Below the pieces are notes generated by a model. It did no database searches and had not been told where the DNA came from. It worked only from the letters and a program-made list of their open reading frames with translations. A stretch of DNA of 64,000 nucleotides from positions 1 to 64,000 of the forward strand of contig NZ_QRGA01000018.1 of assembly GCF_003367175.1 (NCBI RefSeq), in the 5' to 3' direction. The stretch comes from Trinickia dinghuensis (GTDB lineage Bacteria; Pseudomonadota; Gammaproteobacteria; Burkholderiales; Burkholderiaceae). The position numbers and the translations under genes were made by a program. Positions 1 to 64,000 of this stretch are shown here, piece by piece; the stretch's first letter is position 1; each line of letters opens with the position of its first letter.

Positions 1-1
1 C

Positions 2-172
2 TGCCCCGCGGCTGTCTATGAGTTCGCCAAGAACGAGGATGGCACCGATCGCCTTGTCATCAATGCGCAGAACTGCGTGCATTGCAAGACGTGCGACATC
101 AAGGACCCGACGCAAAACATCGTCTGGGTCACGCCCGAAGGCGGCGGCGGGCCGAACTACGCGAATATGTAA
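2..172 (+). CDS. Electron transfer flavoprotein-ubiquinone oxidoreductase, C-terminal fragment
   Basis: This is the last 56 codons of a gene that begins before the window. The peptide contains the closely spaced cysteines CPAAVYEF and [13 protein letters not shown] and ends [15 protein letters not shown]. That is the C-terminal 4Fe-4S domain of ETF:ubiquinone oxidoreductase (ETF-QO, FixX-like tail). In this family the cluster takes electrons from reduced ETF, and FAD passes them to membrane ubiquinone during fatty-acid and amino-acid oxidation. The stop TAA is followed 24 bases later by a strong intrinsic terminator. Only the tail is visible, so nothing can be said about the FAD and quinone domains. 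Confidence 0.85.
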
Positions 173-196
173 GGAAAAGAGCCGCGTACTGAACCG

Positions 197-240
197 CACC
201 CCAAAAGTTGGACACCGATCCAACCTTTGGGGTGTTTTTC
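197..240 (+). terminator. Intrinsic terminator after the ETF-QO gene
   Basis: The arms CACCCCAAAaGTTGGA and TCCAACcTTTGGGGTG pair almost perfectly around the short loop CACCGA, and a run of five T follows. It lies just after the ETF-QO stop, oriented to end that transcript. The arm sequence resembles the terminal inverted repeats of IS3-type elements; see findings. Confidence 0.85.
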
Positions 241-280
241 ATCGGGAAGTACAGCGCGCAGTTTCAGCAGCCCACTCGAA

Positions 281-1381
281 TCAAGGTGCGCTGGCGGCAA
301 TCTTCGGCGTGGCCACGTTCACATCGCCGCACTGCGCACGATGACGCAACGCGTGATCGATCAACACGAGCGCCAGCATGGCCTCGGCGATCGGCGTCGC
401 GCGAATGCCGACGCACGGGTCGTGCCGCCCGAACGTCTCGACGACGGCCGGCGTGCCTTCCTTGTCGATCGAGCGGCGCGCCGTGCGAATGCTCGAGGTC
501 GGCTTGATCGCGATCGATACGGTGATGTCCTGCCCCGTCGAAATGCCGCCGAGTACGCCGCCCGCACGATTGCCGACGAAGCCCTCGGGCGTCAGCTCAT
601 CGCCATGAACCGAGCCGCGCTGCGCGACGCTTGCGAAGCCGGCACCGATCTCGACGCCCTTCACGGCATTGATACCCATCATCGCGTGGGCAATGTCGGC
701 ATCCAGACGATCGAACAGCGGCTCGCCCCAGCCGGCCGGCACACCCGTAGCCACGGCGTTGATGCGCGCGCCGATCGAATCGCCGTCCTTGCGCAGCGCA
801 TCCATATAGGCCTCGAGTTGCGGCACGATCTGCGCATTCGGCGCGAAGAACGGGTTTTCGGATACATGCGACCAATCGACGAACGGAATGTCGATCTCGC
901 CGAGCGCGCTCATATAGCCGCGCACCTCGACGCCGAATTTCTCGCGCAGCCATTTCTTCGCGACGGCGCCAGCCGCGACAGTCGGTGCCGTCAGCCGCGC
1001 CGACGAACGCCCGCCGCCGCGATAGTCGCGCACGCCGTACTTTTGCCAGTAGGTGTAATCGGCATGCCCGGGACGGAACGTTTGGGCGATGTTGCCGTAG
1101 TCCTTGCTGCGCTGATCGGTATTACGGATCAACAGCGCAATCGGCGCGCCCGTGGTGATGCCTTCGAACACGCCCGAGAGAATCTCGACCTTGTCGTCTT
1201 CCTGGCGCTGCGTCACGTGCCGCGACGTGCCGGGCTTGCGGCGATCGAGTTCGCCCTGGATGTCGGCCTCGGAAATCGCCATGCCCGGGGGGCAACCGTC
1301 GATCACGCAGCCGATGGCCGGCCCGTGCGACTCGCCGAACGTCGTGACGGTGAAGAGCGTGCCGATAGTATTGCCGGACAT
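281..1381 (-). CDS. aroC: Chorismate synthase
   Basis: AroC makes chorismate from 5-enolpyruvylshikimate-3-phosphate using reduced FMN, the last shared step to aromatic amino acids and folate. The 366-residue product starts [20 protein letters not shown], the conserved N-terminus carrying the GESHG active-site signature. It continues with [10 protein letters not shown], the basic loop that binds phosphate, and the central [10 protein letters not shown] motif. The open frame extends ten codons further upstream, but the conserved N-terminus sets the start at 1381, with a GAGG purine stretch about nine bases before it. Length is normal for the family. Its 3' end faces the terminator at 197-240, so it converges with ETF-QO. 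The minus-strand genes at 1.5-3.9 kb lie upstream in the same direction. Confidence 0.97.
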
Positions 1382-1538
1382 GGAGGTGGCCTCGGGAGAA
1401 GTATTGAGCAAAGCGATATTATGCCCTGCCCCGTGCCCGAGACGTCCTGTGGCCGTGCGATAGACGTCCTACAGCGTCCCATCGCCGCCGCATCGGCACC
1501 GTCCTAGGTTCGGCCGGCGGCGGGCTCCGACGGGCTCG

Positions 1539-3476
1539 CTAGCGCCGTGCCCCGCGCAGCTCGGCAACGATGGACTGCAGCGCCTCGGGGGTGGCCGCCC
1601 CCGGTTCGAGCGGCTCGGCCACGGCCAGCGTCAGACGGCTCATCACGCCCTTGTTCACCGGGCGCGGCCAATGCGCATCGGCGTGACGCGAAAACACGCT
1701 GCCCCACAGGCCGCGCAGCGCCATCGGAATGACGGGCACGGGCGTGCGCTCGAGGATCTGCGTCACACCGTGGCGGAACGTGTTCAACTCACCATCGCGG
1801 GTAATCTTCCCCTCGGGAAAGATGCAGACCAGTTCACCCTCGGCCAACGCCTGCGCGCATGCGTCGTAAGCCTTGGCGAGCATCGCCGGGTCATCGTGCG
1901 CGGGCGCGATCGGGATGGCTTTTGCATGACGAAAAAGCCAGCCCGCAACCGGCGAGCGAAAGATCCGGTAATCCATGACGAATCGAATCGGCCTCGGACT
2001 CTCGGCCATGATCACGACCGCATCGACATAGCTCACGTGATTGCAGACAAGCACCGCCGCCCCTTGCTCGGGGATGCGCTCGGCATGCACGAGCCGAATC
2101 CGATAGAACGTATGCACGAGCAGCCACGCAACGAACCGCAGCAGGAACTCAGGCACGAGCGAATAGATATAGGCGGCGACGAGCACGTTCAGCAGCGCGG
2201 TAACCGCGAAGAGCCCGGGGATGCTGACGCCGAGCGAAGTCAGCCCGATCGCCATCAACGCCGAAACGATCATGAAGAACGCGTTGAGAATGTTGTTCGC
2301 CGCAATGATGCGGGCCCGGTGCGTCGGCTGGCACCGGCTTTGGATCAACGCGTAGAGCGGCACGCTGTAGAAGCCGCCGAACATCGCGAGCAGGAACAGA
2401 TCGGCGAGAATCCGCCAATGCCGCGCATGCCCGAGAAACTCCGCGACGCCGATGAGCCGCCCCGTGGGCGCAATGCCGTGGCTGGCCCAGTAGAGATCAA
2501 GCGCGAACACGCTGATGCCGATCGAGCCGAGCGGCACGAGCCCGATTTCGACGCGGCGCTTCGAGAGCCGCTCGCATAGGAGCGAGCCGGTTCCGATCCC
2601 GAGCGAAAACGTGGCGAGTAGTACCGTGACGACATCGGGATCGGCCGACAGAACGTCCTTCGCGTAGCTGAAGAACGACGTCAGGAAAGTCGCGCCGACG
2701 AACCAGAGCCAGGAAATGCCCAGCAAGCTCAAGAAGACGGTGCGGTTCTCCCTCGCGAGCGCCAGGTTACGCCAGGTCTCGGTGATGGGATTCCAGTTGA
2801 TCCGCAGTTCCGGCTGCGACGAGGGCGAGGCGGGCACCCGGCTCGAAGTGGCGCGCCCGGCCAGCGCCACGGCGAGGCACACGCCGGCCAGCAGCCACGC
2901 GCCGTGCACGGGTGCGGCCGCGGCGGCGCCGCCGATGATCGTGCCGATCAGAATCGCCACGAACGTACCCATCTCGAACAGGCCGTTGCCGCCGACGAGT
3001 TCGCGGTCGTCCAGATGCTGCGGCAGATAGGCGTACTTGACGGGCCCGAACAGCGTCGAATGCACCCCCATCAAGAGCGTGCAAAGGTAGAGCAGCGGCG
3101 CATGGTGGGTGACGAAACCGGCCCCACCGATCAGCATCACGGCGATCTCGAACGTCTTCACGAAGCGCGTGAGCGTCGCTTTGTCGTATTTATCAGCGAT
3201 CTGCCCCGAGGTGGCCGACAACAGCACGAAGGGCAAGATGAAAATTGCCGAGATCAGGAAGGCGGCCGTCTTCGCATCGACGCCCGAAAAACGGGCGGTT
3301 TGATAGGTCACGAGCGAAGTGAAGCCCACCTTGAAAACGTTATCGTTCAGCGCGCCGAGAAATTGCGTCCAGAAGAAAGGAGCGAATCTCCGCTCGCGAA
3401 AAAGCGAGAATTGAGAGGGATGTTCGCGCGGCGCGCGCCCCGGCGCCGAGGCAGCGGGCAACGGTTGGTCGCTCAT
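1539..3476 (-). CDS. MFS (LplT-like) transporter fused to PlsC-type acyltransferase
   Basis: The 645-residue protein has two parts. Residues about 30-425 are a multi-pass major facilitator domain beginning FFWTQFLGALNDNVFK, the signature of the LplT lysophospholipid-flippase family. Residues about 450-645 are a 1-acylglycerol-phosphate acyltransferase domain with the catalytic NHVSYVD box near residue 478 and the FPEGKITRDGE box near 553. By analogy with Aas/LplT it should flip lysophospholipid inward and re-acylate it at the inner membrane. The acyl-ACP synthetase domain of larger Aas fusions is absent, so the acyl donor is probably acyl-ACP or acyl-CoA made elsewhere. It starts three bases after the stop of the upstream CBS gene, so the two are likely cotranscribed. 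Confidence 0.85.
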   Translation of the reverse strand: MSDQPLPAASAPGRAPREHPSQFSLFRERRFAPFFWTQFLGALNDNVFKVGFTSLVTYQTARFSGVDAKTAAFLISAIFILPFVLLSATSGQIADKYDKATLTRFVKTFEIAVMLIGGAGFVTHHAPLLYLCTLLMGVHSTLFGPVKYAYLPQHLDDRELVGGNGLFEMGTFVAILIGTIIGGAAAAAPVHGAWLLAGVCLAVALAGRATSSRVPASPSSQPELRINWNPITETWRNLALARENRTVFLSLLGISWLWFVGATFLTSFFSYAKDVLSADPDVVTVLLATFSLGIGTGSLLCERLSKRRVEIGLVPLGSIGISVFALDLYWASHGIAPTGRLIGVAEFLGHARHWRILADLFLLAMFGGFYSVPLYALIQSRCQPTHRARIIAANNILNAFFMIVSALMAIGLTSLGVSIPGLFAVTALLNVLVAAYIYSLVPEFLLRFVAWLLVHTFYRIRLVHAERIPEQGAAVLVCNHVSYVDAVVIMAESPRPIRFVMDYRIFRSPVAGWLFRHAKAIPIAPAHDDPAMLAKAYDACAQALAEGELVCIFPEGKITRDGELNTFRHGVTQILERTPVPVIPMALRGLWGSVFSRHADAHWPRPVNKGVMSRLTLAVAEPLEPGAATPEALQSIVAELRGARR

Positions 3477-3479
3477 GCG

Positions 3480-3938
3480 TCAGCGCGTCTCCGTAGACTG
3501 CCCTTCCTCGGGCCAATCGCGGATGTACGCCTTCAGCATCCGGTTCTCGAAGCCTTGTTCCTCGACGACGGCCTTGGCCACGTCGTAGAACGAGATCACA
3601 CCCATCAGCGTCCGGTTTTCGATGACCGGCAGATAGCGGACGTGATGCTCGAGCATCATGCGCCGCACTTCATTCACGTCCGTTTCCGGGGTGCACGTGA
3701 TCGGATGATCGTCCATGACCTTGCGGATCGTGACCGAGCCGACGCTGCCGTCGTTCTTCTTCAGCGTGAGAATGATTTCGCGGAACGTCAGCATGCCGAC
3801 GAGATCGCCGAATTCCATGACGACGAGCGAGCCGATGTCATGTTCGGCCATCGTATTCACCGCATCGTGCAGCGCGGTATCGGGCGTGACCGTAAACAAG
3901 GTATTGCCCTTGACCTTCAGGATGTCGCTGACTCTCAT
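3480..3938 (-). CDS. Tandem CBS-domain protein
   Basis: A small soluble protein of 152 residues built almost entirely of two CBS motifs: MRVSDILKVKGNTLFTVTPD opens the first, and KVMDDHPITCTPETDVNEV opens the second near residue 75. Paired CBS domains form a Bateman module that binds adenosyl nucleotides and senses energy state; no catalytic domain is attached. The open frame runs 37 codons further upstream, but ATG at 3938 is preceded by GGGAGAGA and matches the usual N-terminus of stand-alone CBS proteins. It sits directly ahead of the MFS-acyltransferase gene (3-base gap) and diverges from the sulfhydrylase gene. The ligand and any physical partner are unknown. Confidence 0.85.
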   Translation of the reverse strand: MRVSDILKVKGNTLFTVTPDTALHDAVNTMAEHDIGSLVVMEFGDLVGMLTFREIILTLKKNDGSVGSVTIRKVMDDHPITCTPETDVNEVRRMMLEHHVRYLPVIENRTLMGVISFYDVAKAVVEEQGFENRMLKAYIRDWPEEGQSTETR

Positions 3939-4119
3939 GTCTCTCTCCCGGTGATGCTTGAGTGGATCGGCCGATCCTATCGGAAAGACCTGTAAAAAGA
4001 AAGCGAGGCGCCCACCAACCGGACCGGCGCGCTGGAGCGCCGCCCCCATTCGATCGGGCGCCGGCCGATGTTACGATGGCCGCCACCGTAACCTTTGCCG
4101 GCCCCGCCCGGCCGATGTC

Positions 4120-5457
4120 ATGTCCGCCAACCGCTTCGATACGCTCGCGCTGCATGCCGGCGCGGCCCCCGATCCCGCGACGGGCGCGCGCGCCACGCCC
4201 ATCTATCAAAGCACGGCCTTCGTCTTCCGCGACGCGGATCACGCAGCGGCCCTGTTCAACATGGAGCGCGCCGGCCACGTCTATTCGCGCCTCTCGAATC
4301 CGACGGTCGCCGTCTTCGAGGAGCGCGTCGCCGCGCTCGAGAACGGCGTCGGCGCGATCGGCACCGCGAGCGGCCAGGCCGCGCTGCATCTGGCCATCGT
4401 CACGCTGATGGGCGCAGGATCGCATATCGTCGCCTCGAGCGCGTTGTACGGCGGATCTCACAATTTGCTGCACTACACGCTGCGCCGCTTCGGTATCGAA
4501 ACGACGTTCGTCAAGCCGGGCGATCTGCCCGCCTGGCGTGCGGCCGTGCGCCCGAATACGCGCCTATTCCTGGGCGAAACGCTCGGCAATCCGAATCTGG
4601 ACGTACTCGATATCGCGGCGCTCGCCGAAATCGCGCACGCCCATTCGATTCCGCTGCTCGTCGACTCGACGTTTACGACACCGTTCCTGATCAAACCCTT
4701 CGAGCATGGCGCCGATTTCGTCTATCACTCGGCGACGAAATTCCTCGGCGGCCACGGCACGACCATCGGCGGCGTGCTCGTTGACGGCGGCACGTTCGAT
4801 TTCACCGCGTCGGGCCGGTTTCCGGAATTCACCGAACCCTACGACGGCTTTCACGGCATGGTCTTCGCCGAGGAAAGCACCGTCGCGCCGTTCCTGCTGC
4901 GCGCCCGCCGCGAAGGGCTGCGCGATTTCGGCGCCTGCCTGCATCCTCAAGCCGCGTGGCAGCTGCTGCAGGGCATCGAAACCTTGCCGCTGCGGATGGA
5001 GCGGCACGTCGCGAACACGCGCAAGGTTGTCGAGTTCCTCGCCGCGCAGCCGGCCGTCGAATCGGTTGCCTACCCCGAACTCGAGTCGCATCCCGACCAT
5101 GCGCTCGCCAAGCGCCTGCTGCCGCGAGGCGCCGGCGCGGTTGTCAGCTTCAATTTGCGCGGCGATCGCGCGGCCGGCCGCCGCTTCATCGAAACGCTGA
5201 CGCTGTTCTCCCACCTTGCCAACGTAGGCGACGTACGTTCGCTCGTCATCCATCCGGCGTCGACGACGCATTTCCGCATGGATGCCGCCGCGCTCGCCGC
5301 CGCGGGCATCGCAGAGGGCACGATCCGGCTTTCGATTGGCCTGGAGGACCCCGACGACCTGATCGACGATCTCAAGCGCGCCCTGAAAGCCGCAAGCAAG
5401 AGCGAGGGCAAACCCGGTCCGAGCTCCGGCGCACCCTCGGCGAAGGAGCCGGCATGA
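4120..5457 (+). CDS. metY: O-acetylhomoserine sulfhydrylase (PLP-dependent, Cys/Met metabolism)
   Basis: This 445-residue enzyme of the Cys/Met-metabolism PLP family should form homocysteine from an activated homoserine and sulfide. The start LALHAGAAPDPATGARATPI and the segment GNPNLDVLDI are typical of the MetY (O-acetylhomoserine) branch. The PLP lysine is in SATKFLGGHGTT, near residue 207. MetZ (O-succinylhomoserine) is the main alternative, and I cannot exclude it by eye. The open frame runs 54 codons further upstream, but family alignment favours ATG at 4120. The stop overlaps the next gene's ATG in an ATGA junction, so the two are translationally coupled. The last 25 residues are low-complexity and probably disordered. 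Confidence 0.88.
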   Translation: MSANRFDTLALHAGAAPDPATGARATPIYQSTAFVFRDADHAAALFNMERAGHVYSRLSNPTVAVFEERVAALENGVGAIGTASGQAALHLAIVTLMGAGSHIVASSALYGGSHNLLHYTLRRFGIETTFVKPGDLPAWRAAVRPNTRLFLGETLGNPNLDVLDIAALAEIAHAHSIPLLVDSTFTTPFLIKPFEHGADFVYHSATKFLGGHGTTIGGVLVDGGTFDFTASGRFPEFTEPYDGFHGMVFAEESTVAPFLLRARREGLRDFGACLHPQAAWQLLQGIETLPLRMERHVANTRKVVEFLAAQPAVESVAYPELESHPDHALAKRLLPRGAGAVVSFNLRGDRAAGRRFIETLTLFSHLANVGDVRSLVIHPASTTHFRMDAAALAAAGIAEGTIRLSIGLEDPDDLIDDLKRALKAASKSEGKPGPSSGAPSAKEPA

Positions 5458-6290
5458 ACCTGACCGTCCAAGGCAAGACCGCCTATGCCTACACCGGCGG
5501 CAAGCGCTTCGACCCGGTGCTGCCGACAGCCGTCTTCGTGCACGGCGCCCAGCACGACCACAGCGTCTGGGCCCTGCAAAGCCGCTACTTCGCGCATCAC
5601 GGCTTGAACGTGCTCGCCGTCGATCTGCCCGGCCACTGCCGCAGCGAAGGGCCGGCGAAGACGTCGATCGAGGCGCTGGCCGACTGGCTCGCCGATCTGC
5701 TCGACGCCGCGGGCGCGCCCGGCGCGCTCGTCATCGGGCACAGCATGGGCTCGCTCGTGGCGCTCGATTTCGCGGCCCGGTACCCGGCTCGCGCATTGGG
5801 CGCCGCGCTCGTGGCGACGGCGGTGCCCATGGCCGTCTCCGACGCGCTGCTCGACGCCGCGCTCAATCGCGAACCCGAGGCGATCGAGCTCGTGAACCGC
5901 TGGTCGCACTCGACGATCGCCGCCAAGCCGTCGTGCCCGGCGCCGGGCTTCTGGCTGCACGGCGTCAATCAACGCCTGATGGAACGCGTTTCGGCGCGCG
6001 GCGAACCGAACCTGTTCCACACCGACTTCGCCGCGTGCAACGGCTACGCGCACGGCCTGGAACGGGCCGCGCAAGTGCGCTGCCCGGTGCGTCTCGTGTT
6101 GGGCGCAAAGGACATGATGACGCCCGCGCGCGCTACCCGTGCGCTCGTCGACGCGCTCAAAGCCGCGGGCGCGCCCGTGGACGTCGTCACGCTGGACGCC
6201 GGGCACGCGCTGATGAGCGAGCAGCCCGACGGCACGCTGGACGCGGTTTATACGTTCGCGCGATCGGCCGCCGCGATGCAACGGACTTGA
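5454..6290 (+). CDS. Alpha/beta hydrolase
   Basis: A 278-residue alpha/beta hydrolase. The oxyanion segment is VFVHGAQHDHSVW near residue 30. The nucleophile elbow is GHSMGS near residue 100. The acid lies in GAKDMMTPARA, and the catalytic histidine in LDAGHALMSEQP near the C-terminus, giving a complete Ser-Asp-His triad. There is no signal peptide, so it should be cytoplasmic. The start ATG overlaps the stop of the sulfhydrylase gene by four bases, with GGAG just upstream. Coupling to a homocysteine-forming enzyme could mean a role in activated homoserine metabolism, but that is context only; the substrate is not evident from the sequence. Confidence 0.85.
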   Translation: MNLTVQGKTAYAYTGGKRFDPVLPTAVFVHGAQHDHSVWALQSRYFAHHGLNVLAVDLPGHCRSEGPAKTSIEALADWLADLLDAAGAPGALVIGHSMGSLVALDFAARYPARALGAALVATAVPMAVSDALLDAALNREPEAIELVNRWSHSTIAAKPSCPAPGFWLHGVNQRLMERVSARGEPNLFHTDFAACNGYAHGLERAAQVRCPVRLVLGAKDMMTPARATRALVDALKAAGAPVDVVTLDAGHALMSEQPDGTLDAVYTFARSAAAMQRT

Positions 6291-6492
6291 CGATACGCGG
6301 GCGAAGGCGGCTTCGCCATTAGACCGAACGGCCGAGTTGCACCTTCGCCGCGATCGCCGGACAATGGTTTCGTCAGCCGGGCGTTTTGGCGGCAGCGGCG
6401 GCAACTGCAACAGCCGCACCGGCAGATTGCGCATTGCTGCGGTGCAACTCGCCGCAGCCGATGCGCCTCACCCGCGCAAAACGGAGGAAGCG

Positions 6493-6813
6493 ATGAGTCA
6501 CGGTGCTCACACGGTCCAATTCGCAAGCTTCGCCGAGTTCTATCCGTTCTACCTCGGCGAGCACCGCAACACGGTCTGCCGCCGCCTGCATTTCGTCGGC
6601 TCGCTCGGCGTGATCGGCTGCTTGGCGATGGCCGTCGCGACGGGCGGCTGGCTCTGGCTGCCGGCCGCCGTCGTGTGCGGCTACGGCTTCGCCTGGATCG
6701 GCCACTTTTTCTTCGAAAAGAACCGTCCCGCCACCTTCCACCATCCGCTTTACAGCTTGATGGGCGACTGGGTGATGTTCAAGGACATCTGCGTGAACAA
6801 GATTCCGCTGTAG
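6493..6813 (+). CDS. DUF962 / Mpo1-like membrane protein
   Basis: A 106-residue protein of the DUF962 (YGL010w/Mpo1-like) family. The signature is FYLGEHRNTVCRRLHFVGS followed by two hydrophobic helices (about residues 37-70) and WIGHFFFEKNRPATFHHPLY. The conserved histidines in the EHxNxxxRxxH, GHFFFE and FHHP motifs are those that bind iron in yeast Mpo1, a dioxygenase that removes one carbon from 2-hydroxy fatty acids. The bacterial role is not established. ATG at 6493 is preceded by a strong GGAGG, which fixes the start. The gene stands alone on this strand, between the hydrolase and the convergent yihY gene. Confidence 0.85.
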   Translation: MSHGAHTVQFASFAEFYPFYLGEHRNTVCRRLHFVGSLGVIGCLAMAVATGGWLWLPAAVVCGYGFAWIGHFFFEKNRPATFHHPLYSLMGDWVMFKDICVNKIPL

Positions 6814-6889
6814 CGGCGCATGGATCACAAGCGTTCGGGCAGCGGGAGGACATTCGCCGTGCGCGCCCCGGCGCGGGGCCCGATCGGAG

Positions 6890-6964
6890 CGGTACGTCGG
6901 CGCCTAGGCGTCCTGGTGCCGATATCGCTCAAGTCCGATGCGGTTACGCTCGGTACGTCGGCGC

Positions 6965-6971
<7 letters not shown>
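6890..6971. repeat. Pair of 21-bp direct repeats, the second carrying the yihY stop codon
   Basis: Identical 21-base copies occupy 6890-6910 and 6951-6971, starting CGGTACGTCG and ending with the perfect palindrome CGCCTAGGCG. They are 61 bp apart, between the convergent DUF962 and yihY genes. The stop codon of yihY (TAG on the minus strand, 6965-6967) lies inside the second palindrome. The core GGTACGTCG recurs at 11822, just before the heptanucleotide array. Confidence 0.8.
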
Positions 6972-9423
<2,452 letters not shown>

Positions 9424-9438
9424 TTCCAGACCACGACC

Positions 9439-10902
9439 ATGACCGACCATCCTTCAAACGCTTCAGTAGCTTCAGCCGCTTCGGCCGATGCCGACGCGTT
9501 CGTCGCCGCCTGCCGCGACGCCATCGGCGCCGCGCATGTTCTCACCGACCCGCACGACACGGCGCCGTTCCTGACCGATTGGCGCCGCCGCTACACAGGT
9601 GCCGCCCGTGCCGTGCTGCGTCCCGGCACAACGCAGGAAGTCGCCGCGATCGTCAAACTTGCGAACACGCATCGCGTCGCGCTCGTGCCGCAAGGCGGCA
9701 ACACCGGGCTCGCGGGCGGTGCGACACCCGATGCCGCGGGCGGTCAAGCCGTCGTGAACCTCGCGCGCCTGAACCGGACGCGCGCGCTCGATCCGTCCAA
9801 CAACACGATTACGGTCGAGGCGGGCGTCGTTCTGGCCGAGGTGCAAAACCAGGCACGCGCGGCGCAGCGTTTGTTCCCGCTCAGCCTCGCCGCGGAAGGC
9901 AGCTGCACGATCGGCGGAAACCTCTCGACCAATGCCGGCGGCACCGCCGTGCTTCGCTACGGCAATACGCGCGAGTTGTGCCTGGGCCTGGAAGTCGTGA
10001 CGCCGCAAGGCGAGATTTGGGATGGCCTGCGTGCGCTGCGCAAGGACAATACGGGCTACGACCTCCGCGATCTGTATATCGGCGCGGAAGGCACGCTCGG
10101 CATCATCACGGCCGCCGTCATGAAGCTGTATCCGCTGCCGGCCGCGAACGTCACAGCACTGGCCGCGCTGCCCTCGCCGCATGCCGCGCTCGATTTTCTC
10201 GCGCTCGCGCATCGCTGCGCGGGCCCGCTGCTGACGGGCTTCGAATTGATGTCCGATTTCTGTCTGCGTCTCGTCGGGAAGCATTTCCCGCAGTTGCGGT
10301 ACCCGTTCGCCGAGCCGCATGCGCAGATCGTGCTGCTCGAACTGTCCGACAACGAAAGCGAAGCCCATGCGCGCACGCTGTTCGAACAGATGATGGAACA
10401 GGCGCTCGAATCGGGCCTCGTCGAGGACGCCGTCGTGGCGGAGAATCTCGCGCAATCGCGCGCGTTCTGGGATCTGCGCGAACATATCCCGCTCGCGCAA
10501 GCCGAGGAAGGCCTGAACGTCAAGCACGACATCGGCGTGCCGATCTCGCGCATCGGCACGTTCATCGAGGAAACCGACGCGGCCATCGCGCAAGCCGTCC
10601 CCGGCGCGCGCATGGTCACGTTCGGCCATCTCGGCGACGGCAACCTCCATTACAACGTTCAGGCGCCCGAAGGCGTCGACGCGCCGGCATTCCTCGCGCA
10701 ATACCAGGCGCCGCTGAACCGTATCGTCTACGACAGCGTGCATCGCCATCACGGTACGTTCAGCGCGGAACATGGCCTTGGGCAGCTCAAAGTCGACGAG
10801 GCGACGCATTACAAGGCGGGCGTCGAGATCGCGCTCATGCGCACGCTCAAGACGGCGTTCGACCCGCTCGGACTGATGAACCCCGGCAAAGTGCTACGCT
10901 AG
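9439..10902 (+). CDS. FAD-linked 2-hydroxyacid dehydrogenase (D2HGDH/GlcD family)
   Basis: The 487-residue protein has an N-terminal PCMH-type FAD-binding domain: LVPQGGNTGLAGGATPD near residue 78, then FPLSLAAEGSCTIGGNLSTN and GNTRELCLGLEVVTP. The FAD-oxidase C-terminal domain ends in GHLGDGNLHYN and HGTFSAEHGLGQLK, whose histidines and glutamate bind the metal and substrate carboxylate. This is the D-2-hydroxyglutarate / D-lactate / glycolate dehydrogenase family. The length and motifs fit D-2-hydroxyglutarate dehydrogenase best, but the exact 2-hydroxyacid cannot be read from sequence. It starts 15 bases after the DUF2069 stop, so it may be the last gene of the same transcript. Confidence 0.87.
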   Translation: MTDHPSNASVASAASADADAFVAACRDAIGAAHVLTDPHDTAPFLTDWRRRYTGAARAVLRPGTTQEVAAIVKLANTHRVALVPQGGNTGLAGGATPDAAGGQAVVNLARLNRTRALDPSNNTITVEAGVVLAEVQNQARAAQRLFPLSLAAEGSCTIGGNLSTNAGGTAVLRYGNTRELCLGLEVVTPQGEIWDGLRALRKDNTGYDLRDLYIGAEGTLGIITAAVMKLYPLPAANVTALAALPSPHAALDFLALAHRCAGPLLTGFELMSDFCLRLVGKHFPQLRYPFAEPHAQIVLLELSDNESEAHARTLFEQMMEQALESGLVEDAVVAENLAQSRAFWDLREHIPLAQAEEGLNVKHDIGVPISRIGTFIEETDAAIAQAVPGARMVTFGHLGDGNLHYNVQAPEGVDAPAFLAQYQAPLNRIVYDSVHRHHGTFSAEHGLGQLKVDEATHYKAGVEIALMRTLKTAFDPLGLMNPGKVLR

Positions 10903-10989
10903 GGCACTAGGCATCATCGAAGGGCGAGCAGCCGTGCAAAACGGTACGGTGCGCGCTCAGCCCCCGCCCATCAAGCCAACGGGTGTCTC

Positions 10990-11814
10990 GTGAAGATACG
11001 CGTGTTGTCAGACCTGCACCTCGAGTGCGACGAGCCCGAAGCGATCCCCCACGCCGAGGCCGACCTCGTCGTCCTCGCCGGCGATATCCATAACCATGCG
11101 GAAGGCATCCGCTGGGCTGCCGAGTCCTTCGATGCCGACGTCCCGGTCGTCTACGTGCCCGGCAATCACGAGTACTACGATGGCGAGTTCGGGGCACTCG
11201 AAGTGGCGATGCGCGACGCGGCGGCAGGCGCCGATAACGTTCATTACCTCAACAACGACGCGTTGATCGATCCCGACGGCCGCTGGCGCGTGCTCGGCAC
11301 GACGCTATGGACCGATTTCGAGTTGTTCGGCGCGAGCGAGGCCACGATCGCCGCGTCGGTTGCCGCCGCCGAAAAGGTCATGCTCGATTTTCGCGGGCCG
11401 ATACAGGTGACGTGGCCGTCGGGCGCCGCGGGCACCCCGGCCGAGCGCGACAACCCGCGCCTGTTCACGGCGGCCGACACGCTCGCGCTCCACCGACACG
11501 CCCGCGCGTGGCTCGCGCGCGAACTCGCCAAGCCGTTCGCCGGCAAAACCATCGTCGTCACGCATCACGCGCCGCATCGCGCGAGCCTGGCCGAGCGCTT
11601 CGCGAACGATCTCTCTTCGGCCGGTTTCATCAGCCATTTGACCGACCTCGTCGGGCCGCCCGTCGCGTTGTGGATACACGGGCATACGCACACGCCGTTC
11701 GATTACGTGGCGGACGGCACGCGTATCGTCTGCAACCCGCGCGGCTATGTCGACCGGCGCCGCAATCGCATCGAAAACCCGCTCTACGTCTGGGACAAAA
11801 TCGTCGAACTTTGA
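10990..11814 (+). CDS. Calcineurin-like metallophosphoesterase
   Basis: A 274-residue phosphoesterase with a full set of two-metal motifs: SDLHLE (Asp8, His10), AGDIHNH (Asp32), PGNHEYY (Asn59, His60), VTHHAPH and the C-terminal HGHTHTPFDY. The family hydrolyses phosphomono- or diesters, and related proteins include nucleotide-cleaving enzymes. Nothing here shows the natural substrate. No signal peptide is seen, so it is cytoplasmic. It follows the FAD dehydrogenase after 87 bases and ends just before the heptanucleotide array. Confidence 0.88.
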   Translation: MKIRVLSDLHLECDEPEAIPHAEADLVVLAGDIHNHAEGIRWAAESFDADVPVVYVPGNHEYYDGEFGALEVAMRDAAAGADNVHYLNNDALIDPDGRWRVLGTTLWTDFELFGASEATIAASVAAAEKVMLDFRGPIQVTWPSGAAGTPAERDNPRLFTAADTLALHRHARAWLARELAKPFAGKTIVVTHHAPHRASLAERFANDLSSAGFISHLTDLVGPPVALWIHGHTHTPFDYVADGTRIVCNPRGYVDRRRNRIENPLYVWDKIVEL

Positions 11815-11834
11815 GGCCGCTGGGTACGTCGATC

Positions 11835-11932
11835 TTCGGCGTTCGGCGTTCGGCGTTCGGCGTTCGGCGTTCGGCGTTCGGCGTTCGGCGTTCGGCGTTC
11901 GGCGTTCGGCGTTCGGCGTTCGGCGTTCGGCG
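11835..11932. repeat. Perfect 14-copy tandem repeat of a 7-base unit
   Basis: The unit TTCGGCG is repeated 14 times without a mismatch (98 bp). The array lies in the gap between the stops of the convergent metallophosphoesterase (11814) and histidine kinase (11943) genes. Because 7 is not a multiple of 3, every frame reads a seven-residue repeat (for example FGVRRSA on plus, NAERRTP on minus) with no stop codon. Perfect identity suggests recent slippage, so copy number should vary between strains. Confidence 0.97.
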
Positions 11933-11942
11933 TTCACGTTCC

Positions 11943-13661
11943 CTAGGACATCTCGCGCTCGTGCGCGGCCTGCAGCGGAATGTGCACCTCGATCGTCGCG
12001 CCGCGCCCCGGCGACGAATCAATGCTCAGTTCGCCATCGACGAGATAAGCACGCTCGCGCAGCCCCGCCAGCCCGAACGAGCCCGATTTGCGCGGCCGTG
12101 TCGGATCGAAGCCGACGCCATCGTCATGCACCGTCAGCACGACGCGATCCTGCTCGCGTGCAAGCCTTACCTCGACATGCGACGCATGCGCGTGGCGCGC
12201 GACGTTCGTCAGCGATTCCTGCAAGATCCGGAACGTCGCCGTCGCATACGGCTCGTGGAGTTCTAGCTCGGGCGGGTCGAGCGTCAGCTCGCACTCGACG
12301 TCGTTGCGCTCCGTAAAGTTTTGAACGAGCCATTGGATGGCGGCACCCAGCCCCAGGTCGTCGAGCACGAGGGGCCGCAAGTCGGATGCGATCCGCCGCG
12401 TCGAAGCGACCGCCTCATCAAGCAGCGAACGCATCGCGGCCAGCCTGCGCTCCCCCGACTCGCTCGAGGGCGAGCCGGCGATCGATTCGCGCAGCCGATC
12501 GGCCTCGATCTTCAACATGGCGAGCGTCTGCGCGAGTTCATCGTGCAATTCGCGCGAGATCCGGCGCATCTCCTGCTCGCGCGCCGAACTGCCGATCGCG
12601 GCCACTTCCCGCAGTTCGCTTTGCGACCGCACGAGCGCGGCTTCCGCGCGCTTGCGTTCGGTCACCTCGCGCAGCAGGTCGCGATTCGATTCGGCGAGTG
12701 CGGCCGTGCGCGCGGCGACGCGCTGCTCGAGCAGCGCCTTGGCTTCGTTCAGCTGCGTCGTCCCGTGCTGCACGAGCTGGTGTTCGGCGCGCTCTCGTCC
12801 GAGCGCCTGGACGACGCGCGCATAAAGCTTGATGTTGTCGAACGTCAAAGCGACGAGCACGAAGCTCGAGGCGATGAACCCATAAATACGCCCGGCGTAG
12901 AAGCCCAAGTCGAAGCGACCGTGATTGAGCACGGCCGACAACGCGATATCGAAGACCCAGGCGCAAAGCACGACGATCAGCCACAAATCGAGGACGGTCC
13001 GTGCGCGCCGCGCGATCAACGCCGCCAACGCCAGGAAGTTGATCAGCCAGACGGCGCCGACGACCCAGACGATCACGCCCGCTTCGTGCGAGCCCTGCAT
13101 GAGCGGCGGCAGCCACCGGTGGCCGACCGTCGCCACGGCTGTCATGGCGCATGCGCTCGACACCGCCGCGGCGACACACAGGACCCCGCTGCGCCCCGGC
13201 GCGGCCGGCCGCACGGATTCCTCGATCGGCCGCGACCGCGCGTAAATGATCACGGCGAGCGGAAAGGCGGCGTGCCACATCATGTAGAGCCAGGCCGTCG
13301 TCTGCGGGCCGGCCCCGAGCAGCCCTGTCGGCGAGAACAGACCGGGAAACGAGAGCGTGTGCGCGATCGCCATGCAGGCGCTCACGAGATAGCCGCCCGC
13401 GAGGATCAAGAGCGGCCGGGAAAAGAGAATGCTGTATTGACCGAGGAACAGCGCGGCCGTCAGCAGATCGCAGACGGCGAGCGCCGATTGATAGATCGGT
13501 ACGAACGCCCAGACCGGCGCAAGCTGCGTTTTGGCGAGCGGCGCCAACGCACCGAAAAAGACGACCGACGCGACGACCACGCCGAGCGCAAGCCGCCGCT
13601 CCCGGCGGCCCGGCCGCAATGTCGAAATGAATATCCGTGCCTCGCCAGCCGACTCGCTCAA
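11943..13661 (-). CDS. MASE4-type sensor histidine kinase (NarL/HisKA_3 class)
   Basis: The 572-residue protein begins with about seven or eight membrane helices (residues 25-275) that look like a MASE4 sensor module. A coiled coil follows (about 280-345, EAKALLEQRVAARTAALAES). Next is a HisKA_3 dimerisation domain with the phospho-acceptor His373 in RRISRELHDELAQT, then a HATPase domain with the N box ESLTNVARHAHA and G boxes DDGVGFD and GLAGLRERA. Such kinases normally phosphorylate LuxR/NarL-type regulators. No response regulator lies within reach on either side, so it is an orphan here. No ATG is available near the N-terminus; TTG at 13661, four bases after AGGGGG, is the likely start. 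The stimulus is unknown. Confidence 0.88.
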   Translation of the reverse strand: MSESAGEARIFISTLRPGRRERRLALGVVVASVVFFGALAPLAKTQLAPVWAFVPIYQSALAVCDLLTAALFLGQYSILFSRPLLILAGGYLVSACMAIAHTLSFPGLFSPTGLLGAGPQTTAWLYMMWHAAFPLAVIIYARSRPIEESVRPAAPGRSGVLCVAAAVSSACAMTAVATVGHRWLPPLMQGSHEAGVIVWVVGAVWLINFLALAALIARRARTVLDLWLIVVLCAWVFDIALSAVLNHGRFDLGFYAGRIYGFIASSFVLVALTFDNIKLYARVVQALGRERAEHQLVQHGTTQLNEAKALLEQRVAARTAALAESNRDLLREVTERKRAEAALVRSQSELREVAAIGSSAREQEMRRISRELHDELAQTLAMLKIEADRLRESIAGSPSSESGERRLAAMRSLLDEAVASTRRIASDLRPLVLDDLGLGAAIQWLVQNFTERNDVECELTLDPPELELHEPYATATFRILQESLTNVARHAHASHVEVRLAREQDRVVLTVHDDGVGFDPTRPRKSGSFGLAGLRERAYLVDGELSIDSSPGRGATIEVHIPLQAAHEREMS

Positions 13662-13918
13662 ATGACCCCCTGCTCGTTCGTCCGCGGTATCGGTTCTTAC
13701 GACGTAACGATTTTATTATGGGACGCCATCACGGACGTGGGAAGCGGGAAACTACGGTGATGCGGGAAACCGGGCTTGACGGACGACGGGGCCAGCCAAA
13801 GACGAGGATGTGAAAACGACGAGGAAGTACGAACGTCAGGCGGGAAGAAAACGCACCGCCCCGACCCCGAACGCGCGTTGCGCGATCGGTCGATGGCCGG
13901 GGAGGCGGTTGTATATAG

Positions 13919-13995
13919 TGGTCGGAGCGATAGGATTCGAACCTACGACCCTCTGATCCCAAATCAGATGCGCTACCAGGCTGCGCTACGCTCCG
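13919..13995 (-). tRNA. tRNA-Pro (anticodon TGG)
   Basis: Read on the minus strand, this 77-base gene folds into a cloverleaf. The acceptor stem is CGGAGCG/CGCTCCG with discriminator A and an encoded CCA. The D arm contains AGCGCAGCCTGGTAGCGC, the anticodon loop TTTGGGA gives TGG, and the T arm contains GGTTCGAATCC. It reads all or most proline codons. A good promoter lies just upstream (14007-14036). Confidence 0.97.
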
Positions 13996-14006
13996 ACGAG
14001 CCGTGG

Positions 14007-14036
14007 ATTCTAGCTGCAATCGCAATGCGCGGTCAA
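14007..14036 (-). promoter_or_regulatory. Promoter of tRNA-Pro
   Basis: On the minus strand, TTGACC (14036-14031) and TAGAAT (14012-14007) are separated by 18 bases. This is a good sigma-70 promoter, with transcription expected to start a few bases before the mature tRNA 5' end at 13995. Confidence 0.75.
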
Positions 14037-14162
14037 TCGCGAAACAGATCGGCCGTCGCGAAAGCCCACATCGTCGTACAGAACCCGCGTCCTCGCCCGC
14101 AATTTGCATCCGACAAACGATGGCGCCCCGGCGCGCCCAACGCTACAGGATAGGAGGCAGAC

Positions 14163-14621
14163 ATGGATTTGATTCTCTGGCGCCATGCGGAAGCCGAAGA
14201 CGTCGCGCAAAGCGATGCCGCACGTCAACTCACCACCCGCGGACGCAAGCAAGCACAGGCCATCGCCAAATGGCTTCGCCAGCGCCTCCCGCCCGACGCG
14301 ATGATTCTGGCGAGCCCGGCCGCGCGCACGGTCCAAACCGTCGAATCGCTGACCGATCAATACCGCACCGTAGCCAGCCTCGCTCTCGGCGCGCCACCCG
14401 AAGCGGTGCTGGCCGCCGCGAAATGGCCGGAAGGCCTCGCACAGACGGTCGTCATCGTTGGACATCAGCCCACGCTCGGCCTTGTCGCTGCTCAACTCGT
14501 GACAGGCAGCCCTATCGAATGGACGATCAAGAAAGGCGCCGTGTGGTGGCTCGCGAGCCGCGATCGTAGCGGGCCGGGCCACGTGCTCGTGCGCGCGGTC
14601 GTTTCCCCCGACCTCGCCTAA
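14163..14621 (+). CDS. sixA: SixA-type phosphohistidine phosphatase
   Basis: A 152-residue member of the histidine phosphatase superfamily, the short SixA branch. The N-terminal LILWRHAEAED carries the catalytic His8 in the reduced RHxxA form of the RHG motif. LASPAARTVQTVES and VVIVGHQPTLG give the second catalytic histidine and the phosphate pocket. SixA dephosphorylates phosphohistidine on phosphotransfer proteins, such as ArcB or PTS proteins in E. coli. The family match is good, but the partner here is unknown. GGAGGCAGAC precedes the ATG, giving a strong ribosome binding site. It is upstream of the OlsB-like gene on the same strand, 134 bases away. Confidence 0.88.
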   Translation: MDLILWRHAEAEDVAQSDAARQLTTRGRKQAQAIAKWLRQRLPPDAMILASPAARTVQTVESLTDQYRTVASLALGAPPEAVLAAAKWPEGLAQTVVIVGHQPTLGLVAAQLVTGSPIEWTIKKGAVWWLASRDRSGPGHVLVRAVVSPDLA

Positions 14622-14654
14622 CAAACAATGAAAGGTACGTGTCTGCTTCGCGAA

Positions 14655-14672
14655 ATGTCATTGTAACGACAC
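14655..14672 (+). promoter_or_regulatory. Possible Pho-box-like palindrome upstream of the OlsB-like gene
   Basis: ATGTCATTGTAACGACAC lies 83 bases before the chosen start. Its core TGTCATTGTAACGACA is an imperfect 16-base palindrome. Read as two 7-mers with a 4-base spacer, the first matches the Pho-box half CTGTCAT at six of seven positions, but the second only at four. No clear -10 follows at the right distance. It is offered only because the gene sits beside the phosphate regulon. Confidence 0.25.
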
Positions 14673-14755
14673 GCGTTTGCCATGCAACCGTCATGCCCCC
14701 TTACTACATTGGCGAGGACATTCCTTTCATAGTTATTAGGAACCAGGAAATCCCT

Positions 14756-15559
14756 ATGCGAGATCTGCCGACGCCCACCTTGCCCCTCGCTTCGATTCTG
14801 CTCGATTCGCGCCGCCGCCTGCCGCGCGAAAAAGAAACCGTCACGCAAGAGCATCGTCTGCAAGTGGCCTGGGCGCGCACCGATGAGGAACTTCGCGAGG
14901 CACAGCGCCTGCGCTACCGCGTATTCGCCGAAGAGATGGGCGCGAGCGTTTCCGGCCCCGCCGGCCTCGACGTCGACGCATTCGACGCCTATTGCGACCA
15001 CCTGCTCGTGCGCGATCTGGAAACGCTTAAAGTGGTCGGCACCTACCGTGTGCTGCCGCCGCACCAAGCCGCCCGCATCGGGCGCCTGTACGCCGAAGGC
15101 GAATTCGACCTGTCGCGCCTCGCGCATCTGCGCGCCAAGATGGTCGAGGTGGGCCGCTCCTGCGTGCACGCCGACTATCGCAGCGGATCGGTCATCATGT
15201 CGCTTTGGGGCGGCCTCGGCACCTACATGATGCAAAACGGCTACGAGACGATGCTCGGCTGCGCGAGCGTCCCGATGGCCGATGGCGGCCATTTCGCCGC
15301 GAACCTCTACGAATCGCTGCGCGAAAACTCGCTCACGAGCCCCGAATACCGCGCATTCCCCCATACGCCGCTGCCGGTCGAGGAGTTGAGCACGGGCGCG
15401 CGCGTCGCGCCGCCGCCGCTCGTCAAAGGCTATATGCGCCTCGGTGCGAAGATTTGCGGCGCGCCGGCATGGGATCCCGACTTCAACTGCGCCGATTTCC
15501 TCACGCTGTTCCGCCTCTCGGACATCAACGCGCGCTACGCCCGCCATTTCCTCGGCTAA
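14756..15559 (+). CDS. olsB: OlsB-like N-acyltransferase (ornithine lipid synthesis type)
   Basis: A 267-residue acyltransferase of the GNAT-related OlsB/hemolysin-like family. The region EAQRLRYRVFAEEMGA near residue 43, then DAYCDHLLVRD, VGTYRVLPPHQA, and VEVGRSCVHADYRSGSVI are the family's conserved blocks. OlsB joins a 3-hydroxyacyl-ACP to the alpha-amino group of ornithine, the first step to phosphorus-free ornithine lipids. OlsA-type O-acylation would be needed as well and is not next to it. The open frame extends 39 codons upstream. ATG at 14756 was chosen because AGGAAA sits six bases before it and MRDLPTPTLPLAS looks like the real N-terminus. The sequence alone does not prove ornithine as acceptor. 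Confidence 0.72.
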   Translation: MRDLPTPTLPLASILLDSRRRLPREKETVTQEHRLQVAWARTDEELREAQRLRYRVFAEEMGASVSGPAGLDVDAFDAYCDHLLVRDLETLKVVGTYRVLPPHQAARIGRLYAEGEFDLSRLAHLRAKMVEVGRSCVHADYRSGSVIMSLWGGLGTYMMQNGYETMLGCASVPMADGGHFAANLYESLRENSLTSPEYRAFPHTPLPVEELSTGARVAPPPLVKGYMRLGAKICGAPAWDPDFNCADFLTLFRLSDINARYARHFLG

Positions 15560-15588
15560 AAGCCGATCAGCAACGACGAGCGATGAAC

Positions 15589-15626
15589 AAACGGCCCGGA
15601 CGCTTCGCAGCGCGGGCCGTTTGTTT
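15589..15626 (+). terminator. Terminator between the OlsB-like gene and ppx
   Basis: AAACGGCCCG and CGGGCCGTTT form a perfect 10-base stem with an extra inner GC helix, followed by TGTTTT. It lies just after the acyltransferase stop. It also partly serves the convergent ppx gene, because the A-rich 5' arm gives a T-run on the minus strand. Confidence 0.8.
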
Positions 15627-15684
15627 TGGCGATGCGCTTTTCAGTCGCATGAAAGCCGCGGACGCAGCGCGCCCGCCCTTCCGC

Positions 15685-17196
15685 CTATTCCTCGGTGTAG
15701 ACGACGCGGTAGCGCATACCGACCTTCTCCCACTCCGCCGCTTCCTGGATCAAGCTGTAGTCGGTCAGCGGATTGCCGGCGACCCACTCGTTCGGCAAGC
15801 GCACCTCGTATCCGCCGCCCGACTTCGCCACGCGGATGCCGGGCAGCCCCACGTCGGTGCGTCGGCGGCACAGCAGCGCGGCCAAACGCAAGCAGAACAG
15901 CAACGGCCATTCGACCTCGCGCGTTTGCGCAAGCTTGCCGAGTTTGCCCGCGTGGCCGAGCACGAGCCCAGCGAGCCGCGCCTGGTCCGTGCGAGAAAAA
16001 CCGGGCATGTCGGCATTGCTCGCGATGTAGGCCGAATGCTTGTGGTAGGCGCTGTGCGAGATCGATAGGCCGATTTCGTGCAAGGCGGCCGCCCAGCCGA
16101 GAAACATACGCCCTTCTTGCAGGCGTTCGGCATCGGGCTCGCCGATCTGATCGTAAAACCCGATGGCCAGATCGCCGATACGTTCGGCCTGCGGGCGATC
16201 GACGCCATACCGGCGCATGAATCCCTCGACCGTGACGGCGCGCATGTCTTCATGCTGCGTGCGGCCGAGCAGGTCGTACAGCACGCCCAAGCGCAGCGCG
16301 CCGTCGGTCGTGTCGACATAATCGATGCCCAGCTCTTCGAACACGGCCAGCATGATCGACAAACCGCCCGCGAGCACGGGCACGCGATCGGGCTTGAGCG
16401 CGACGAGCTTGAGCCGGTTGACGTTCTCGGCTTTGATCAAGGCGCGCTTGAGCCGCTCGAGGCCGCCGCGTGAAATGCCGTGCGTGATGCCCGGGTCGTT
16501 GAAATTGTTCGCTTCGACGAGCTCGGCGAGCGCCCGCGCGGTACCCGACGAGCCGATCGCCTGATCCCATCCTGCCTGCTTGTACTCGCGCGAAATGATC
16601 TGGATTTCGCGCTTGGCCGCGAGTTCGGCCTGGCGCATCGTGTAGTCGTCGACGTTGCCGGCCGGGAAGAATGCGCGGCTATGGCTCACGCAGCCGATGT
16701 ACAGGCTCTCCATGACGAGCGGCGTGTAGTGCTGGCCGATGATGAATTCGGTCGAGCCGCCGCCGATGTCGACGACGAGCCGCTTGCCCGAAATCGCGGG
16801 CACCGAATGCGCCGCGCCCGCATAGATCAGCCGCGCCTCTTCACGTCCGGCGATCACTTCGATCGGAAACCCGAGCGCGTTTTGCGCTTCGACGAGAAAC
16901 TCGGACGCGTTCTTGGCCACGCGCAGCGTGTTGGTCGCAACGGCACGCACGTGGTCGGGATGAAAATCGCGCAGCCGCTCCCCGAAGCGCTTGAGCGCAT
17001 CCCAGCCGCGCACCTGCGATGCGCGGTCGAGCATCTTGTCCGCCGAGAGCCCCGCGGCAAGCCGCACGGGTTCGCGCAGCGCGTCGACCTGATAGATCTG
17101 CGCGCCGGCGGGCGTTTCCTCGACGCGGCCGACGATGAGACGAAAGCTGTTCGAGCCGAGATCGACTGACGCAAGAAGGTGCGGGGTATTGGGCAT
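15685..17196 (-). CDS. ppx: Exopolyphosphatase (Ppx/GppA family)
   Basis: Ppx removes terminal phosphates from inorganic polyphosphate. The 503-residue protein has the ASKHA phosphate-binding loops: ASVDLGSNSFRLIVG at residues about 10-24, ATNTLRVAKNASEFL near 107, and VVDIGGGSTEFIIG near 140. It also has the C-terminal HD-like helical domain (AAALHEIGLSISHSAYHKHSAY). GppA (pppGpp hydrolase) is the paralogous alternative. Position directly divergent from polyphosphate kinase, with 281 bases between the starts, favours Ppx. The arrangement lets synthesis and breakdown of polyphosphate be controlled from one intergenic region. Confidence 0.92.
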   Translation of the reverse strand: MPNTPHLLASVDLGSNSFRLIVGRVEETPAGAQIYQVDALREPVRLAAGLSADKMLDRASQVRGWDALKRFGERLRDFHPDHVRAVATNTLRVAKNASEFLVEAQNALGFPIEVIAGREEARLIYAGAAHSVPAISGKRLVVDIGGGSTEFIIGQHYTPLVMESLYIGCVSHSRAFFPAGNVDDYTMRQAELAAKREIQIISREYKQAGWDQAIGSSGTARALAELVEANNFNDPGITHGISRGGLERLKRALIKAENVNRLKLVALKPDRVPVLAGGLSIMLAVFEELGIDYVDTTDGALRLGVLYDLLGRTQHEDMRAVTVEGFMRRYGVDRPQAERIGDLAIGFYDQIGEPDAERLQEGRMFLGWAAALHEIGLSISHSAYHKHSAYIASNADMPGFSRTDQARLAGLVLGHAGKLGKLAQTREVEWPLLFCLRLAALLCRRRTDVGLPGIRVAKSGGGYEVRLPNEWVAGNPLTDYSLIQEAAEWEKVGMRYRVVYTEE

Positions 17197-17393
17197 TAGG
17201 AAAGAAGGCTCCGTTCGCGCGCACTACCCGCCGGGGGTCACTCGCCCGGCACGCGCGTCGCTGTTCAAAGTAGTCGAAGTTGCCATTTTAAGCGCATAGT
17301 ATTTCGCATCGGTGGATGAATGTGGGTTCGCTCGTGCATCATGCGGCGGCGCCCCAAATCAGATCAATGTCCGTAGAATGACTAACAGTCTGA

Positions 17394-17411
17394 CTTTCAT
17401 CCAAATGACAT
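17394..17411 (+). promoter_or_regulatory. Candidate Pho box upstream of ppk1
   Basis: CTTTCAT-CCAA-ATGACAT follows the 7-4-7 layout of a PhoB site, matching the half-site consensus CTGTCAT at six and five of seven positions. It lies 67 bases before ATG 17478. If it positions RNA polymerase in the usual way, transcription starts near 17430, after the earlier Met codons at 17418 and 17424. The -10 is poor, so this remains a weak call. Confidence 0.35.
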
Positions 17412-17477
17412 CGAACTATGAGAATGTCCGAGCGCCCGTTCGTTCCACCATCCGACCCTTCTCATCTTTTGCTGCCG

Positions 17478-19541
17478 ATGTCGTCGCGCTACCCCCTTCT
17501 GAATCGTGAATTAGGTATCCTGGGTTTCAACGAGCGCGTGCTGGCGCAGGCGGCGGACCCATCGGTCCCACTGCTCGAACGGCTGCGCTTCATCTGCATC
17601 ACGAGCAGCAATCTCGACGAATTCTTCGAGATCCGGATGGCCGGGCTGCAAGAGCAATTGCGCGACAACCCCGGCACGCTCTCGCCCGACGGCATGTCGC
17701 TGCAGCACGTCTACGACCTCGTCGCTGAGCGCGCGCACAAGCTCGTGGATCGTCAGTACACGATGCTGCACGAGACGGTCCTGCCGGCGCTCGAGCAGGA
17801 GGGCATCTACTTCCATAGCTGGGAGACGTGGACCGACGAGCAGACGGAATGGGCGCGCCAGTATTTCCTCGACGAACTGCTGCCCGTTCTGACGCCGATC
17901 GGCCTCGATCCGGCGCACCCGTTTCCTCGCGTGCTCAACAAGAGCTTGAACTTCGTCGTCGAACTCGAAGGCAAGGACGCGTTTGGCCGGCAGGCGGTGA
18001 TGGGCATCGTGCAAGCGCCGCGCGCGCTGCCGCGGCTCGTGCGCATGCCGCAGGAGCTGTCGGGCTTCGCCTATGGCTTCGTGCTGCTGAGCTCGTTCAT
18101 GCAGCGCTTCGTCCACGAGCTGTTCCCGAATCTCGTCATCCGCAGCTGCAATCAATTCCGGATCACGCGCAACAGCGATCTGTTCGTCGACGAAGACGAA
18201 ATCACGAACCTGCGCGTGGCACTGCAGGGCGAGTTGCCCGCACGCCACCTCGGCAATGCGGTGCGCCTCGAGGTGTCGGCCGACACGCCCGCGCATCTCG
18301 TGCGGCGCCTGCTCGACGAAAGCGGCCTGCTCGACAAGGACTGCTATCGCGTCCCGGGCTCCGTCAACCTCGTGCGGCTCATGCCGCTGCCCGAACTCGT
18401 CGACCGGCCGGACTTGAAGTTCGTCCCGCACGTGCCCGCCACGCCCGCGGCGCTCGCAAACACGGCCAATCTATTCGACACGCTCGATCAAGGCGACGTC
18501 CTGCTCCATCATCCGTACGAGAGCTTTCAGCCCGTGCTCGAGTTGCTGCTGCAGGCCGCGCAGGACCCCAACGTCGTTGCCATCAAGCAAACGATCTATC
18601 GCACGGGTACCGATTCGCCGCTGATGGACGCGCTGATGCAGGCGGCGCGCAACGGCAAGGAAGTCACGGTCGTCGTCGAACTGCTCGCGCGCTTCGACGA
18701 GGAAACCAACATCAATTGGGCCTCGCAGCTCGAGGCGGTGGGCGCGCATGTCGTGTACGGCGTCGTCGGCCACAAGTGCCACGCGAAGATGATGCTGATC
18801 GTGCGCCGCACGACGAGTGGCGGCAAGTCGATGCTCAAGCGCTATGCGCACCTCGGCACCGGCAACTATCATCCGCGCACGGCACGCCTGTATTCCGACT
18901 TCGGCATGATGACGGCCGATCAGCGCATCTGCGAAGACGTCCATCACGTGTTCCAGCAGCTCACCGGCATCGGCGGCGAACTCAAGCTGCACGATCTGTG
19001 GCAATCGCCGTTCACGCTGCATCCGAGACTCGTCGAGGCGATCCGGGCCGAAGCCGACAATGCGCGCGCCGGCGGAAAGGCGCGCATCGTCGCCAAGATG
19101 AATGCCCTGCTCGAGCCCACCGTCATCGCGGAACTGTACGAAGCCTCGCAAGCGGGCGTGAAGATCGATCTGATCGTGCGCGGCGTGTGTTCGCTGCAGC
19201 CTGGCGTCGAAGGGCTGTCCGAGAACATCACCGTGCGCTCGATCGTCGGGCGCTTTCTCGAACATCACCGGATCTTCTATTTCTTCGCCAACGGCCAAGA
19301 GCAGGTCTATTTGTCGAGCGCCGACTGGATGGACCGCAACTTCTTCCGCCGCGTCGAAGTCGCGTTCCCGATCAAGGATCGCCGCCTGAAGCGGCGCGTC
19401 ATCGCGGAGGGGCTCTCGTCGTTCCTCGGCGACAACCAATCGGCTTGGGTCATGCAGAGCGACGGCCACTATCGGCGCAGCCGCCCCGGCAAAACGTCGC
19501 GCAACGCGCAGGCCAGTCTGCTCTTGAAATTCGGCTGCTGA
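17478..19541 (+). CDS. ppk1: Polyphosphate kinase 1
   Basis: Ppk1 builds polyphosphate from the gamma-phosphate of ATP at the inner membrane. The 687-residue product begins MSSRYPLLNRELGILGFNER, the conserved N-terminal domain. The head and phospholipase-D-like catalytic domains follow: VVGHKCHAKMMLIVRR contains the autophosphorylated histidine, and RYAHLGTGNYHPRTARLYSDF the second conserved block. LIVRGVCSLQPG and YLSSADWMDRNFFRRVE lie nearer the C-terminus. The open frame extends 20 codons upstream (ATG at 17418), but conserved homology starts at 17478. It is divergent from ppx and convergent with phoR. Confidence 0.95.
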   Translation: MSSRYPLLNRELGILGFNERVLAQAADPSVPLLERLRFICITSSNLDEFFEIRMAGLQEQLRDNPGTLSPDGMSLQHVYDLVAERAHKLVDRQYTMLHETVLPALEQEGIYFHSWETWTDEQTEWARQYFLDELLPVLTPIGLDPAHPFPRVLNKSLNFVVELEGKDAFGRQAVMGIVQAPRALPRLVRMPQELSGFAYGFVLLSSFMQRFVHELFPNLVIRSCNQFRITRNSDLFVDEDEITNLRVALQGELPARHLGNAVRLEVSADTPAHLVRRLLDESGLLDKDCYRVPGSVNLVRLMPLPELVDRPDLKFVPHVPATPAALANTANLFDTLDQGDVLLHHPYESFQPVLELLLQAAQDPNVVAIKQTIYRTGTDSPLMDALMQAARNGKEVTVVVELLARFDEETNINWASQLEAVGAHVVYGVVGHKCHAKMMLIVRRTTSGGKSMLKRYAHLGTGNYHPRTARLYSDFGMMTADQRICEDVHHVFQQLTGIGGELKLHDLWQSPFTLHPRLVEAIRAEADNARAGGKARIVAKMNALLEPTVIAELYEASQAGVKIDLIVRGVCSLQPGVEGLSENITVRSIVGRFLEHHRIFYFFANGQEQVYLSSADWMDRNFFRRVEVAFPIKDRRLKRRVIAEGLSSFLGDNQSAWVMQSDGHYRRSRPGKTSRNAQASLLLKFGC

Positions 19542-19572
19542 TTCGCGGCCGATTCGCGGCTGATTCTCTTTA

Positions 19573-19596
19573 GCCGGCGCCCAATGCGGCGCCGGC
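19573..19596. terminator. GC-rich hairpin between ppk1 and phoR
   Basis: GCCGGCGCC and GGCGCCGGC form a perfect 9-base stem with loop CAATGC, 31 bases after the ppk1 stop and before the convergent phoR stop. No T-run follows on the plus strand, and only CTTT lies upstream of the first arm, so termination from either side would be weak. Confidence 0.4.
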
Positions 19597-19651
19597 CCTT
19601 CCGCACGCGCGGCGCACGCAGGGCAATCGAGCGATCGGACCGATGCGCCGC

Positions 19652-20965
19652 CTATACGTGGGCCGGCTGCCGGCGCGTCGTGCGCTGGGACGGAAAGCGG
19701 ACGCTGAACGTGCTGCCTTTGCCCTCTTCGCTTTTCACGTCGAGTATCGCATCGTGCCGTTGCAGCACGTGCTTGACGATGGCCAGCCCCAGTCCCGTGC
19801 CGCCCGTATCGCGCGAGCGGCTACGGTCGACGCGGTAAAAGCGCTCGGTCAGCCGGGGAATGTCGGCCGCGGGAATGCCGAAGCCCGTGTCGCTCACCGA
19901 GAATACGGCTTCCTTGCCGGCCTGCTTCCACGCGACGTCGATCGAACCGCCGTCGGGCGTATAGCGAATCGCATTCGTCACGAGATTGCCGAGCGCGCTG
20001 AGCACTTCCGTCTCGGCACCGGTAACCGTCAAGCCGTCGTCCGCTGCGAAGGAGATGACGTGGCTCCCACCCGACAGCGTCGCCGCGTCCTCGCGAATGT
20101 GCGAGATCACCGCGCGCATATCGATCGCCTGGTCGCTCGGCGGCTTCACGTTGCCCTCGAGCTTCGCCAGCACGAGCAAGTCGTCGACGATGTTGCGCAT
20201 GCGCGATGCTTGCTGATCCATCAACTCCAGATAGCGCTCCCGATCGGTCTGATCGAGCGGCAACTCCCGCATCGTCTCGAGAAAGCCCGACAGGACCGTG
20301 AGCGGCGTCTTCAGCTCGTGCGAGACGTTCGCGACGAAATCGCGCCGCATGGCGTCGGTCCGCTCCAGTTCGGTGATGTCGGCCGAGAGGACGAGCTTGC
20401 GATTCTCCCCATAGGGAAACGCCTGGACCGACAGCACGTTCTGCCGTTTCTCCCCCATGCCGCGCATGACGAGCATTGCGTCGTACTCGTGCGAGTTCAG
20501 ATACCGTACGAAATCGGGATGCCGCACGAGATGGGTGATGTGCTGGCGCAGATCGCGCTTCGCATCGAGTCCGAAGTGCTGCTCGGCAATGGCGTTGCAC
20601 CATTCGATCTGGTCATGATCGTCGAGCATCGCCACGCCGTTCGGCGAGGCTTGAATCGCCTGAATAAAACGTGAATGCTGCTGCTCGACCTGGCGCACCT
20701 GCGCATGCCAGCGCTTGGCCAGCTTATGCAGGCGGTAATAGATTTCGCCCCAGATCCCAGGCGCGCTCGGCACCTCGCCGTATACGGGCGCATCGAGCAG
20801 GCGCCACAGGCGCTGCGTGTGATAAGTGGCAAACAGGCTCTGCGCGACCAGCGCCAAGCCGCCGATGATCAAGGCCGTGCGGACACTCGTGACGGCGGCG
20901 ATCGCCGCGCATATGAGCGCAAGCAGCAAGAGCGATACGATCGAGCGCGCCCAGATGATGTTCAT
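19652..20965 (-). CDS. phoR: Phosphate regulon sensor histidine kinase
   Basis: PhoR senses phosphate through the Pst-PhoU complex and phosphorylates PhoB. The 437-residue protein has two N-terminal membrane helices (residues about 5-45, including LLLLALICAAIAAVTS) and a cytoplasmic PAS region (about 95-200, FIQAIQASPNGVAMLDD). The HisKA domain has the acceptor His216 in FVANVSHELKTPLTVL, and the HATPase has NLVTNAIRYTP, SDTGFGIP and GGTGLGLAIVKH. The small periplasmic loop is typical of PhoR. It is the last gene of the pstSCAB-phoUBR run; 97 bases separate it from phoB. Confidence 0.95.
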   Translation of the reverse strand: MNIIWARSIVSLLLLALICAAIAAVTSVRTALIIGGLALVAQSLFATYHTQRLWRLLDAPVYGEVPSAPGIWGEIYYRLHKLAKRWHAQVRQVEQQHSRFIQAIQASPNGVAMLDDHDQIEWCNAIAEQHFGLDAKRDLRQHITHLVRHPDFVRYLNSHEYDAMLVMRGMGEKRQNVLSVQAFPYGENRKLVLSADITELERTDAMRRDFVANVSHELKTPLTVLSGFLETMRELPLDQTDRERYLELMDQQASRMRNIVDDLLVLAKLEGNVKPPSDQAIDMRAVISHIREDAATLSGGSHVISFAADDGLTVTGAETEVLSALGNLVTNAIRYTPDGGSIDVAWKQAGKEAVFSVSDTGFGIPAADIPRLTERFYRVDRSRSRDTGGTGLGLAIVKHVLQRHDAILDVKSEEGKGSTFSVRFPSQRTTRRQPAHV

Positions 20966-21062
20966 GTGATCAAGGTGAGCCGGATGACGAATACGCGCCG
21001 CATCGAGTGCCGATACAAGGGCACCCGCCTCGCGCGGCGCGCCAGGACCGCGCCTCTCAGGT

Positions 21063-21764
21063 TTAGGCGCTCTTGGCGAGACGATAGCCGCTGCCGCGCA
21101 CCGTTTCGATCATAGCATCGCACCCGGCGGGCTTGAGCGCGGCACGCAGACGCTTGATGTGCACGTCGACCGTGCGCTCCTCGACGAAGACATGGTCGCC
21201 CCAGACTTGATCGAGCAGCTGCGTGCGGCTGTGCACGCGCTCCGGATGCGTCATGAAGAAGTGCAGCAGCCGGAACTCGGTGGGACCGAGATCGAGCTTG
21301 ATCTCGCTGTCCGCCCCGTGCGCCGCGACACGGTGCGTGGCCGGGTCGAGCTTGAGCCCGTTGATGGCCACCACGTCCTCGGTCAGCTGCGGCGCGCGCC
21401 GGCGCAGCACGGCCTTGATGCGCGCCATCAGCTCCTTCGGCGAAAACGGCTTCGTCACGTAGTCGTCCGCGCCGATCTCGAGGCCGAGCACCTTGTCCTG
21501 CTCGTCCCCGCGCGCCGTCAGCATGATGATCGGAATGTGCTTCGTGCGCTCGTTATTGCGCAGATCGCGCGCGAACGCGATCCCCGACTTGCCCGGCAGC
21601 ATCCAGTCCAGCAAGACGAGATCGGGCAGCACGTCGCTGATCAGCGCCTGCGCCTGCTCCGCGTTGTACGCGCGGATGGGGCAATGCCCCGCGTGCTGCA
21701 GGTTGACGGAAATCAGTTCGGAAATCGCGGGCTCATCTTCAATGATGAGAATGCTGCTCGGCAT
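21063..21764 (-). CDS. phoB: Phosphate regulon response regulator
   Basis: PhoB is the OmpR-family activator of the Pho regulon. The 233-residue product has a receiver domain with the acidic pair in LIIEDEP, phospho-acceptor Asp53 in LLDWMLPG, the Thr in MLTARG and the Lys in VTKPFSPKEL. A C-terminal winged helix follows (LGPTEFRLLHFFMTHPERV, VEERTVDVHIKRLRAAL). An alternative GTG start lies two codons upstream at 21770; ATG 21764 is preferred because AGGTGACG is correctly spaced before it. It sits between phoU and phoR and is expected to bind the tandem boxes at 26458-26496. Confidence 0.96.
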   Translation of the reverse strand: MPSSILIIEDEPAISELISVNLQHAGHCPIRAYNAEQAQALISDVLPDLVLLDWMLPGKSGIAFARDLRNNERTKHIPIIMLTARGDEQDKVLGLEIGADDYVTKPFSPKELMARIKAVLRRRAPQLTEDVVAINGLKLDPATHRVAAHGADSEIKLDLGPTEFRLLHFFMTHPERVHSRTQLLDQVWGDHVFVEERTVDVHIKRLRAALKPAGCDAMIETVRGSGYRLAKSA

Positions 21765-21802
21765 CGTCACCTACCTCTGGATACGTTCGACATGTTTAAC
21801 GT

Positions 21803-22507
21803 TTAACTAAGCGCTTCGCGCTCGAGGGTATCGCGGCCCTTATGGCGCACGTCGGTCCCCTTCACGATGTAAATGATGAATTCGGCGATGTTCTTCGCGT
21901 GATCGCCGATGCGCTCGATCGCCTTGGCGATGAACAGAAACTCGAGCCCGACCGAGATCGTGCGCGGGTCTTCCATCATGTAGGTGACGAGCTTGCGCAC
22001 GAACGCGCGGAATTCCTCGTCGATCGCCTTGTCGTCGCGCACGATTTGCGCGGCGGCTACCGTATCGAGGCGCGCGAACGCGTCGAGCGCGCGGCGCAGG
22101 ATCGACGCGGCCATCTCGCCCGAGAGCTTGATCTCGGCGATGTTGACCGTGCGCGACGCCCCCTCTTCCGACAAACGTTTCACGCGTTTGGCGATCTTCT
22201 CGGCCTCGTCGCCGGCGCGCTCGAGGTTCGTGATCGTCTTCGAGATCGCGAGCAGCAGGCGCAGGTCGCGCGCGGCCGGCTGACGGCGCGCGATGACGTT
22301 GCTGCACTCCTCGTCGATATCGACTTCCATCGTATTGACGGTGTCTTCCGCCAAAATCACCTGATCGGCGATATCGATGTCGAAATCGTTCAACGCCTGC
22401 ATCGCACGCGTGATCTGCGCTTCGACGAGGCCCCCCATTTCCAATACTTTCGACGAGACCAGATTGAGATCCGCGTCGAATTGGCTCGACAGATGCTTGT
22501 CCGACAT
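21803..22507 (-). CDS. phoU: Phosphate-specific transport system accessory protein PhoU
   Basis: PhoU is a peripheral protein that links the Pst transporter to PhoR and keeps the regulon off when phosphate is plentiful. The 234-residue helical protein has the two PhoU repeats: the first starts near LNLVSSKVLEMGGLVEAQI with EVDIDEECSNVIARRQPAARDLR, and the second near ASILRRALDAFARLD with KAIERIGDHAKNIAEFIIY. These D/E-rich motifs bind metal clusters. It lies 18 bases downstream of pstB and is followed by phoB. Confidence 0.96.
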   Translation of the reverse strand: MSDKHLSSQFDADLNLVSSKVLEMGGLVEAQITRAMQALNDFDIDIADQVILAEDTVNTMEVDIDEECSNVIARRQPAARDLRLLLAISKTITNLERAGDEAEKIAKRVKRLSEEGASRTVNIAEIKLSGEMAASILRRALDAFARLDTVAAAQIVRDDKAIDEEFRAFVRKLVTYMMEDPRTISVGLEFLFIAKAIERIGDHAKNIAEFIIYIVKGTDVRHKGRDTLEREALS

Positions 22508-22525
22508 CGTTGCCCCCTTATTTCA

Positions 22526-23374
22526 TCAGCCGAAGCGGCCGGTGATGTAATCCTCGGTTTCCTTGCGGACCGGCTTGATGAAGATTTTCTCCGTATCGCC
22601 GAATTCAATCAACTCGCCAAGGTACATATAGCCCGTATAGTCGGAACAACGCGCTGCCTGCTGCATGTTGTGCGTGACGATCACGACGGTGTAGTCGTTC
22701 TTGAGCTCGGCGATGAGCTCCTCGACACGGCCCGTCGAGATCGGGTCGAGCGCCGAGCACGGCTCGTCGAGCAGCAGCACTTCCGGGCGAATCGCAATGC
22801 CGCGCGCGATGCAAAGCCGCTGCTGCTGGCCGCCCGAGAGGCCGTAGCCGCTCTGTTGCAGCTTGTCCTTCACTTCGGTCCACAGCGCCGCTTTCGTCAG
22901 CGCCCACTCGACGCGGTCGTCCATCTCCGAGCGCGACAGCTTTTCGAACATCTTCACGCCGAACGCGATGTTGTCGTAGATCGACATCGGAAACGGCGTC
23001 GGCTTCTGGAAGACCATGCCGACACGCGCGCGCAGCAGCGAAATGTCGCGGTTGGTCGTCAGCAGGTTCTCGCCGTCCATCATGATGGCGCCTTCGGCGC
23101 GCTGCTCCGGATAGAGCGCGAACATCTTGTTGAACGTGCGCAGGAGCGTCGACTTGCCGCAGCCCGAGGGACCGATGAACGCGGTCACCTTTCCTTCGGG
23201 GATGTTCATGTTGATGTTCTTGAGCGCGTGATACTTGCCGTAGAAGAAATTCAGGTTCTTCACTTCGATCTTCGGCGTAAGCGGCGCGAGCGGCCGATCG
23301 CCATGCGCCGGCTCGAAACTGGCGGGCGCGGCGGGACGCTCGACTTGGGACAGGTGACTCTCAGCCATATTCAT
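22526..23374 (-). CDS. pstB: Phosphate ABC transporter ATP-binding protein
   Basis: PstB powers phosphate import through PstCA. The 282-residue ATPase has Walker [10 protein letters not shown] at residues 68-76, the Q-loop in [16 protein letters not shown], the signature [14 protein letters not shown], Walker [14 protein letters not shown] and the H-loop VTHNM. The first 35 residues are a Pro/Ala-rich extension before the ABC domain, longer than in E. coli. Starts at 23374 or 23368 (two Met codons apart) are equally possible. The gene begins 15 bases after the pstA stop. Confidence 0.96.
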
Positions 23375-23389
23375 AAGGCGCTCCGGGGC

Positions 23390-24286
23390 TTATTTCTTGC
23401 CGAACATTGCACGCGCGAGGATGTTCAGTCCGAGCACGCCGAGGGTAATCAGGAACACACCGGCCCACGCGAGCGATTGCCACTGCGGGAACGGACTCAT
23501 TGCGAACTTGTAGATCGTGACGGGCAGATTCGCCATCGGCTGGTTCATGTCGACCGAGAAGAACTGGTTCGACAAGGCCGTGAACAGCAGCGGCGCCGTC
23601 TCGCCCGCGATACGCGCGATGGCGAGCAGCACACCCGTCACCACGCCCGCGGCCGATGCCTTCAGCGTGATCGACAGCACCATCTTCCACTTCGGCACGC
23701 CAAGCGCGAACGCCGCTTCGCGCAGCGCGTTGGGCACGAGCTTGAGCATGTTCTCGGTCGTGCGGATCACGATCGGAATTTGCAGCAGCGCCAGCGAAAT
23801 CACGCCGGCCCAGCCCGAGAAATGCCCCATCTTCGCGACGACGATCGCGTAGACGAACAGGCCCACCACGATCGACGGCGCCGACAGCAGAATGTCGTTG
23901 ATGAAGCGTGTGACACCCGCGAGCCAGCCCTTGCGGCCGTACTCGGCCAGATAGACGCCGGCCAGCACGCCGATCGGCGTACCGACGACCGTAGCGGCGC
24001 CGACGAGCATCAGCGTACCGACGATCGCGTTGGCCAAGCCGCCGCCGTCGGTGTTCGGGGGCGGTGTCGACTGCGTGAACAGCGACGTGGACAAACCGCC
24101 AAGACCGAGGCTCAGCGTCGTATAGAGAATCCAGACGAGCCACAGCAGCCCGAATGCCATGGCGGCCAGCGAGAGCGCCAGCGCGACCGCGTTGACGCCG
24201 CGCCGGCGGCGCTGCAGACGCTCGCGCGTCGCGGCAAACACTTCGGGGCTCGCCGAGCCGGGGATTTGCATCGAGGGACCGTTCAT
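23390..24286 (-). CDS. pstA: Phosphate ABC transporter permease PstA
   Basis: PstA is one of the two inner-membrane permeases of the phosphate importer. The 298-residue protein has a Gln/Arg-rich cytoplasmic start and six membrane helices. The permease loop that contacts PstB is [20 protein letters not shown], followed by [20 protein letters not shown]. The open frame extends far upstream through pstC in another frame. The true start is ATG 24286, preceded by GGAGGGAGCG and overlapping the pstC stop by four bases (ATGA), which shows translational coupling. Confidence 0.95.
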
Positions 24287-25266
24287 TTCGCTCCCTCCGC
24301 CTTCTCGAGGCGCAGCAGCATGATTTTCGAAATTGCGAGCACGATGAACGTGATGACGAAGAGAATCAGGCCGAGCTCCATCAGCGCCGAGGTATGCAAG
24401 CCGGGGCCCGCTTCGGCGAACTCGTTGGCCAGGGCCGACGTGATGCTGTTGCCCGGCGAAAACAGGGAGACGTTGCTGAGCAAGTTGGTGTTGCCGATCA
24501 CGAACGTGACGGCCATCGTTTCGCCCAGCGCGCGGCCGAGACCGAGCATGACGCCGCCGATCACTCCGCTCTTCGTGAACGGCAGGACGATCTTCCACAT
24601 CACTTCCCAGGTCGTGCAGCCGATGCCGTATGCCGATTCCTTCAGCAGGACCGGCGTGACCTCGAACACGTCGCGCATGACCGCGGCGATATACGGAATG
24701 ATCATGATCGCCAGGATGACGCCGGCGCACAGAATGCCGATGCCGATCGGCGGCCCTTGGAACAGCGAGCCGATGATCGGCATCGAGCCGAGCACGTTGC
24801 CGAGCGGCTGCTCGAAGTAGGTCGCGAAAATCGGCGAGAACACGAGCAGGCCCCACATGCCGTAGACGATCGAGGGGATCGCAGCCAGCAATTCGATGGC
24901 GATGCCGAGCGGGCGGCGCAGCCAAGCGGGGGACAGTTCGGTCAGGAAGAGCGCGATGCCGAAGCTCACGGGCACCGCGATGATGAGTGCGATGATGGAC
25001 GTCGCCAGCGTACCGTACACGGGCACGAGCGCGCCGTACTTGTCGTTGGGCGGATCCCAGTCGGCGGTCCAGAGGAAGCTCAAGCCGAATTTATGGATCG
25101 TCGGCCACGATTCGATGATGAGGGACACGATGATGCCGCCGAGCAGCAACAAGGTGACGATTGCTGCGAGGCACGCCAAGGAGCCGAAAACGATGTCGCC
25201 GAGCTGACTCGGCGCGCGTTGCGCGTGTTCGGCTGGGGCCGTCGACATGAGTCGAGTGTCGGACAT
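24283..25266 (-). CDS. pstC: Phosphate ABC transporter permease PstC
   Basis: The second permease of the importer, 327 residues, with six predicted membrane helices. The segment [20 protein letters not shown] and [18 protein letters not shown] form the conserved coupling loop. A hydrophilic N-terminus of about 25 residues precedes the first helix ([20 protein letters not shown]). The open frame runs 20 codons upstream, but [11 protein letters not shown] at 25266 is the more usual start. It is 101 bases downstream of pstS and overlaps pstA by four bases. Confidence 0.95.
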
Positions 25267-25367
25267 GTGAACCCGTTTGCTGTTGCCGCGCCCGGGATAG
25301 GCGCCGGCGATGGCGACGCCCGGCAAGGCGCTTGCCTTGCCGGGCCATGACTACCCTTACGACACGC

Positions 25368-26399
25368 TTATTGAGCGACCGGCTTGCCCGAAGCGTCCTT
25401 CACGTTCGACGTCCACTGCTTCTCGATCTCAGCCGTCACCGACTCCGGCAGCGCGATGTAGTCGAGCGAGTTCACGGAATCGGAGCCGTTCTTGAACGAC
25501 CACTTGAAGAACTTCAGCGTTTCCGCGCCTTCCGCCGGCTTGTCTTGCGTCTTGTGCACGAGCACGAACGTCGCACCGACGATCGGCCATGCGTTCGCGC
25601 CCGGCTCGTCCGTCAGGATCTGGTAGAACGACTTGTTCCACTCGGCGCCCTTGGCGGCGGCGGCGAACGTCGTCGTATCCGGCGTCAGCACCTTGCCGTC
25701 GTGGTTCACCATCTTCGTGTAGACCATGTGGTTTTGCTTCACATAGGCCCACTCGACGTAGCCGATCGCGCCCGGCAGACGCTGGATGAACGCGGCGACG
25801 CCGTCGTTGCCCTTGCCGCCCGTACCCGTCGGCCAGTTCACCGACGTGCCTTCGCCGACCTTCGACTTCCACTCCGGGCTCACCTTCGAGAGGTAGTCCG
25901 ACCAAATGAACGTCGTGCCCGAGCCATCGGCGCGGCGCACCACGGCGATCGCTTGGTTCGGCAGCTTCACGCCCGGGTTCAGCTTGGCGATGGCCGGGTC
26001 GTTCCACTTCGTGATCTTGTTCAGATAGATGTCGGCCAGCACTTCGCCCGACAGCGTCAGTTCGCCAGCCTTCACGCCCGGCAGGTTGACCGCGGGCACC
26101 ACGCCGCCGACCACCGTCGGGAACTGAAACAGGCCTTGCTTCGCGAGTTCGTCGTCCTTCAGCGGCATGTCCGAACCGGCGAAATCGACCGTCTTCGCTT
26201 CGATTTGCTTGATGCCGCCGGCCGAGCCGATGCCTTGATAGTTGACCTTGCCGCCGCCCGTCTTGGCGTACGTGTCGGCCCACTTCGTGTAGAGCGGAGC
26301 GGCAAACGTGCTGCCCGCGCCGGTGATGTCGGCGGCTTGCGCGGAAACGGCGAAAAGCACGCCGGCCAGGCCAGCGAACGCGGTTTGCATCAATTTCAT
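25368..26399 (-). CDS. pstS: Periplasmic phosphate-binding protein PstS
   Basis: PstS captures phosphate in the periplasm and delivers it to PstCA. The 343-residue precursor has a Sec signal peptide ([20 protein letters not shown], cleavage after AQA at residue 22). The mature protein starts [18 protein letters not shown], with the phosphate contacts [14 protein letters not shown] and RADGSGTTF typical of the family. It is the promoter-proximal gene of the operon, preceded by two tandem Pho boxes. The 101-base gap to pstC may allow higher expression of PstS than of the permeases. Confidence 0.97.
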
Positions 26400-26441
26400 G
26401 AGTTAATCCCCAGTGGTGTGGTCTCAAACGCGACACCGCGA

Positions 26442-26496
26442 AGATTAGGTCGAAACTGTGACAGTAATATGACCAACGGTGAAGGACATGTGACAG
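26442..26496 (-). promoter_or_regulatory. pstS promoter with two tandem Pho boxes
   Basis: On the minus strand, CTGTCAC-ATGT-CCTTCAC (26496-26479) and TGGTCAT-ATTA-CTGTCAC (26475-26458) are two PhoB sites 21 bases apart. Each has the 7-4-7 layout. The second is followed after ten bases by TAATCT (26447-26442), the spacing at which a Pho box replaces the -35. Transcription should start near 26435 and cover pstS-pstC-pstA-pstB-phoU-phoB-phoR. Confidence 0.88.
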
Positions 26497-26600
26497 GTTC
26501 CTTACATCGTGAAAGCGACATTCACCAGATTAGCGAAAATTACGATGAATTAAGGGAAGATACAAGCATGACGTCGGTCACGTCGCAGGTAGCGTAGAAG

Positions 26601-26626
26601 AAAAACGCTGCCGAGACAGCGTTTTT
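26601..26626 (-). terminator. Terminator between glmM and the pst operon
   Basis: AAAAACGCTG and CAGCGTTTTT form a perfect 10-base stem with a six-base loop. In minus-strand RNA the stem ends in a run of five U. It lies 30 bases after the glmM stop and upstream of the Pho boxes, so it insulates the pst promoter from glmM transcription. By symmetry it could also work from the plus strand. Confidence 0.92.
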
Positions 26627-26655
26627 GACGTCATCCGGAGCGATCGGCGAATCGC

Positions 26656-28014
26656 CTAAGTGGTCGCCTGCTCGACCACGCGCGCGATGTCCTGCGCATG
26701 GCTCACGGCGGCCTCGCGTTGGCTTGCCTCCACCATCACGCGCAGCACGGGTTCCGTCCCCGAGGCGCGAATCAGCACGCGGCCGCTGCCGTCGAGCGAG
26801 CGCTCGGCATCGGCCACGGCCTGCTTGATCGCCGCGCTGCCCTTCCAATCCGAGCCTGGGCGCATCCGCACGTTGATCAGCTGCTGCGGGAACAACGTGA
26901 CGCCTTCCAGCAGTTCGGCGAGCGTACGGCCGCTGCGTTTGATGGCGGCAAGCACAAGCAGCGCGGAGACGATCCCGTCGCCCGTCGTATGCCGATCGAG
27001 CGACAGAATGTGGCCCGAGCCCTCGGCGCCGAGCTGCCAGCCGCGCTCGCGCAATTGCTCGAGTACGTAGCGATCGCCCACGGCCGCTCGCACGAACGGC
27101 ACGCCCTCGCGGGCGAGCGCCACTTCCACGGCCATGTTCGTCATCAGGGTGCCGACGGCGCCCGGCACGCGGCCGTCGGTCGCTATGCGGTCCTTCACGA
27201 GCACGTACAGCAGTTCGTCGCCGTTGAAGAGCCGGCCCGTCGAGTCGACGATTTGCAAGCGGTCCGCATCGCCGTCGAGCGCGATCCCCAGATCGGCGCG
27301 GTTCGCGCGCACGGCGCGGATCAGCGCATCGGGCGCCGTCGCGCCGACGCCGTCGTTGATGTTGAATCCGTTCGGCGTCACGCCGATCGGCACGATATCG
27401 GCACCGAGTTCGTGAAACACATGCGGCGCGATGTCATAGGCCGCGCCGTGCGCGCAATCGACGACGAGCTTGAGCCCGTGCAGATCGAACGCCGCGGGAA
27501 ACGTGCTCTTGCAGAACTCGATATAGCGTCCCGCTGCGTCGTCGAGACGGCGGGCCTTGCCCAGCTGCTCCGACGCCGCGCAGGCGAGCGGCTGCTCGAG
27601 CTGCTCTTCGATTCGCAACTCGACCTCGTCGGGCAATTTGTTGCCATCGGCGCTGAAAAACTTGATGCCGTTGTCGTAGTAAGGATTGTGCGAAGCGCTG
27701 ATGACCACGCCGGCCGCCAGCCGAAGCGCGCGCGTGAGGTAGGCGACACCGGGAGTGGGCATCGGTCCGGCCAGCATCACGTCGACGCCTGCCGCGGAAA
27801 AGCCCGACTCGAGCGCGGCTTCGAGCATGTAGCCCGACACGCGCGTATCTTTGCCGATCAGGACCGTCGGCCGCGAGCCCGCCTTCGCCCATCGATCCGC
27901 TTCGGCCAGTACCTTGCCGGCCGCATAGCCGAGCCGCAACACGAAATCGGGTGTGATCGGCGCCTCGCCCACTTTGCCCCGAATCCCATCCGTGCCGAAA
28001 TAACGACGTGCCAT
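26656..28014 (-). CDS. glmM: Phosphoglucosamine mutase
   Basis: GlmM converts glucosamine-6-phosphate to glucosamine-1-phosphate for UDP-GlcNAc, peptidoglycan and LPS synthesis. The 452-residue enzyme opens [20 protein letters not shown], with the family sugar-phosphate motif. The phosphorylated serine is Ser108 in [17 protein letters not shown], and the metal loop is ALDGDADR. The C-terminal phosphate-binding loop is [14 protein letters not shown]. Length and motifs are normal. It follows folP by 77 bases, the conserved ftsH-folP-glmM order of proteobacteria. Confidence 0.98.
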
Positions 28015-28091
28015 TTCTCGAATTCCCCCGCTCTCTCGAACGTTTTGAATGATTGGTTACTGCGTAACTGCTATTCCTGCTGTGCTATCCG

Positions 28092-28994
28092 TCAGCGCGT
28101 CACGTTTTCCGCTTCACGAACGGCTGCCCACACCTTCAGCGCATCGACGGTTTCCGCGACATCGTGCACGCGCACGATCGCCGCGCCCCGCTCCGCCGCG
28201 CACACCGCGGCCGCCACGCTCGCCGCCACGCGCTCGGCCGGCGTACTGCGTCCGGTCACCGCGCCGAGCATCGATTTGCGCGACATCCCGGCCAGAATCG
28301 GAAACGGCGCCTCGCCGGCTGCAGGCCGCGGCGCGGTGTCGCGCAAGCGGGCGAGCAACGCGTAATTGTGCTCGCGCGTGGCCTTGCCGAACCCGAATCC
28401 CGGATCGACGCTGATCCGGTTGCGCGCGATCCCGGCCTGCGTCAACGCATCGACCCGCGCTTCCAAGAACGCACGGACATCGCCCACGACGTCCTCATAG
28501 TCGATCTCGCCGCGCTGCATCGTCTGCGGCTCTCCGAGCATATGCATCACGCACAGGCCGCAATCGGTGCCGCTCACGGCGTCCAGCGCGCCCGCACGGC
28601 GAAAGCCCCAGATATCGTTGACGAGATCCGCCCCGGCAGCCAATGCCGCGCGCATCACTTCAGGCTTGTAGGTGTCGATCGAGAGCGGGATGCCAATGCC
28701 GGCCAGCGCCTCGATCACGGGGACCACGCGCGCGAGTTCCTGCTCGAGCGGCACGGTGGGCGCACCGGGGCGCGTCGACTCGCCGCCGATGTCGACGATG
28801 TCGACGCCGTCGGCCACCATCCGCTCGGCTTGGCGCAGCGCGTTGTCCCGGGCGATATAGCGCCCGCCGTCGGAAAACGAATCTGGCGTGACGTTGAGGA
28901 TGCCCATCACGAGCGGGCGCTCGAACGTCAGGGCGAAGCGCCCACAAACGAGCGGCTCTGGAATGGCGGTACGTGAGAAATGAGGAATAGACAC
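28092..28994 (-). CDS. folP: Dihydropteroate synthase
   Basis: FolP condenses p-aminobenzoate with 6-hydroxymethyl-dihydropterin diphosphate; it is the sulfonamide target. The 300-residue protein has ERPLVMGILNVTPDSFSDGG (residues about 25-44), then DIGGESTRPGA. ADLVNDIWGF, ISVDPGFGFGKA and GMSRKSMLG complete the pterin and phosphate sites. It lies downstream of ftsH, but a terminator at 29053-29085 separates them, so folP-glmM probably has its own promoter in the roughly 60 bases before the start codon. Confidence 0.97.
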   Translation of the reverse strand: MSIPHFSRTAIPEPLVCGRFALTFERPLVMGILNVTPDSFSDGGRYIARDNALRQAERMVADGVDIVDIGGESTRPGAPTVPLEQELARVVPVIEALAGIGIPLSIDTYKPEVMRAALAAGADLVNDIWGFRRAGALDAVSGTDCGLCVMHMLGEPQTMQRGEIDYEDVVGDVRAFLEARVDALTQAGIARNRISVDPGFGFGKATREHNYALLARLRDTAPRPAAGEAPFPILAGMSRKSMLGAVTGRSTPAERVAASVAAAVCAAERGAAIVRVHDVAETVDALKVWAAVREAENVTR

Positions 28995-29052
28995 GGTACG
29001 GCTAGGAACGGAACGGCAATGCGCGGCCAGCTAAAAGAAAGGCGTGAAAATG

Positions 29053-29085
29053 AAAAAACGGGCCGGTGCGCTTGCACCAGCCCGT
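29053..29085 (-). terminator. Terminator downstream of ftsH
   Basis: ACGGGCCGGTGC and GCACCAGCCCGT pair over 12 positions with one G-U around a four-base loop, and the minus-strand RNA continues into a run of six U. It lies 18 bases after the ftsH stop. Confidence 0.9.
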
Positions 29086-29103
29086 CATTCTAATCGCGCA
29101 GCG

Positions 29104-30996
<1,893 letters not shown>

Positions 30997-31178
30997 AGCC
31001 CACTCCTTCCTCATAGACGGGTGCCTACATTTACCTTGCGGCACCACCAAAGCATTCTAATCCAGTCGGCAAGCCCCTGCCATAACGTTTCGCTACCGGC
31101 AAAATAGCGTGTCCGGCCGCACCGACGGTGCTGTCAAGCCCCGCGGCTAGGGTCTAACCACTGCAAAACGCACCCGCA

Positions 31179-31841
31179 TTATTCGGGCCGCTTCAAAACC
31201 TTGCCCAAAATGAACGTTTCGGACGATTTGTCCCGCGACGCCTTGGGCTTGCGCGCCGCGACCGTTTTGAACTGGCGCTTGAACTTCTCGACGATCTGGC
31301 TGTAGCCGCTGCCGTGAAAGCATTTCACGAGCAAAGCGCCCTCCGGCTTCAAATGCGCCTGGGAAAATTCGAGTGCGAGATCGCAAATATGTTCGATCCG
31401 CGCGGCATCGGCCAAGGCCACGCCCGACAGATTGGGCGCCATGTCGGAAATTACAAGGTCCACGCGACGCTCGCCGACAACTTCCTCCAATTGCGCGAGC
31501 ACGCTGTCTTCCCGAAAGTCGCCCTGGATGAAGTGGACGTCGGCGACCGGTTCCATCGGAAGGATGTCGAGCGCGATGATCGTGCCGTCGATCCCGCCTT
31601 CGCGCTCGGCGTCGCGCCCCCTGCCTTGCGCCAGCTTGTTGCGGACGTACTGGCTCCAGCTTCCCGGCGCCGACCCGAGATCGACGATGACCTGTCCGGG
31701 ACGGATGAGCTTGTCCTGCTCGTCGATCTCTTTCAGCTTGTATGCGGCGCGCGCACGGTACCCTTCACGCTGCGCAAGCTTGACGTAAGGGTCGTTGATG
31801 TGATCGTGCAACCACGATTGATTAAAACGGTTTTTTGCCAT
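31179..31841 (-). CDS. rlmE: 23S rRNA (uridine-2'-O)-methyltransferase RlmE
   Basis: RlmE (FtsJ/RrmJ) methylates the 2'-OH of U2552 in the 23S rRNA A-loop late in 50S assembly. The 220-residue enzyme has the SAM site [16 protein letters not shown] and the catalytic K-D-K-E tetrad, visible in [29 protein letters not shown] and SSETFILG. The open frame extends 33 codons upstream with no homology; [14 protein letters not shown] at 31841 is the conserved start. It is heat-shock linked in E. coli and cotranscribed with ftsH there. Here it precedes ftsH by 182 bases and diverges from yhbY. Confidence 0.96.
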
Positions 31842-31986
31842 CGAAAAGGAATCAATTACTGCGTCGAGCCGCACTTTTGGCGGATAATACGCGTTTTGCC
31901 GGCGCGCCGTCCGGTCGGCTCGGCCGGACCGGGCATACATTTCATGGCGCGGCCGTCCCTATTTTAGTCGAGTCGTACTTCGTCCT

Positions 31987-32532
31987 ATGCCTGCCCTCAA
32001 AGTCTCCCCTGCCCAGCGCGCCGACTTGCGCTCTCAAGCCCACGCGCTCAAACCGGTCGTCCTGATCGGGGCCGAAGGGCTGACCGACGCCGTGCTGGCC
32101 GAAATCAAGGTTCACCTCGCCGCACACGAACTCATCAAGATCCGCGTGTTCGGCGACGAACGCGAGGAGCGTGTCGCCGTCTATGACGCGATCTGCGACA
32201 CGCTGAACGCCGCGCCCATCCAGCATATCGGCAAATTGCTCGTGATCTGGAAGCCCGAGGCGGCGCCTGTGAGCAAGAGCACGGGAGCCAAGAGCGCCAA
32301 GGGCAAAACCGCACTGCCCACGGCCCGCGAAGCGGCGGCCGATACCGGCAAGCGCGGCGCGGCGCCCCGCGTCGTCAAGGTCGTCAAGCAATCGCAATCG
32401 GAAACCTTGCGGCGGCCGAAGGCACAAAAAGTGCGCGTGCTCGGCAACGAGCGCGTCACGGCCGGCGGCACCGTCAAACGCGCGAAAAAGCGCCAAACGG
32501 GCGCGAAGCGTCAACATCAAACGGCGAAATAA
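31987..32532 (+). CDS. yhbY: YhbY-type CRM-domain RNA-binding protein with basic tail
   Basis: The first 95 residues are a CRM domain: LKPVVLIGAEGLTDAVLAEI, then HELIKIRVFG and QHIGKLLVIWK, with the GxxG RNA-binding loop. YhbY associates with pre-50S ribosomal particles. The product is 181 residues, against about 97 in E. coli. The extra 85 residues are Lys/Arg/Ala-rich and low complexity, ending KKRQTGAKRQHQTAK, and probably bind RNA non-specifically. It diverges from rlmE (145-base gap), the conserved arrangement, and both act on the large ribosomal subunit. Confidence 0.9.
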   Translation: MPALKVSPAQRADLRSQAHALKPVVLIGAEGLTDAVLAEIKVHLAAHELIKIRVFGDEREERVAVYDAICDTLNAAPIQHIGKLLVIWKPEAAPVSKSTGAKSAKGKTALPTAREAAADTGKRGAAPRVVKVVKQSQSETLRRPKAQKVRVLGNERVTAGGTVKRAKKRQTGAKRQHQTAK

Positions 32533-32582
32533 GCCGAAACGAGCTGCGGCGCACCGCCCATGCGCGGTGCGCGCTCGCCGTA

Positions 32583-33086
32583 TCAGGCGGTCACGCCCGC
32601 CTGCCGCTCGGCGCCCTGCGCCGGCGTACCTGCCGGCAGCATCCACACCAGCGCCAAACCCAGCAGCGTTTCGACGACATAGAACAATGTCGCGATGCCG
32701 TGCAGCAGACCGAAGCGCGCCGCGTACTGCGAGTGCGCCAGGTCGAGCCCCGCGGCACGAGCCGATTCGCGCAGCGCATCCATGAACGGCTGCAGGCCGA
32801 AATAGCCGATCAGCACGCACAGCAGCATGCCGACGACGAGCCAGCGCAGCCGGCGATAGCCCGCCGCACCGCGCCGCACGAGCATGTTGCCGAGCGCGAG
32901 CGACAAAATGCCGCATGCCACGCCGAGGAAAGCCTCGATCCGGAACAGCCGTGCCGCGACGTCGCCAGCCATCGCGCGTTCAAGCGTCGTAAAAAGCGTA
33001 GGCGCGACGACATAGCCGATCGTCAGCGCGCTGCCGACCCAAATCAAGATCAGCAGCCGAAATACGCGATGGGGAGCGGAAGACAC
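32583..33086 (-). CDS. DUF4149 membrane protein
   Basis: A 167-residue protein with four hydrophobic helices: LLILIWVGSALTIGYVVAP, FLGVACGILSLALGNML, WLVVGMLLCVLIGYFGLQPF and LLHGIATLFYVVETLLGLAL. These match the DUF4149 family, often found beside greA in betaproteobacteria. It starts 18 bases after the greA stop and is likely cotranscribed with it. Function unknown. Confidence 0.8.
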   Translation of the reverse strand: MSSAPHRVFRLLILIWVGSALTIGYVVAPTLFTTLERAMAGDVAARLFRIEAFLGVACGILSLALGNMLVRRGAAGYRRLRWLVVGMLLCVLIGYFGLQPFMDALRESARAAGLDLAHSQYAARFGLLHGIATLFYVVETLLGLALVWMLPAGTPAQGAERQAGVTA

Positions 33087-33104
33087 GACGTGTGCTCTCG
33101 TCGA

Positions 33105-33581
33105 TCAGACGTAACGCACGGAGATGATTTCGTACTCGCGCACGCCGCTCGGTGCTTGAACCGCGGCGACGTCGCCTTCCAACTTACCGATCAAGGCGCG
33201 CGCGATCGGCGAGCTGACCGAAATGAGACCGTGATCGATGTCGGCTTCGTCGTCGCCGACGATTTGATAGGTGACCTTGTCGCCCGAGTCGAGATCCTCG
33301 AGATCGACCGTGGCCGCGAACACCACGCGGCCTTCCGCGTCGAGCGCGGAGGGATCGATCACTTGCGCGGCGGCCAGCTTCGATTCGATCTCGGCGATGC
33401 GCCCTTCGATGAAGCCCTGCTTTTCCTTCGCGGCGTCATATTCGGCGTTTTCGGACAAATCGCCCTGGGCGCGCGCCTCGGCGATCGAGTTGATGACGGA
33501 CGGACGCTCGACCGATTTCAAGCGCTGCAGTTCGTCGCGCAGTTGATCGGCGCCACGCTTCGTCAATGGAATCGTGCTCAT
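33105..33581 (-). CDS. greA: Transcription elongation factor GreA
   Basis: GreA rescues backtracked RNA polymerase by stimulating cleavage of the nascent RNA 3' end. The 158-residue protein has the N-terminal coiled coil with the tip acidic pair in [18 protein letters not shown] and the C-terminal FKBP-like domain containing [14 protein letters not shown]. Length is normal. It lies downstream of carB, separated by a hairpin terminator with a long loop (33612-33679). Confidence 0.97.
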
Positions 33582-33611
33582 AGACAGACCAGTAACCCAA
33601 AAAACGGAAAT

Positions 33612-33679
33612 AAAAAAGCACCGCGGTTAAGTGCATCCCGCCTTATGAACGACTTCGACAGGACGCCGCTTAACCGCGG
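33612..33679 (-). terminator. Long-loop terminator between carB and greA
   Basis: CCGCGGTTAAG (33621-33631) and CTTAACCGCGG (33669-33679) form a perfect 11-base stem with a 37-base loop. On the minus strand the stem is followed by TGC and a run of six T. The large loop is unusual for a plain terminator and leaves room for an alternative fold. Confidence 0.7.
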
Positions 33680-33726
33680 CATGGTGGGGCGTGATGCGAC
33701 CCCAGCGTGTTGGTGTAACCGAACGA

Positions 33727-36700
33727 TTAGTTTAGGCGACCGTGAAGGCCTTGTAAATCATAGACTTCCAAGTTCTTCAGGTAGCGCAGACCTTCCACGG
33801 CCGCGCGCGCGCCCGACATCGTCGTGTAGTAGGTGACCTTGTTCGCCTGCGCGCTCATGCGGATCGAACGCGAATCGGCGATCGCCGCGCGCGTTTCATC
33901 GACCGTCGTGAACACGAGTGCGATCTCGCCGTTCTTGATCATGTCGACGATGTGCGGACGGCCGTCCTTGACCTTGTTCACGACCTTGACGGGGACGCCC
34001 GCCGCGGCGATCGCGGCTGCCGTGCCCTTCGTCGCGACGATCGGATAGCCGAGTTCGTGCAGCATCGCCGCCACTTCCACGGCCTTCGGCTTGTCGGCAT
34101 CCATGACCGTCAGCAGCACCGTGCCCGACTCGGGCAGGCGCGAGCCGGCCGCGAGCTGCGACTTGAACAGCGCCTCGCCGAACGTCTGCCCCACGCCCAT
34201 GACTTCGCCCGTCGAACGCATCTCGGGCCCGAGCACCGGATCGACGCTCGGGAACTTCACGAACGGGAACACGGCTTCCTTGACGCTGAAGTAAGGCGGC
34301 TCGATTTCCTTCGTCACCTTCTGCTCATCGAGCGACTGGCCGACCATCGCGCGCGCCGCAATCTTCGCGAGCGGCAGGCTGGTCGCCTTCGACACGTACG
34401 GCACCGTACGCGATGCGCGCGGATTCACTTCGAGCACGTAGATGACGTCGTCGACGCCGCCGCTCTCGCTGCGCACCTGCTGGATCGCGAACTGCACGTT
34501 CATGAGGCCGACGACGTTCAGCGCTTTCGCCATCGCCGCCGTCTGGCGCTTCAGTTCGGCCACGGTCGCCTTCGACAGCGAATACGGCGGCAGCGAGCAA
34601 GCCGAATCGCCCGAGTGAACGCCCGCTTGTTCGATGTGCTCCATCACGCCGCCGATGAAGACATTCTTACCATCGGAGATGCAATCGACGTCGCATTCGA
34701 TCGCGTCGTTCAAGAAGCGATCGAGCAGCACCGGCGAATCGTTCGAGACCTTCACGGCCTCGCGCATGTAGCGTTCGAGATCGCGCGGCTCGTGCACGAT
34801 TTCCATCGCGCGGCCACCCAGCACGTACGACGGACGCACGACGAGCGGATAGCCGATTTCATCGGCCAGCGAGAGCGCCTCGTTTTCCGCGCGCGCGGTG
34901 CGGTTCGGCGGCTGGCGCAAGCCGAGTTCTTGCAGCAGCTTCTGGAAGCGCTCGCGATCCTCGGCGGCATCGATCATGTCGGGCGACGTGCCGACGATCG
35001 GCACGCCGTTCGCTTCGAGATCGAGCGCAAGCTTGAGCGGCGTCTGCCCCCCGTATTGCACGATCACGCCGAGCGGCTTTTCCTTGTCGACGATCTCGAG
35101 GACGTCTTCGAGCGTCAGCGGCTCGAAGTACAGGCGATCCGACGTGTCGTAGTCGGTCGACACCGTCTCAGGGTTGCAGTTGACCATGATCGTCTCATAG
35201 CCGTCCTCGCGCATCGCGAGCGCCGCATGCACGCAGCAGTAATCGAATTCGATGCCCTGCCCGATCCGGTTCGGCCCGCCGCCGAGCACCATGATCTTCT
35301 TGTTCGACGTGGGCTGTGCCTCGCACTCTTCCTCGTACGTCGAGTACATGTAGGCCGTCTTCGTGGCGAATTCGGCCGCGCAGGTATCCACGCGCTTGTA
35401 GACGGGGCGCACGTTCAGCTCGATGCGGCGATTGCGCACGTCGGCCGCGGTTGCCGACAGCAGCTTCGCCAGACGGCGATCGGAGAACCCGCCGCGCTTG
35501 AGGAACAGCAGTTCGTCCTTGGAAAGGCTTTGCAGCGTGCGGCCGGCCAGCGCCTTTTCCGTCTTCACGATGTCTTCGATCTGCGCGAGGAACCACGGAT
35601 CGATCGCCGTTTCCTCGAACACTTCCTCGATCGACATGCCGAGACGGAAAGCATCGCCGACATACCAAATCCGCTCGGGGCCCGTATCGCCGATTTCGCG
35701 CACGACTTCATCGCGATCGGCCGTCTTTTCGTCGAGGCCGTCGACACCGACTTCGAGGCCGCGCAGCGCCTTTTGGAACGACTCTTGGAACGTGCGGCCG
35801 ATCGCCATCACTTCGCCGACCGACTTCATCTGCGTCGTCAGACGCGAATCGGCTTCGCGGAACTTCTCGAACGCGAAGCGCGGAATCTTGGTCACGACGT
35901 AGTCGATCGTCGGCTCGAACGAGGCCGGGGTCTGCCCGCCCGTGATTTCGTTCTTGAGCTCGTCGAGCGTGTAGCCGCAGGCGAGCTTGGCCGCGACCTT
36001 CGCGATCGGGAAGCCCGTTGCCTTCGAGGCCAGCGCCGACGAACGCGACACGCGCGGATTCATTTCGATGACGATGACGCGGCCGTCGCGCGGATTGATG
36101 GCGAACTGCACGTTGGAACCGCCGGTATCGACGCCGATCTCGCGCAGCACGGCGAGCGAAGCGTTACGCAGCAGCTGGTATTCCTTGTCCGTCAGCGTTT
36201 GGGCCGGCGCGACCGTGATCGAATCGCCCGTGTGGATGCCCATCGGGTCGAGATTTTCGATCGAGCAGACGATGATGCAGTTATCGGCGCGATCGCGCAC
36301 GACTTCCATCTCGTACTCTTTCCAGCCGAGCAGCGACTCTTCGATCAACAGTTCGCGCGTGGGCGACAGATCGAGCCCGCGGCGGCAAATTTCCTCGAAT
36401 TCCTGCTTGTTGTAGGCGATGCCGCCGCCGGAACCACCGAGCGTGAACGACGGACGGATGACGATCGGATAGCCGGAGCCGCCCACGAGCGCCGCGATGT
36501 CGGCGTGGACCTTGAGCGCCTCTTCCATCGAATGCGCGGTGCCCGACTTCGCCGAGCCGAGCCCGATCTTCGTCATGGCGTCCTTGAACTTCTGACGATC
36601 CTCTGCCTTGTCGATCGCCTCGGGCGAAGCGCCGATCAACTCGACGCCGTACTTGGTCAGCACGCCGTGGTGATGCAGATCGAGCGCGCAATTGAGCGCC

Positions 36701-36981
36701 GTCTGGCCGCCCATCGTCGGCAGGATCGCGTCGGGGCGCTCCTTGTCGATGATGCGCTCGACGACTTCCCAGGTGATCGGCTCGATGTAGGTGACGTCGG
36801 CCGTGTTCGGGTCGGTCATGATCGTCGCCGGATTGCTGTTGACGAGGATGACCTTGTAGCCCTCTTCACGCAACGCCTTGCAGGCTTGGGCGCCCGAGTA
36901 GTCGAACTCGCACGCCTGACCGATGATGATCGGCCCCGCGCCGATGATGAGAATGCTCTTGATGTCTGTCCGCTTCGGCAT
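33727..36981 (-). CDS. carB: Carbamoyl-phosphate synthase large subunit
   Basis: CarB makes carbamoyl phosphate from bicarbonate, ATP and glutamine-derived ammonia, for pyrimidines and arginine. The 1084-residue protein carries two homologous ATP-grasp halves ([20 protein letters not shown] in the first, [20 protein letters not shown] in the second). A C-terminal MGS-like allosteric domain starts near [18 protein letters not shown]. The open frame extends 26 codons upstream of the conserved start [20 protein letters not shown]. It starts 78 bases after the carA stop, and a terminator follows it. Confidence 0.98.
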
Positions 36982-37059
36982 AACGCTCTCGCTAATGTCT
37001 TTCGTCTTTCTGGTGTCTTCGATGGGCGGCGGCGCGCCTCGCGCGCCGCGGCGCTGCAA

Positions 37060-38208
37060 TTAAGCGGCGGCGCTGCCGCGCTTGGCGTCCATCAACGCCG
37101 TGAAGCGATCGAACAGGTAGCCGATGTCATGCGGCCCCGGCGATGCTTCGGGGTGGCCCTGGAAGCAGAACGCAGGCTTATCGGTCAGCTCGAAGCCTTG
37201 CAGCGTGCCGTCGAACAACGAGATATGCGTCACGCGCGTGTTCGCGGGCAGCGTGTTCGCATCGACGGCGAACCCGTGGTTCTGCGACGTGATGACGACG
37301 CGGCCGTCGGCCAAATCCTTGACCGGGTGGTTCGCGCCGTGGTGGCCCGTCTTCATCTTGACCGTCTTGCCGCCGACGGCCAGACCCATGATCTGGTGAC
37401 CGAGGCAGATGCCGAACGTCGGAATGCCGCGTTCGATGAATTCCTTCGTGGCCGCGATCGCATAATCGCAGGGCTCCGGATCCCCCGGGCCGTTCGAGAG
37501 GAAGATGCCGTCGGGATTGAGCGCCAGCGCCTCGGCGGCGCTCGCTTGAGCGGGCAGGACCGTCACGTGGCAGCCGCGCTCGGCCAGCATGCGCAAGATG
37601 TTGTACTTCACGCCGTAATCGAACGCGACGACGCGGTATTTGGGCGCGCGCTGCGCACCGAAGCCCGTGCCGAGGCGCCATTCGGTCTGCGTCCACTCAT
37701 AGGGCTTGGCGGTGCTAACGACCTTCGCGAGGTCCATGCCCGCGAGGCCCGGGAACGAACGGGCCAACTCGACCGCCTTCGTTTCGTCATCGCTGCCTGC
37801 GAGAATGCAGCCGTTTTGGGCGCCCTTGTCGCGCAAAATGCGCGTGAGGCGCCGCGTGTCGATGCCGGCGATCGCCACGACGTTTTCAGCCTGGAGGTAC
37901 TCGCCGAGCGTGCGCTCCATGCGGAAGTTCGACGCGCGCAGGGGCAGATCGCGCACGATCAGGCCGGCGGCGTGGACCTTCGTCGATTCGACGTCCTCGG
38001 CGTTCACGCCGACGTTGCCGATGTGGGGGTACGTCAGCGTCACGATCTGACGCGCGTAGCTCGGGTCAGTCAGGATTTCTTGATAGCCGGTGATGGCGGT
38101 ATTGAACACGACTTCGCCGATGGTATGACCAGCCGCGCCGATGGCATAGCCGCGAAAAATCGTGCCGTCGGCGAGTGCAAGCAGAGCGGGAGGAAAAGAC
38201 GGCAACAC
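37060..38208 (-). CDS. carA: Carbamoyl-phosphate synthase small subunit
   Basis: CarA is the glutamine amidotransferase subunit that passes ammonia to CarB. The 382-residue protein has the N-terminal structural domain ([35 protein letters not shown]) and the class I GATase domain. The catalytic cysteine is in [11 protein letters not shown] and the His-Glu pair in [14 protein letters not shown] promoter about 285 bases upstream would give a long leader before the start, a place where pyrimidine or arginine control could act. A start at 38208 agrees with the family N-terminus. Confidence 0.98.
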
Positions 38209-38486
38209 GGGGAGGCTCCTTCAGGAACACCCTGTTGCCGACCTGTTTATCCGACCACACGAACGCTCGTGGCTGTCGCCGCGCTCGCCATCGGATGGTC
38301 GAAGTCGACTAGGCGATGGCTGGCGGCGTGGCGCGAGTTCGTGCGCTGCTGCGACGACACGAACGGTGCTCGAGGCTTCGATCCGTTGACCGGAAGGGCT
38401 CGGCGGCACGGCTCGCGATGACGGCGCGCGGCGGATGAACGGGATGTAGGAGGTAGGCGCTAGGGTGCGGGTTGGATAGTGCAAAC

Positions 38487-38522
38487 TTTCGAATTATAGC
38501 TCGAAACACCCCTTCCCTACAA
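38487..38522 (-). promoter_or_regulatory. Candidate carA promoter inside a small palindrome
   Basis: On the minus strand, TTGTAG (38522-38517), 18 bases and TATAAT (38498-38493) make a good sigma-70 promoter. The -10 box is flanked by the perfect inverted repeat TTTCGA / TCGAAA (38487-38492 and 38501-38506), which could be an operator. Transcription from here gives a leader of about 278 bases. The rest of 38209-38734 shows no gene. Confidence 0.6.
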
Positions 38523-38610
38523 TTCGAAGTTACGCCGGGAACGTCGCGACACGCTCCGCTCGACTCGGCCGGGGGCGCTCCGACGATGCTACACCCGCGG
38601 GCGAGCGGCG

Positions 38611-38652
38611 CAAACGAAAACGCCGCCGCTATTCCGGAGAAGAGCGACGGCG
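38611..38652 (-). terminator. Terminator downstream of the MltD-type gene
   Basis: CGCCGCCGCT (38621-38630) and AGCGACGGCG (38643-38652) pair over ten positions with one G-U and a 12-base loop. On the minus strand TTTTCGTTTG follows. It lies 83 bases after the stop of the lytic transglycosylase gene. Confidence 0.7.
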
Positions 38653-38734
38653 CTGCAGGCAACGTGAGGTGTATCGGAGCATCAGCCTTGCGCCGCCCCC
38701 GCGGCACATGGGTCACCTCGCGGAAAACCGCTTG

Positions 38735-40432
38735 TTATGACTTACGCTTTGGCTTACGCGTGTCGGTCGCGACCTTTTCGCTCTTTCCGCCCTTTTCATG
38801 GGCAGACGCGGCTTTCGATGCCTTTTCCAACGGCTTCGAAGCGACGGCGGCGGACTTCTCGACCTTGCCCTTCACCGGCTTCGCCGCATGCGCGGCGGCT
38901 TTGGCCATCGTGACGTGGACACGGCCCTTCGGGCCCTTATCGTAGCGCGATTTCGGCTTCATGTCGGCCGCGCGCGCGTCGATCCGCTCGATGTGCGCGT
39001 TCGCGGGAATCGCGGTCGCGATCTTTTGCGGCCCCGGTTCGGCCGGCATCGCCTTGCCGACGGGCACGTGCAGCACGATGACCTGTCCTGGCATCGCCTC
39101 CGAGCGATGCGTCCTGTTCCAGGCCTTGAGTTGGCCCATCGAAACACCGTAGCGCGCGGCGATGGCCTCCATCGACTGCTTGCGGCGCACGCGAATCAGC
39201 ATCTTGCGCGTATCGGGAACGTCCGGCTCCATCGCCAGCACGGCGCTCTCGGCGACGTCAGCGCTGATGTCCTCGTCGTCGTCATCGGCGCGCGGAACGA
39301 CGAGCGTCGAGCCGGGCTTGAGCCGCATGCCGGCCGGGATCTTGTTGACCGACATCAGCGTCTCGGGATCGACGCCGATTTTTTCCGCGAGCGCCTGCGG
39401 GCGGACGCGTTCGGTCACGGTGTAGGTGGTCCACGACGACAACTGGCCGGCGTAGGTCTTCAAGTTGTGCTCGAACGCGCTCGCGTTGTCGAACGGCAGC
39501 AGGATCTGCGGCTGCGTCGCGCCGACGATCACCGGCTTCTTGAACGAAGGATTGAGCGCGCGGAACTCGTCCGTCGTCATGTTCGCGAGCTTGGCCGCGA
39601 CGTCGACGTCGATGTCGTGCGAGGTCGTTACCGTCACGAAGTACGGGTGGTTCGGGATGTCCGGCAGCGTCAGGCCATAGGCCTGCGGATTCATGACGAT
39701 ATTTTTGACCGCCTGCAGCTTCGGCACGTAGTTGCGCGTCTCGTTCGGCATGCGCAGGCTTTCGTAGTCGGTCGGCAAGCCGGCCGCCTGATTGCGCGCG
39801 ATCGCCCGCTGCACGTTGCCCTCGCCCCAGTTGTAGGCCGCGAGCGCAAGATACCAATCGCCGAACATGTCATGCAGGCGCGACAGATAGTCGAGCGCGG
39901 CACCGGTCGAGGCCAGCACGTCGCGACGCTCGTCCTGCCACATGTTCTGCTTGAGGTTGTAGGTGCGCCCCGTATCGGGCACGAACTGCCACATGCCGGC
40001 GGCCTTGGCGACCGACAGCGCCTGCGGGTTGTACGCCGACTCGATGAACGGCAGCAGCGCGAGTTCCGTCGGCATGTGCCGGGACTCGAGTTCCTCGACG
40101 ATGTAATACAGGTACTTCTGCGAGCGCTCCGTCATGCGCTGGACGTAGTCGGGACGCTGCGCATACCAATTGGCCTGCATGTCCACCAAATCATTGTTCA
40201 GATCAGGAATCTGAAAACCGCGACGGATGCGTGCCCAAAGATCGGAATCGGCGGTGGTCAGCTGAGTGACGGAGCTCTTGTCGACGTCGATGGTCTGCTT
40301 GGCGGCGGTGATGCGGACGGAGTCGGTGGCGTTGGCGGGGTTGGAAGCGTCGGAGGCTGGGGGCGCCGTCGGTCCTTGGCTTGCGCACGCGGCAAGCATC
40401 AAAACCAACAGTGCACTGAAGATAAATCGCAT
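38735..40432 (-). CDS. MltD-type membrane-bound lytic murein transglycosylase with LysM
   Basis: The 565-residue lipoprotein cleaves peptidoglycan glycan strands. The signal MRFIFSALLVLMLAAC has a lipobox with the lipidated Cys16. An SLT domain holds the catalytic Glu131 in PFIESAYNPQ and GMWQFVPDTGRTY. A LysM-like glycan-binding repeat lies around IRVRRKQSMEAIAARYGVSM (about residue 415), with a more divergent one before it. The last 80 residues are Lys/Ala-rich (PVKGKVEKSAAVASKP) and may bind cell-wall polymers. The frame extends 17 codons upstream, but the lipoprotein signal fixes the start. E. coli MltD has the same layout without the basic tail and lies next to gloB, as here. Confidence 0.9.
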   Translation of the reverse strand: MRFIFSALLVLMLAACASQGPTAPPASDASNPANATDSVRITAAKQTIDVDKSSVTQLTTADSDLWARIRRGFQIPDLNNDLVDMQANWYAQRPDYVQRMTERSQKYLYYIVEELESRHMPTELALLPFIESAYNPQALSVAKAAGMWQFVPDTGRTYNLKQNMWQDERRDVLASTGAALDYLSRLHDMFGDWYLALAAYNWGEGNVQRAIARNQAAGLPTDYESLRMPNETRNYVPKLQAVKNIVMNPQAYGLTLPDIPNHPYFVTVTTSHDIDVDVAAKLANMTTDEFRALNPSFKKPVIVGATQPQILLPFDNASAFEHNLKTYAGQLSSWTTYTVTERVRPQALAEKIGVDPETLMSVNKIPAGMRLKPGSTLVVPRADDDDEDISADVAESAVLAMEPDVPDTRKMLIRVRRKQSMEAIAARYGVSMGQLKAWNRTHRSEAMPGQVIVLHVPVGKAMPAEPGPQKIATAIPANAHIERIDARAADMKPKSRYDKGPKGRVHVTMAKAAAHAAKPVKGKVEKSAAVASKPLEKASKAASAHEKGGKSEKVATDTRKPKRKS

Positions 40433-40584
40433 GAACGTCTCTGCTTCCAAAGCTGGAAATTGCAGGCGATAGTACGAAAGCAAGCCGCCCGCGTCAACAG
40501 AAAACGATAAAAAAACCAGTCAAATCCAAGACTTGCCGCATTTCTCCGATCCATCGAACGAAAATTGCGCCGCGTGCAACACGC

Positions 40585-41376
40585 TCAGCGGAAACGATTT
40601 TTCCATTCGCGCATCAGCGTGAAGGACGTCAGCCGATCGGGTACCGTTTCATGCAGCTGTTCGGCGAGAACACGCTGAACCGCGGAATCGTCGGATCGAA
40701 GGAACGGATTGACGGCACGCTCATGCGCAATCGTCGTAGGAAGCGTGGGCACGTCGCGCTCGCGCAGCGCCGAGGCTTGGTCGTGCCATTCGCGCAGGCG
40801 CGCATTCTCCGGATCGCAGGCGAGCGCGAAACGGATGTTCGAGAGCGTGTATTCGTGGGCGCAATGCACTTGCGTCTCGCCGGGCAATGCGGCGAGTGCA
40901 TCCAGCGAGGTGAGCATCTGCGCCGGCGTGCCCTCGAACAGGCGGCCGCAGCCGCAGGCAAACAGCGTGTCGCCGCAAAAGACGTGTGGCGCGGCGCCCG
41001 CCTGCCCCGCTTGGAAATAGGCAATATGGCCGCGGGTATGCCCGGGCACGTCGAGCACGTCCAATTCGAGATGCGGCGACGGCAGCCGGACGCGATCGCC
41101 GCCGGCGAGCGGATGCGTGACGACGGGAATCGCTTCAGCGGCGGGGCCGTACACGGGAATACGGGTATCGCCTATGAGCTCGGCGACGCCGCCGACGTGG
41201 TCGGCATGGTGGTGCGTGAGTAAAATAGCGGCGAGTCGCCAGTTCCGTTTCGCGAGATACGCCCTGACCGGGGCGGCCTCGCCCGGGTCGACGGCGACGG
41301 CATCGCGCCCGTCCGATACGAGCCAGATGTAGTTGTCCGCAAACGCCGGCACCGGCACGTATTCGAGCGTATTCAT
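40585..41376 (-). CDS. gloB: Hydroxyacylglutathione hydrolase (glyoxalase II)
   Basis: GloB hydrolyses S-lactoylglutathione, the second step of methylglyoxal detoxification. The 263-residue metallo-beta-lactamase-fold protein has the metal motif THHHADHVGG at 54-63, then VLDVPGHTRGHIAYF, VFCGDTLFACGCGRLFEG and the glutathione-binding C-terminus (HEYTLSNIRFAL). The start was set at MNTLEYVPVPAFADNYIW; GTG/ATG codons lie five to six codons further upstream. Only 19 bases separate this start from the divergent methyltransferase start. A TATAAT at 41416-41411 on the minus strand could be its -10, inside the neighbour's first codons. Confidence 0.95.
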   Translation of the reverse strand: MNTLEYVPVPAFADNYIWLVSDGRDAVAVDPGEAAPVRAYLAKRNWRLAAILLTHHHADHVGGVAELIGDTRIPVYGPAAEAIPVVTHPLAGGDRVRLPSPHLELDVLDVPGHTRGHIAYFQAGQAGAAPHVFCGDTLFACGCGRLFEGTPAQMLTSLDALAALPGETQVHCAHEYTLSNIRFALACDPENARLREWHDQASALRERDVPTLPTTIAHERAVNPFLRSDDSAVQRVLAEQLHETVPDRLTSFTLMREWKNRFR

Positions 41377-41395
41377 AGGCGACGCACCCATCACG

Positions 41396-42241
41396 ATGTC
41401 TGATCGAACGATTATAGACTGGCCCGCCTGGACGGCCTCGGCGCCGGGGCGCTACGTGCTCGACTGGGAACAGGCACAGCTCGACAGCGTGGTGTCGAAC
41501 GTGTTCGGCTACCACGCGCTGCAGCTCGGCCTGCCGCAGCTCGACGCGCTGCGCGAGAACCGCATGCCCTCGCGCGCGCTCGTTCTGGACGCCGCCAGCG
41601 GGGCCAGCGCGCCTTTTACGTACCCGCCGCGCCGGCGTCAGGGCGATGTGGCCGGGCTTCCGGGGCTCGCCGGGGTTGATGGCCGCTACGCGCCGGCCGC
41701 GCGTACGACGCTCTGGTGCGATTTACTGGATTTGCCGTTCGAGGCGCAGAGCGTCGATCTGCTGGTCATGCCGCACACGCTGGAGTTTACGCGCGATCCG
41801 CACCGGCTCCTGCGCGAGGCCGAGCGGGTGCTGATGCCGGAGGGCCAGCTCGTGATCCTCGGATTCAATTCGCTGAGCTTGTGGGGTGCGCGCCAGTCGT
41901 TCGGCAAGATGACGGGCCGGCCGTTCGTGCCGGCCGCGCAGGATCTGATCGCCTTCAACCGGATCAAGGACTGGCTCAAGCTGCTCGGATTCGAACTTGA
42001 ACGCGGGCGCTTCGGCTGCTATCGTCCGCCCCTCGCCCGCGAAAACTGGCTGACGCGGTTCGCCTTCATGGAGGCGGCCGGCGATCGATGGTGGCCTATT
42101 TTCGGCGCGGCCTACATGGTGACGGCCGTCAAGCGCGTGCGCGGGATGCGGCTCGTCGGCGCGATCAAGGCGAAAAAGCCCGTGCTGGCTCCGGGTCTCG
42201 CGCCCGCCGCGACGCATAAAACACCTAACCCGAGAATATGA
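41396..42241 (+). CDS. Class I SAM-dependent methyltransferase (YafS-like)
   Basis: A 281-residue methyltransferase. The SAM-binding region is degenerate: [10 protein letters not shown] stands where the glycine-rich motif I would be, then [20 protein letters not shown] and [20 protein letters not shown], a clear methyltransferase-11 motif VI. The C-terminal half ([20 protein letters not shown]) fits the YafS family. Order gloB / yafS / rnhA / dnaQ is the same as in E. coli, which supports orthology. The substrate is unknown. It is one base upstream of the rnhA GTG start, so the two are cotranscribed. Confidence 0.83.
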
Positions 42242-42242
42242 C

Positions 42243-42698
42243 GTGACAGAAGCTACGCCCGAGTTCATCGAAATTTTTACCGACGGTGCCTGCAAGGGCA
42301 ACCCGGGCCCCGGCGGATGGGGCGCCCTGCTTCGTTTCGGCACGCAAGAGAAGGAACTCTTCGGCGGCGAAGCGAATACGACGAACAACCGGATGGAGCT
42401 GATGGCCGTGATCGGCGCGCTCGAAGCGCTGAAGCGGCCTTGCAAGGCGACCGTCCATACCGACTCGCAGTACGTGCAGAAAGGCATCAGCGAGTGGATT
42501 CACGGCTGGAAGAAAAAGAACTGGATGACCGCGGCGAAGACGCCTGTCAAGAACGCCGATCTATGGAAGCGTCTCGATGAACTCGCGTCGCAGCATCAGC
42601 TCGAGTGGCGCTGGGTCAAGGGCCATGCGGGCCATCCTGAAAACGAGCGCGCCGATGCGCTCGCGAACCGCGGCGTCAGCGCGCTGACGGAAAACTGA
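42243..42698 (+). CDS. rnhA: Ribonuclease HI
   Basis: RNase HI cleaves the RNA strand of RNA-DNA hybrids. The 151-residue enzyme has the acidic active site: Asp14 in [16 protein letters not shown], Glu52 in NNRMELMAV, Asp74 in HTDSQYV and the last Asp in [10 protein letters not shown]. The basic handle segment [16 protein letters not shown] is present. The start codon is GTG at 42243, one base after the methyltransferase stop. dnaQ follows 11 bases later. Confidence 0.97.
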
Positions 42699-42709
42699 GA
42701 TACACGAAC

Positions 42710-43468
42710 ATGCGTCAAATCGTTCTCGATACGGAAACCACGGGTCTTAACCCACGAACGGGCGATCGGATCATCGAAATCGGCGGTGTCGAACTCGTGA
42801 ACCGCCGGCTCACGGGCAACAACCTGCACTTCTATATCAACCCCGAGCGCGACAGCGATCCGGGCGCGCTGGCCGTGCACGGGCTGACGACGGAGTTCTT
42901 GAGCGACAAGCCGAAGTTCGCCGAGATCGCCGATCAGTTGCGCGATTATTTCCGCGACGCCGAGTTGATCATCCACAACGCGCCGTTCGACTTGGGGTTT
43001 CTCGAGGCGGAGTTCGCGCGGCTCGGCTTGCCGCCGTTTAAAGAGCACTACACGGGTGTGATCGATACGCTCGTGCAGGCGAAGGCGATATTCCCCGGCA
43101 AGCGTAATTCGCTGGATGCGCTGTGCGATCGCTTCGGTGTCAGCAATGCGCACCGGACGCTGCACGGGGCACTGCTCGACTCGGAGCTGTTGGCCGAGGT
43201 GTATCTGGCGATGACGCGCGGGCAGGAAAGCCTCGTCATCGACATGCTCGGCGAAGCGCCGGCGCAGCAGGCCGCGGCTGCGGCCGCGGGCAAGGCGGTG
43301 TCGTTCGAGGGGCTGGCTTTGCCGGTGCTGGCGGCTGACGAGGCCGAGCTGCAGGCGCATGAGGCGGTGCTCAACGAGCTGGACAAGGCGATCAAGGGAA
43401 CGAGCGTCTGGCGCAGCGAACCGGCTCCCGAAGCGGCCGCCGATGCAGCCAATGCGCAAGTCGCATAA
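42710..43468 (+). CDS. dnaQ: DNA polymerase III epsilon subunit (proofreading exonuclease)
   Basis: DnaQ is the 3'-5' proofreading subunit of the replicative polymerase. The 252-residue protein has the DEDDh motifs: Asp7 and Glu9 in VLDTETTGLNP, HNAPFDLGFLE near 88-98, and HRTLHGALLDSELLAEVY with the final His and Asp. The C-terminal region after residue 185 is Ala/Glu-rich and would bind the alpha subunit. It is the last gene of the methyltransferase-rnhA-dnaQ run and is followed directly by a tRNA promoter. Confidence 0.96.
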   Translation: MRQIVLDTETTGLNPRTGDRIIEIGGVELVNRRLTGNNLHFYINPERDSDPGALAVHGLTTEFLSDKPKFAEIADQLRDYFRDAELIIHNAPFDLGFLEAEFARLGLPPFKEHYTGVIDTLVQAKAIFPGKRNSLDALCDRFGVSNAHRTLHGALLDSELLAEVYLAMTRGQESLVIDMLGEAPAQQAAAAAAGKAVSFEGLALPVLAADEAELQAHEAVLNELDKAIKGTSVWRSEPAPEAAADAANAQVA

Positions 43469-43475
43469 AAACTGC

Positions 43476-43504
43476 TTTACGAGCCGCCGAGTATCTGACA
43501 TAAT
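43476..43504 (+). promoter_or_regulatory. Promoter of tRNA-Val
   Basis: TTTACG (43476-43481), 17 bases and CATAAT (43499-43504) form a reasonable sigma-70 promoter whose transcript would start a few bases before the tRNA at 43517. Confidence 0.6.
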
Positions 43505-43516
43505 TCGAGGCTCTTC

Positions 43517-43591
43517 GGGTGGTTAGCTCAGCGGTAGAGCACTGCCTTCACACGGCAGGGGTCACTGGTTCGATCCCAGTACTACCCACCA
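43517..43591 (+). tRNA. tRNA-Val (anticodon CAC)
   Basis: The 75-base sequence folds into a cloverleaf: acceptor GGGTGGT/ACTACCC (one G-U) with discriminator A and an encoded CCA. It has a D arm with AGCTCAGCGGTAGAGC, anticodon stem CTGCC/GGCAG with loop TTCACAC giving CAC, and a T arm with TGGTTCGATCCCA. It reads GUG codons. It marks the left edge of the accessory region; I found no copy of its 3' end further right. Confidence 0.97.
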
Positions 43592-43625
43592 GATTCATGG
43601 GTATGTTGAAAGCCCGAAGAACAAA

Positions 43626-43659
43626 GGCCCTCAGGCGTTAGCCGAGGGCCTTTTTCTTT
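43626..43659 (+). terminator. Terminator after tRNA-Val
   Basis: GGCCCTC and GAGGGCC form a 7-base stem with an 11-base loop, followed by TTTTTCTTT. It lies 35 bases after the tRNA 3' end. Confidence 0.9.
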
Positions 43660-43691
43660 GCGCGCGGAATTTGAGCAAGCGAGAGCTAGAT

Positions 43692-44018
43692 ATGAACATC
43701 CTGACGTTTAGTCAGGCGCGAGCCGACTTTGAGCAGGCCCTGGATGCGGTGTGCAAGAACCACGAACCAACGGTGATTACCCGTCAGCGTGGCGAACATG
43801 TCGTCATGATGTCGCTCGAGGACTACAACAGCTTGCAGGAGACCCTCCACCTGTTGAGCACCCCAACGAACTCCGATCGACTGCGCCAATCCATCGCTGA
43901 GTTCAGGGCCAGCAGGACCTTTGTAAGGGAATTGGTGATAATGACGCAGAAGAAGAAGGTGAAAAACAACGCCGCAGGGGTAACTAGCCACAAGGTTGCA
44001 CAAAGGACGAGCACCTAG
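43692..44018 (+). CDS. Phd/YefM-family antitoxin without a toxin partner
   Basis: The 108-residue product starts MNILTFSQARADFEQALDAV and continues VITRQRGEHVVMMSLEDYNS, the DNA-binding Phd/YefM fold. The region LQETLHLLSTPTNSDRLRQS is the usual linker to the toxin-neutralising tail. Ordinary YefM proteins are about 83-90 residues and are followed at once by yoeB. Here the tail continues with a basic stretch (MTQKKKVKNNAAG) and no toxin gene follows in any frame. It may act as a stand-alone repressor or anti-addiction antitoxin. It sits 100 bases after tRNA-Val at the border of the island. Confidence 0.8.
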   Translation: MNILTFSQARADFEQALDAVCKNHEPTVITRQRGEHVVMMSLEDYNSLQETLHLLSTPTNSDRLRQSIAEFRASRTFVRELVIMTQKKKVKNNAAGVTSHKVAQRTST

Positions 44019-44689
44019 CAGCGGCAGAAGGGTAGCGGCTCGGCCTCGTGTGTTCACGATGATGAATCACGCACAACGCAGTCGCTACGCCACTGCCACC
44101 GGCCAAGATGATTGGCGCTATCCAAATTGTTAGGCTAGGCTTGCCTGGGGACGCTCAAGCAAGGCTGGCCGCATCCTCTCGCGTCGAGCAGAGGGCCTGC
44201 TGAGCGACGCGGCATGGTGTAACATAGACACTTGCAACGTATGCTGCAGTGCAGAAAGTTCCATTGCCCCCGCCGCTGTGACTTGGAACCGGTGGCGACG
44301 AGTGAAAAATTCTCCGCATTGAGAAAAGACGAGAATTAACAACCACATTGTGGGAAATTTTGGAACAAATCCGCACTACCACTAACCCAGCGCTTGACTA
44401 ATCGGCATCTTCAGGTATCTTTGCCTCATCAAGCGCCGGGTTGGTGGCGCTCAAATCGGTTTTTCTTAGCGCTGGCCTTAGTCGCCTGCGCACTTTCTTG
44501 TACGGATCTGTGGATCCGAAGTTGTATCAATGGTGCCCACCTGCGAAAGCGGTGGGTATGGTCAAGCACCTGGAGGAATCATGTGCTAATCACTCTGAGA
44601 AGCACAAAGTGATCTCGTTGTACTTAAAGCCCCGCTCTCAGCGGGGCTTTTTTATGCCAATCCAAACTATTGAGACAAAGCTTGCTTGC
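44019..44689. other. Gene-poor stretch left of the NTPase gene
   Basis: No open frame here has convincing protein features. Short frames (for example on plus from 44394 and 44441) have no recognisable motif and unusual composition, and the longest runs antisense into the NTPase gene. The base composition is lower in GC than the housekeeping genes to the left. A strong terminator lies at 44626-44653, so some plus-strand transcript, possibly a small RNA, may end there. Confidence 0.5.
44626..44653 (+). terminator. Strong terminator at the 3' side of the NTPase gene
   Basis: AAAGCCCCGCT and AGCGGGGCTTT make a perfect 11-base stem with a three-base loop, followed by a run of six T that continues the arm. 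It is oriented best for plus-strand transcripts, although no gene is recognised just before it. From the minus strand it has only three T, so it would stop NTPase transcripts less well. Confidence 0.88.
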
Positions 44690-47365
44690 CTAGACCGCAG
44701 GCGCGCGGGGCAACTCGAGCCATATTTTTCGAGAAAATATATCAACTCGCTTGATCGCCATTTCAATAACTTCATTTGGCATGTACACATCGCTATCGAT
44801 ATAATCATCGGGCAACTGATTTTTATGCAGCAAACCTGTAATTCCGCTTCCTAGATCCACAAACAGGCCATGCAGCAGAGTTCGATTCACGACCCTTCCA
44901 GAAATAACGACCCCATCATCACGCAACTGCTCTAGCTTTCTCCAAGCTTCCGGAATAGAATGCTTCATTAGCTCGTCGATTCCTCGTTGAGCTACCGATA
45001 TATCAATCAAGTCCGTCATCTCTGAATCGATTTGGCGATACGTCGAAATTTGATCCCTTAATTGTCCTTGCTTTTTCGCAATATAATTCACAAAATCGCG
45101 AGCATTGTGAATTTGAGTATTCAAGTGGAAATGCTCATTCAAGCTAGCGATGCGATCAGCTATCCGCCTAGCGGTATCTACGTCATCGATCCATGTGTCC
45201 TCTGCAATCGTCGCCAAGTAATCCACGCTACTTAGAAGTTCAAGATGAACGAAACCCGCAGATGACAGACGAATTAGATCATCTTCATCGACTTTTTCGA
45301 CCGTCAAATTTTCGGATAAAACGCAATGAGATTTGATCAACACATCGAGTTCGCGATCAAATGAATAATCAGGCACCCCCAATACGATCAGATTGGCACG
45401 CAGCTCCTTAACGGGGAAGTACCCCCGAACTCCATTCCGTCCTGGTTGAGAAAATCGCGCGCTTAGCCACCGCAAAATAAGCAACCTGGTAAAATAAAAT
45501 GGCGAACTATCCTTATGAAATATATCAAAAACATTTTTTACGGAGGAGCTTTGTCCATCGTAATATCGCAAATTGCCCCTAAGGAGAATTCGAGTTACAA
45601 GGTAGAGCGGCAATGTATATGCCCCCTCACTTTTTCTTATCTTAAATATTTCATCTTCGCCCAAATGCGCACTATTGCAAAAATCAATAAATATCTCAAG
45701 TGCCTTCCGAATATTTTTACCAGACAGGCCAGTTATCATACGTCGTATGAATCTATCGTGCTCAAAAAGCGATCGAATAATAGAAGCCAGATAAAAGGCC
45801 TGATCAGTATACGGATATTCAACATGAAACCCATTCGGCAAATCGTAGCGCAACGTTTTGTCAACATCAGCACGCATCTTTGACAGTGCGAGTTGCACCC
45901 GCTTAACAAGAACATGTTGAAAAAGCGGAGCCTCGATACGGAATATTAAATCCTTCAAGGCCGTATCAAGCGGCGGCTGATCCTGATGCGCCTCAAAAGT
46001 TTCTTCGCGCAGCGGAAGAATGATAAGCGAGCGATATTCGTTCTGGATCCACTGTGCCGCCTGGAACATCAGCAACTGTTCATCGCGCGAACGCTTATCG
46101 CAGTTATCGAGAACGATAATGAGCAATTTCCCACGATCGCCACAACAATACCTGGATATCGCCTGCGACGTAATTTCGTCATCTGCACGCCATTTCTCAA
46201 TCGCCTGCACTAGGCGACGATTATATTCAACAGTATCCCCCGAATCGAGAAGCAATTTTCCATCTATTTTTTGAAATTTATTATATTCGACCGAATAAAC
46301 TTTTTTGGTTACATCCAAGCTATCGAAATCCTCTGACGGATATTTACCCATGCAGCCGACAGCAATCTGCCTTCGAAGCCATTTGTATATTTCATCACTC
46401 GATATAGGCGCCGTATTCATATCAATTCGGCACCAAAGCGTGGTATCGATGATATCTTGAGGTAGCGCCTTGTAGATCAGATGATCTACAAACGTAGACT
46501 TTCCCGAGCCAACACTACCTATCAAAAGTAGAATCTTCCGCTCAAGGCGTAGGCCAGTACGCAACTTCTCGATTAACTCGGATGGATTTGCGGATTCTTT
46601 GATTAAAGTTGCACTCGTTTCGCTAAGAGGTCGGGCCGCACGGATGATCTTATCAATCGGCTCGACAGCCCGAATGGACGCTCGCGAATCTACATACGCG
46701 TTCCTTGCGATTTCCGCCTTGTCTTCCGTGGTCTCGGGGGCAAAAATATAACCAAAATCGGCGGATAGCGTGAGTCCAAACGTATTTTGGCCGACTTCTT
46801 CGCTTTGGACCGAATTTCCCCCCAGCATTTTTTTTGGCTTCCAATATTTATCTGGCTTTCTCTTATAATTAAGGGAGCTTGCGTGCTTTTGCAGTGAGTC
46901 TGAATTAATCAAGTTTTGAAGATCTGCGTATGCCTGATGACCAACCGTTAACTCGGGAAGCTCCACTTTGGCGAACAGCTCGGAATCGGGCACCCCATAC
47001 ATCAATTCCGCACCATTCGAACTTATTATGTATTTAACTGGATTAAATTCCGCCTCATATTTTGCATTTATTTCATTTGCATACAGACGAGCCTCACGAA
47101 AACCAACCTCCGCAGACTCTGACGGCTTCTTTGCCTCCACAATTAGTACGGGCAGGCCATCACTCATAACGATATAATCCGGAAAATATAGCTTCGCCTC
47201 CTTACCCTTTCCGATTTCCAATCGTCGCGTTGAATGCTTCGTTAAAATATGCGAAGACTCTATCCCTAGCCCGTATGGCAGGGGCTCAGTTAGCATCGGG
47301 AACAACACCTTTTGCTCAACATCGGATTCTGTTAGCAACTCTTCCAATGAGGGAAGTTTCTGCAT
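44690..47365 (-). CDS. HsdR-N nuclease / P-loop NTPase / S1-domain protein (putative defence)
   Basis: This 891-residue protein has no recognised name. Residues 1-150 match the N-terminal domain of type I restriction R subunits, with a PD-(D/E)xK site: Pro62-Asp63 in FPDYIVMSDG and Glu77-x-Lys79 in LIVEAKKP. Residues 265-570 are a P-loop NTPase: Walker A GSVGSGKST at 283-291, Walker B LLIIVLDNCDKR with Asp420, an arginine in ILPLREE, and a sensor-2-like GLSGKNIRKALE at 546-556. Residues 575-720 look helical/winged-helix. Residues 815-888 are an S1 RNA-binding domain (ISGRVVNRTLLHGLFVDLGS, then GITGLLHK). No helicase motifs and no membrane segment are seen. The gene is much more AT-rich than its neighbours, consistent with transfer. 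The architecture fits a nuclease fired by an RNA-sensing NTPase; that role is inference. Confidence 0.75.
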   Translation of the reverse strand: MQKLPSLEELLTESDVEQKVLFPMLTEPLPYGLGIESSHILTKHSTRRLEIGKGKEAKLYFPDYIVMSDGLPVLIVEAKKPSESAEVGFREARLYANEINAKYEAEFNPVKYIISSNGAELMYGVPDSELFAKVELPELTVGHQAYADLQNLINSDSLQKHASSLNYKRKPDKYWKPKKMLGGNSVQSEEVGQNTFGLTLSADFGYIFAPETTEDKAEIARNAYVDSRASIRAVEPIDKIIRAARPLSETSATLIKESANPSELIEKLRTGLRLERKILLLIGSVGSGKSTFVDHLIYKALPQDIIDTTLWCRIDMNTAPISSDEIYKWLRRQIAVGCMGKYPSEDFDSLDVTKKVYSVEYNKFQKIDGKLLLDSGDTVEYNRRLVQAIEKWRADDEITSQAISRYCCGDRGKLLIIVLDNCDKRSRDEQLLMFQAAQWIQNEYRSLIILPLREETFEAHQDQPPLDTALKDLIFRIEAPLFQHVLVKRVQLALSKMRADVDKTLRYDLPNGFHVEYPYTDQAFYLASIIRSLFEHDRFIRRMITGLSGKNIRKALEIFIDFCNSAHLGEDEIFKIRKSEGAYTLPLYLVTRILLRGNLRYYDGQSSSVKNVFDIFHKDSSPFYFTRLLILRWLSARFSQPGRNGVRGYFPVKELRANLIVLGVPDYSFDRELDVLIKSHCVLSENLTVEKVDEDDLIRLSSAGFVHLELLSSVDYLATIAEDTWIDDVDTARRIADRIASLNEHFHLNTQIHNARDFVNYIAKKQGQLRDQISTYRQIDSEMTDLIDISVAQRGIDELMKHSIPEAWRKLEQLRDDGVVISGRVVNRTLLHGLFVDLGSGITGLLHKNQLPDDYIDSDVYMPNEVIEMAIKRVDIFSRKIWLELPRAPAV

Positions 47366-47451
47366 CTTAGCCCCGCCTGTGACAATTAAAAATCATTAGA
47401 ACCGGTGAACCGTGCACTCAACGAGAGGCAGTTGGTCAATAGCGTTAAGTT

Positions 47452-47504
47452 AGTATATTGCGATAAACTCTACCATCGTGTCGAGTCTTCTCGATACGAT
47501 GGTA
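47452..47504 (-). promoter_or_regulatory. Hairpin/palindrome and possible -10 upstream of the NTPase gene
   Basis: TACCATCGTGTCGAG (47471-47485) and CTCGATACGATGGTA (47490-47504) form a 15-base inverted repeat with one G-U and a four-base loop. On the minus strand, TATACT (47457-47452) lies 13 bases past it and could be the -10 for the NTPase gene 87 bases on. No -35 is recognisable; the palindrome covers that position and could be an operator. It also lies within a coding-like fragment, so chance self-complementarity is possible. Confidence 0.4.
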
Positions 47505-47697
47505 CGCGGCCACTACATCCTTTGTGGACGTGTAGTTCATCACTCCATGGATCGCTCGGCCTTCATTGACCAACTCGCTCAGTGCGCTACCCGTGCGCGC
47601 TCAAGCGCGTCGGCAACGACACACTTTTGATGCGGTCGATCGAGGAGCGCGTCGCTGCACAGTCAACCGGCATCGAATCAACTTCAGATTGACGCAC
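47458..47697 (-). pseudogene. Degenerate coding fragments, unidentified
   Basis: On the minus strand, one frame reads SSIDRIKSVSLPTRLSAHG to a stop near 47600. A different frame then reads ALSELVNEGRAIHGVMNYTS and continues to RHDGRVYRNILT before stopping at 47458. Both pieces have protein-like composition, but neither has a start codon with a ribosome binding site. They look like one gene end broken by a frameshift. I do not recognise the family. They could be the decayed 3' end of the pseudogene immediately upstream, or part of another gene. Confidence 0.4.
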
Positions 47698-48866
47698 TCA
47701 CAAGCAAGCGCCCATACGCGTTAGCTTCAACTCGCGCCCCTTAGCACCTGCGATCTTGAAGCGAGTCAACCGATCGACCTTCCGCGAGTGCTTGATTGAA
47801 CACGCAGTATCGACGAACGACGCCGGAATGTGATCGTCGAGCCCCTTCTGCCCTTGGCAGCGTGCCCCTTCTTCAGGCAACAACAGAGCGACACAACGCA
47901 GCCCGACCGACGGCCATCGTCATCTAAGTCTCCATCGAGCCTCTCCACCATACCGATAGACGTATCGACTCAATCCCGTTCGACCACGCGCAATTCTCGG
48001 CGAAGCTCCTCCACACGCAAAAAATCACCGTGCTGTATGCGAATAGGCCTGGTCAGCATCGGATCATCAACCTTGTGCAGGACAGACCAATCGAATCCAA
48101 TGTCTAAGGAGTTTCCAATGCGATCGTCGTACATCGCGCAGATCGCTTCGCACAGATTTGACGATATAAGCGGTGCCTGCGAGTACTTCAGAACGTGCAC
48201 CAAGTCATCCAGCCGGTCCGCCTCGATCGCAGTCGCAAGTCCCGACAACGCGCGCTGCAAAGAGAGCATCACCTGCCGCACGAACGGTGTGTCGCTAGCT
48301 TCGAGCGGCAACCCACTCTGTACTTCCATTGCGTTGATCGGACATGCCACGCGCAAGACCAAGCTGCCGGCCTCCGTCGGATCAAATCGCGCGTGTTCGA
48401 CGAACTGTGCGGCTTCGCTCAGGACGAGTCGCGAATGATGCATCTGAGGACGAAGCGCCGTATATGCCGCAGCCCTCAGCAGCTTTTCAGTGCTGCTTAT
48501 CAGCAGCGATGCAAAACTCAGCGGGAGTTCGCGATCATTGCCCTCGACCAAAACGCGTAAGCGCAACACGTCGTCACGGAACGTCCCCATTCTGGATAGG
48601 ATTGATCCGTTCGACTGCCCCGTCATTTCGGAAAGCTTCTGCACCACTCTGCAGGTCGCCTCCTGGTAGTCCGGTGCTGCAATGTCCATCGGGAACATGA
48701 GTTGGCGCTGCGGAAAGCTGACATTCTCGAAGACATATCGGCGATCTCTTAAAGCTCGCTCGATATACCGCCAGCCGAGCGATTCCAGGAAATCGCGGAG
48801 GTCTGTGGGCGCGATCGTCTTATCCATCCGCTCCGCCTCAATATCCGCGTCAGTTAATGGTTTCAT
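47698..48866 (-). pseudogene. Unidentified gene disrupted by stop and frameshift
   Basis: An intact frame of 298 residues runs from ATG 48866 to a TGA at 47970-47972. The same frame continues past the stop with VDTSIGMVERLDGDLDDDGR. Near 47880 the protein-like reading shifts frame and continues LLPEEGARCQGQKGLDDHIP to FKIAGAKGRELKL. This pattern means the C-terminal 85 or so residues are decayed. The N-terminal part is soluble, with VSFPQRQLMFPMDIAAPDYQ near residue 50 and LPLSFASLLISSTEKLLRAA near 115. I cannot name the family. It lies upstream of the NTPase gene on the same strand and may once have been its partner. A truncated 298-residue product could still be made. Confidence 0.65.
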
Positions 48867-49042
48867 AAGCCCACTTCAAAAGCAGTGGGCCGGACCATAG
48901 CAAACAGATAACGATCCGCGATAAGCTTCGCAAAAATTTAGGACCAAGTCGCCCTAGCGCGCTACGCGGGAACCGTGATGCGGCCCGCTACCGATCATCA
49001 GTCCCGGCAACACAAAAAAAGCTGGAGGCAACGCGGCCCCGC

Positions 49043-49996
49043 TCAAACAACATTCACCGGCGCCCCCTCGACGAACCACTCGATGTTCCCAATCAATTGA
49101 TCGGCAAGCGTTTGCTGTGCTTCGTTCGAGGCCCACGCGACGTGCGGCGTCACGATCACGTTGTGGCGCGACGCCACGCGCATGAGCGGACTGTCCATGG
49201 ATGGCGGCTCGCCATCCGCGACGTCGAATCCCGCACCGCTGACGAGTCCCTCGTCGAGCGCCGTGACCAAATCGGCTTCGTCGACCAAGCCGCCCCGCCC
49301 CGTATTGATGATCAACGGCCGCCGCGCCATCGCACGAAACTCGGGAAGCGCCAACATGTTGCGCGTCCGTTCCGTGAGCGGGCTATGCAGCGTGATGACG
49401 TCGCTCGTTGCAAGCACGTCCTCCCACGGCGTGTAGAGCCCTCCCTGCCCCGTGCGCCCCTTGTGCGCCGCAAACATCGGCACCATCCCGAATGCCTTGC
49501 CGATCTCGGCCACGCGCTGCCCGAGCACGCCTTCTCCGATAATGCCGAGACGCGCGTCGGCAAGATCGCGGATCGTATGGTTGAAAAAGCAGAATTGCCC
49601 TGACTTTTGCCACTCGCCCGCCAATACGTCTTCGCGATAAGCGATGAGGTTCCGGCGCAATGCCAGCATGAGCGCGAATGCGTGCTCCGGAACGGTATTC
49701 GCAGCGTAACCGCGGATGTTGCTCACGACGATGCCGATCTGCCGGCACACGGCCTTGTCGACGCAATCGGTGCCGGTCGCCGCCACCGCAACGAGCGTGA
49801 GATTCGGCAGCATCTTCAGCACTTCACCGGGCAACGCCACCTTGTTCGTAATGGCGATCGTGGCGCCCGCAAGCCGCTCGGCCACCTGATCGGGCGTCGT
49901 GCGGTCATATTCGATCCACTCGTGCGCGAAGGACGGCACGCGCAACCGAATCTGAGGCGCGAGCGTCGCGCGGTCGAGAAAGACGATCTTGTGCAT
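49043..49996 (-). CDS. D-2-hydroxyacid dehydrogenase (glycerate/hydroxypyruvate type)
   Basis: A 317-residue NAD(P)-dependent dehydrogenase of the D-isomer 2-hydroxyacid family. The nucleotide-binding motif is degenerate (RLGIIGEGVLGQRVAEIGKAFG, GxGxxG present as GEGVLG). The substrate-binding VAATGTDCVDK, the catalytic Arg region INTGRGGLVDE and the His in VTPHVAWAS are all present. Hydroxypyruvate/glycerate or glyoxylate/glycolate are typical substrates. It is the last gene of the transketolase-TRAP operon, 19 bases after the second transketolase. TTG at 50011 with AGGA seven bases upstream is an alternative start. A run of seven T just after the stop (49021-49015) behind a weak GC hairpin may terminate the operon. 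Confidence 0.86.
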   Translation of the reverse strand: MHKIVFLDRATLAPQIRLRVPSFAHEWIEYDRTTPDQVAERLAGATIAITNKVALPGEVLKMLPNLTLVAVAATGTDCVDKAVCRQIGIVVSNIRGYAANTVPEHAFALMLALRRNLIAYREDVLAGEWQKSGQFCFFNHTIRDLADARLGIIGEGVLGQRVAEIGKAFGMVPMFAAHKGRTGQGGLYTPWEDVLATSDVITLHSPLTERTRNMLALPEFRAMARRPLIINTGRGGLVDEADLVTALDEGLVSGAGFDVADGEPPSMDSPLMRVASRHNVIVTPHVAWASNEAQQTLADQLIGNIEWFVEGAPVNVV

Positions 49997-50015
49997 AGCG
50001 CGCTGATTCAATGGG

Positions 50016-52004
50016 TCATCCTAAGTTGATGAGACGCATCGCTTCGGCCACGACATGCTTGGCCGTGATGCCGAAGTGTTCGAAGAGCGCATCGGCCGGC
50101 CCCGATGCGCCGAAGCCGTTCATGCCGACGAAACCGCCCCGTTCGCCGAGATACCGATCCCAGCCGAATCTGACCGCCGCCTCGACCGCGACGCGTACGG
50201 TGCCGGGGCCCAGCACGGCTGCCCGATACGCGGCATCTTGGAGATCGAATTGCTCCCAGCAGGGCATCGAGACCACCGCTGCCGCCACACCCGCCGCCTG
50301 CAACCGCACTCTCGCCTCCAGCGCGACAGTCACTTCGGAGCCGCTGGCCAGCAGCGTGACGCGGCGCGGGCCGCCTTCGGCCTCGGCGAGCACATACGCG
50401 CCGCTCCGGCAAAGGTTGCGCTCGTCATGCTCGCGCCGCACGGGCGGCAGCGCCTGGCGCGCAAAAACCAAGGCGCTCGGCCCCGTGCGATGCTCGAGCG
50501 CCAACTCCCAGCATTCGGCGGCCTCGACTGCGTCGGCCGGCCTCATCACGAGCATATTGGGCATCGCACGCAACGATGCGAGGATTTCGACGGGCTGATG
50601 CGTGGGACCGTTCTTGCCTACGCCGATCGAGTCGTGACTGAAGACGAATTTCACCGGCAAACCCATCAGCGCCGCCATCCGCATCGCCGGTCGCTCATAG
50701 TCGGAAAAGGCGAGGTACGTCACGGCAAGCGGAATAACGCCGCCATGCGCGGCCATGCCGTTGGCCATCGCGCCCATCAGGTGTTCGCGCACCCCGCAGT
50801 GCACGTAGCCCCCAGCGCGATCGTGCGCGGTGAACGCTTGCAACTGGCGCTTGTGCCCCGTCGGCGCCTCGAGATCGGCGCAACCCACGATTCGCTCGGG
50901 TAGGCAGCGTGTAAGCGCATCGTTGATGTCGGCCGAAATCATGATGCCCGGCACCGCCTCGGCGCTTTCAATCGCGCGGCGGCGATAGGCATGGAGTACC
51001 TCTCGCCAATCGTCGGGCAATACGCCAGCCTGAATGCGTTCGAACTCGGCACGATCGGCTTCGGGCAGTGCATCCACGCGCGCCTGCCATTGAAGGTATT
51101 CGGTCTCGCCGCGCCGCCCTGCCGCGCGCCACGCGTCGAGCACGGCCGGCGGCACCTCGAATTCGGCATGCGCCCAATCGAGCCGAGTCCTCGCTTCATC
51201 GGCATCCGATGGAAACAGGCGCCCGCTATGTCCACCGCGCTGACCTTCCAGGCGTGCGATACCGCGGCCGATGACGGTCCGGCAGGCGATCATCGATGGC
51301 CTCGCGTCTTTGCGCGCCAGCGTCAGCGCGGCGGAAACGGCGTCGACGTCGTGACCGTCCACCTCTTGCACGTGCCAGCCCGCGACGCGAAATCGCTCGC
51401 CGACGTCCTCGCTGATCGACAGCGCCGTGCTGCCGTCGTCGGTGATGCGGTTGTCGTCCCAGCACAAGATCAGCTTGCCCAGTTGCAAATGGCCCGCGAG
51501 CGAAATCATTTCCTGGCCGATACCCTCCTGCAGGCAACCGTCGCCCACGAACGCATAGGTGTAATGGTCGACGATACCGCTACCGAACTTGGCCGCCAGG
51601 TAGGCTTCGGCAATCGCCATGCCGCACGCGTTCGCGATACCTTGACCGAGCGGACCCGTCGTCACCTCGATGCCTGAGGCGGGGTCGTATTCGGGATGGC
51701 CGGCGCAATGCGCGCCCAGCTCACGGAAGGATCGGATCTGCTCTAGCCCCACCCTTTCGTAACCGGTCAAGTACAGCAACGCATACAGCAGCATCGAACC
51801 ATGGCCGTTCGACAGGACGAATCGATCGCGATCGGGCCAAGTGGGTTCGCCCGAGTTGAATTTCAAATGGCGTGTGAACAAAGCCGTCGCGACTTCGGCC
51901 ATTCCGAGCGGTACGCCCTGGTGCCCCTCGCCGGCACGCAATATAGCGTCGATGGCAAGAAAGCGGATCGCGTTGGGCAAAGAGGGGGTGTCCATGGTCG
52001 ACAT
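50016..52004 (-). CDS. Transketolase (full-length)
   Basis: A 662-residue transketolase of the TktA type, a ThDP enzyme that moves two-carbon ketol units between sugar phosphates. The N-terminal domain has LSNGHGSMLLYALLYLTGYE, GPLGQGIANACGMAIAEAYL and the ThDP motif GDGCLQEGIGQE...DDN. The middle Pyr domain has VHCGVREHLMGAMANGMAAH, with the conserved activating Glu, and HDSIGVGKNGPTHQP. The C-terminal domain is complete. It is not the housekeeping copy by context: it sits in a catabolic operon together with a split transketolase. ATG codons at 52016, 52004 and 51995 are all possible starts. Confidence 0.93.
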   Translation of the reverse strand: MSTMDTPSLPNAIRFLAIDAILRAGEGHQGVPLGMAEVATALFTRHLKFNSGEPTWPDRDRFVLSNGHGSMLLYALLYLTGYERVGLEQIRSFRELGAHCAGHPEYDPASGIEVTTGPLGQGIANACGMAIAEAYLAAKFGSGIVDHYTYAFVGDGCLQEGIGQEMISLAGHLQLGKLILCWDDNRITDDGSTALSISEDVGERFRVAGWHVQEVDGHDVDAVSAALTLARKDARPSMIACRTVIGRGIARLEGQRGGHSGRLFPSDADEARTRLDWAHAEFEVPPAVLDAWRAAGRRGETEYLQWQARVDALPEADRAEFERIQAGVLPDDWREVLHAYRRRAIESAEAVPGIMISADINDALTRCLPERIVGCADLEAPTGHKRQLQAFTAHDRAGGYVHCGVREHLMGAMANGMAAHGGVIPLAVTYLAFSDYERPAMRMAALMGLPVKFVFSHDSIGVGKNGPTHQPVEILASLRAMPNMLVMRPADAVEAAECWELALEHRTGPSALVFARQALPPVRREHDERNLCRSGAYVLAEAEGGPRRVTLLASGSEVTVALEARVRLQAAGVAAAVVSMPCWEQFDLQDAAYRAAVLGPGTVRVAVEAAVRFGWDRYLGERGGFVGMNGFGASGPADALFEHFGITAKHVVAEAMRLINLG

Positions 52005-52107
52005 AGCAAAAAGCATCCTCCGCGCGGCCCTGAATCAGGGCCGCCGCCGGCAATGTGAGGGAAAAGGAAAAGGAAAGGGATCGATGCGAGCGGAACGCGC
52101 CGCCCAT

Positions 52108-53964
52108 TCAGCTCAAGAAGCCCGTGGAAATCCAAGGGATTGCCGCGACCGCGGCAAGTCCGACCGCCAGGGCGCCCAAGTACGGCCAAATCCGCCGCAA
52201 TCCCGCATTGGGATCGACGCGTCCGATCGTGCACGCGGCGTAGTAGCCCAAACCAAACGGCGGCGTGAACAAGCCGATGCCCATCGCGAGGATCACGGTG
52301 ATCGCGTAATGCACCTCGTGGATTCCAGCCTGACGTGCCATCGGAAAGAGCAGCGAACCGAACAGGACCATCGCGGGAATACCTTCGAGCACGCTACCCA
52401 ATACGATGAAGGCGATGACGGAGATGAACAAGAAGCCCCAAGCGCCACCCGGCATGTGCCCCATTGCCTGCGCCAGCGCCTGCGAAAAGCTGGCTTGCGT
52501 GAGCGCCCAGGCCATCGCCGTCGCGGCCCCGATGATCAGCAAGATCGCCCCCGACAGCGACGCGGTTTCCACGAGCATCGGATAAATACGGCGCCAATCG
52601 AAATGACGGTAGACGAGCAAGCCGACCACGACCGTATAGGCAATCCCGATCGTCGACACCTCGGTGGCCGTGGCCACGCCGTCCGCCACGACGAAGCGGA
52701 TCAGCACAGGCAGCACCAACGCGGGCAACGCCACCACAAAGGTTTTCAGCACCGTCTTCGCGCTTGCACGCTCCGCCTTCCCGGCTAGGTCCCCTGTGCG
52801 CTTGCGCGCAATCACCCCGAGCGCTACGGCCAGCACGAGGCCGGGCAGCAAGCCGCCCGTGAACAGCGCGGCGATCGACACACCGGTCACGGAGCCGATG
52901 ATGATCAGCACGAGCGACGGAGGAATCGTCTCCGCCATCGCGCCGCAAGCGGCGAGCAGCGAAACGAGTTCACCTTCCGGGATCCCACGCTTTTTCATCT
53001 CGGGAAAGAGCACCGGGGCGACAGCGGCCATATCGGCCGTCTTGGCACCGGAAATGCCCGAGACCAGAACCATCGCGCCGATCAACACGAACGACAGGCC
53101 ACCTTTGACGTGTCCGAGCAAAGCAGCGAGAAATGCAACCATCGCATTCGCCATCCGCGTCATCACGATCAGTTGCCCGAGCAACACGAATAGCGGCACC
53201 GCCAGCAACACGAGCGAACTCATTCCTTCATTCATCTGCCCCGTGATGACCGCAAGCGGAGTGGTCGTGGTGCTGAGCAGACAGGCAACCGTCGAGAGCC
53301 CGAAGCAAAATGCGATCGGCAGGCCGCCGAGCACACCGGCTGCCAGCAATACGCCGAAGAAAATCACGAGGCTCCAATTGCCGATCCCCCATATCCAGTT
53401 CCGCGCGAAATAGAGCGCGAGCGCAATCGCCGCCAGCGTGCCGAGCGCACACACCAATTCGCGCAGCCGATGACGCGCGAGTTGCGTGCAGCAGATCGCG
53501 AGCATCAGGACGCTTCCGACGGGGACGGCCGCGACTCGGATCGTGTCCGGAATCCCCATGACCGGCGTCTGCACGACCCACTGATCTTGCGCGTAGTTGA
53601 TCGACGGCCCGAGCATGACGGCGAGGAACAGACACGGCGCTCCGACGGCGAGCGCTTCGGCATATGCACGCCAGGCCGGCTGCAGACGCTGGGCGAGCAC
53701 CGTCATCCTCATGTGATCGCCTCGGCGCAACGCCACGGCCGAACCGAGCATCGCGAGCCACAGGAAGAGAATGGAGGCCAACTCGTCGCTCCAGACGAGC
53801 GGATAGTCGAACACGAAGCGTGAAATGACGCCGGCCAGCAAGACGACGACCTCGGCCAGCACAATGAGCGCCGCGGGCAATTCGACGATCCAGCCGAGCG
53901 CGGTATCGCACCGTACCTGCCATAAGGGAGGACGATGCTCGCCTAACGACAGTGTCCCGCTCAT
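52108..53964 (-). CDS. TRAP transporter permease, fused DctQ-DctM
   Basis: A 618-residue fusion of the small and large membrane subunits of a tripartite ATP-independent transporter. Residues about 20-170 are the four-helix DctQ part (FVFDYPLVWSDELASILFLW, VALRRGDHMRMTVLAQ). Residues about 185-618 are the DctM part with GLPIAFCFGLSTVACLLSTT, VPLFVLLGQLIVMTRMANAM and GSVLEGIPAMVLFGSLLFP. It works with DctP using the sodium gradient. The start ATG overlaps the dctP stop by four bases (ATGA). Fused QM proteins are common for carboxylate and sugar-acid importers, but the substrate cannot be read from this chain. Confidence 0.93.
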   Translation of the reverse strand: MSGTLSLGEHRPPLWQVRCDTALGWIVELPAALIVLAEVVVLLAGVISRFVFDYPLVWSDELASILFLWLAMLGSAVALRRGDHMRMTVLAQRLQPAWRAYAEALAVGAPCLFLAVMLGPSINYAQDQWVVQTPVMGIPDTIRVAAVPVGSVLMLAICCTQLARHRLRELVCALGTLAAIALALYFARNWIWGIGNWSLVIFFGVLLAAGVLGGLPIAFCFGLSTVACLLSTTTTPLAVITGQMNEGMSSLVLLAVPLFVLLGQLIVMTRMANAMVAFLAALLGHVKGGLSFVLIGAMVLVSGISGAKTADMAAVAPVLFPEMKKRGIPEGELVSLLAACGAMAETIPPSLVLIIIGSVTGVSIAALFTGGLLPGLVLAVALGVIARKRTGDLAGKAERASAKTVLKTFVVALPALVLPVLIRFVVADGVATATEVSTIGIAYTVVVGLLVYRHFDWRRIYPMLVETASLSGAILLIIGAATAMAWALTQASFSQALAQAMGHMPGGAWGFLFISVIAFIVLGSVLEGIPAMVLFGSLLFPMARQAGIHEVHYAITVILAMGIGLFTPPFGLGYYAACTIGRVDPNAGLRRIWPYLGALAVGLAAVAAIPWISTGFLS

Positions 53965-55004
53965 GCCAGCGCTCCCGTCGTGTTTTGCAGCAGCGCCCAC
54001 GCTTGATCGCCGAACTTCGTCCGCCAATCCTTGTAGAAGCTCGTCTTGCGCAGTTGATCGCGAAAGGCTTGCTTGTCGACGTCGAGCAACTGCAGCCCCT
54101 TCGACGAGAGATTCTGCTTGAGCGTGTCGTTCAAGCTTGCGATATCGGCGCGCTCCTCGAGCGCGGCACGGTCGAACTCGTGCTGCACGATCGATTGGAT
54201 GTCGGGCGGCAAGCGTTTGAATGCGGCCGGATTGCCGAGAATCCAGTAGGTATCCCATACGTGGCTGGTCAGACTCACGTATTTCTGCACCTCGTAGAGC
54301 TTGGCCGTGGCGATGATCGGCAGCGGGTTTTCCTGGCCGTCGACGAGGTGGGTTTGCAGCGCGGAATAGAGTTCGTTGAAATTGATCGGCGTCGGACCGG
54401 CTTGCAGCGAGCGAAACAGAGAAATCATCATCGGCGCGACCGGAACCCGGATCTTGAATCCGCGCAGATCGTCGGGCGTCCGAATGGCCTTCGTCGACGA
54501 CGTGATCTGCCGAAATCCGTTGTCCCACGGACGCGACATGGTCAACATTCCGACTTTGTCGATCTGGCCGCGAATGTACTTGCCCAATTCGCCGTCCATG
54601 GCCTTCCAGACATGATCGTAGTCGGGGAATGCGAAGCCTGTATTCGCGATGCCGGCCGCCGGCACGAGCGTCGACATGACGGAGGCAGCCATGTTGATGA
54701 ACTCGACGCCGCCATTGCGAATCTGCGACAGCAAATCCGTGTCGGAGCCGAGCTGATTGCTCGGGAAGACTTTGATTTCCAGCCGCCCGCCCGATGCGGC
54801 CAAGATCCGATCCGCGGCTTGCTTGGCTCGGACGTTGACCGGGTGGGTGGGATCTTGTCCCGTCGCCAGCTTGTACGAAAACTGCGGCGCTGCCGATGCG
54901 CGGCGCGCGACGCCCCAAAGCGGTGCAGCGACCGACAGCGCTGCTCCTGCTTTCAGAAACGTGCGTCGGTCCATACGGCTCTTCGTGTTCGAATTCGTCG
55001 TCAT
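53961..55004 (-). CDS. TRAP transporter periplasmic solute-binding protein (DctP)
   Basis: A 347-residue solute receptor. The N-terminus has a twin-arginine signal (MDRRTFLKAGAALSVAAPLW), so the protein is probably exported folded by Tat. The mature part has the DctP pattern: GQDPTHPVNVRAKQAADRIL, KVFPSNQLGSDTDLL and LRGFKIRVPVAPMMISLFRS, which contains the arginine that binds the ligand carboxylate. GPTPINFNELYSALQTHLVD and DGQENPLP follow. A carboxylated ligand is therefore likely. ATG 55004 is preceded by GGAGGAG at eight bases. It is coupled to the fused permease. Confidence 0.93.
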   Translation of the reverse strand: MTTNSNTKSRMDRRTFLKAGAALSVAAPLWGVARRASAAPQFSYKLATGQDPTHPVNVRAKQAADRILAASGGRLEIKVFPSNQLGSDTDLLSQIRNGGVEFINMAASVMSTLVPAAGIANTGFAFPDYDHVWKAMDGELGKYIRGQIDKVGMLTMSRPWDNGFRQITSSTKAIRTPDDLRGFKIRVPVAPMMISLFRSLQAGPTPINFNELYSALQTHLVDGQENPLPIIATAKLYEVQKYVSLTSHVWDTYWILGNPAAFKRLPPDIQSIVQHEFDRAALEERADIASLNDTLKQNLSSKGLQLLDVDKQAFRDQLRKTSFYKDWRTKFGDQAWALLQNTTGALA

Positions 55005-55104
55005 GATCTGCTCCTCCATGATGGTGTGGGTCGTTTTTCTAGTTGTTCGTCGAAACCGTGGCGCGCAGCCGAGCGCGCCGATCGTCTGCCTCCGATCCGA
55101 TCGC

Positions 55105-55869
55105 TCAGCCGTGAATGAGCATGCCGCCGTTCACGTCGATCACCGCGCCCGTGATGTACGAAGACAGATCCGACGCGAGGAAAAGGAACGCCCCCGCGAC
55201 GTCGTCGACCCCACCCAGACGATTGAGCGGAATGCCCGTGAGGATTTCCGCCCGTTTCTCGTCGCTGATCTTCCCGGCGTTGATGTCGGTCTGGATCAGG
55301 CCCGGGGTCACGCAATTGACGCGGATACCGTCGATGCCGAATTCACGAGCCATCGCTTTTGCCAATCCGAGCACACCCGCTTTCGCCGCCGAATAGTGCG
55401 GACCGCCTAAAATCCCGCCGCCGCGCTGCGCCGACACCGAGGACATGCACGCAATCGAACCGGACCGCTGCTTTTTCATCTGCGGCAGCACGGCCTGCGA
55501 GAGATAAAGCACGCCGCGCAGATTGACGTCCAGGATGCGGTCCCAACCTGCCGCGTCGATATCGAGCAACTTGGCCGGCTGCGTGATGCCGGCGTTGTTG
55601 ACGAGCACGTCGATCCGGTCGAACTCGCGGACGATCCGCTCGATCGTTGCCTGGCATGCATCGCGATCCGTCACGTCGCAGGCATAGCCGCGATGTGCCG
55701 CGCCGAGCGAGGCCGCCGCGGCGGAGGCATCCGCCTCGTTCAGATCGAGGATGGCGACGCGGGCGCCATGACGCGCGAACATGCGCGCAGTGGCCAGACC
55801 GATGCCGCGCGGCGAAGCCGCACCCGAGATGACAGCCACCTTGCCATCGAGCAGATGAGTTTCTGACAT
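55105..55869 (-). CDS. Short-chain dehydrogenase/reductase (FabG-like)
   Basis: A 254-residue classical SDR: the NAD(P) loop ISGAASPRGIGLATARMF at residues about 14-31, the acidic residue in AILDLNEAD (favouring NAD), VLVNNAGITQ near 87, the Ser in SSVSAQRG and the Tyr-Lys pair in HYSAAKAGVLG. It should oxidise or reduce a secondary alcohol or ketone in the imported compound. It lies between the split transketolase (56-base gap) and the TRAP genes in the same operon. The exact substrate is not determinable. Confidence 0.9.
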   Translation of the reverse strand: MSETHLLDGKVAVISGAASPRGIGLATARMFARHGARVAILDLNEADASAAAASLGAAHRGYACDVTDRDACQATIERIVREFDRIDVLVNNAGITQPAKLLDIDAAGWDRILDVNLRGVLYLSQAVLPQMKKQRSGSIACMSSVSAQRGGGILGGPHYSAAKAGVLGLAKAMAREFGIDGIRVNCVTPGLIQTDINAGKISDEKRAEILTGIPLNRLGGVDDVAGAFLFLASDLSSYITGAVIDVNGGMLIHG

Positions 55870-55925
55870 GTAGTTCTCCTAAGTAACGTAATGGGTAATT
55901 GAATGGATCGTTGAGCGTGCTGGGG

Positions 55926-56927
55926 CTAGCGAAGCCAGACTTTGATCGTCTCGCTGATCGCCGACGTCGAGATCTTGTAACGGTCGTGCAACGTCGGCAG
56001 CGCGCCGGCGTCGAGGAATGCATCGGGCAAGCCGATTTGCCGAAACGGCGGCGTGACGCCGTTGCCGATCAGCAGCGCGGCAACGGCTTCGCCGAGCCCG
56101 CCGATCACCGTATGATTCTCGGCGACGACGACCAGGCGAGCGTTACGCTTGGCCTCACGCAGAATGGTCACGGTGTCGAGCGGCTTGATCGTCGGCACGT
56201 GCAATACCCCTACGCCGATCCGATCGAGTTCGAGCGCCTTCGCCACTTCGAGCGCGCGCATCGTCATGATTCCCGACGAGATGATCAGCACGTCGGCACC
56301 GTCGCGCAGCATCTTTGCCCGACCGATTTCGAAGCGGTAGCCGTATTCGTCGAGCACCACGGGAACGTTGCCGCGCAGCAGACGCGCATAGACAGGGCCG
56401 CGGTGACGGGCCATCGCCGGCACCATCTGCTCGATTTCGAGCGCATCGCAAGGATCGATGACGGTGAGGTTCGGCATCGCTCGGAACAGCGCCAAGTCCT
56501 CGGCGGCCTGGTGGCTGGGTCCATATCCCGTCGTCAAGCCGGGCAACGCACAAGCGATCTTGACGTCGAGGTTGTCCTCGGCAATCGCCTGATGGATGAA
56601 GTCGTAAGCTCGGCGCGCCGCGAATACGGCGTAGGTCGTCACGAACGGCAGCGCACCTTCGTGCGCCATGCCGGCGGCGGCGCCGAACAGCAGCTGCTCG
56701 GCCATCCCCATCTGGTAGAAGCGCTCGGGGTATGCCTTGGCAAAAAGATGCAAATCGGTGTACTTGCCGAGGTCGGCCGTCATGCCGACCACATCGCTTC
56801 GCTCGCGTGCCAGTTCCACCAGCGCGTGACCGAACGGGGCCGAACGCGTCTTTTGTCCTTCGCCGGCGATCGAGGCGATCATCGCGGACGTCTTCAGACG
56901 AGGCTTCGATGATGCGTTCGTGCTCAT
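55926..56927 (-). CDS. Transketolase C-terminal subunit (split transketolase)
   Basis: A 333-residue chain covering the Pyr and C-terminal domains of a transketolase-type ThDP enzyme. YQMGMAEQLLFGAAAGMAHE carries the conserved Glu that activates thiamine. TTYAVFAARRAYDFIHQAIA, GLTTGYGPSHQAAEDLALFR and VVVAENHTVIGGLGEAVAAL match the family. The first 30 residues are a variable extension. It cannot act without the ThDP-phosphate-binding half, encoded just upstream with a four-base ATGA overlap. Together the two chains make about 621 residues, close to one full transketolase. Confidence 0.92.
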   Translation of the reverse strand: MSTNASSKPRLKTSAMIASIAGEGQKTRSAPFGHALVELARERSDVVGMTADLGKYTDLHLFAKAYPERFYQMGMAEQLLFGAAAGMAHEGALPFVTTYAVFAARRAYDFIHQAIAEDNLDVKIACALPGLTTGYGPSHQAAEDLALFRAMPNLTVIDPCDALEIEQMVPAMARHRGPVYARLLRGNVPVVLDEYGYRFEIGRAKMLRDGADVLIISSGIMTMRALEVAKALELDRIGVGVLHVPTIKPLDTVTILREAKRNARLVVVAENHTVIGGLGEAVAALLIGNGVTPPFRQIGLPDAFLDAGALPTLHDRYKISTSAISETIKVWLR

Positions 56928-57790
56928 GTGCGGCTCCCTGCGTCGTGCGCATCCGATGCTTCGAGTGCTTCGAGTGCGAGTTGCCATTCGTGAGGCTCCA
57001 CGCGAATGAAGTGATTCTTTTCGCGCGCTTCCAGGAAGGGAACGCCGCACCCCATCTTCGTATCGCAAACGATCATTCGCGGGCAGGACCCGGAGTGGGC
57101 GCGCGCAGCGTCGAATGCGGACACCACGGCTGCGAGGTCGTTGCCGTCCACGCGCTGGACGTACCATCCGAACGCTTGGAGCTTCTCGACGAGCGGCTCG
57201 AACGACATGACTTGCGCCGACGGACCGTCCGCCTGCTGGTTGTTGACGTCGACGATACCGATCAGGTTATCGAGCTTCCAGTGGGCGGCCGACATGAGCG
57301 CCTCCCAAACGGCCCCCTCATCGAGCTCGCCGTCGGAAAACAGCGTGTACACAAACGCGTCGGAGCCCTTGCGCTTGAGGCCTAGACAGCGGCCGACCGC
57401 GATCGTCAGGCCCTGTCCGAGCGAGCCGCCGGACATCTCCATGCCAGGTGTGTAGCTCGCCATACCCGACATCGGCAAGCGGCTGTCGTCGCTGCCGTAA
57501 GTCTCCAATTCGGCTTCGGGAATCACGCCGGCCTCGATCAACGCGGCATACAGCGCAATGGCGTAGTGACCGTTGGAGAGCAGAAAGCGGTCGCGCCCCT
57601 CCCATTCGGGGTCTTCCGGCATGAGTTTGAGCGCGTCGCAGTACGCGACGGCCAGCACATCCGCAATATCGAGCGCTTGCGCGATATAGCCCTGCCCTTG
57701 CACTTCTCCCATCCGCAACGCATTGCGCCGGATGCGCTTCGCGCACTGCGCAAGATGGGCGTGACGCCCGCTGTCGCTGCTTGTCACCAT
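56924..57790 (-). CDS. Transketolase N-terminal subunit (split transketolase)
   Basis: A 288-residue chain with the N-terminal PP domain: DRFLLSNGHYAIALYAALIE, GGSLGQGLTIAVGRCLGLKR, and the ThDP pyrophosphate/magnesium motif FSDGELDEGAVWEALMSAAH...VDVNNQQ. It matches the N-terminal subunit of split transketolases. It is the first gene of the operon, 110 bases from the divergent LysR gene, and is coupled to the C-terminal subunit gene. Having this pair and a second complete transketolase in one operon is unusual. Confidence 0.92.
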   Translation of the reverse strand: MVTSSDSGRHAHLAQCAKRIRRNALRMGEVQGQGYIAQALDIADVLAVAYCDALKLMPEDPEWEGRDRFLLSNGHYAIALYAALIEAGVIPEAELETYGSDDSRLPMSGMASYTPGMEMSGGSLGQGLTIAVGRCLGLKRKGSDAFVYTLFSDGELDEGAVWEALMSAAHWKLDNLIGIVDVNNQQADGPSAQVMSFEPLVEKLQAFGWYVQRVDGNDLAAVVSAFDAARAHSGSCPRMIVCDTKMGCGVPFLEAREKNHFIRVEPHEWQLALEALEASDAHDAGSRT

Positions 57791-57824
57791 GTCCTCCGTT
57801 TTTGCCGTCGTCAGTGAAACAAAG

Positions 57825-57861
57825 CGTAATGCCTTGAACTGCTGCGCTCAAACGAATTACG
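57825..57861. promoter_or_regulatory. Nested inverted repeat between the operon and its LysR gene
   Basis: CGTAAT (57825-57830) and ATTACG (57856-57861) flank TTGA (57834-57837) and TCAA (57848-57851), giving a nested symmetric site. The inner part has the spacing of a LysR T-N11-A box. It is midway between the divergent starts at 57790 and 57901 and is the likely binding site of the LysR protein. Confidence 0.65.
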
Positions 57862-57900
57862 ATGGGCCTATCGGTGAATTCAATTCATGTAGACGCTGCA

Positions 57901-58791
57901 ATGCACAATCGCATCACGCTCAAGTCGATTCAGGCTTTCGAGGCCGCCGCCCGGCTGTCGTCTTTTGCGCTTGCAGCCGAGGAACTTTTCGTGACGCCGT
58001 CCGCAATCAGTCATCAGATCAAGCTTCTCGAGGATCAACTGAACATCAAGTTGTTCCATCGCGTGCATCGCGCGGCGATCTTGACCGATTCGGGCCGGCA
58101 CTATGCTGAGGAAATCACGGCGGCCTTTACGCGCATCGAACAGGCGACCCGCGAAATCGGGCGCGTGGCGAAAAGCGATATCCTCACGATCCACTGCACG
58201 CCGAGTTTCGCGACGCAATGGTTGATGCCGCGTATCGCACGGTTCAGTTCGCAGCATCCCGATATAGACGTGCGGCTCAACGCATCGTCCGGCGCCGTCG
58301 ATCTCGTCTCCGAGAGCGTTGACGTCGACATTCGCTACGGCGCGCGCAAGCTGCAGCCGCCCGGCACGATGGTGCTCGAACTGCCGCCGGAAACCGTGGT
58401 GCCGCTGTGCGCGCCCGAGTTGGCCCACGGTCCGCATCCGATCGGCCGTGTCGCCGACTTGCGCGAGCACACGCTCATTCACAGCGAAGGCTGCCTGGTG
58501 GGATGGCGGGACTGGATGAGGCTTCATCGCAAAATACCGCTCGATATCACGCGCGGCCCTCGATTCGATCGCTCGTTCATGTCGATCGGCGCCGCCGTGG
58601 ACGGTTTGGGGGTGTGTCTGGAGAGTCTGTTGCTCGCGCGGCGCGAACTCGAGTCGGGGCGGCTGGTGGCGCCTCTAGGTGTGGAAGGATTGAAGGTGCA
58701 CGGCTATACGCTGAACTTGCTTAAATCGCGCGCCGATTTGCCGAAGCTGCGCAGCTTTCAGGATTGGCTCTTCGCCGAACTGGAGAAATAG
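57901..58791 (+). CDS. LysR-family transcriptional regulator (GcvA-like)
   Basis: A 296-residue regulator. The winged HTH at residues about 8-65 contains SIQAFEAAARLSSFALAAEE and TPSAISHQIKLLEDQL, very like GcvA. The periplasmic-binding-like effector domain follows (LTIHCTPSFATQWLMPRIAR, VDVDIRYGA). The frame extends 13 codons upstream, but MHNRITLKSIQAFEAAARLS is the usual start. Divergent position and the nested palindrome indicate it controls the transketolase-TRAP operon, probably activating it when the imported compound or a metabolite binds. Confidence 0.92.
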   Translation: MHNRITLKSIQAFEAAARLSSFALAAEELFVTPSAISHQIKLLEDQLNIKLFHRVHRAAILTDSGRHYAEEITAAFTRIEQATREIGRVAKSDILTIHCTPSFATQWLMPRIARFSSQHPDIDVRLNASSGAVDLVSESVDVDIRYGARKLQPPGTMVLELPPETVVPLCAPELAHGPHPIGRVADLREHTLIHSEGCLVGWRDWMRLHRKIPLDITRGPRFDRSFMSIGAAVDGLGVCLESLLLARRELESGRLVAPLGVEGLKVHGYTLNLLKSRADLPKLRSFQDWLFAELEK

Positions 58792-58819
58792 AACTGGCAT
58801 ACCGCCGTCTGTAGCTCAT

Positions 58820-59077
58820 CTACTCCACCGCCTCATCCGCCCCCGGCTCCCCTTCTCCAAGCTCAGCCCCGGTCTCCGGATCATGCGTCCGATCCGACCG
58901 CAACCTCCGCTTCATCTCATCGAGCGTCGCCCTCTTCTGCTCGCTCAACTGCTCCGCTGCCGATCCATCTCCGCCAACCCGCCAACCGTGTACTGAAGCC
59001 GCTTGTTGTGCATGAACACGGCCCCTTTTTGGTCGTGGGTGAACGATGCGTCGCCCTCCTATGTCCGCAACGAGCAT
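58820..59077 (-). pseudogene. Possible small-gene remnant
   Basis: A minus-strand frame of 85 codons whose second half (EQLSEQKRATLDEMKRRLRS, then DRTHDPETGAELGEGEPGAD) looks like a genuine charged, coiled protein tail. The first half is Arg/Pro/Gly-rich and looks like non-coding GC-rich sequence, and no ribosome binding site is seen. It may be the surviving 3' end of a gene. It fills most of the gap between the LysR and PadR genes; the rest of that gap is AT-rich regulatory DNA. Confidence 0.3.
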
Positions 59078-59122
59078 TCCTATGACGCCATGCCCGCGTA
59101 ATTAATCAGATGATTGAGTCAC

Positions 59123-59157
59123 TTGACTTTGTATCTTTAGATATATATCTTTAGATA
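59123..59157 (+). promoter_or_regulatory. padR promoter with duplicated operator
   Basis: TTGACT (59123-59128) and TATCTT (59146-59151), 17 bases apart, are a good sigma-70 promoter. The 12-base TATCTTTAGATA occurs twice, at 59132-59143 and 59146-59157, covering the spacer and the -10. Each copy is itself a TATC-N4-GATA dyad. A repressor bound here would block polymerase, so autoregulation by the PadR protein is likely. This short AT-rich patch stands out in GC-rich surroundings. Confidence 0.75.
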
Positions 59158-59183
59158 CACATTCACTCTTCTGGGGGTCCCCC

Positions 59184-60083
59184 ATGCGACACCGCTTTCA
59201 CGACTTTCAACGCGAATCCTGGCTGCTCGAGCGTCACCGCGGGCACGGGCAGGCTTACCCACAAGCGCAGGCAACCGAATCGGGCCCCGACTACGGGCAT
59301 TGGTACGGCCGTCGTCGCGACAGAACCGACGACGCACGGCAGAGCCACAGCCAGGGTCATCACCACGGCCACGATCATTTCCGCGGCCACCCCGAGCGGC
59401 GCGGCGAACCCTCGTTCCTTCACGATCTCTGGCATGCGATCGGCCGGCATCGCCATCGCCACGGCGGCGGCGGTCCGTTCTGGGGCGGCGGCGGCCGCGG
59501 CGATCACGGTTTCGGCGACGACGACAACTTCACGCGCGGCCGCAAATTCAGCGGCGACGATTTGCAGCTGATGCTGCTCTCGCTGATCGCCGAGGCGCCG
59601 CGCCACGGCTACGAATTGATCAAGGCGCTGGAAACGCGTTCGAACGGCTTCTATGCGCCGAGCCCCGGCATGGTCTACCCTGCGTTGACCTATCTCGAGG
59701 AACTCGGTTTCGTCACGGTTCAGCAAGAAGGCAACCGCAAGCGCTACGAGATTTCGGACGCCGGCCGCGAGCACTTGGCCGCAAACCGGGATCAGGTCGA
59801 CATGATTCTCGCCAAGCTCAGCTTCGTCGCACACAAGATGGAAGCGATGCGGCGCGCCTACGCGGCCGAAACCGAGGACAACGACAATGACGAGGCCGGT
59901 CGCGACGCCGGTTGGCACCCGAAGCTGCATCAAGCGAAGTACGCACTGAAGCTGGCGCTTCTGCGCCGAATCGATGCCGATGAAAACGAACAGCAGCGCG
60001 TCGCCGAAATCCTGCTGCGCGCCGCCGCGGAAATCGAAGGCAAGCCGGCCGCGGGCCCTGCCCCCGAAGGCGCGAAGGTGTAA
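59184..60083 (+). CDS. PadR-family repressor with His/Gly-rich N-terminal extension
   Basis: The 299-residue protein has two parts. Residues 1-120 are an extension rich in His, Gly, Arg and Asp (SHSQGHHHGHDHFRGH, then RHRHRHGGGGPFWGGGGRGD), which should bind transition metals. Residues about 125-205 are a PadR winged helix (LMLLSLIAEAPRHGYELIKA, GMVYPALTYLEELGFVTVQQ), followed by a helical dimerisation region. This is the layout of E. coli YqjI, a nickel-responsive PadR repressor of a ferric reductase gene, so metal sensing is a good inference. It is preceded by a duplicated palindromic operator and followed after 105 bases by an MFS gene. Confidence 0.85.
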   Translation: MRHRFHDFQRESWLLERHRGHGQAYPQAQATESGPDYGHWYGRRRDRTDDARQSHSQGHHHGHDHFRGHPERRGEPSFLHDLWHAIGRHRHRHGGGGPFWGGGGRGDHGFGDDDNFTRGRKFSGDDLQLMLLSLIAEAPRHGYELIKALETRSNGFYAPSPGMVYPALTYLEELGFVTVQQEGNRKRYEISDAGREHLAANRDQVDMILAKLSFVAHKMEAMRRAYAAETEDNDNDEAGRDAGWHPKLHQAKYALKLALLRRIDADENEQQRVAEILLRAAAEIEGKPAAGPAPEGAKV

Positions 60084-60116
60084 CGCCCGAGAGGGCTCAT
60101 CCGTCAAACAGAAAAA

Positions 60117-60138
60117 CGGCGGCCCACTCGGGCCGCCG
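60117..60138 (-). terminator. Hairpin between padR and the MFS gene, U-run on the minus strand
   Basis: CGGCGGCCC and GGGCCGCCG form a perfect 9-base stem with a four-base loop. The A-run that precedes it (60112-60116) makes it a terminator for minus-strand RNA; on the plus strand it has no U-run and would only slow transcription from padR into the MFS gene. No minus-strand gene that it would serve is seen. Confidence 0.45.
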
Positions 60139-60188
60139 ATTCGCGCCGCCGTCCGGCCAACGGCATGACAACAAGGATTTGAATAACT

Positions 60189-61460
60189 ATGTATGCACTC
60201 CCCCAAGCTCGCGAGCGGCGTCTGATATGGCTGCTCGCGCTCGTGCAATTCACGCTCATCATGGATTTCATGGTGATGATGCCGCTCGGTCCGCAGATCA
60301 TGACCGCCTTCGATATCTCGCCGTCGAAGTTCGCGGCGGCCGTATCGGCCTACTCATGGTGCTCTGGGCTTTCCGCCCTGCTGGCCGCCACCTATATCGA
60401 TCGCTTCGATCGCCGTAAGCTGCTCATCGCGGCGTATCTGCTGTTCGCGGTGTCGAATGTCGCTTGCGCCTGCGCAACGAGCTATCCGCTGCTGCTCGCC
60501 AGCCGCGCGTTCGCCGGCATCACGGGCGGCGTGCTCGGCGCCAGCGTCATGGCCATCATCGCCGACGTCGTGCCGATCGAGCGCCGCGGCGCCGCCACCG
60601 GCATCATCATGACGGGCTTCTCGATGGCCGCGATCGCGGGCGTACCGGCCGGCGTGGTGCTCGGCGCGTACTTCCACTGGTCGGCCCCGTTCTGGCTGCA
60701 GGCCGTACTCACGGTGACGATCGCCATCGTCACTTCGCGCATCGTGCCCTCGCTCACCGAGCATCTGTCGCGTCAACGCCCCTCACTGGCCGAAGCGCTT
60801 CCCACGCTCGGGCGGCTGCTGACCTATCCGCGCCACATGCGGGCCTTCGCGCTGACGTTTCTGATCATGTTCGCGCACATGCTCGTGATTCCGTTCATCT
60901 CGCCGATGCTCGTCGCGAACCACGGCGTCGCGCCCGGCCGCATCTCCTGGCTTTACATGGCGGGCGGCGCCGCGACATTCTTCACGTCGCGGGCCATCGG
61001 CAGGCTGGCCGATCGCATCGGACATCGAGCCGTGTTCCGCCTCTTCGGCGCGCTGGCGCTCGTCCCCGTGCTCGTCGTCACGCATCTGCCCGCTCTGCCG
61101 TTCTGGATCATGGTGCCCGGGTTCGCGCTCTTCATGATCATTTCGTCGGGCCGCATCGTGCCGATGCAAGCGATCCTCACGACCGTGCCCGATCCGCAGC
61201 ACCGCGGCGCATTCCTCAGCGCCAACGGCGCCCTGCAGTCGCTGGGAACCGGGTGCGGCGCGTGGGTCGGCGGGTTGATGCTGTCCACCGATACGGGAGG
61301 GCATCTCGTCGGGTATGGCCTCAACGGATGGGTGTCGGTGGCATTCGCGTCGCTCGCGCTCATTTGGGTGGGACACGTGCACGGCGCCTCGGGCCCCGGC
61401 GCCGCGAAAGCCGCGCCCAGCACGCCGGCGCCTATGCCCGAACTCGCGGGCGAAGCTTAA
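60189..61460 (+). CDS. Major facilitator superfamily transporter
   Basis: A 423-residue transporter with 12 predicted membrane helices. Helix 1 is WLLALVQFTLIMDFMVMMPL. Loop 2-3 carries YIDRFDRRKLLIAAYLLFAV, the MFS motif A region, and helices 4-5 contain ASRAFAGITGGVLGASVMAI and GIIMTGFSMAAIAGVPAGVV, resembling drug:H+ antiporters. The last 25 residues are Ala/Pro-rich and cytoplasmic. Location directly downstream of the PadR gene suggests it is controlled by that regulator and exports a metal complex, siderophore or drug. The substrate is not evident. Confidence 0.88.
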   Translation: MYALPQARERRLIWLLALVQFTLIMDFMVMMPLGPQIMTAFDISPSKFAAAVSAYSWCSGLSALLAATYIDRFDRRKLLIAAYLLFAVSNVACACATSYPLLLASRAFAGITGGVLGASVMAIIADVVPIERRGAATGIIMTGFSMAAIAGVPAGVVLGAYFHWSAPFWLQAVLTVTIAIVTSRIVPSLTEHLSRQRPSLAEALPTLGRLLTYPRHMRAFALTFLIMFAHMLVIPFISPMLVANHGVAPGRISWLYMAGGAATFFTSRAIGRLADRIGHRAVFRLFGALALVPVLVVTHLPALPFWIMVPGFALFMIISSGRIVPMQAILTTVPDPQHRGAFLSANGALQSLGTGCGAWVGGLMLSTDTGGHLVGYGLNGWVSVAFASLALIWVGHVHGASGPGAAKAAPSTPAPMPELAGEA

Positions 61461-61480
61461 AACTAAAAGTTAAAAGTCAA

Positions 61481-61517
61481 AAGGCCCGGGCCGATATCTC
61501 CTATCGGCCCGGGCCTT
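61481..61517. terminator. Bidirectional terminator between the MFS gene and uvrA
   Basis: AAGGCCCGGGCCGATA and TATCGGCCCGGGCCTT form a perfect 16-base stem with a five-base loop, between the convergent genes. On the minus strand TTTTGACTTTTAACTTTTAG follows, a fair U-rich tail. On the plus strand only TT follows. Confidence 0.85.
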
Positions 61518-61602
61518 GTCGACGAATGCGCCTAACCTATCGAACACTCATCGAAGGTATCGGCGAATACGCACGCTCGAGCCGCTTACACGGTCGAGCC
61601 GC

Positions 61603-64000
61603 TCAAGCGCTACGCCGTCCTTCGCCTGCGTTCTCCTTCTCCCCTTCACCGGTCCCACGCGCGAGCACGGGCACCAACGCCTGCCCCGTATGGCTCTCGC
61701 GCACGCGCGACAGCGTTTCGGGATCGGCCGCCGCGACGATCGTCCCCCCTCCCGCGCCCCCTTCCGGGCCCAGATCGATGATCCAATCGGCTTCGGCGAT
61801 CACGTCGAGATCGTGTTCGATGACGACGACGCTATGCCCGCCGTCCACTAGACGGTGCAGCACGCGAATCAAGCGCGCGACATCGGCCATGTGCAGGCCT
61901 ACCGTCGGTTCGTCGAGCACGTAGAGCGTATGCGGCGCCTTCTGTCCGCGCCGCGTGATGTCGTCCCGCACCTTCGCCAGCTCGGTCACAAGCTTGATCC
62001 GCTGCGCCTCGCCGCCCGAGAGCGTCGGCGACGGCTGCCCCAGCGTCAGGTAGCCGAGGCCCACGTCCTTCATCAACTGCAGCGGATGCGCGATGCTCGG
62101 CATCGGCGCGAAGAATTCGACGGCCTCGTCGATCTCCATCGTCAGGACGTCGCCGATGTTCTTGCCACGCCACGTCACCGCCAGCGTTTCCGGGTTGAAC
62201 CGCTGTCCGTGACAGACGTCGCACGGCACCTTGACGTCGGGCAAGAAGCTCATGCCGATCGTGCGGACCCCCTGCCCTTCGCAGGCCGGGCATCGTCCGT
62301 CGCCCGTATTGAACGAGAAGCGCGAAGCGGCATAGCCGCGCGCCCTCGCTTCGAGCGTCTCGGCAAAGAGCTTGCGGATCGTGTCCCAAACGCCGATATA
62401 CGTCGCCGGACACGAACGCGGCGTCTTGCCGATCGGCGTCTGGTCGACTTCGAGTACGCGGTCGATCGGTTCGAAACCGGTAACCGACGTGCATCCCTGC
62501 CAGCGATGCGTGACCTGCAATGGCACACGCGTCGTGCTCGACGTCGCGTGGCGGCTCGGCTGAGCCCGCGGTTTCGCGCGCGCCCCTTCGTCCGCCTGCG
62601 ATGCCTTGCGCGCGCGGCGTGTCGCCGGCGACGACAGCACCGAACGTCCGACCGCATCGAGCAGGTTCGTCATCAACACATCGCGAGCGAGCGTCGATTT
62701 GCCCGAGCCCGACACGCCCGTCACGGCCACGAGCCGCGCGAGCGGAATCGGCGCCGTCACGTCGCGCAGGTTGTGCAGCGACGCACCATGCACCGTCAGC
62801 CACTGCTCCGGGACGGCTGCGTTGCCCTTGGCTTCGGCGCGCACTTCACGCCGCGGCTGCAGCGGGTGAGCGATCGGCCGCGCGAGGAATTGCCCCGTCT
62901 GCGAATCGGCATGCGCCGCGAGATCTTTCACGCTGCCCTCGGCGACGAGCCGGCCGCCGCGTTTGCCCGCGCCGGGTCCGACGTCGATGATGTGGTCGGC
63001 GCGGCGGATCGTGTCTTCGTCGTGTTCGACGACGACAAGCGTGTTGCCCTTCTCGCCGAGTTGATGCAGCGCGTCGAGCAAGATCCGGTTGTCGCGCGGA
63101 TGCAAGCCGATCGTCGGTTCGTCGAGCACGTAGCACACGCCCTGCAAGTTGCTGCCGAGCTGCGCGGCCAACCGGATCCGCTGCGCCTCGCCGCCCGACA
63201 GGCTCGGCGCCGCGCGATCGAGGCTCAGATAGCCGAGGCCCACTTCTTCGAGGAAGCGCAAGCGGCTCGCGATCTCGCTGACGACGTCGCGCGCAATCTG
63301 CGCGTCGCGCCCGGAAAGCGAAATCGTGTCGATCCATCCGCGCGTATCGGAGACAGTCCAGCGCCCGACGTCGACGATCGAACGGCCGTCGAACTGCACG
63401 GCGCGGGCGGCCTCGTTCAGCCGTGTGCCGCCGCAATCGGGGCAAGGCGCGTCGCCGACGCCTTCGATTTCCTGCTCCTCGGACGGCAGCGTCTGCTCGC
63501 GGCCGCGGCCGTCGTCGGCGCCCAACACCGTGTCGTCGTACGCCGCGCGCTGTTCGCGCGTGAGCGCAAGCCCGGTACCGACGCAGCTCGTGCACCAGCC
63601 GTGCTTGCTGTTGTAGGAAAACATGCGCGGATCGAGTTCCGGATAGCTCGTTCCGCAAACCGGGCATGCGCGCTTGACCGACAGCACTTGCATTTCGCCG
63701 ATGCCGATCGTCGAGCGCTTCGCCGCCAAGGCATCGGCCAAGCCGTCGAGCGGCGCCAACAGATGCACGATGCCTTTGCCGAGTTCGAGCGCCGCATCGA
63801 GCGAACGGCGCAGTTCGGCTTCGTTGTCCGCCGAAATCACGAGATCGGCGACGGGCAGCTCGATCGTGTGCTCGCGGAAACGCTCGAGCTTCGGCCATGG
63901 GTCGACGGGCAAAAATTCGCCGTCGACGCGCAGATGGGTATGGCCGCGCGCTTTCGCCCACTTCGCCAGATCGGTATAAACGCCCTTGCGGTTAACGACG
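61603..64000 (-). CDS. UvrA-family excinuclease ABC subunit A paralogue, C-terminal part
   Basis: The minus-strand frame covers about 799 codons and continues beyond the window. It includes the first zinc module CPVCGTSYPE...CTSCVG, the signature LSGGEAQRIRLAAQLGSNLQ, Walker A of the second ABC domain GVSGSGKST, the zinc finger CPACEGQG...CDVCHG, a second LSGGEAQRIKL and Walker B YVLDEPTVGLHMADVARL. UvrA finds DNA damage and loads UvrB. Several features differ from standard UvrA: a Ser/Arg/Lys-rich insertion after the second Walker A, the loop KVRDDITRRGQKAPHTLYVL, and the non-standard segment LLAPLDGLADALAAKRSTIG. I recall these from long tandem UvrA paralogues in Burkholderia, so this is probably not the main uvrA. 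Confidence 0.9.
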   Translation of the reverse strand, partial: VVNRKGVYTDLAKWAKARGHTHLRVDGEFLPVDPWPKLERFREHTIELPVADLVISADNEAELRRSLDAALELGKGIVHLLAPLDGLADALAAKRSTIGIGEMQVLSVKRACPVCGTSYPELDPRMFSYNSKHGWCTSCVGTGLALTREQRAAYDDTVLGADDGRGREQTLPSEEQEIEGVGDAPCPDCGGTRLNEAARAVQFDGRSIVDVGRWTVSDTRGWIDTISLSGRDAQIARDVVSEIASRLRFLEEVGLGYLSLDRAAPSLSGGEAQRIRLAAQLGSNLQGVCYVLDEPTIGLHPRDNRILLDALHQLGEKGNTLVVVEHDEDTIRRADHIIDVGPGAGKRGGRLVAEGSVKDLAAHADSQTGQFLARPIAHPLQPRREVRAEAKGNAAVPEQWLTVHGASLHNLRDVTAPIPLARLVAVTGVSGSGKSTLARDVLMTNLLDAVGRSVLSSPATRRARKASQADEGARAKPRAQPSRHATSSTTRVPLQVTHRWQGCTSVTGFEPIDRVLEVDQTPIGKTPRSCPATYIGVWDTIRKLFAETLEARARGYAASRFSFNTGDGRCPACEGQGVRTIGMSFLPDVKVPCDVCHGQRFNPETLAVTWRGKNIGDVLTMEIDEAVEFFAPMPSIAHPLQLMKDVGLGYLTLGQPSPTLSGGEAQRIKLVTELAKVRDDITRRGQKAPHTLYVLDEPTVGLHMADVARLIRVLHRLVDGGHSVVVIEHDLDVIAEADWIIDLGPEGGAGGGTIVAAADPETLSRVRESHTGQALVPVLARGTGEGEKENAGEGRRSA

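Follow-up and report, generated by a model that had tools for sequence, protein, structure and literature searches.

The window, by which is meant the entire 64,000-nucleotide stretch of DNA analysed here, carries on its minus strand an open reading frame with an ATG start (44690..47365), whose 891-residue product combines an N-terminal HsdR-type PD-(D/E)xK nuclease with a central AAA+ NTPase and a C-terminal S1 domain. With a GC content of 44.7%, compared to ~64% further left in the window, the gene is AT-rich, as an initial, sequence-only reading of this DNA had remarked. The nuclease domain, containing Glu17, Asp63, Glu77 and Lys79, spans residues 1-170 (46856..47365, on the minus strand like all domains of the protein), while the AAA+ nucleotide-binding domain covers residues 261-480 (45926..46585) and includes a Walker A motif at residues 283-291 (46493-46519) and a Walker B motif, D420-N421-x-D423, at residues 414-424 (46094-46126). 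Residues 481-712 (45230..45925) comprise a helical lid with an invariant Arg553 and a region part of which is putatively a winged helix; this segment and the nucleotide-binding domain were delimited from the structure model, structural matches and conservation. A fast-evolving helical connector (residues 713-805; 44951..45229) leads to the C-terminal S1 (OB-fold) domain at residues 806-889 (44699..44950), whose place is taken by an RRM or by nothing in some relatives.

The two terminal domains, both of which had been recognized in the sequence-only reading, are supported by Pfam matches above the curated cut-offs, namely HSDR_N at residues 61-124 (E=1.6e-8) and S1 at residues 818-875 (E=1.5e-6), and both folds were also found by structural matching. 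Pfam matches to the P-loop region are weak and fall below cut-off (AAA_22, 3.8e-4; nSTAND_NTPase5, 9.1e-4), and none of the NCBIfam profiles scored above its cut-off for the 891-residue protein. A search of PHROGs returned phrog_14719 (E=1.1e-151), a family with no function attached, which aligns residues 7-766 with positions 22-785 of its 833-position model and thus stops before the S1 domain. The structure of the whole protein was modelled with a pLDDT of 88.5 and a pTM of 0.81. The first structural matches of the nuclease domain are HsdR and other DNA restriction enzymes; the D/E/K triad of EcoR124I HsdR aligns with that of the present domain, and an ESD-E motif is common to both. Residues ~195-701 match the structures of ORC/Cdc6, RdrA, CED-4 and ZAR1, and the S1 domain most closely resembles the repeats of ribosomal protein S1. 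The NTPase, which had been compared with STAND-type switches, matches ORC/Cdc6 and STAND/NLR structures about equally well and may be of either kind.

Conservation was assessed in an alignment of 185 distinct homologues, consisting of 120 of the 942 search matches together with the locus proteins (seven loci and two duplicates being omitted). Asp63 is an aspartate in 184 of the 185 homologues, with one gap, and Glu77, Lys79, Gly283, Gly286, Gly288, Lys289, Thr291 and Asp420 are invariant in all 185, so that the nuclease triad and the Walker A and B motifs had been correctly placed from the outset. Asn421, Asp423, Arg453 and Arg489 are likewise invariant (185/185), which refines the Walker B assignment in that Asp420 is always followed by an asparagine. 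The ‘sensor-2-like motif’ of the sequence-only reading fits Arg553, which lies in GLSGKNIRKALEIF, is present in 185/185 homologues, and which we take to be the AAA+ sensor 2. In AAA+ proteins the Walker B aspartate is usually followed by a catalytic glutamate; ATP hydrolysis is uncertain in this case because Asn421 occupies that place, and the protein may hydrolyse ATP slowly or act as a switch.

In contrast to this constant core, the C-terminal tip is the fastest-evolving part of the protein. Among 83 sequences sharing less than 70% identity, mean pairwise identity amounts to 0.50 in the nucleotide-binding part, 0.48 in the lid, 0.45 in the linker, 0.42 in the nuclease and 0.40 in the winged-helix part, but falls to 0.28 in the connector and 0.25 in S1. 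Six C-terminal pieces, chosen from 42, were scanned with Pfam: two contain RRM_1 (L027, in two stretches, and L034), two contain S1 (L040 and L043), and two returned no match at E<=0.01 (L048 and L057). The C-terminal domain is absent altogether from five of the 185 aligned proteins (P0103, L036, L037, L038 and L055), four of which are encoded by complete open reading frames, and the tip is therefore dispensable in some members. A tip that evolves fast and is S1, RRM or missing while the core stays constant is what one would predict for a sensor or targeting unit. Five sister proteins (L002, L003, L089, L091 and L092) possess the NTPase without an S1 match. HSDR_N-type families were detected at E<=0.01 in three of them (L091, L092 and L002), but exceed the cut-off only in L091 and L092, the latter through HSDR_N_2. 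An E-x-K motif is readable in all five, and DN-x-D was found by a pattern search in three and by eye in the other two.

The gene lies to the right of a plus-strand tRNA-Val(cac) gene (43517..43591), which forms the left edge of a variable region. At the gathering threshold, Rfam detected this tRNA alone in 43400-49100, on which basis an RNA partner encoded near the gene was rejected. DNA to the left of the tRNA is retained in all ten other genomes of the genus, and DNA to its right was compared in nine relatives. Similarity to the window resumes at ~58.8-59.4 kb in seven of the nine, at a distance after the tRNA of 0.25 kb in G004 and of 0.7 to 4.6 kb in G002, G003, G006, G008 and G009, and past a further island in G001, while no similarity was found within 20 kb right of the tRNA in G007 and the contig of G010 ends. 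On account of this point of resumption, the region from 43.66 to ~58.8 kb (43660..58820, ~15 kb) is regarded as a two-part insertion relative to the genus: a low-GC left part (~44-49 kb), which holds the nuclease-NTPase-S1 gene and ends at ~49.0 kb, and a block at 49.0-58.8 kb that is retained on another large contig in G009. None of the compared relatives possesses the full-length gene. Second copies of the tRNA end occur 16.7 kb (G001) and 22.8 kb (G007) from the first, indicating that the tRNA-Val site has been used repeatedly. Allowing up to three mismatches, a single occurrence of the terminal 23 bases of the tRNA was found in the window; no att duplication is thus visible for the window insertion, and an attachment-site repeat was rejected for it.

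Twelve open reading frames besides the gene, between 43.6 and 55.9 kb, were scanned with Pfam. To the left of the gene lies a Phd/YefM antitoxin gene (43671-44018; E=3e-24), and to its right an open reading frame (47970-48866) that resembles PADLOC PDC-M02B (E=2.1e-109, model positions 4-286 of 377). The possibility that the nuclease-NTPase-S1 protein represents one half of PDC-M02 was rejected, as it lacks the PDC-M02 match that this neighbour possesses. Pfam recognised nothing in five small open reading frames near these two genes, whereas the five that were scanned in 49.0-55.9 kb are metabolic or transport genes.

Homologues are patchily distributed yet occur in many phyla, marking the gene as accessory. 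Of 7998 candidates scored in a protein search, 942 protein clusters reached E<=1e-3. Of 101 genomes, eight (its own included) contain a match at E<=1e-3, with the full-length protein in its own genome only; three others, G002, G003 and G042, have sisters of 25-28% identity and the remaining four show single-domain matches. An order-wide alignment search at E<=1e-40 recovered three of 399 genomes, its own included, and the phrog_14719 model at E<=1e-20 recovered four of 398 genomes of the phylum, namely its own and the three with sisters L089, L091 and L092. A core or housekeeping role is rejected by these counts. In a genome collection across species, two short peptide patterns located 51 loci, many of them in metagenome bins, whose record titles name Proteobacteria, Bacteroidetes, Verrucomicrobia, Acidobacteria, Clostridia and others. 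Seventeen plasmid records match, four of which cover at least 80% of the query, and no homologue was found at E<=1e-5 in 50,697 records of isolated phages.

One genomic context is that of P2-like prophages, in which the interval between gpA (the P2-type replication gene) and gpQ (the portal gene) harbours the homologue in 11 of 23 viral contigs, a figure that is not a rate given that the collection consists of viral contigs by design. In eight of these (L069-L072, L074, L076, L077 and L084) the homologue is preceded by gpA, which shares its strand, and followed by gpQ on the opposite strand, the L070 and L071 proteins being 100% identical. The other three display one flank only: L073 and L078 retain gpQ, on contigs that run no further than 0.1 kb towards gpA, and L075 retains gpA, with 1.9 kb on the other side. 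In L080-L082 a CI-like repressor gene lies 57-493 bases from the homologue, and nine of the 23 viral loci have neither gpA/gpQ nor such a repressor. The gpA-gpQ interval is described as a hotspot of diverse anti-phage systems, with old and tin occupying it in P2 (PMC9122126), while the same source reports a putative partition system in ~1/4 of P2-like phages and a toxin in ~2%, and genes of this hotspot are thus not all devoted to defence.

When the DNA of the L074 gene was used as query, an approach that would miss more divergent copies, a homologue was identified in 109 of 5426 E. coli genomes, in one chromosomal copy each and at 80-90% identity; the near-equal identities suggest that these 109 copies may represent one widespread prophage lineage. 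All four carriers that were inspected show the order replication endonuclease, small open reading frame, homologue, P-loop NTPase gene and portal gene. The homologue in FCI54 is annotated as two open reading frames. The neighbouring NTPase matches PADLOC PDC-S49 (E=7.3e-28) and Pfam KAP, and may be a partner of the E. coli copies. Across the family, clustering of the 842 open reading frames that lie up to 7 kb from the homologue at 72 loci brought out no conserved operon partner; the largest clusters, present in 9-10 of the 72 loci, are P2-like phage genes. The proposal that the protein acts alone is consistent with the lack of a common neighbour, and qualified by the KAP NTPase gene beside the E. 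coli copies (4/4 inspected).

Further relatives are found among defence genes. In L038 the gene is located 145 bases after HmaA and 10 bases before HmaB, with HmaC beyond, and HmaA-like and HmaB-like genes also flank it in L037 and L036, the flanks of the latter being incomplete on a contig of 5 kb. Verrucomicrobia, the phylum of Prosthecobacter and Luteolibacter, account for four loci in all, namely these three and L055, which is without such flanks. A PDC-S02 candidate gene is situated within 1.1 kb in L047 and a PDC-S11 candidate gene within 0.3 kb in L015, while a TniQ gene lies 0.7 kb away in L114, where other Tn7-type genes were named by eye. In L115 the homologue adjoins a DUF2130 gene, which is not a known defence family. 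In L016 a DUF4238 gene lies 110 bases away, and a DUF4238 protein has been reported to protect against T7 (PMC9122126). These examples were chosen by inspection and hence give no rate, and a recognised defence gene is absent from the scanned DNA of most of the 49 genome-collection loci.

Taken together, the nuclease-NTPase-S1 protein is probably an unnamed phage-defence protein, since many of its relatives sit where prophages store weapons against rival phages. The prophage-hotspot, Hma and island contexts and the patchy spread thus sustain the defence role put forward in the sequence-only reading, yet none of the 49 genome-collection loci (24 of which extend 3 kb or more in each direction) shows gpA/gpQ flanks. 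We consider it reasonably likely that the protein is a self-contained anti-phage cargo of mobile elements, in which the C-terminal S1 module would bind a nucleic acid that becomes exposed in infected cells; RNA is a likely ligand, as is single-stranded DNA, which OB folds can bind too. Binding at the tip, combined with the ATP-loaded state of the ORC/Cdc6-STAND-type AAA+ core, would induce a conformational change or the assembly of an oligomer, by which the N-terminal HsdR-type PD-(D/E)xK domains would be brought together to cut DNA, either that of the phage or all DNA, in which latter case the infection would be aborted. The folds, the invariant residues, the exchange and fast evolution of the tip and the mobile or defence sites of a share of the homologues are computational observations, from which we infer the ligand, oligomerisation, DNA as the substrate and the survival or otherwise of the cell. 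A bolder and less likely version is put forward tentatively, in which a widespread, as yet unnamed single-protein immune switch would read RNA, phage transcripts for example, through exchangeable S1/RRM tips mounted on an unchanging NLR/ORC-type core and would answer by cutting DNA, i.e., RNA-gated DNA restriction.

The alternative that survives best, although we regard it as unlikely, is an unusual or modification-sensitive restriction enzyme, whose AAA+ part would load on double-stranded DNA and whose target would be set by modification or structure, with S1 or RRM just helping to hold nucleic acid and restriction being direct, without RNA sensing or suicide. It would account for the resemblance of the nuclease to restriction enzymes, HsdR among them, as its nearest matches and for an NTPase close to ORC/Cdc6, which are DNA-binding proteins, and it gains from L020, where type I methylase-like and restriction-like genes lie upstream, and from L050, where a DNA methylase gene overlaps the homologue by four bases. 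The cluster to which these two methylases belong is, however, present in five of the 72 loci and missing within 7 kb in the other 67, no methylase or specificity protein was found among the 12 scanned window neighbours (43.6 to 55.9 kb), there is no SF2 helicase, and plain restriction leaves the recurrence of RNA-binding folds at the C-terminus unexplained.

A role in the maintenance or replication control of mobile elements, by which an ORC/Cdc6-like ATPase and nuclease would act on the element's own DNA, would agree with the ORC/Cdc6-like fold and with the occurrence of partition genes in P2-like hotspots (PMC9122126). A homologue also adjoins a replication initiation gene on a Desulfocapsa plasmid. 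This role is nevertheless improbable, considering that the elements differ in type (P2-like and other prophages, plasmids, a Tn7-like element and a chromosomal insertion), that the gene is missing from nearly all relatives searched, and that copies occur between Hma genes. Least probable, and very much so, is an RNA-targeting effector in which S1 recruits the PD-(D/E)xK domain to cut tRNA, mRNA or ribosomes, for which the proximity of S1 to ribosomal protein S1 repeats and its substitution by RRM in some relatives would speak, but against which stands a nuclease domain that matches DNA restriction enzymes first, RNA cleavage by PD-(D/E)xK domains being uncommon.

The family is large and distributed over many phyla, and its representative in P2-like prophages of E. 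coli makes standard phage assays possible at once. Most nuclease-NTPase immune proteins recognise phage proteins by means of repeat domains. The swapping of RNA-binding tips on an otherwise unchanged core would point to another type of trigger, and would offer a way to study ligand change in bacterial NLR-like proteins.

In agreement with the original view that no named system has this domain order, the protein family is unnamed in PADLOC 2.0, NCBIfam and PHROGs. PADLOC 2.0 returned no significant model for the 891-residue protein, the best being mad8 (E=0.0012) and confined to the P-loop, and no family at E<=1e-6 for the E. coli homologue and the five sisters; the architecture was not recognised among the papers listed by literature searches. 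In the portions of the respective papers available, a Campylobacter protein with an HsdR N-terminal domain is listed with its role unknown (PMC8713573), and a prophage ATPase (PMC12724215) was rejected as an unrelated protein.

Avs and other STAND-NLR proteins share with the present protein an N-terminal nuclease effector joined to a central NLR-like P-loop NTPase and followed by a C-terminal sensor-like part, and STAND proteins of the P4 hotspot are described that may possess an N-terminal Mrr_cat or BpuSI_N nuclease and C-terminal repeats (PMC9122126). The present protein differs in that a short helical connector with S1 or RRM replaces the repeats, in its DN-x-D Walker B, in matching ORC/Cdc6 structures about equally, and in lacking a PADLOC Avs model match. 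As had been noted at the outset, both the TPR-like sensor of Avs and the SF2 helicase of HsdR are absent: no repeat or helicase family occurs among the Pfam matches at E<=1, and in the model residues 713-891 form a brief helical stretch followed by an S1 fold rather than repeats. With HsdR the protein shares the PD-(D/E)xK domain, its aligned triad and the ESD-E motif, while AAA+ and S1 domains take the place of the helicase, the NCBIfam hsdR profile matches residues 58-138 only and far under cut-off, and neither hsdM nor hsdS was found among the 12 neighbouring open reading frames. A type I restriction subunit was accordingly rejected, there being no helicase and an AAA+ centre in the model. 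In RADAR, RdrA works together with the deaminase RdrB, whereas here the nuclease is fused to the NTPase and Pfam detected no RdrB deaminase among the same 12 neighbours.

The old gene of P2 shares the gpA-gpQ hotspot and the combination of ATPase and nuclease, although the OLD nuclease is described as TOPRIM (PMC9122126) and that of the present protein is PD-(D/E)xK. The DUF499 ATPases of BREX-related systems resemble it in their STAND/ORC-Cdc6 ATPase and variable C-terminal RRM-fold domains (PMC12839542), and HmaC, a neighbour of the homologue in L038, is a DUF499 protein; they are, however, part of multi-gene systems, and a fused nuclease is not described in the available part of PMC12839542. 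TERNS3 offers a precedent for an OB-fold S1 domain among predicted immune effector modules, to which its authors attribute nucleic-acid recognition, with S1 being fused to OST-HTH there instead of to a nuclease-NTPase (PMC8195603). Standing outside Avs for want of repeats, and outside HsdR for want of a helicase, the protein would, by analogy, work like the nuclease-NTPase-sensor defence proteins.

The residue directly after the Walker B Asp of the 891-aa nuclease-NTPase-S1 protein (residue 421), a position usually occupied by Glu in AAA+ proteins, is Asn in all 185 distinct homologues aligned. The same Walker B DN-x-D is found in a more distant sister family (L002, L003, L089, L091 and L092), whose members possess a nuclease-like N-terminus and lack S1, and of which L002 and L003 derive from the genus Trinickia itself. 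A PADLOC scan of these five sister proteins returned no model.

On the left of the gene, the tRNA-Val at 43517-43591 is an integration site that has been used repeatedly: its end is present a second time 16.7 kb away in the related genome G001 and 22.8 kb away in G007. In the window, it is directly followed by a Phd/YefM antitoxin gene (43671-44018, forward strand), for which no adjoining toxin gene was recognized, and a piece resembling this antitoxin region occupies the same tRNA-Val site in another relative, G006 (L118).

On the other side, a reverse-strand ORF of 298 aa (47970-48866) matches the PADLOC candidate model PDC-M02B (E=2.1e-109), the match ending at position 286 of the 377 model positions; a long continuation was not obvious when the three frames past its stop were read by eye. 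This ORF is possibly a decayed defence gene. The region 49036-58790, encompassing transketolase, dehydrogenase and TRAP-transporter genes, is 84-87% similar to part of contig C2 in the related genome G009, while the left flank matches contig C1 of that genome, and this ~9.7 kb block has apparently moved.

Among E. coli P2-like prophages, a gene encoding a 614-aa KAP NTPase follows the homologue in all four that were inspected (L129-L132), its PDC-S49 match being that of the L129 copy, the sole copy scanned; the annotation of strain FCI54 splits the homologue into two ORFs. At three further loci (L036, L037 and L038), a homologue devoid of the C-terminal S1 or RRM domain is flanked by HmaA-like and HmaB-like genes, an arrangement that perhaps represents a variant Hma system to which a further effector has been added.
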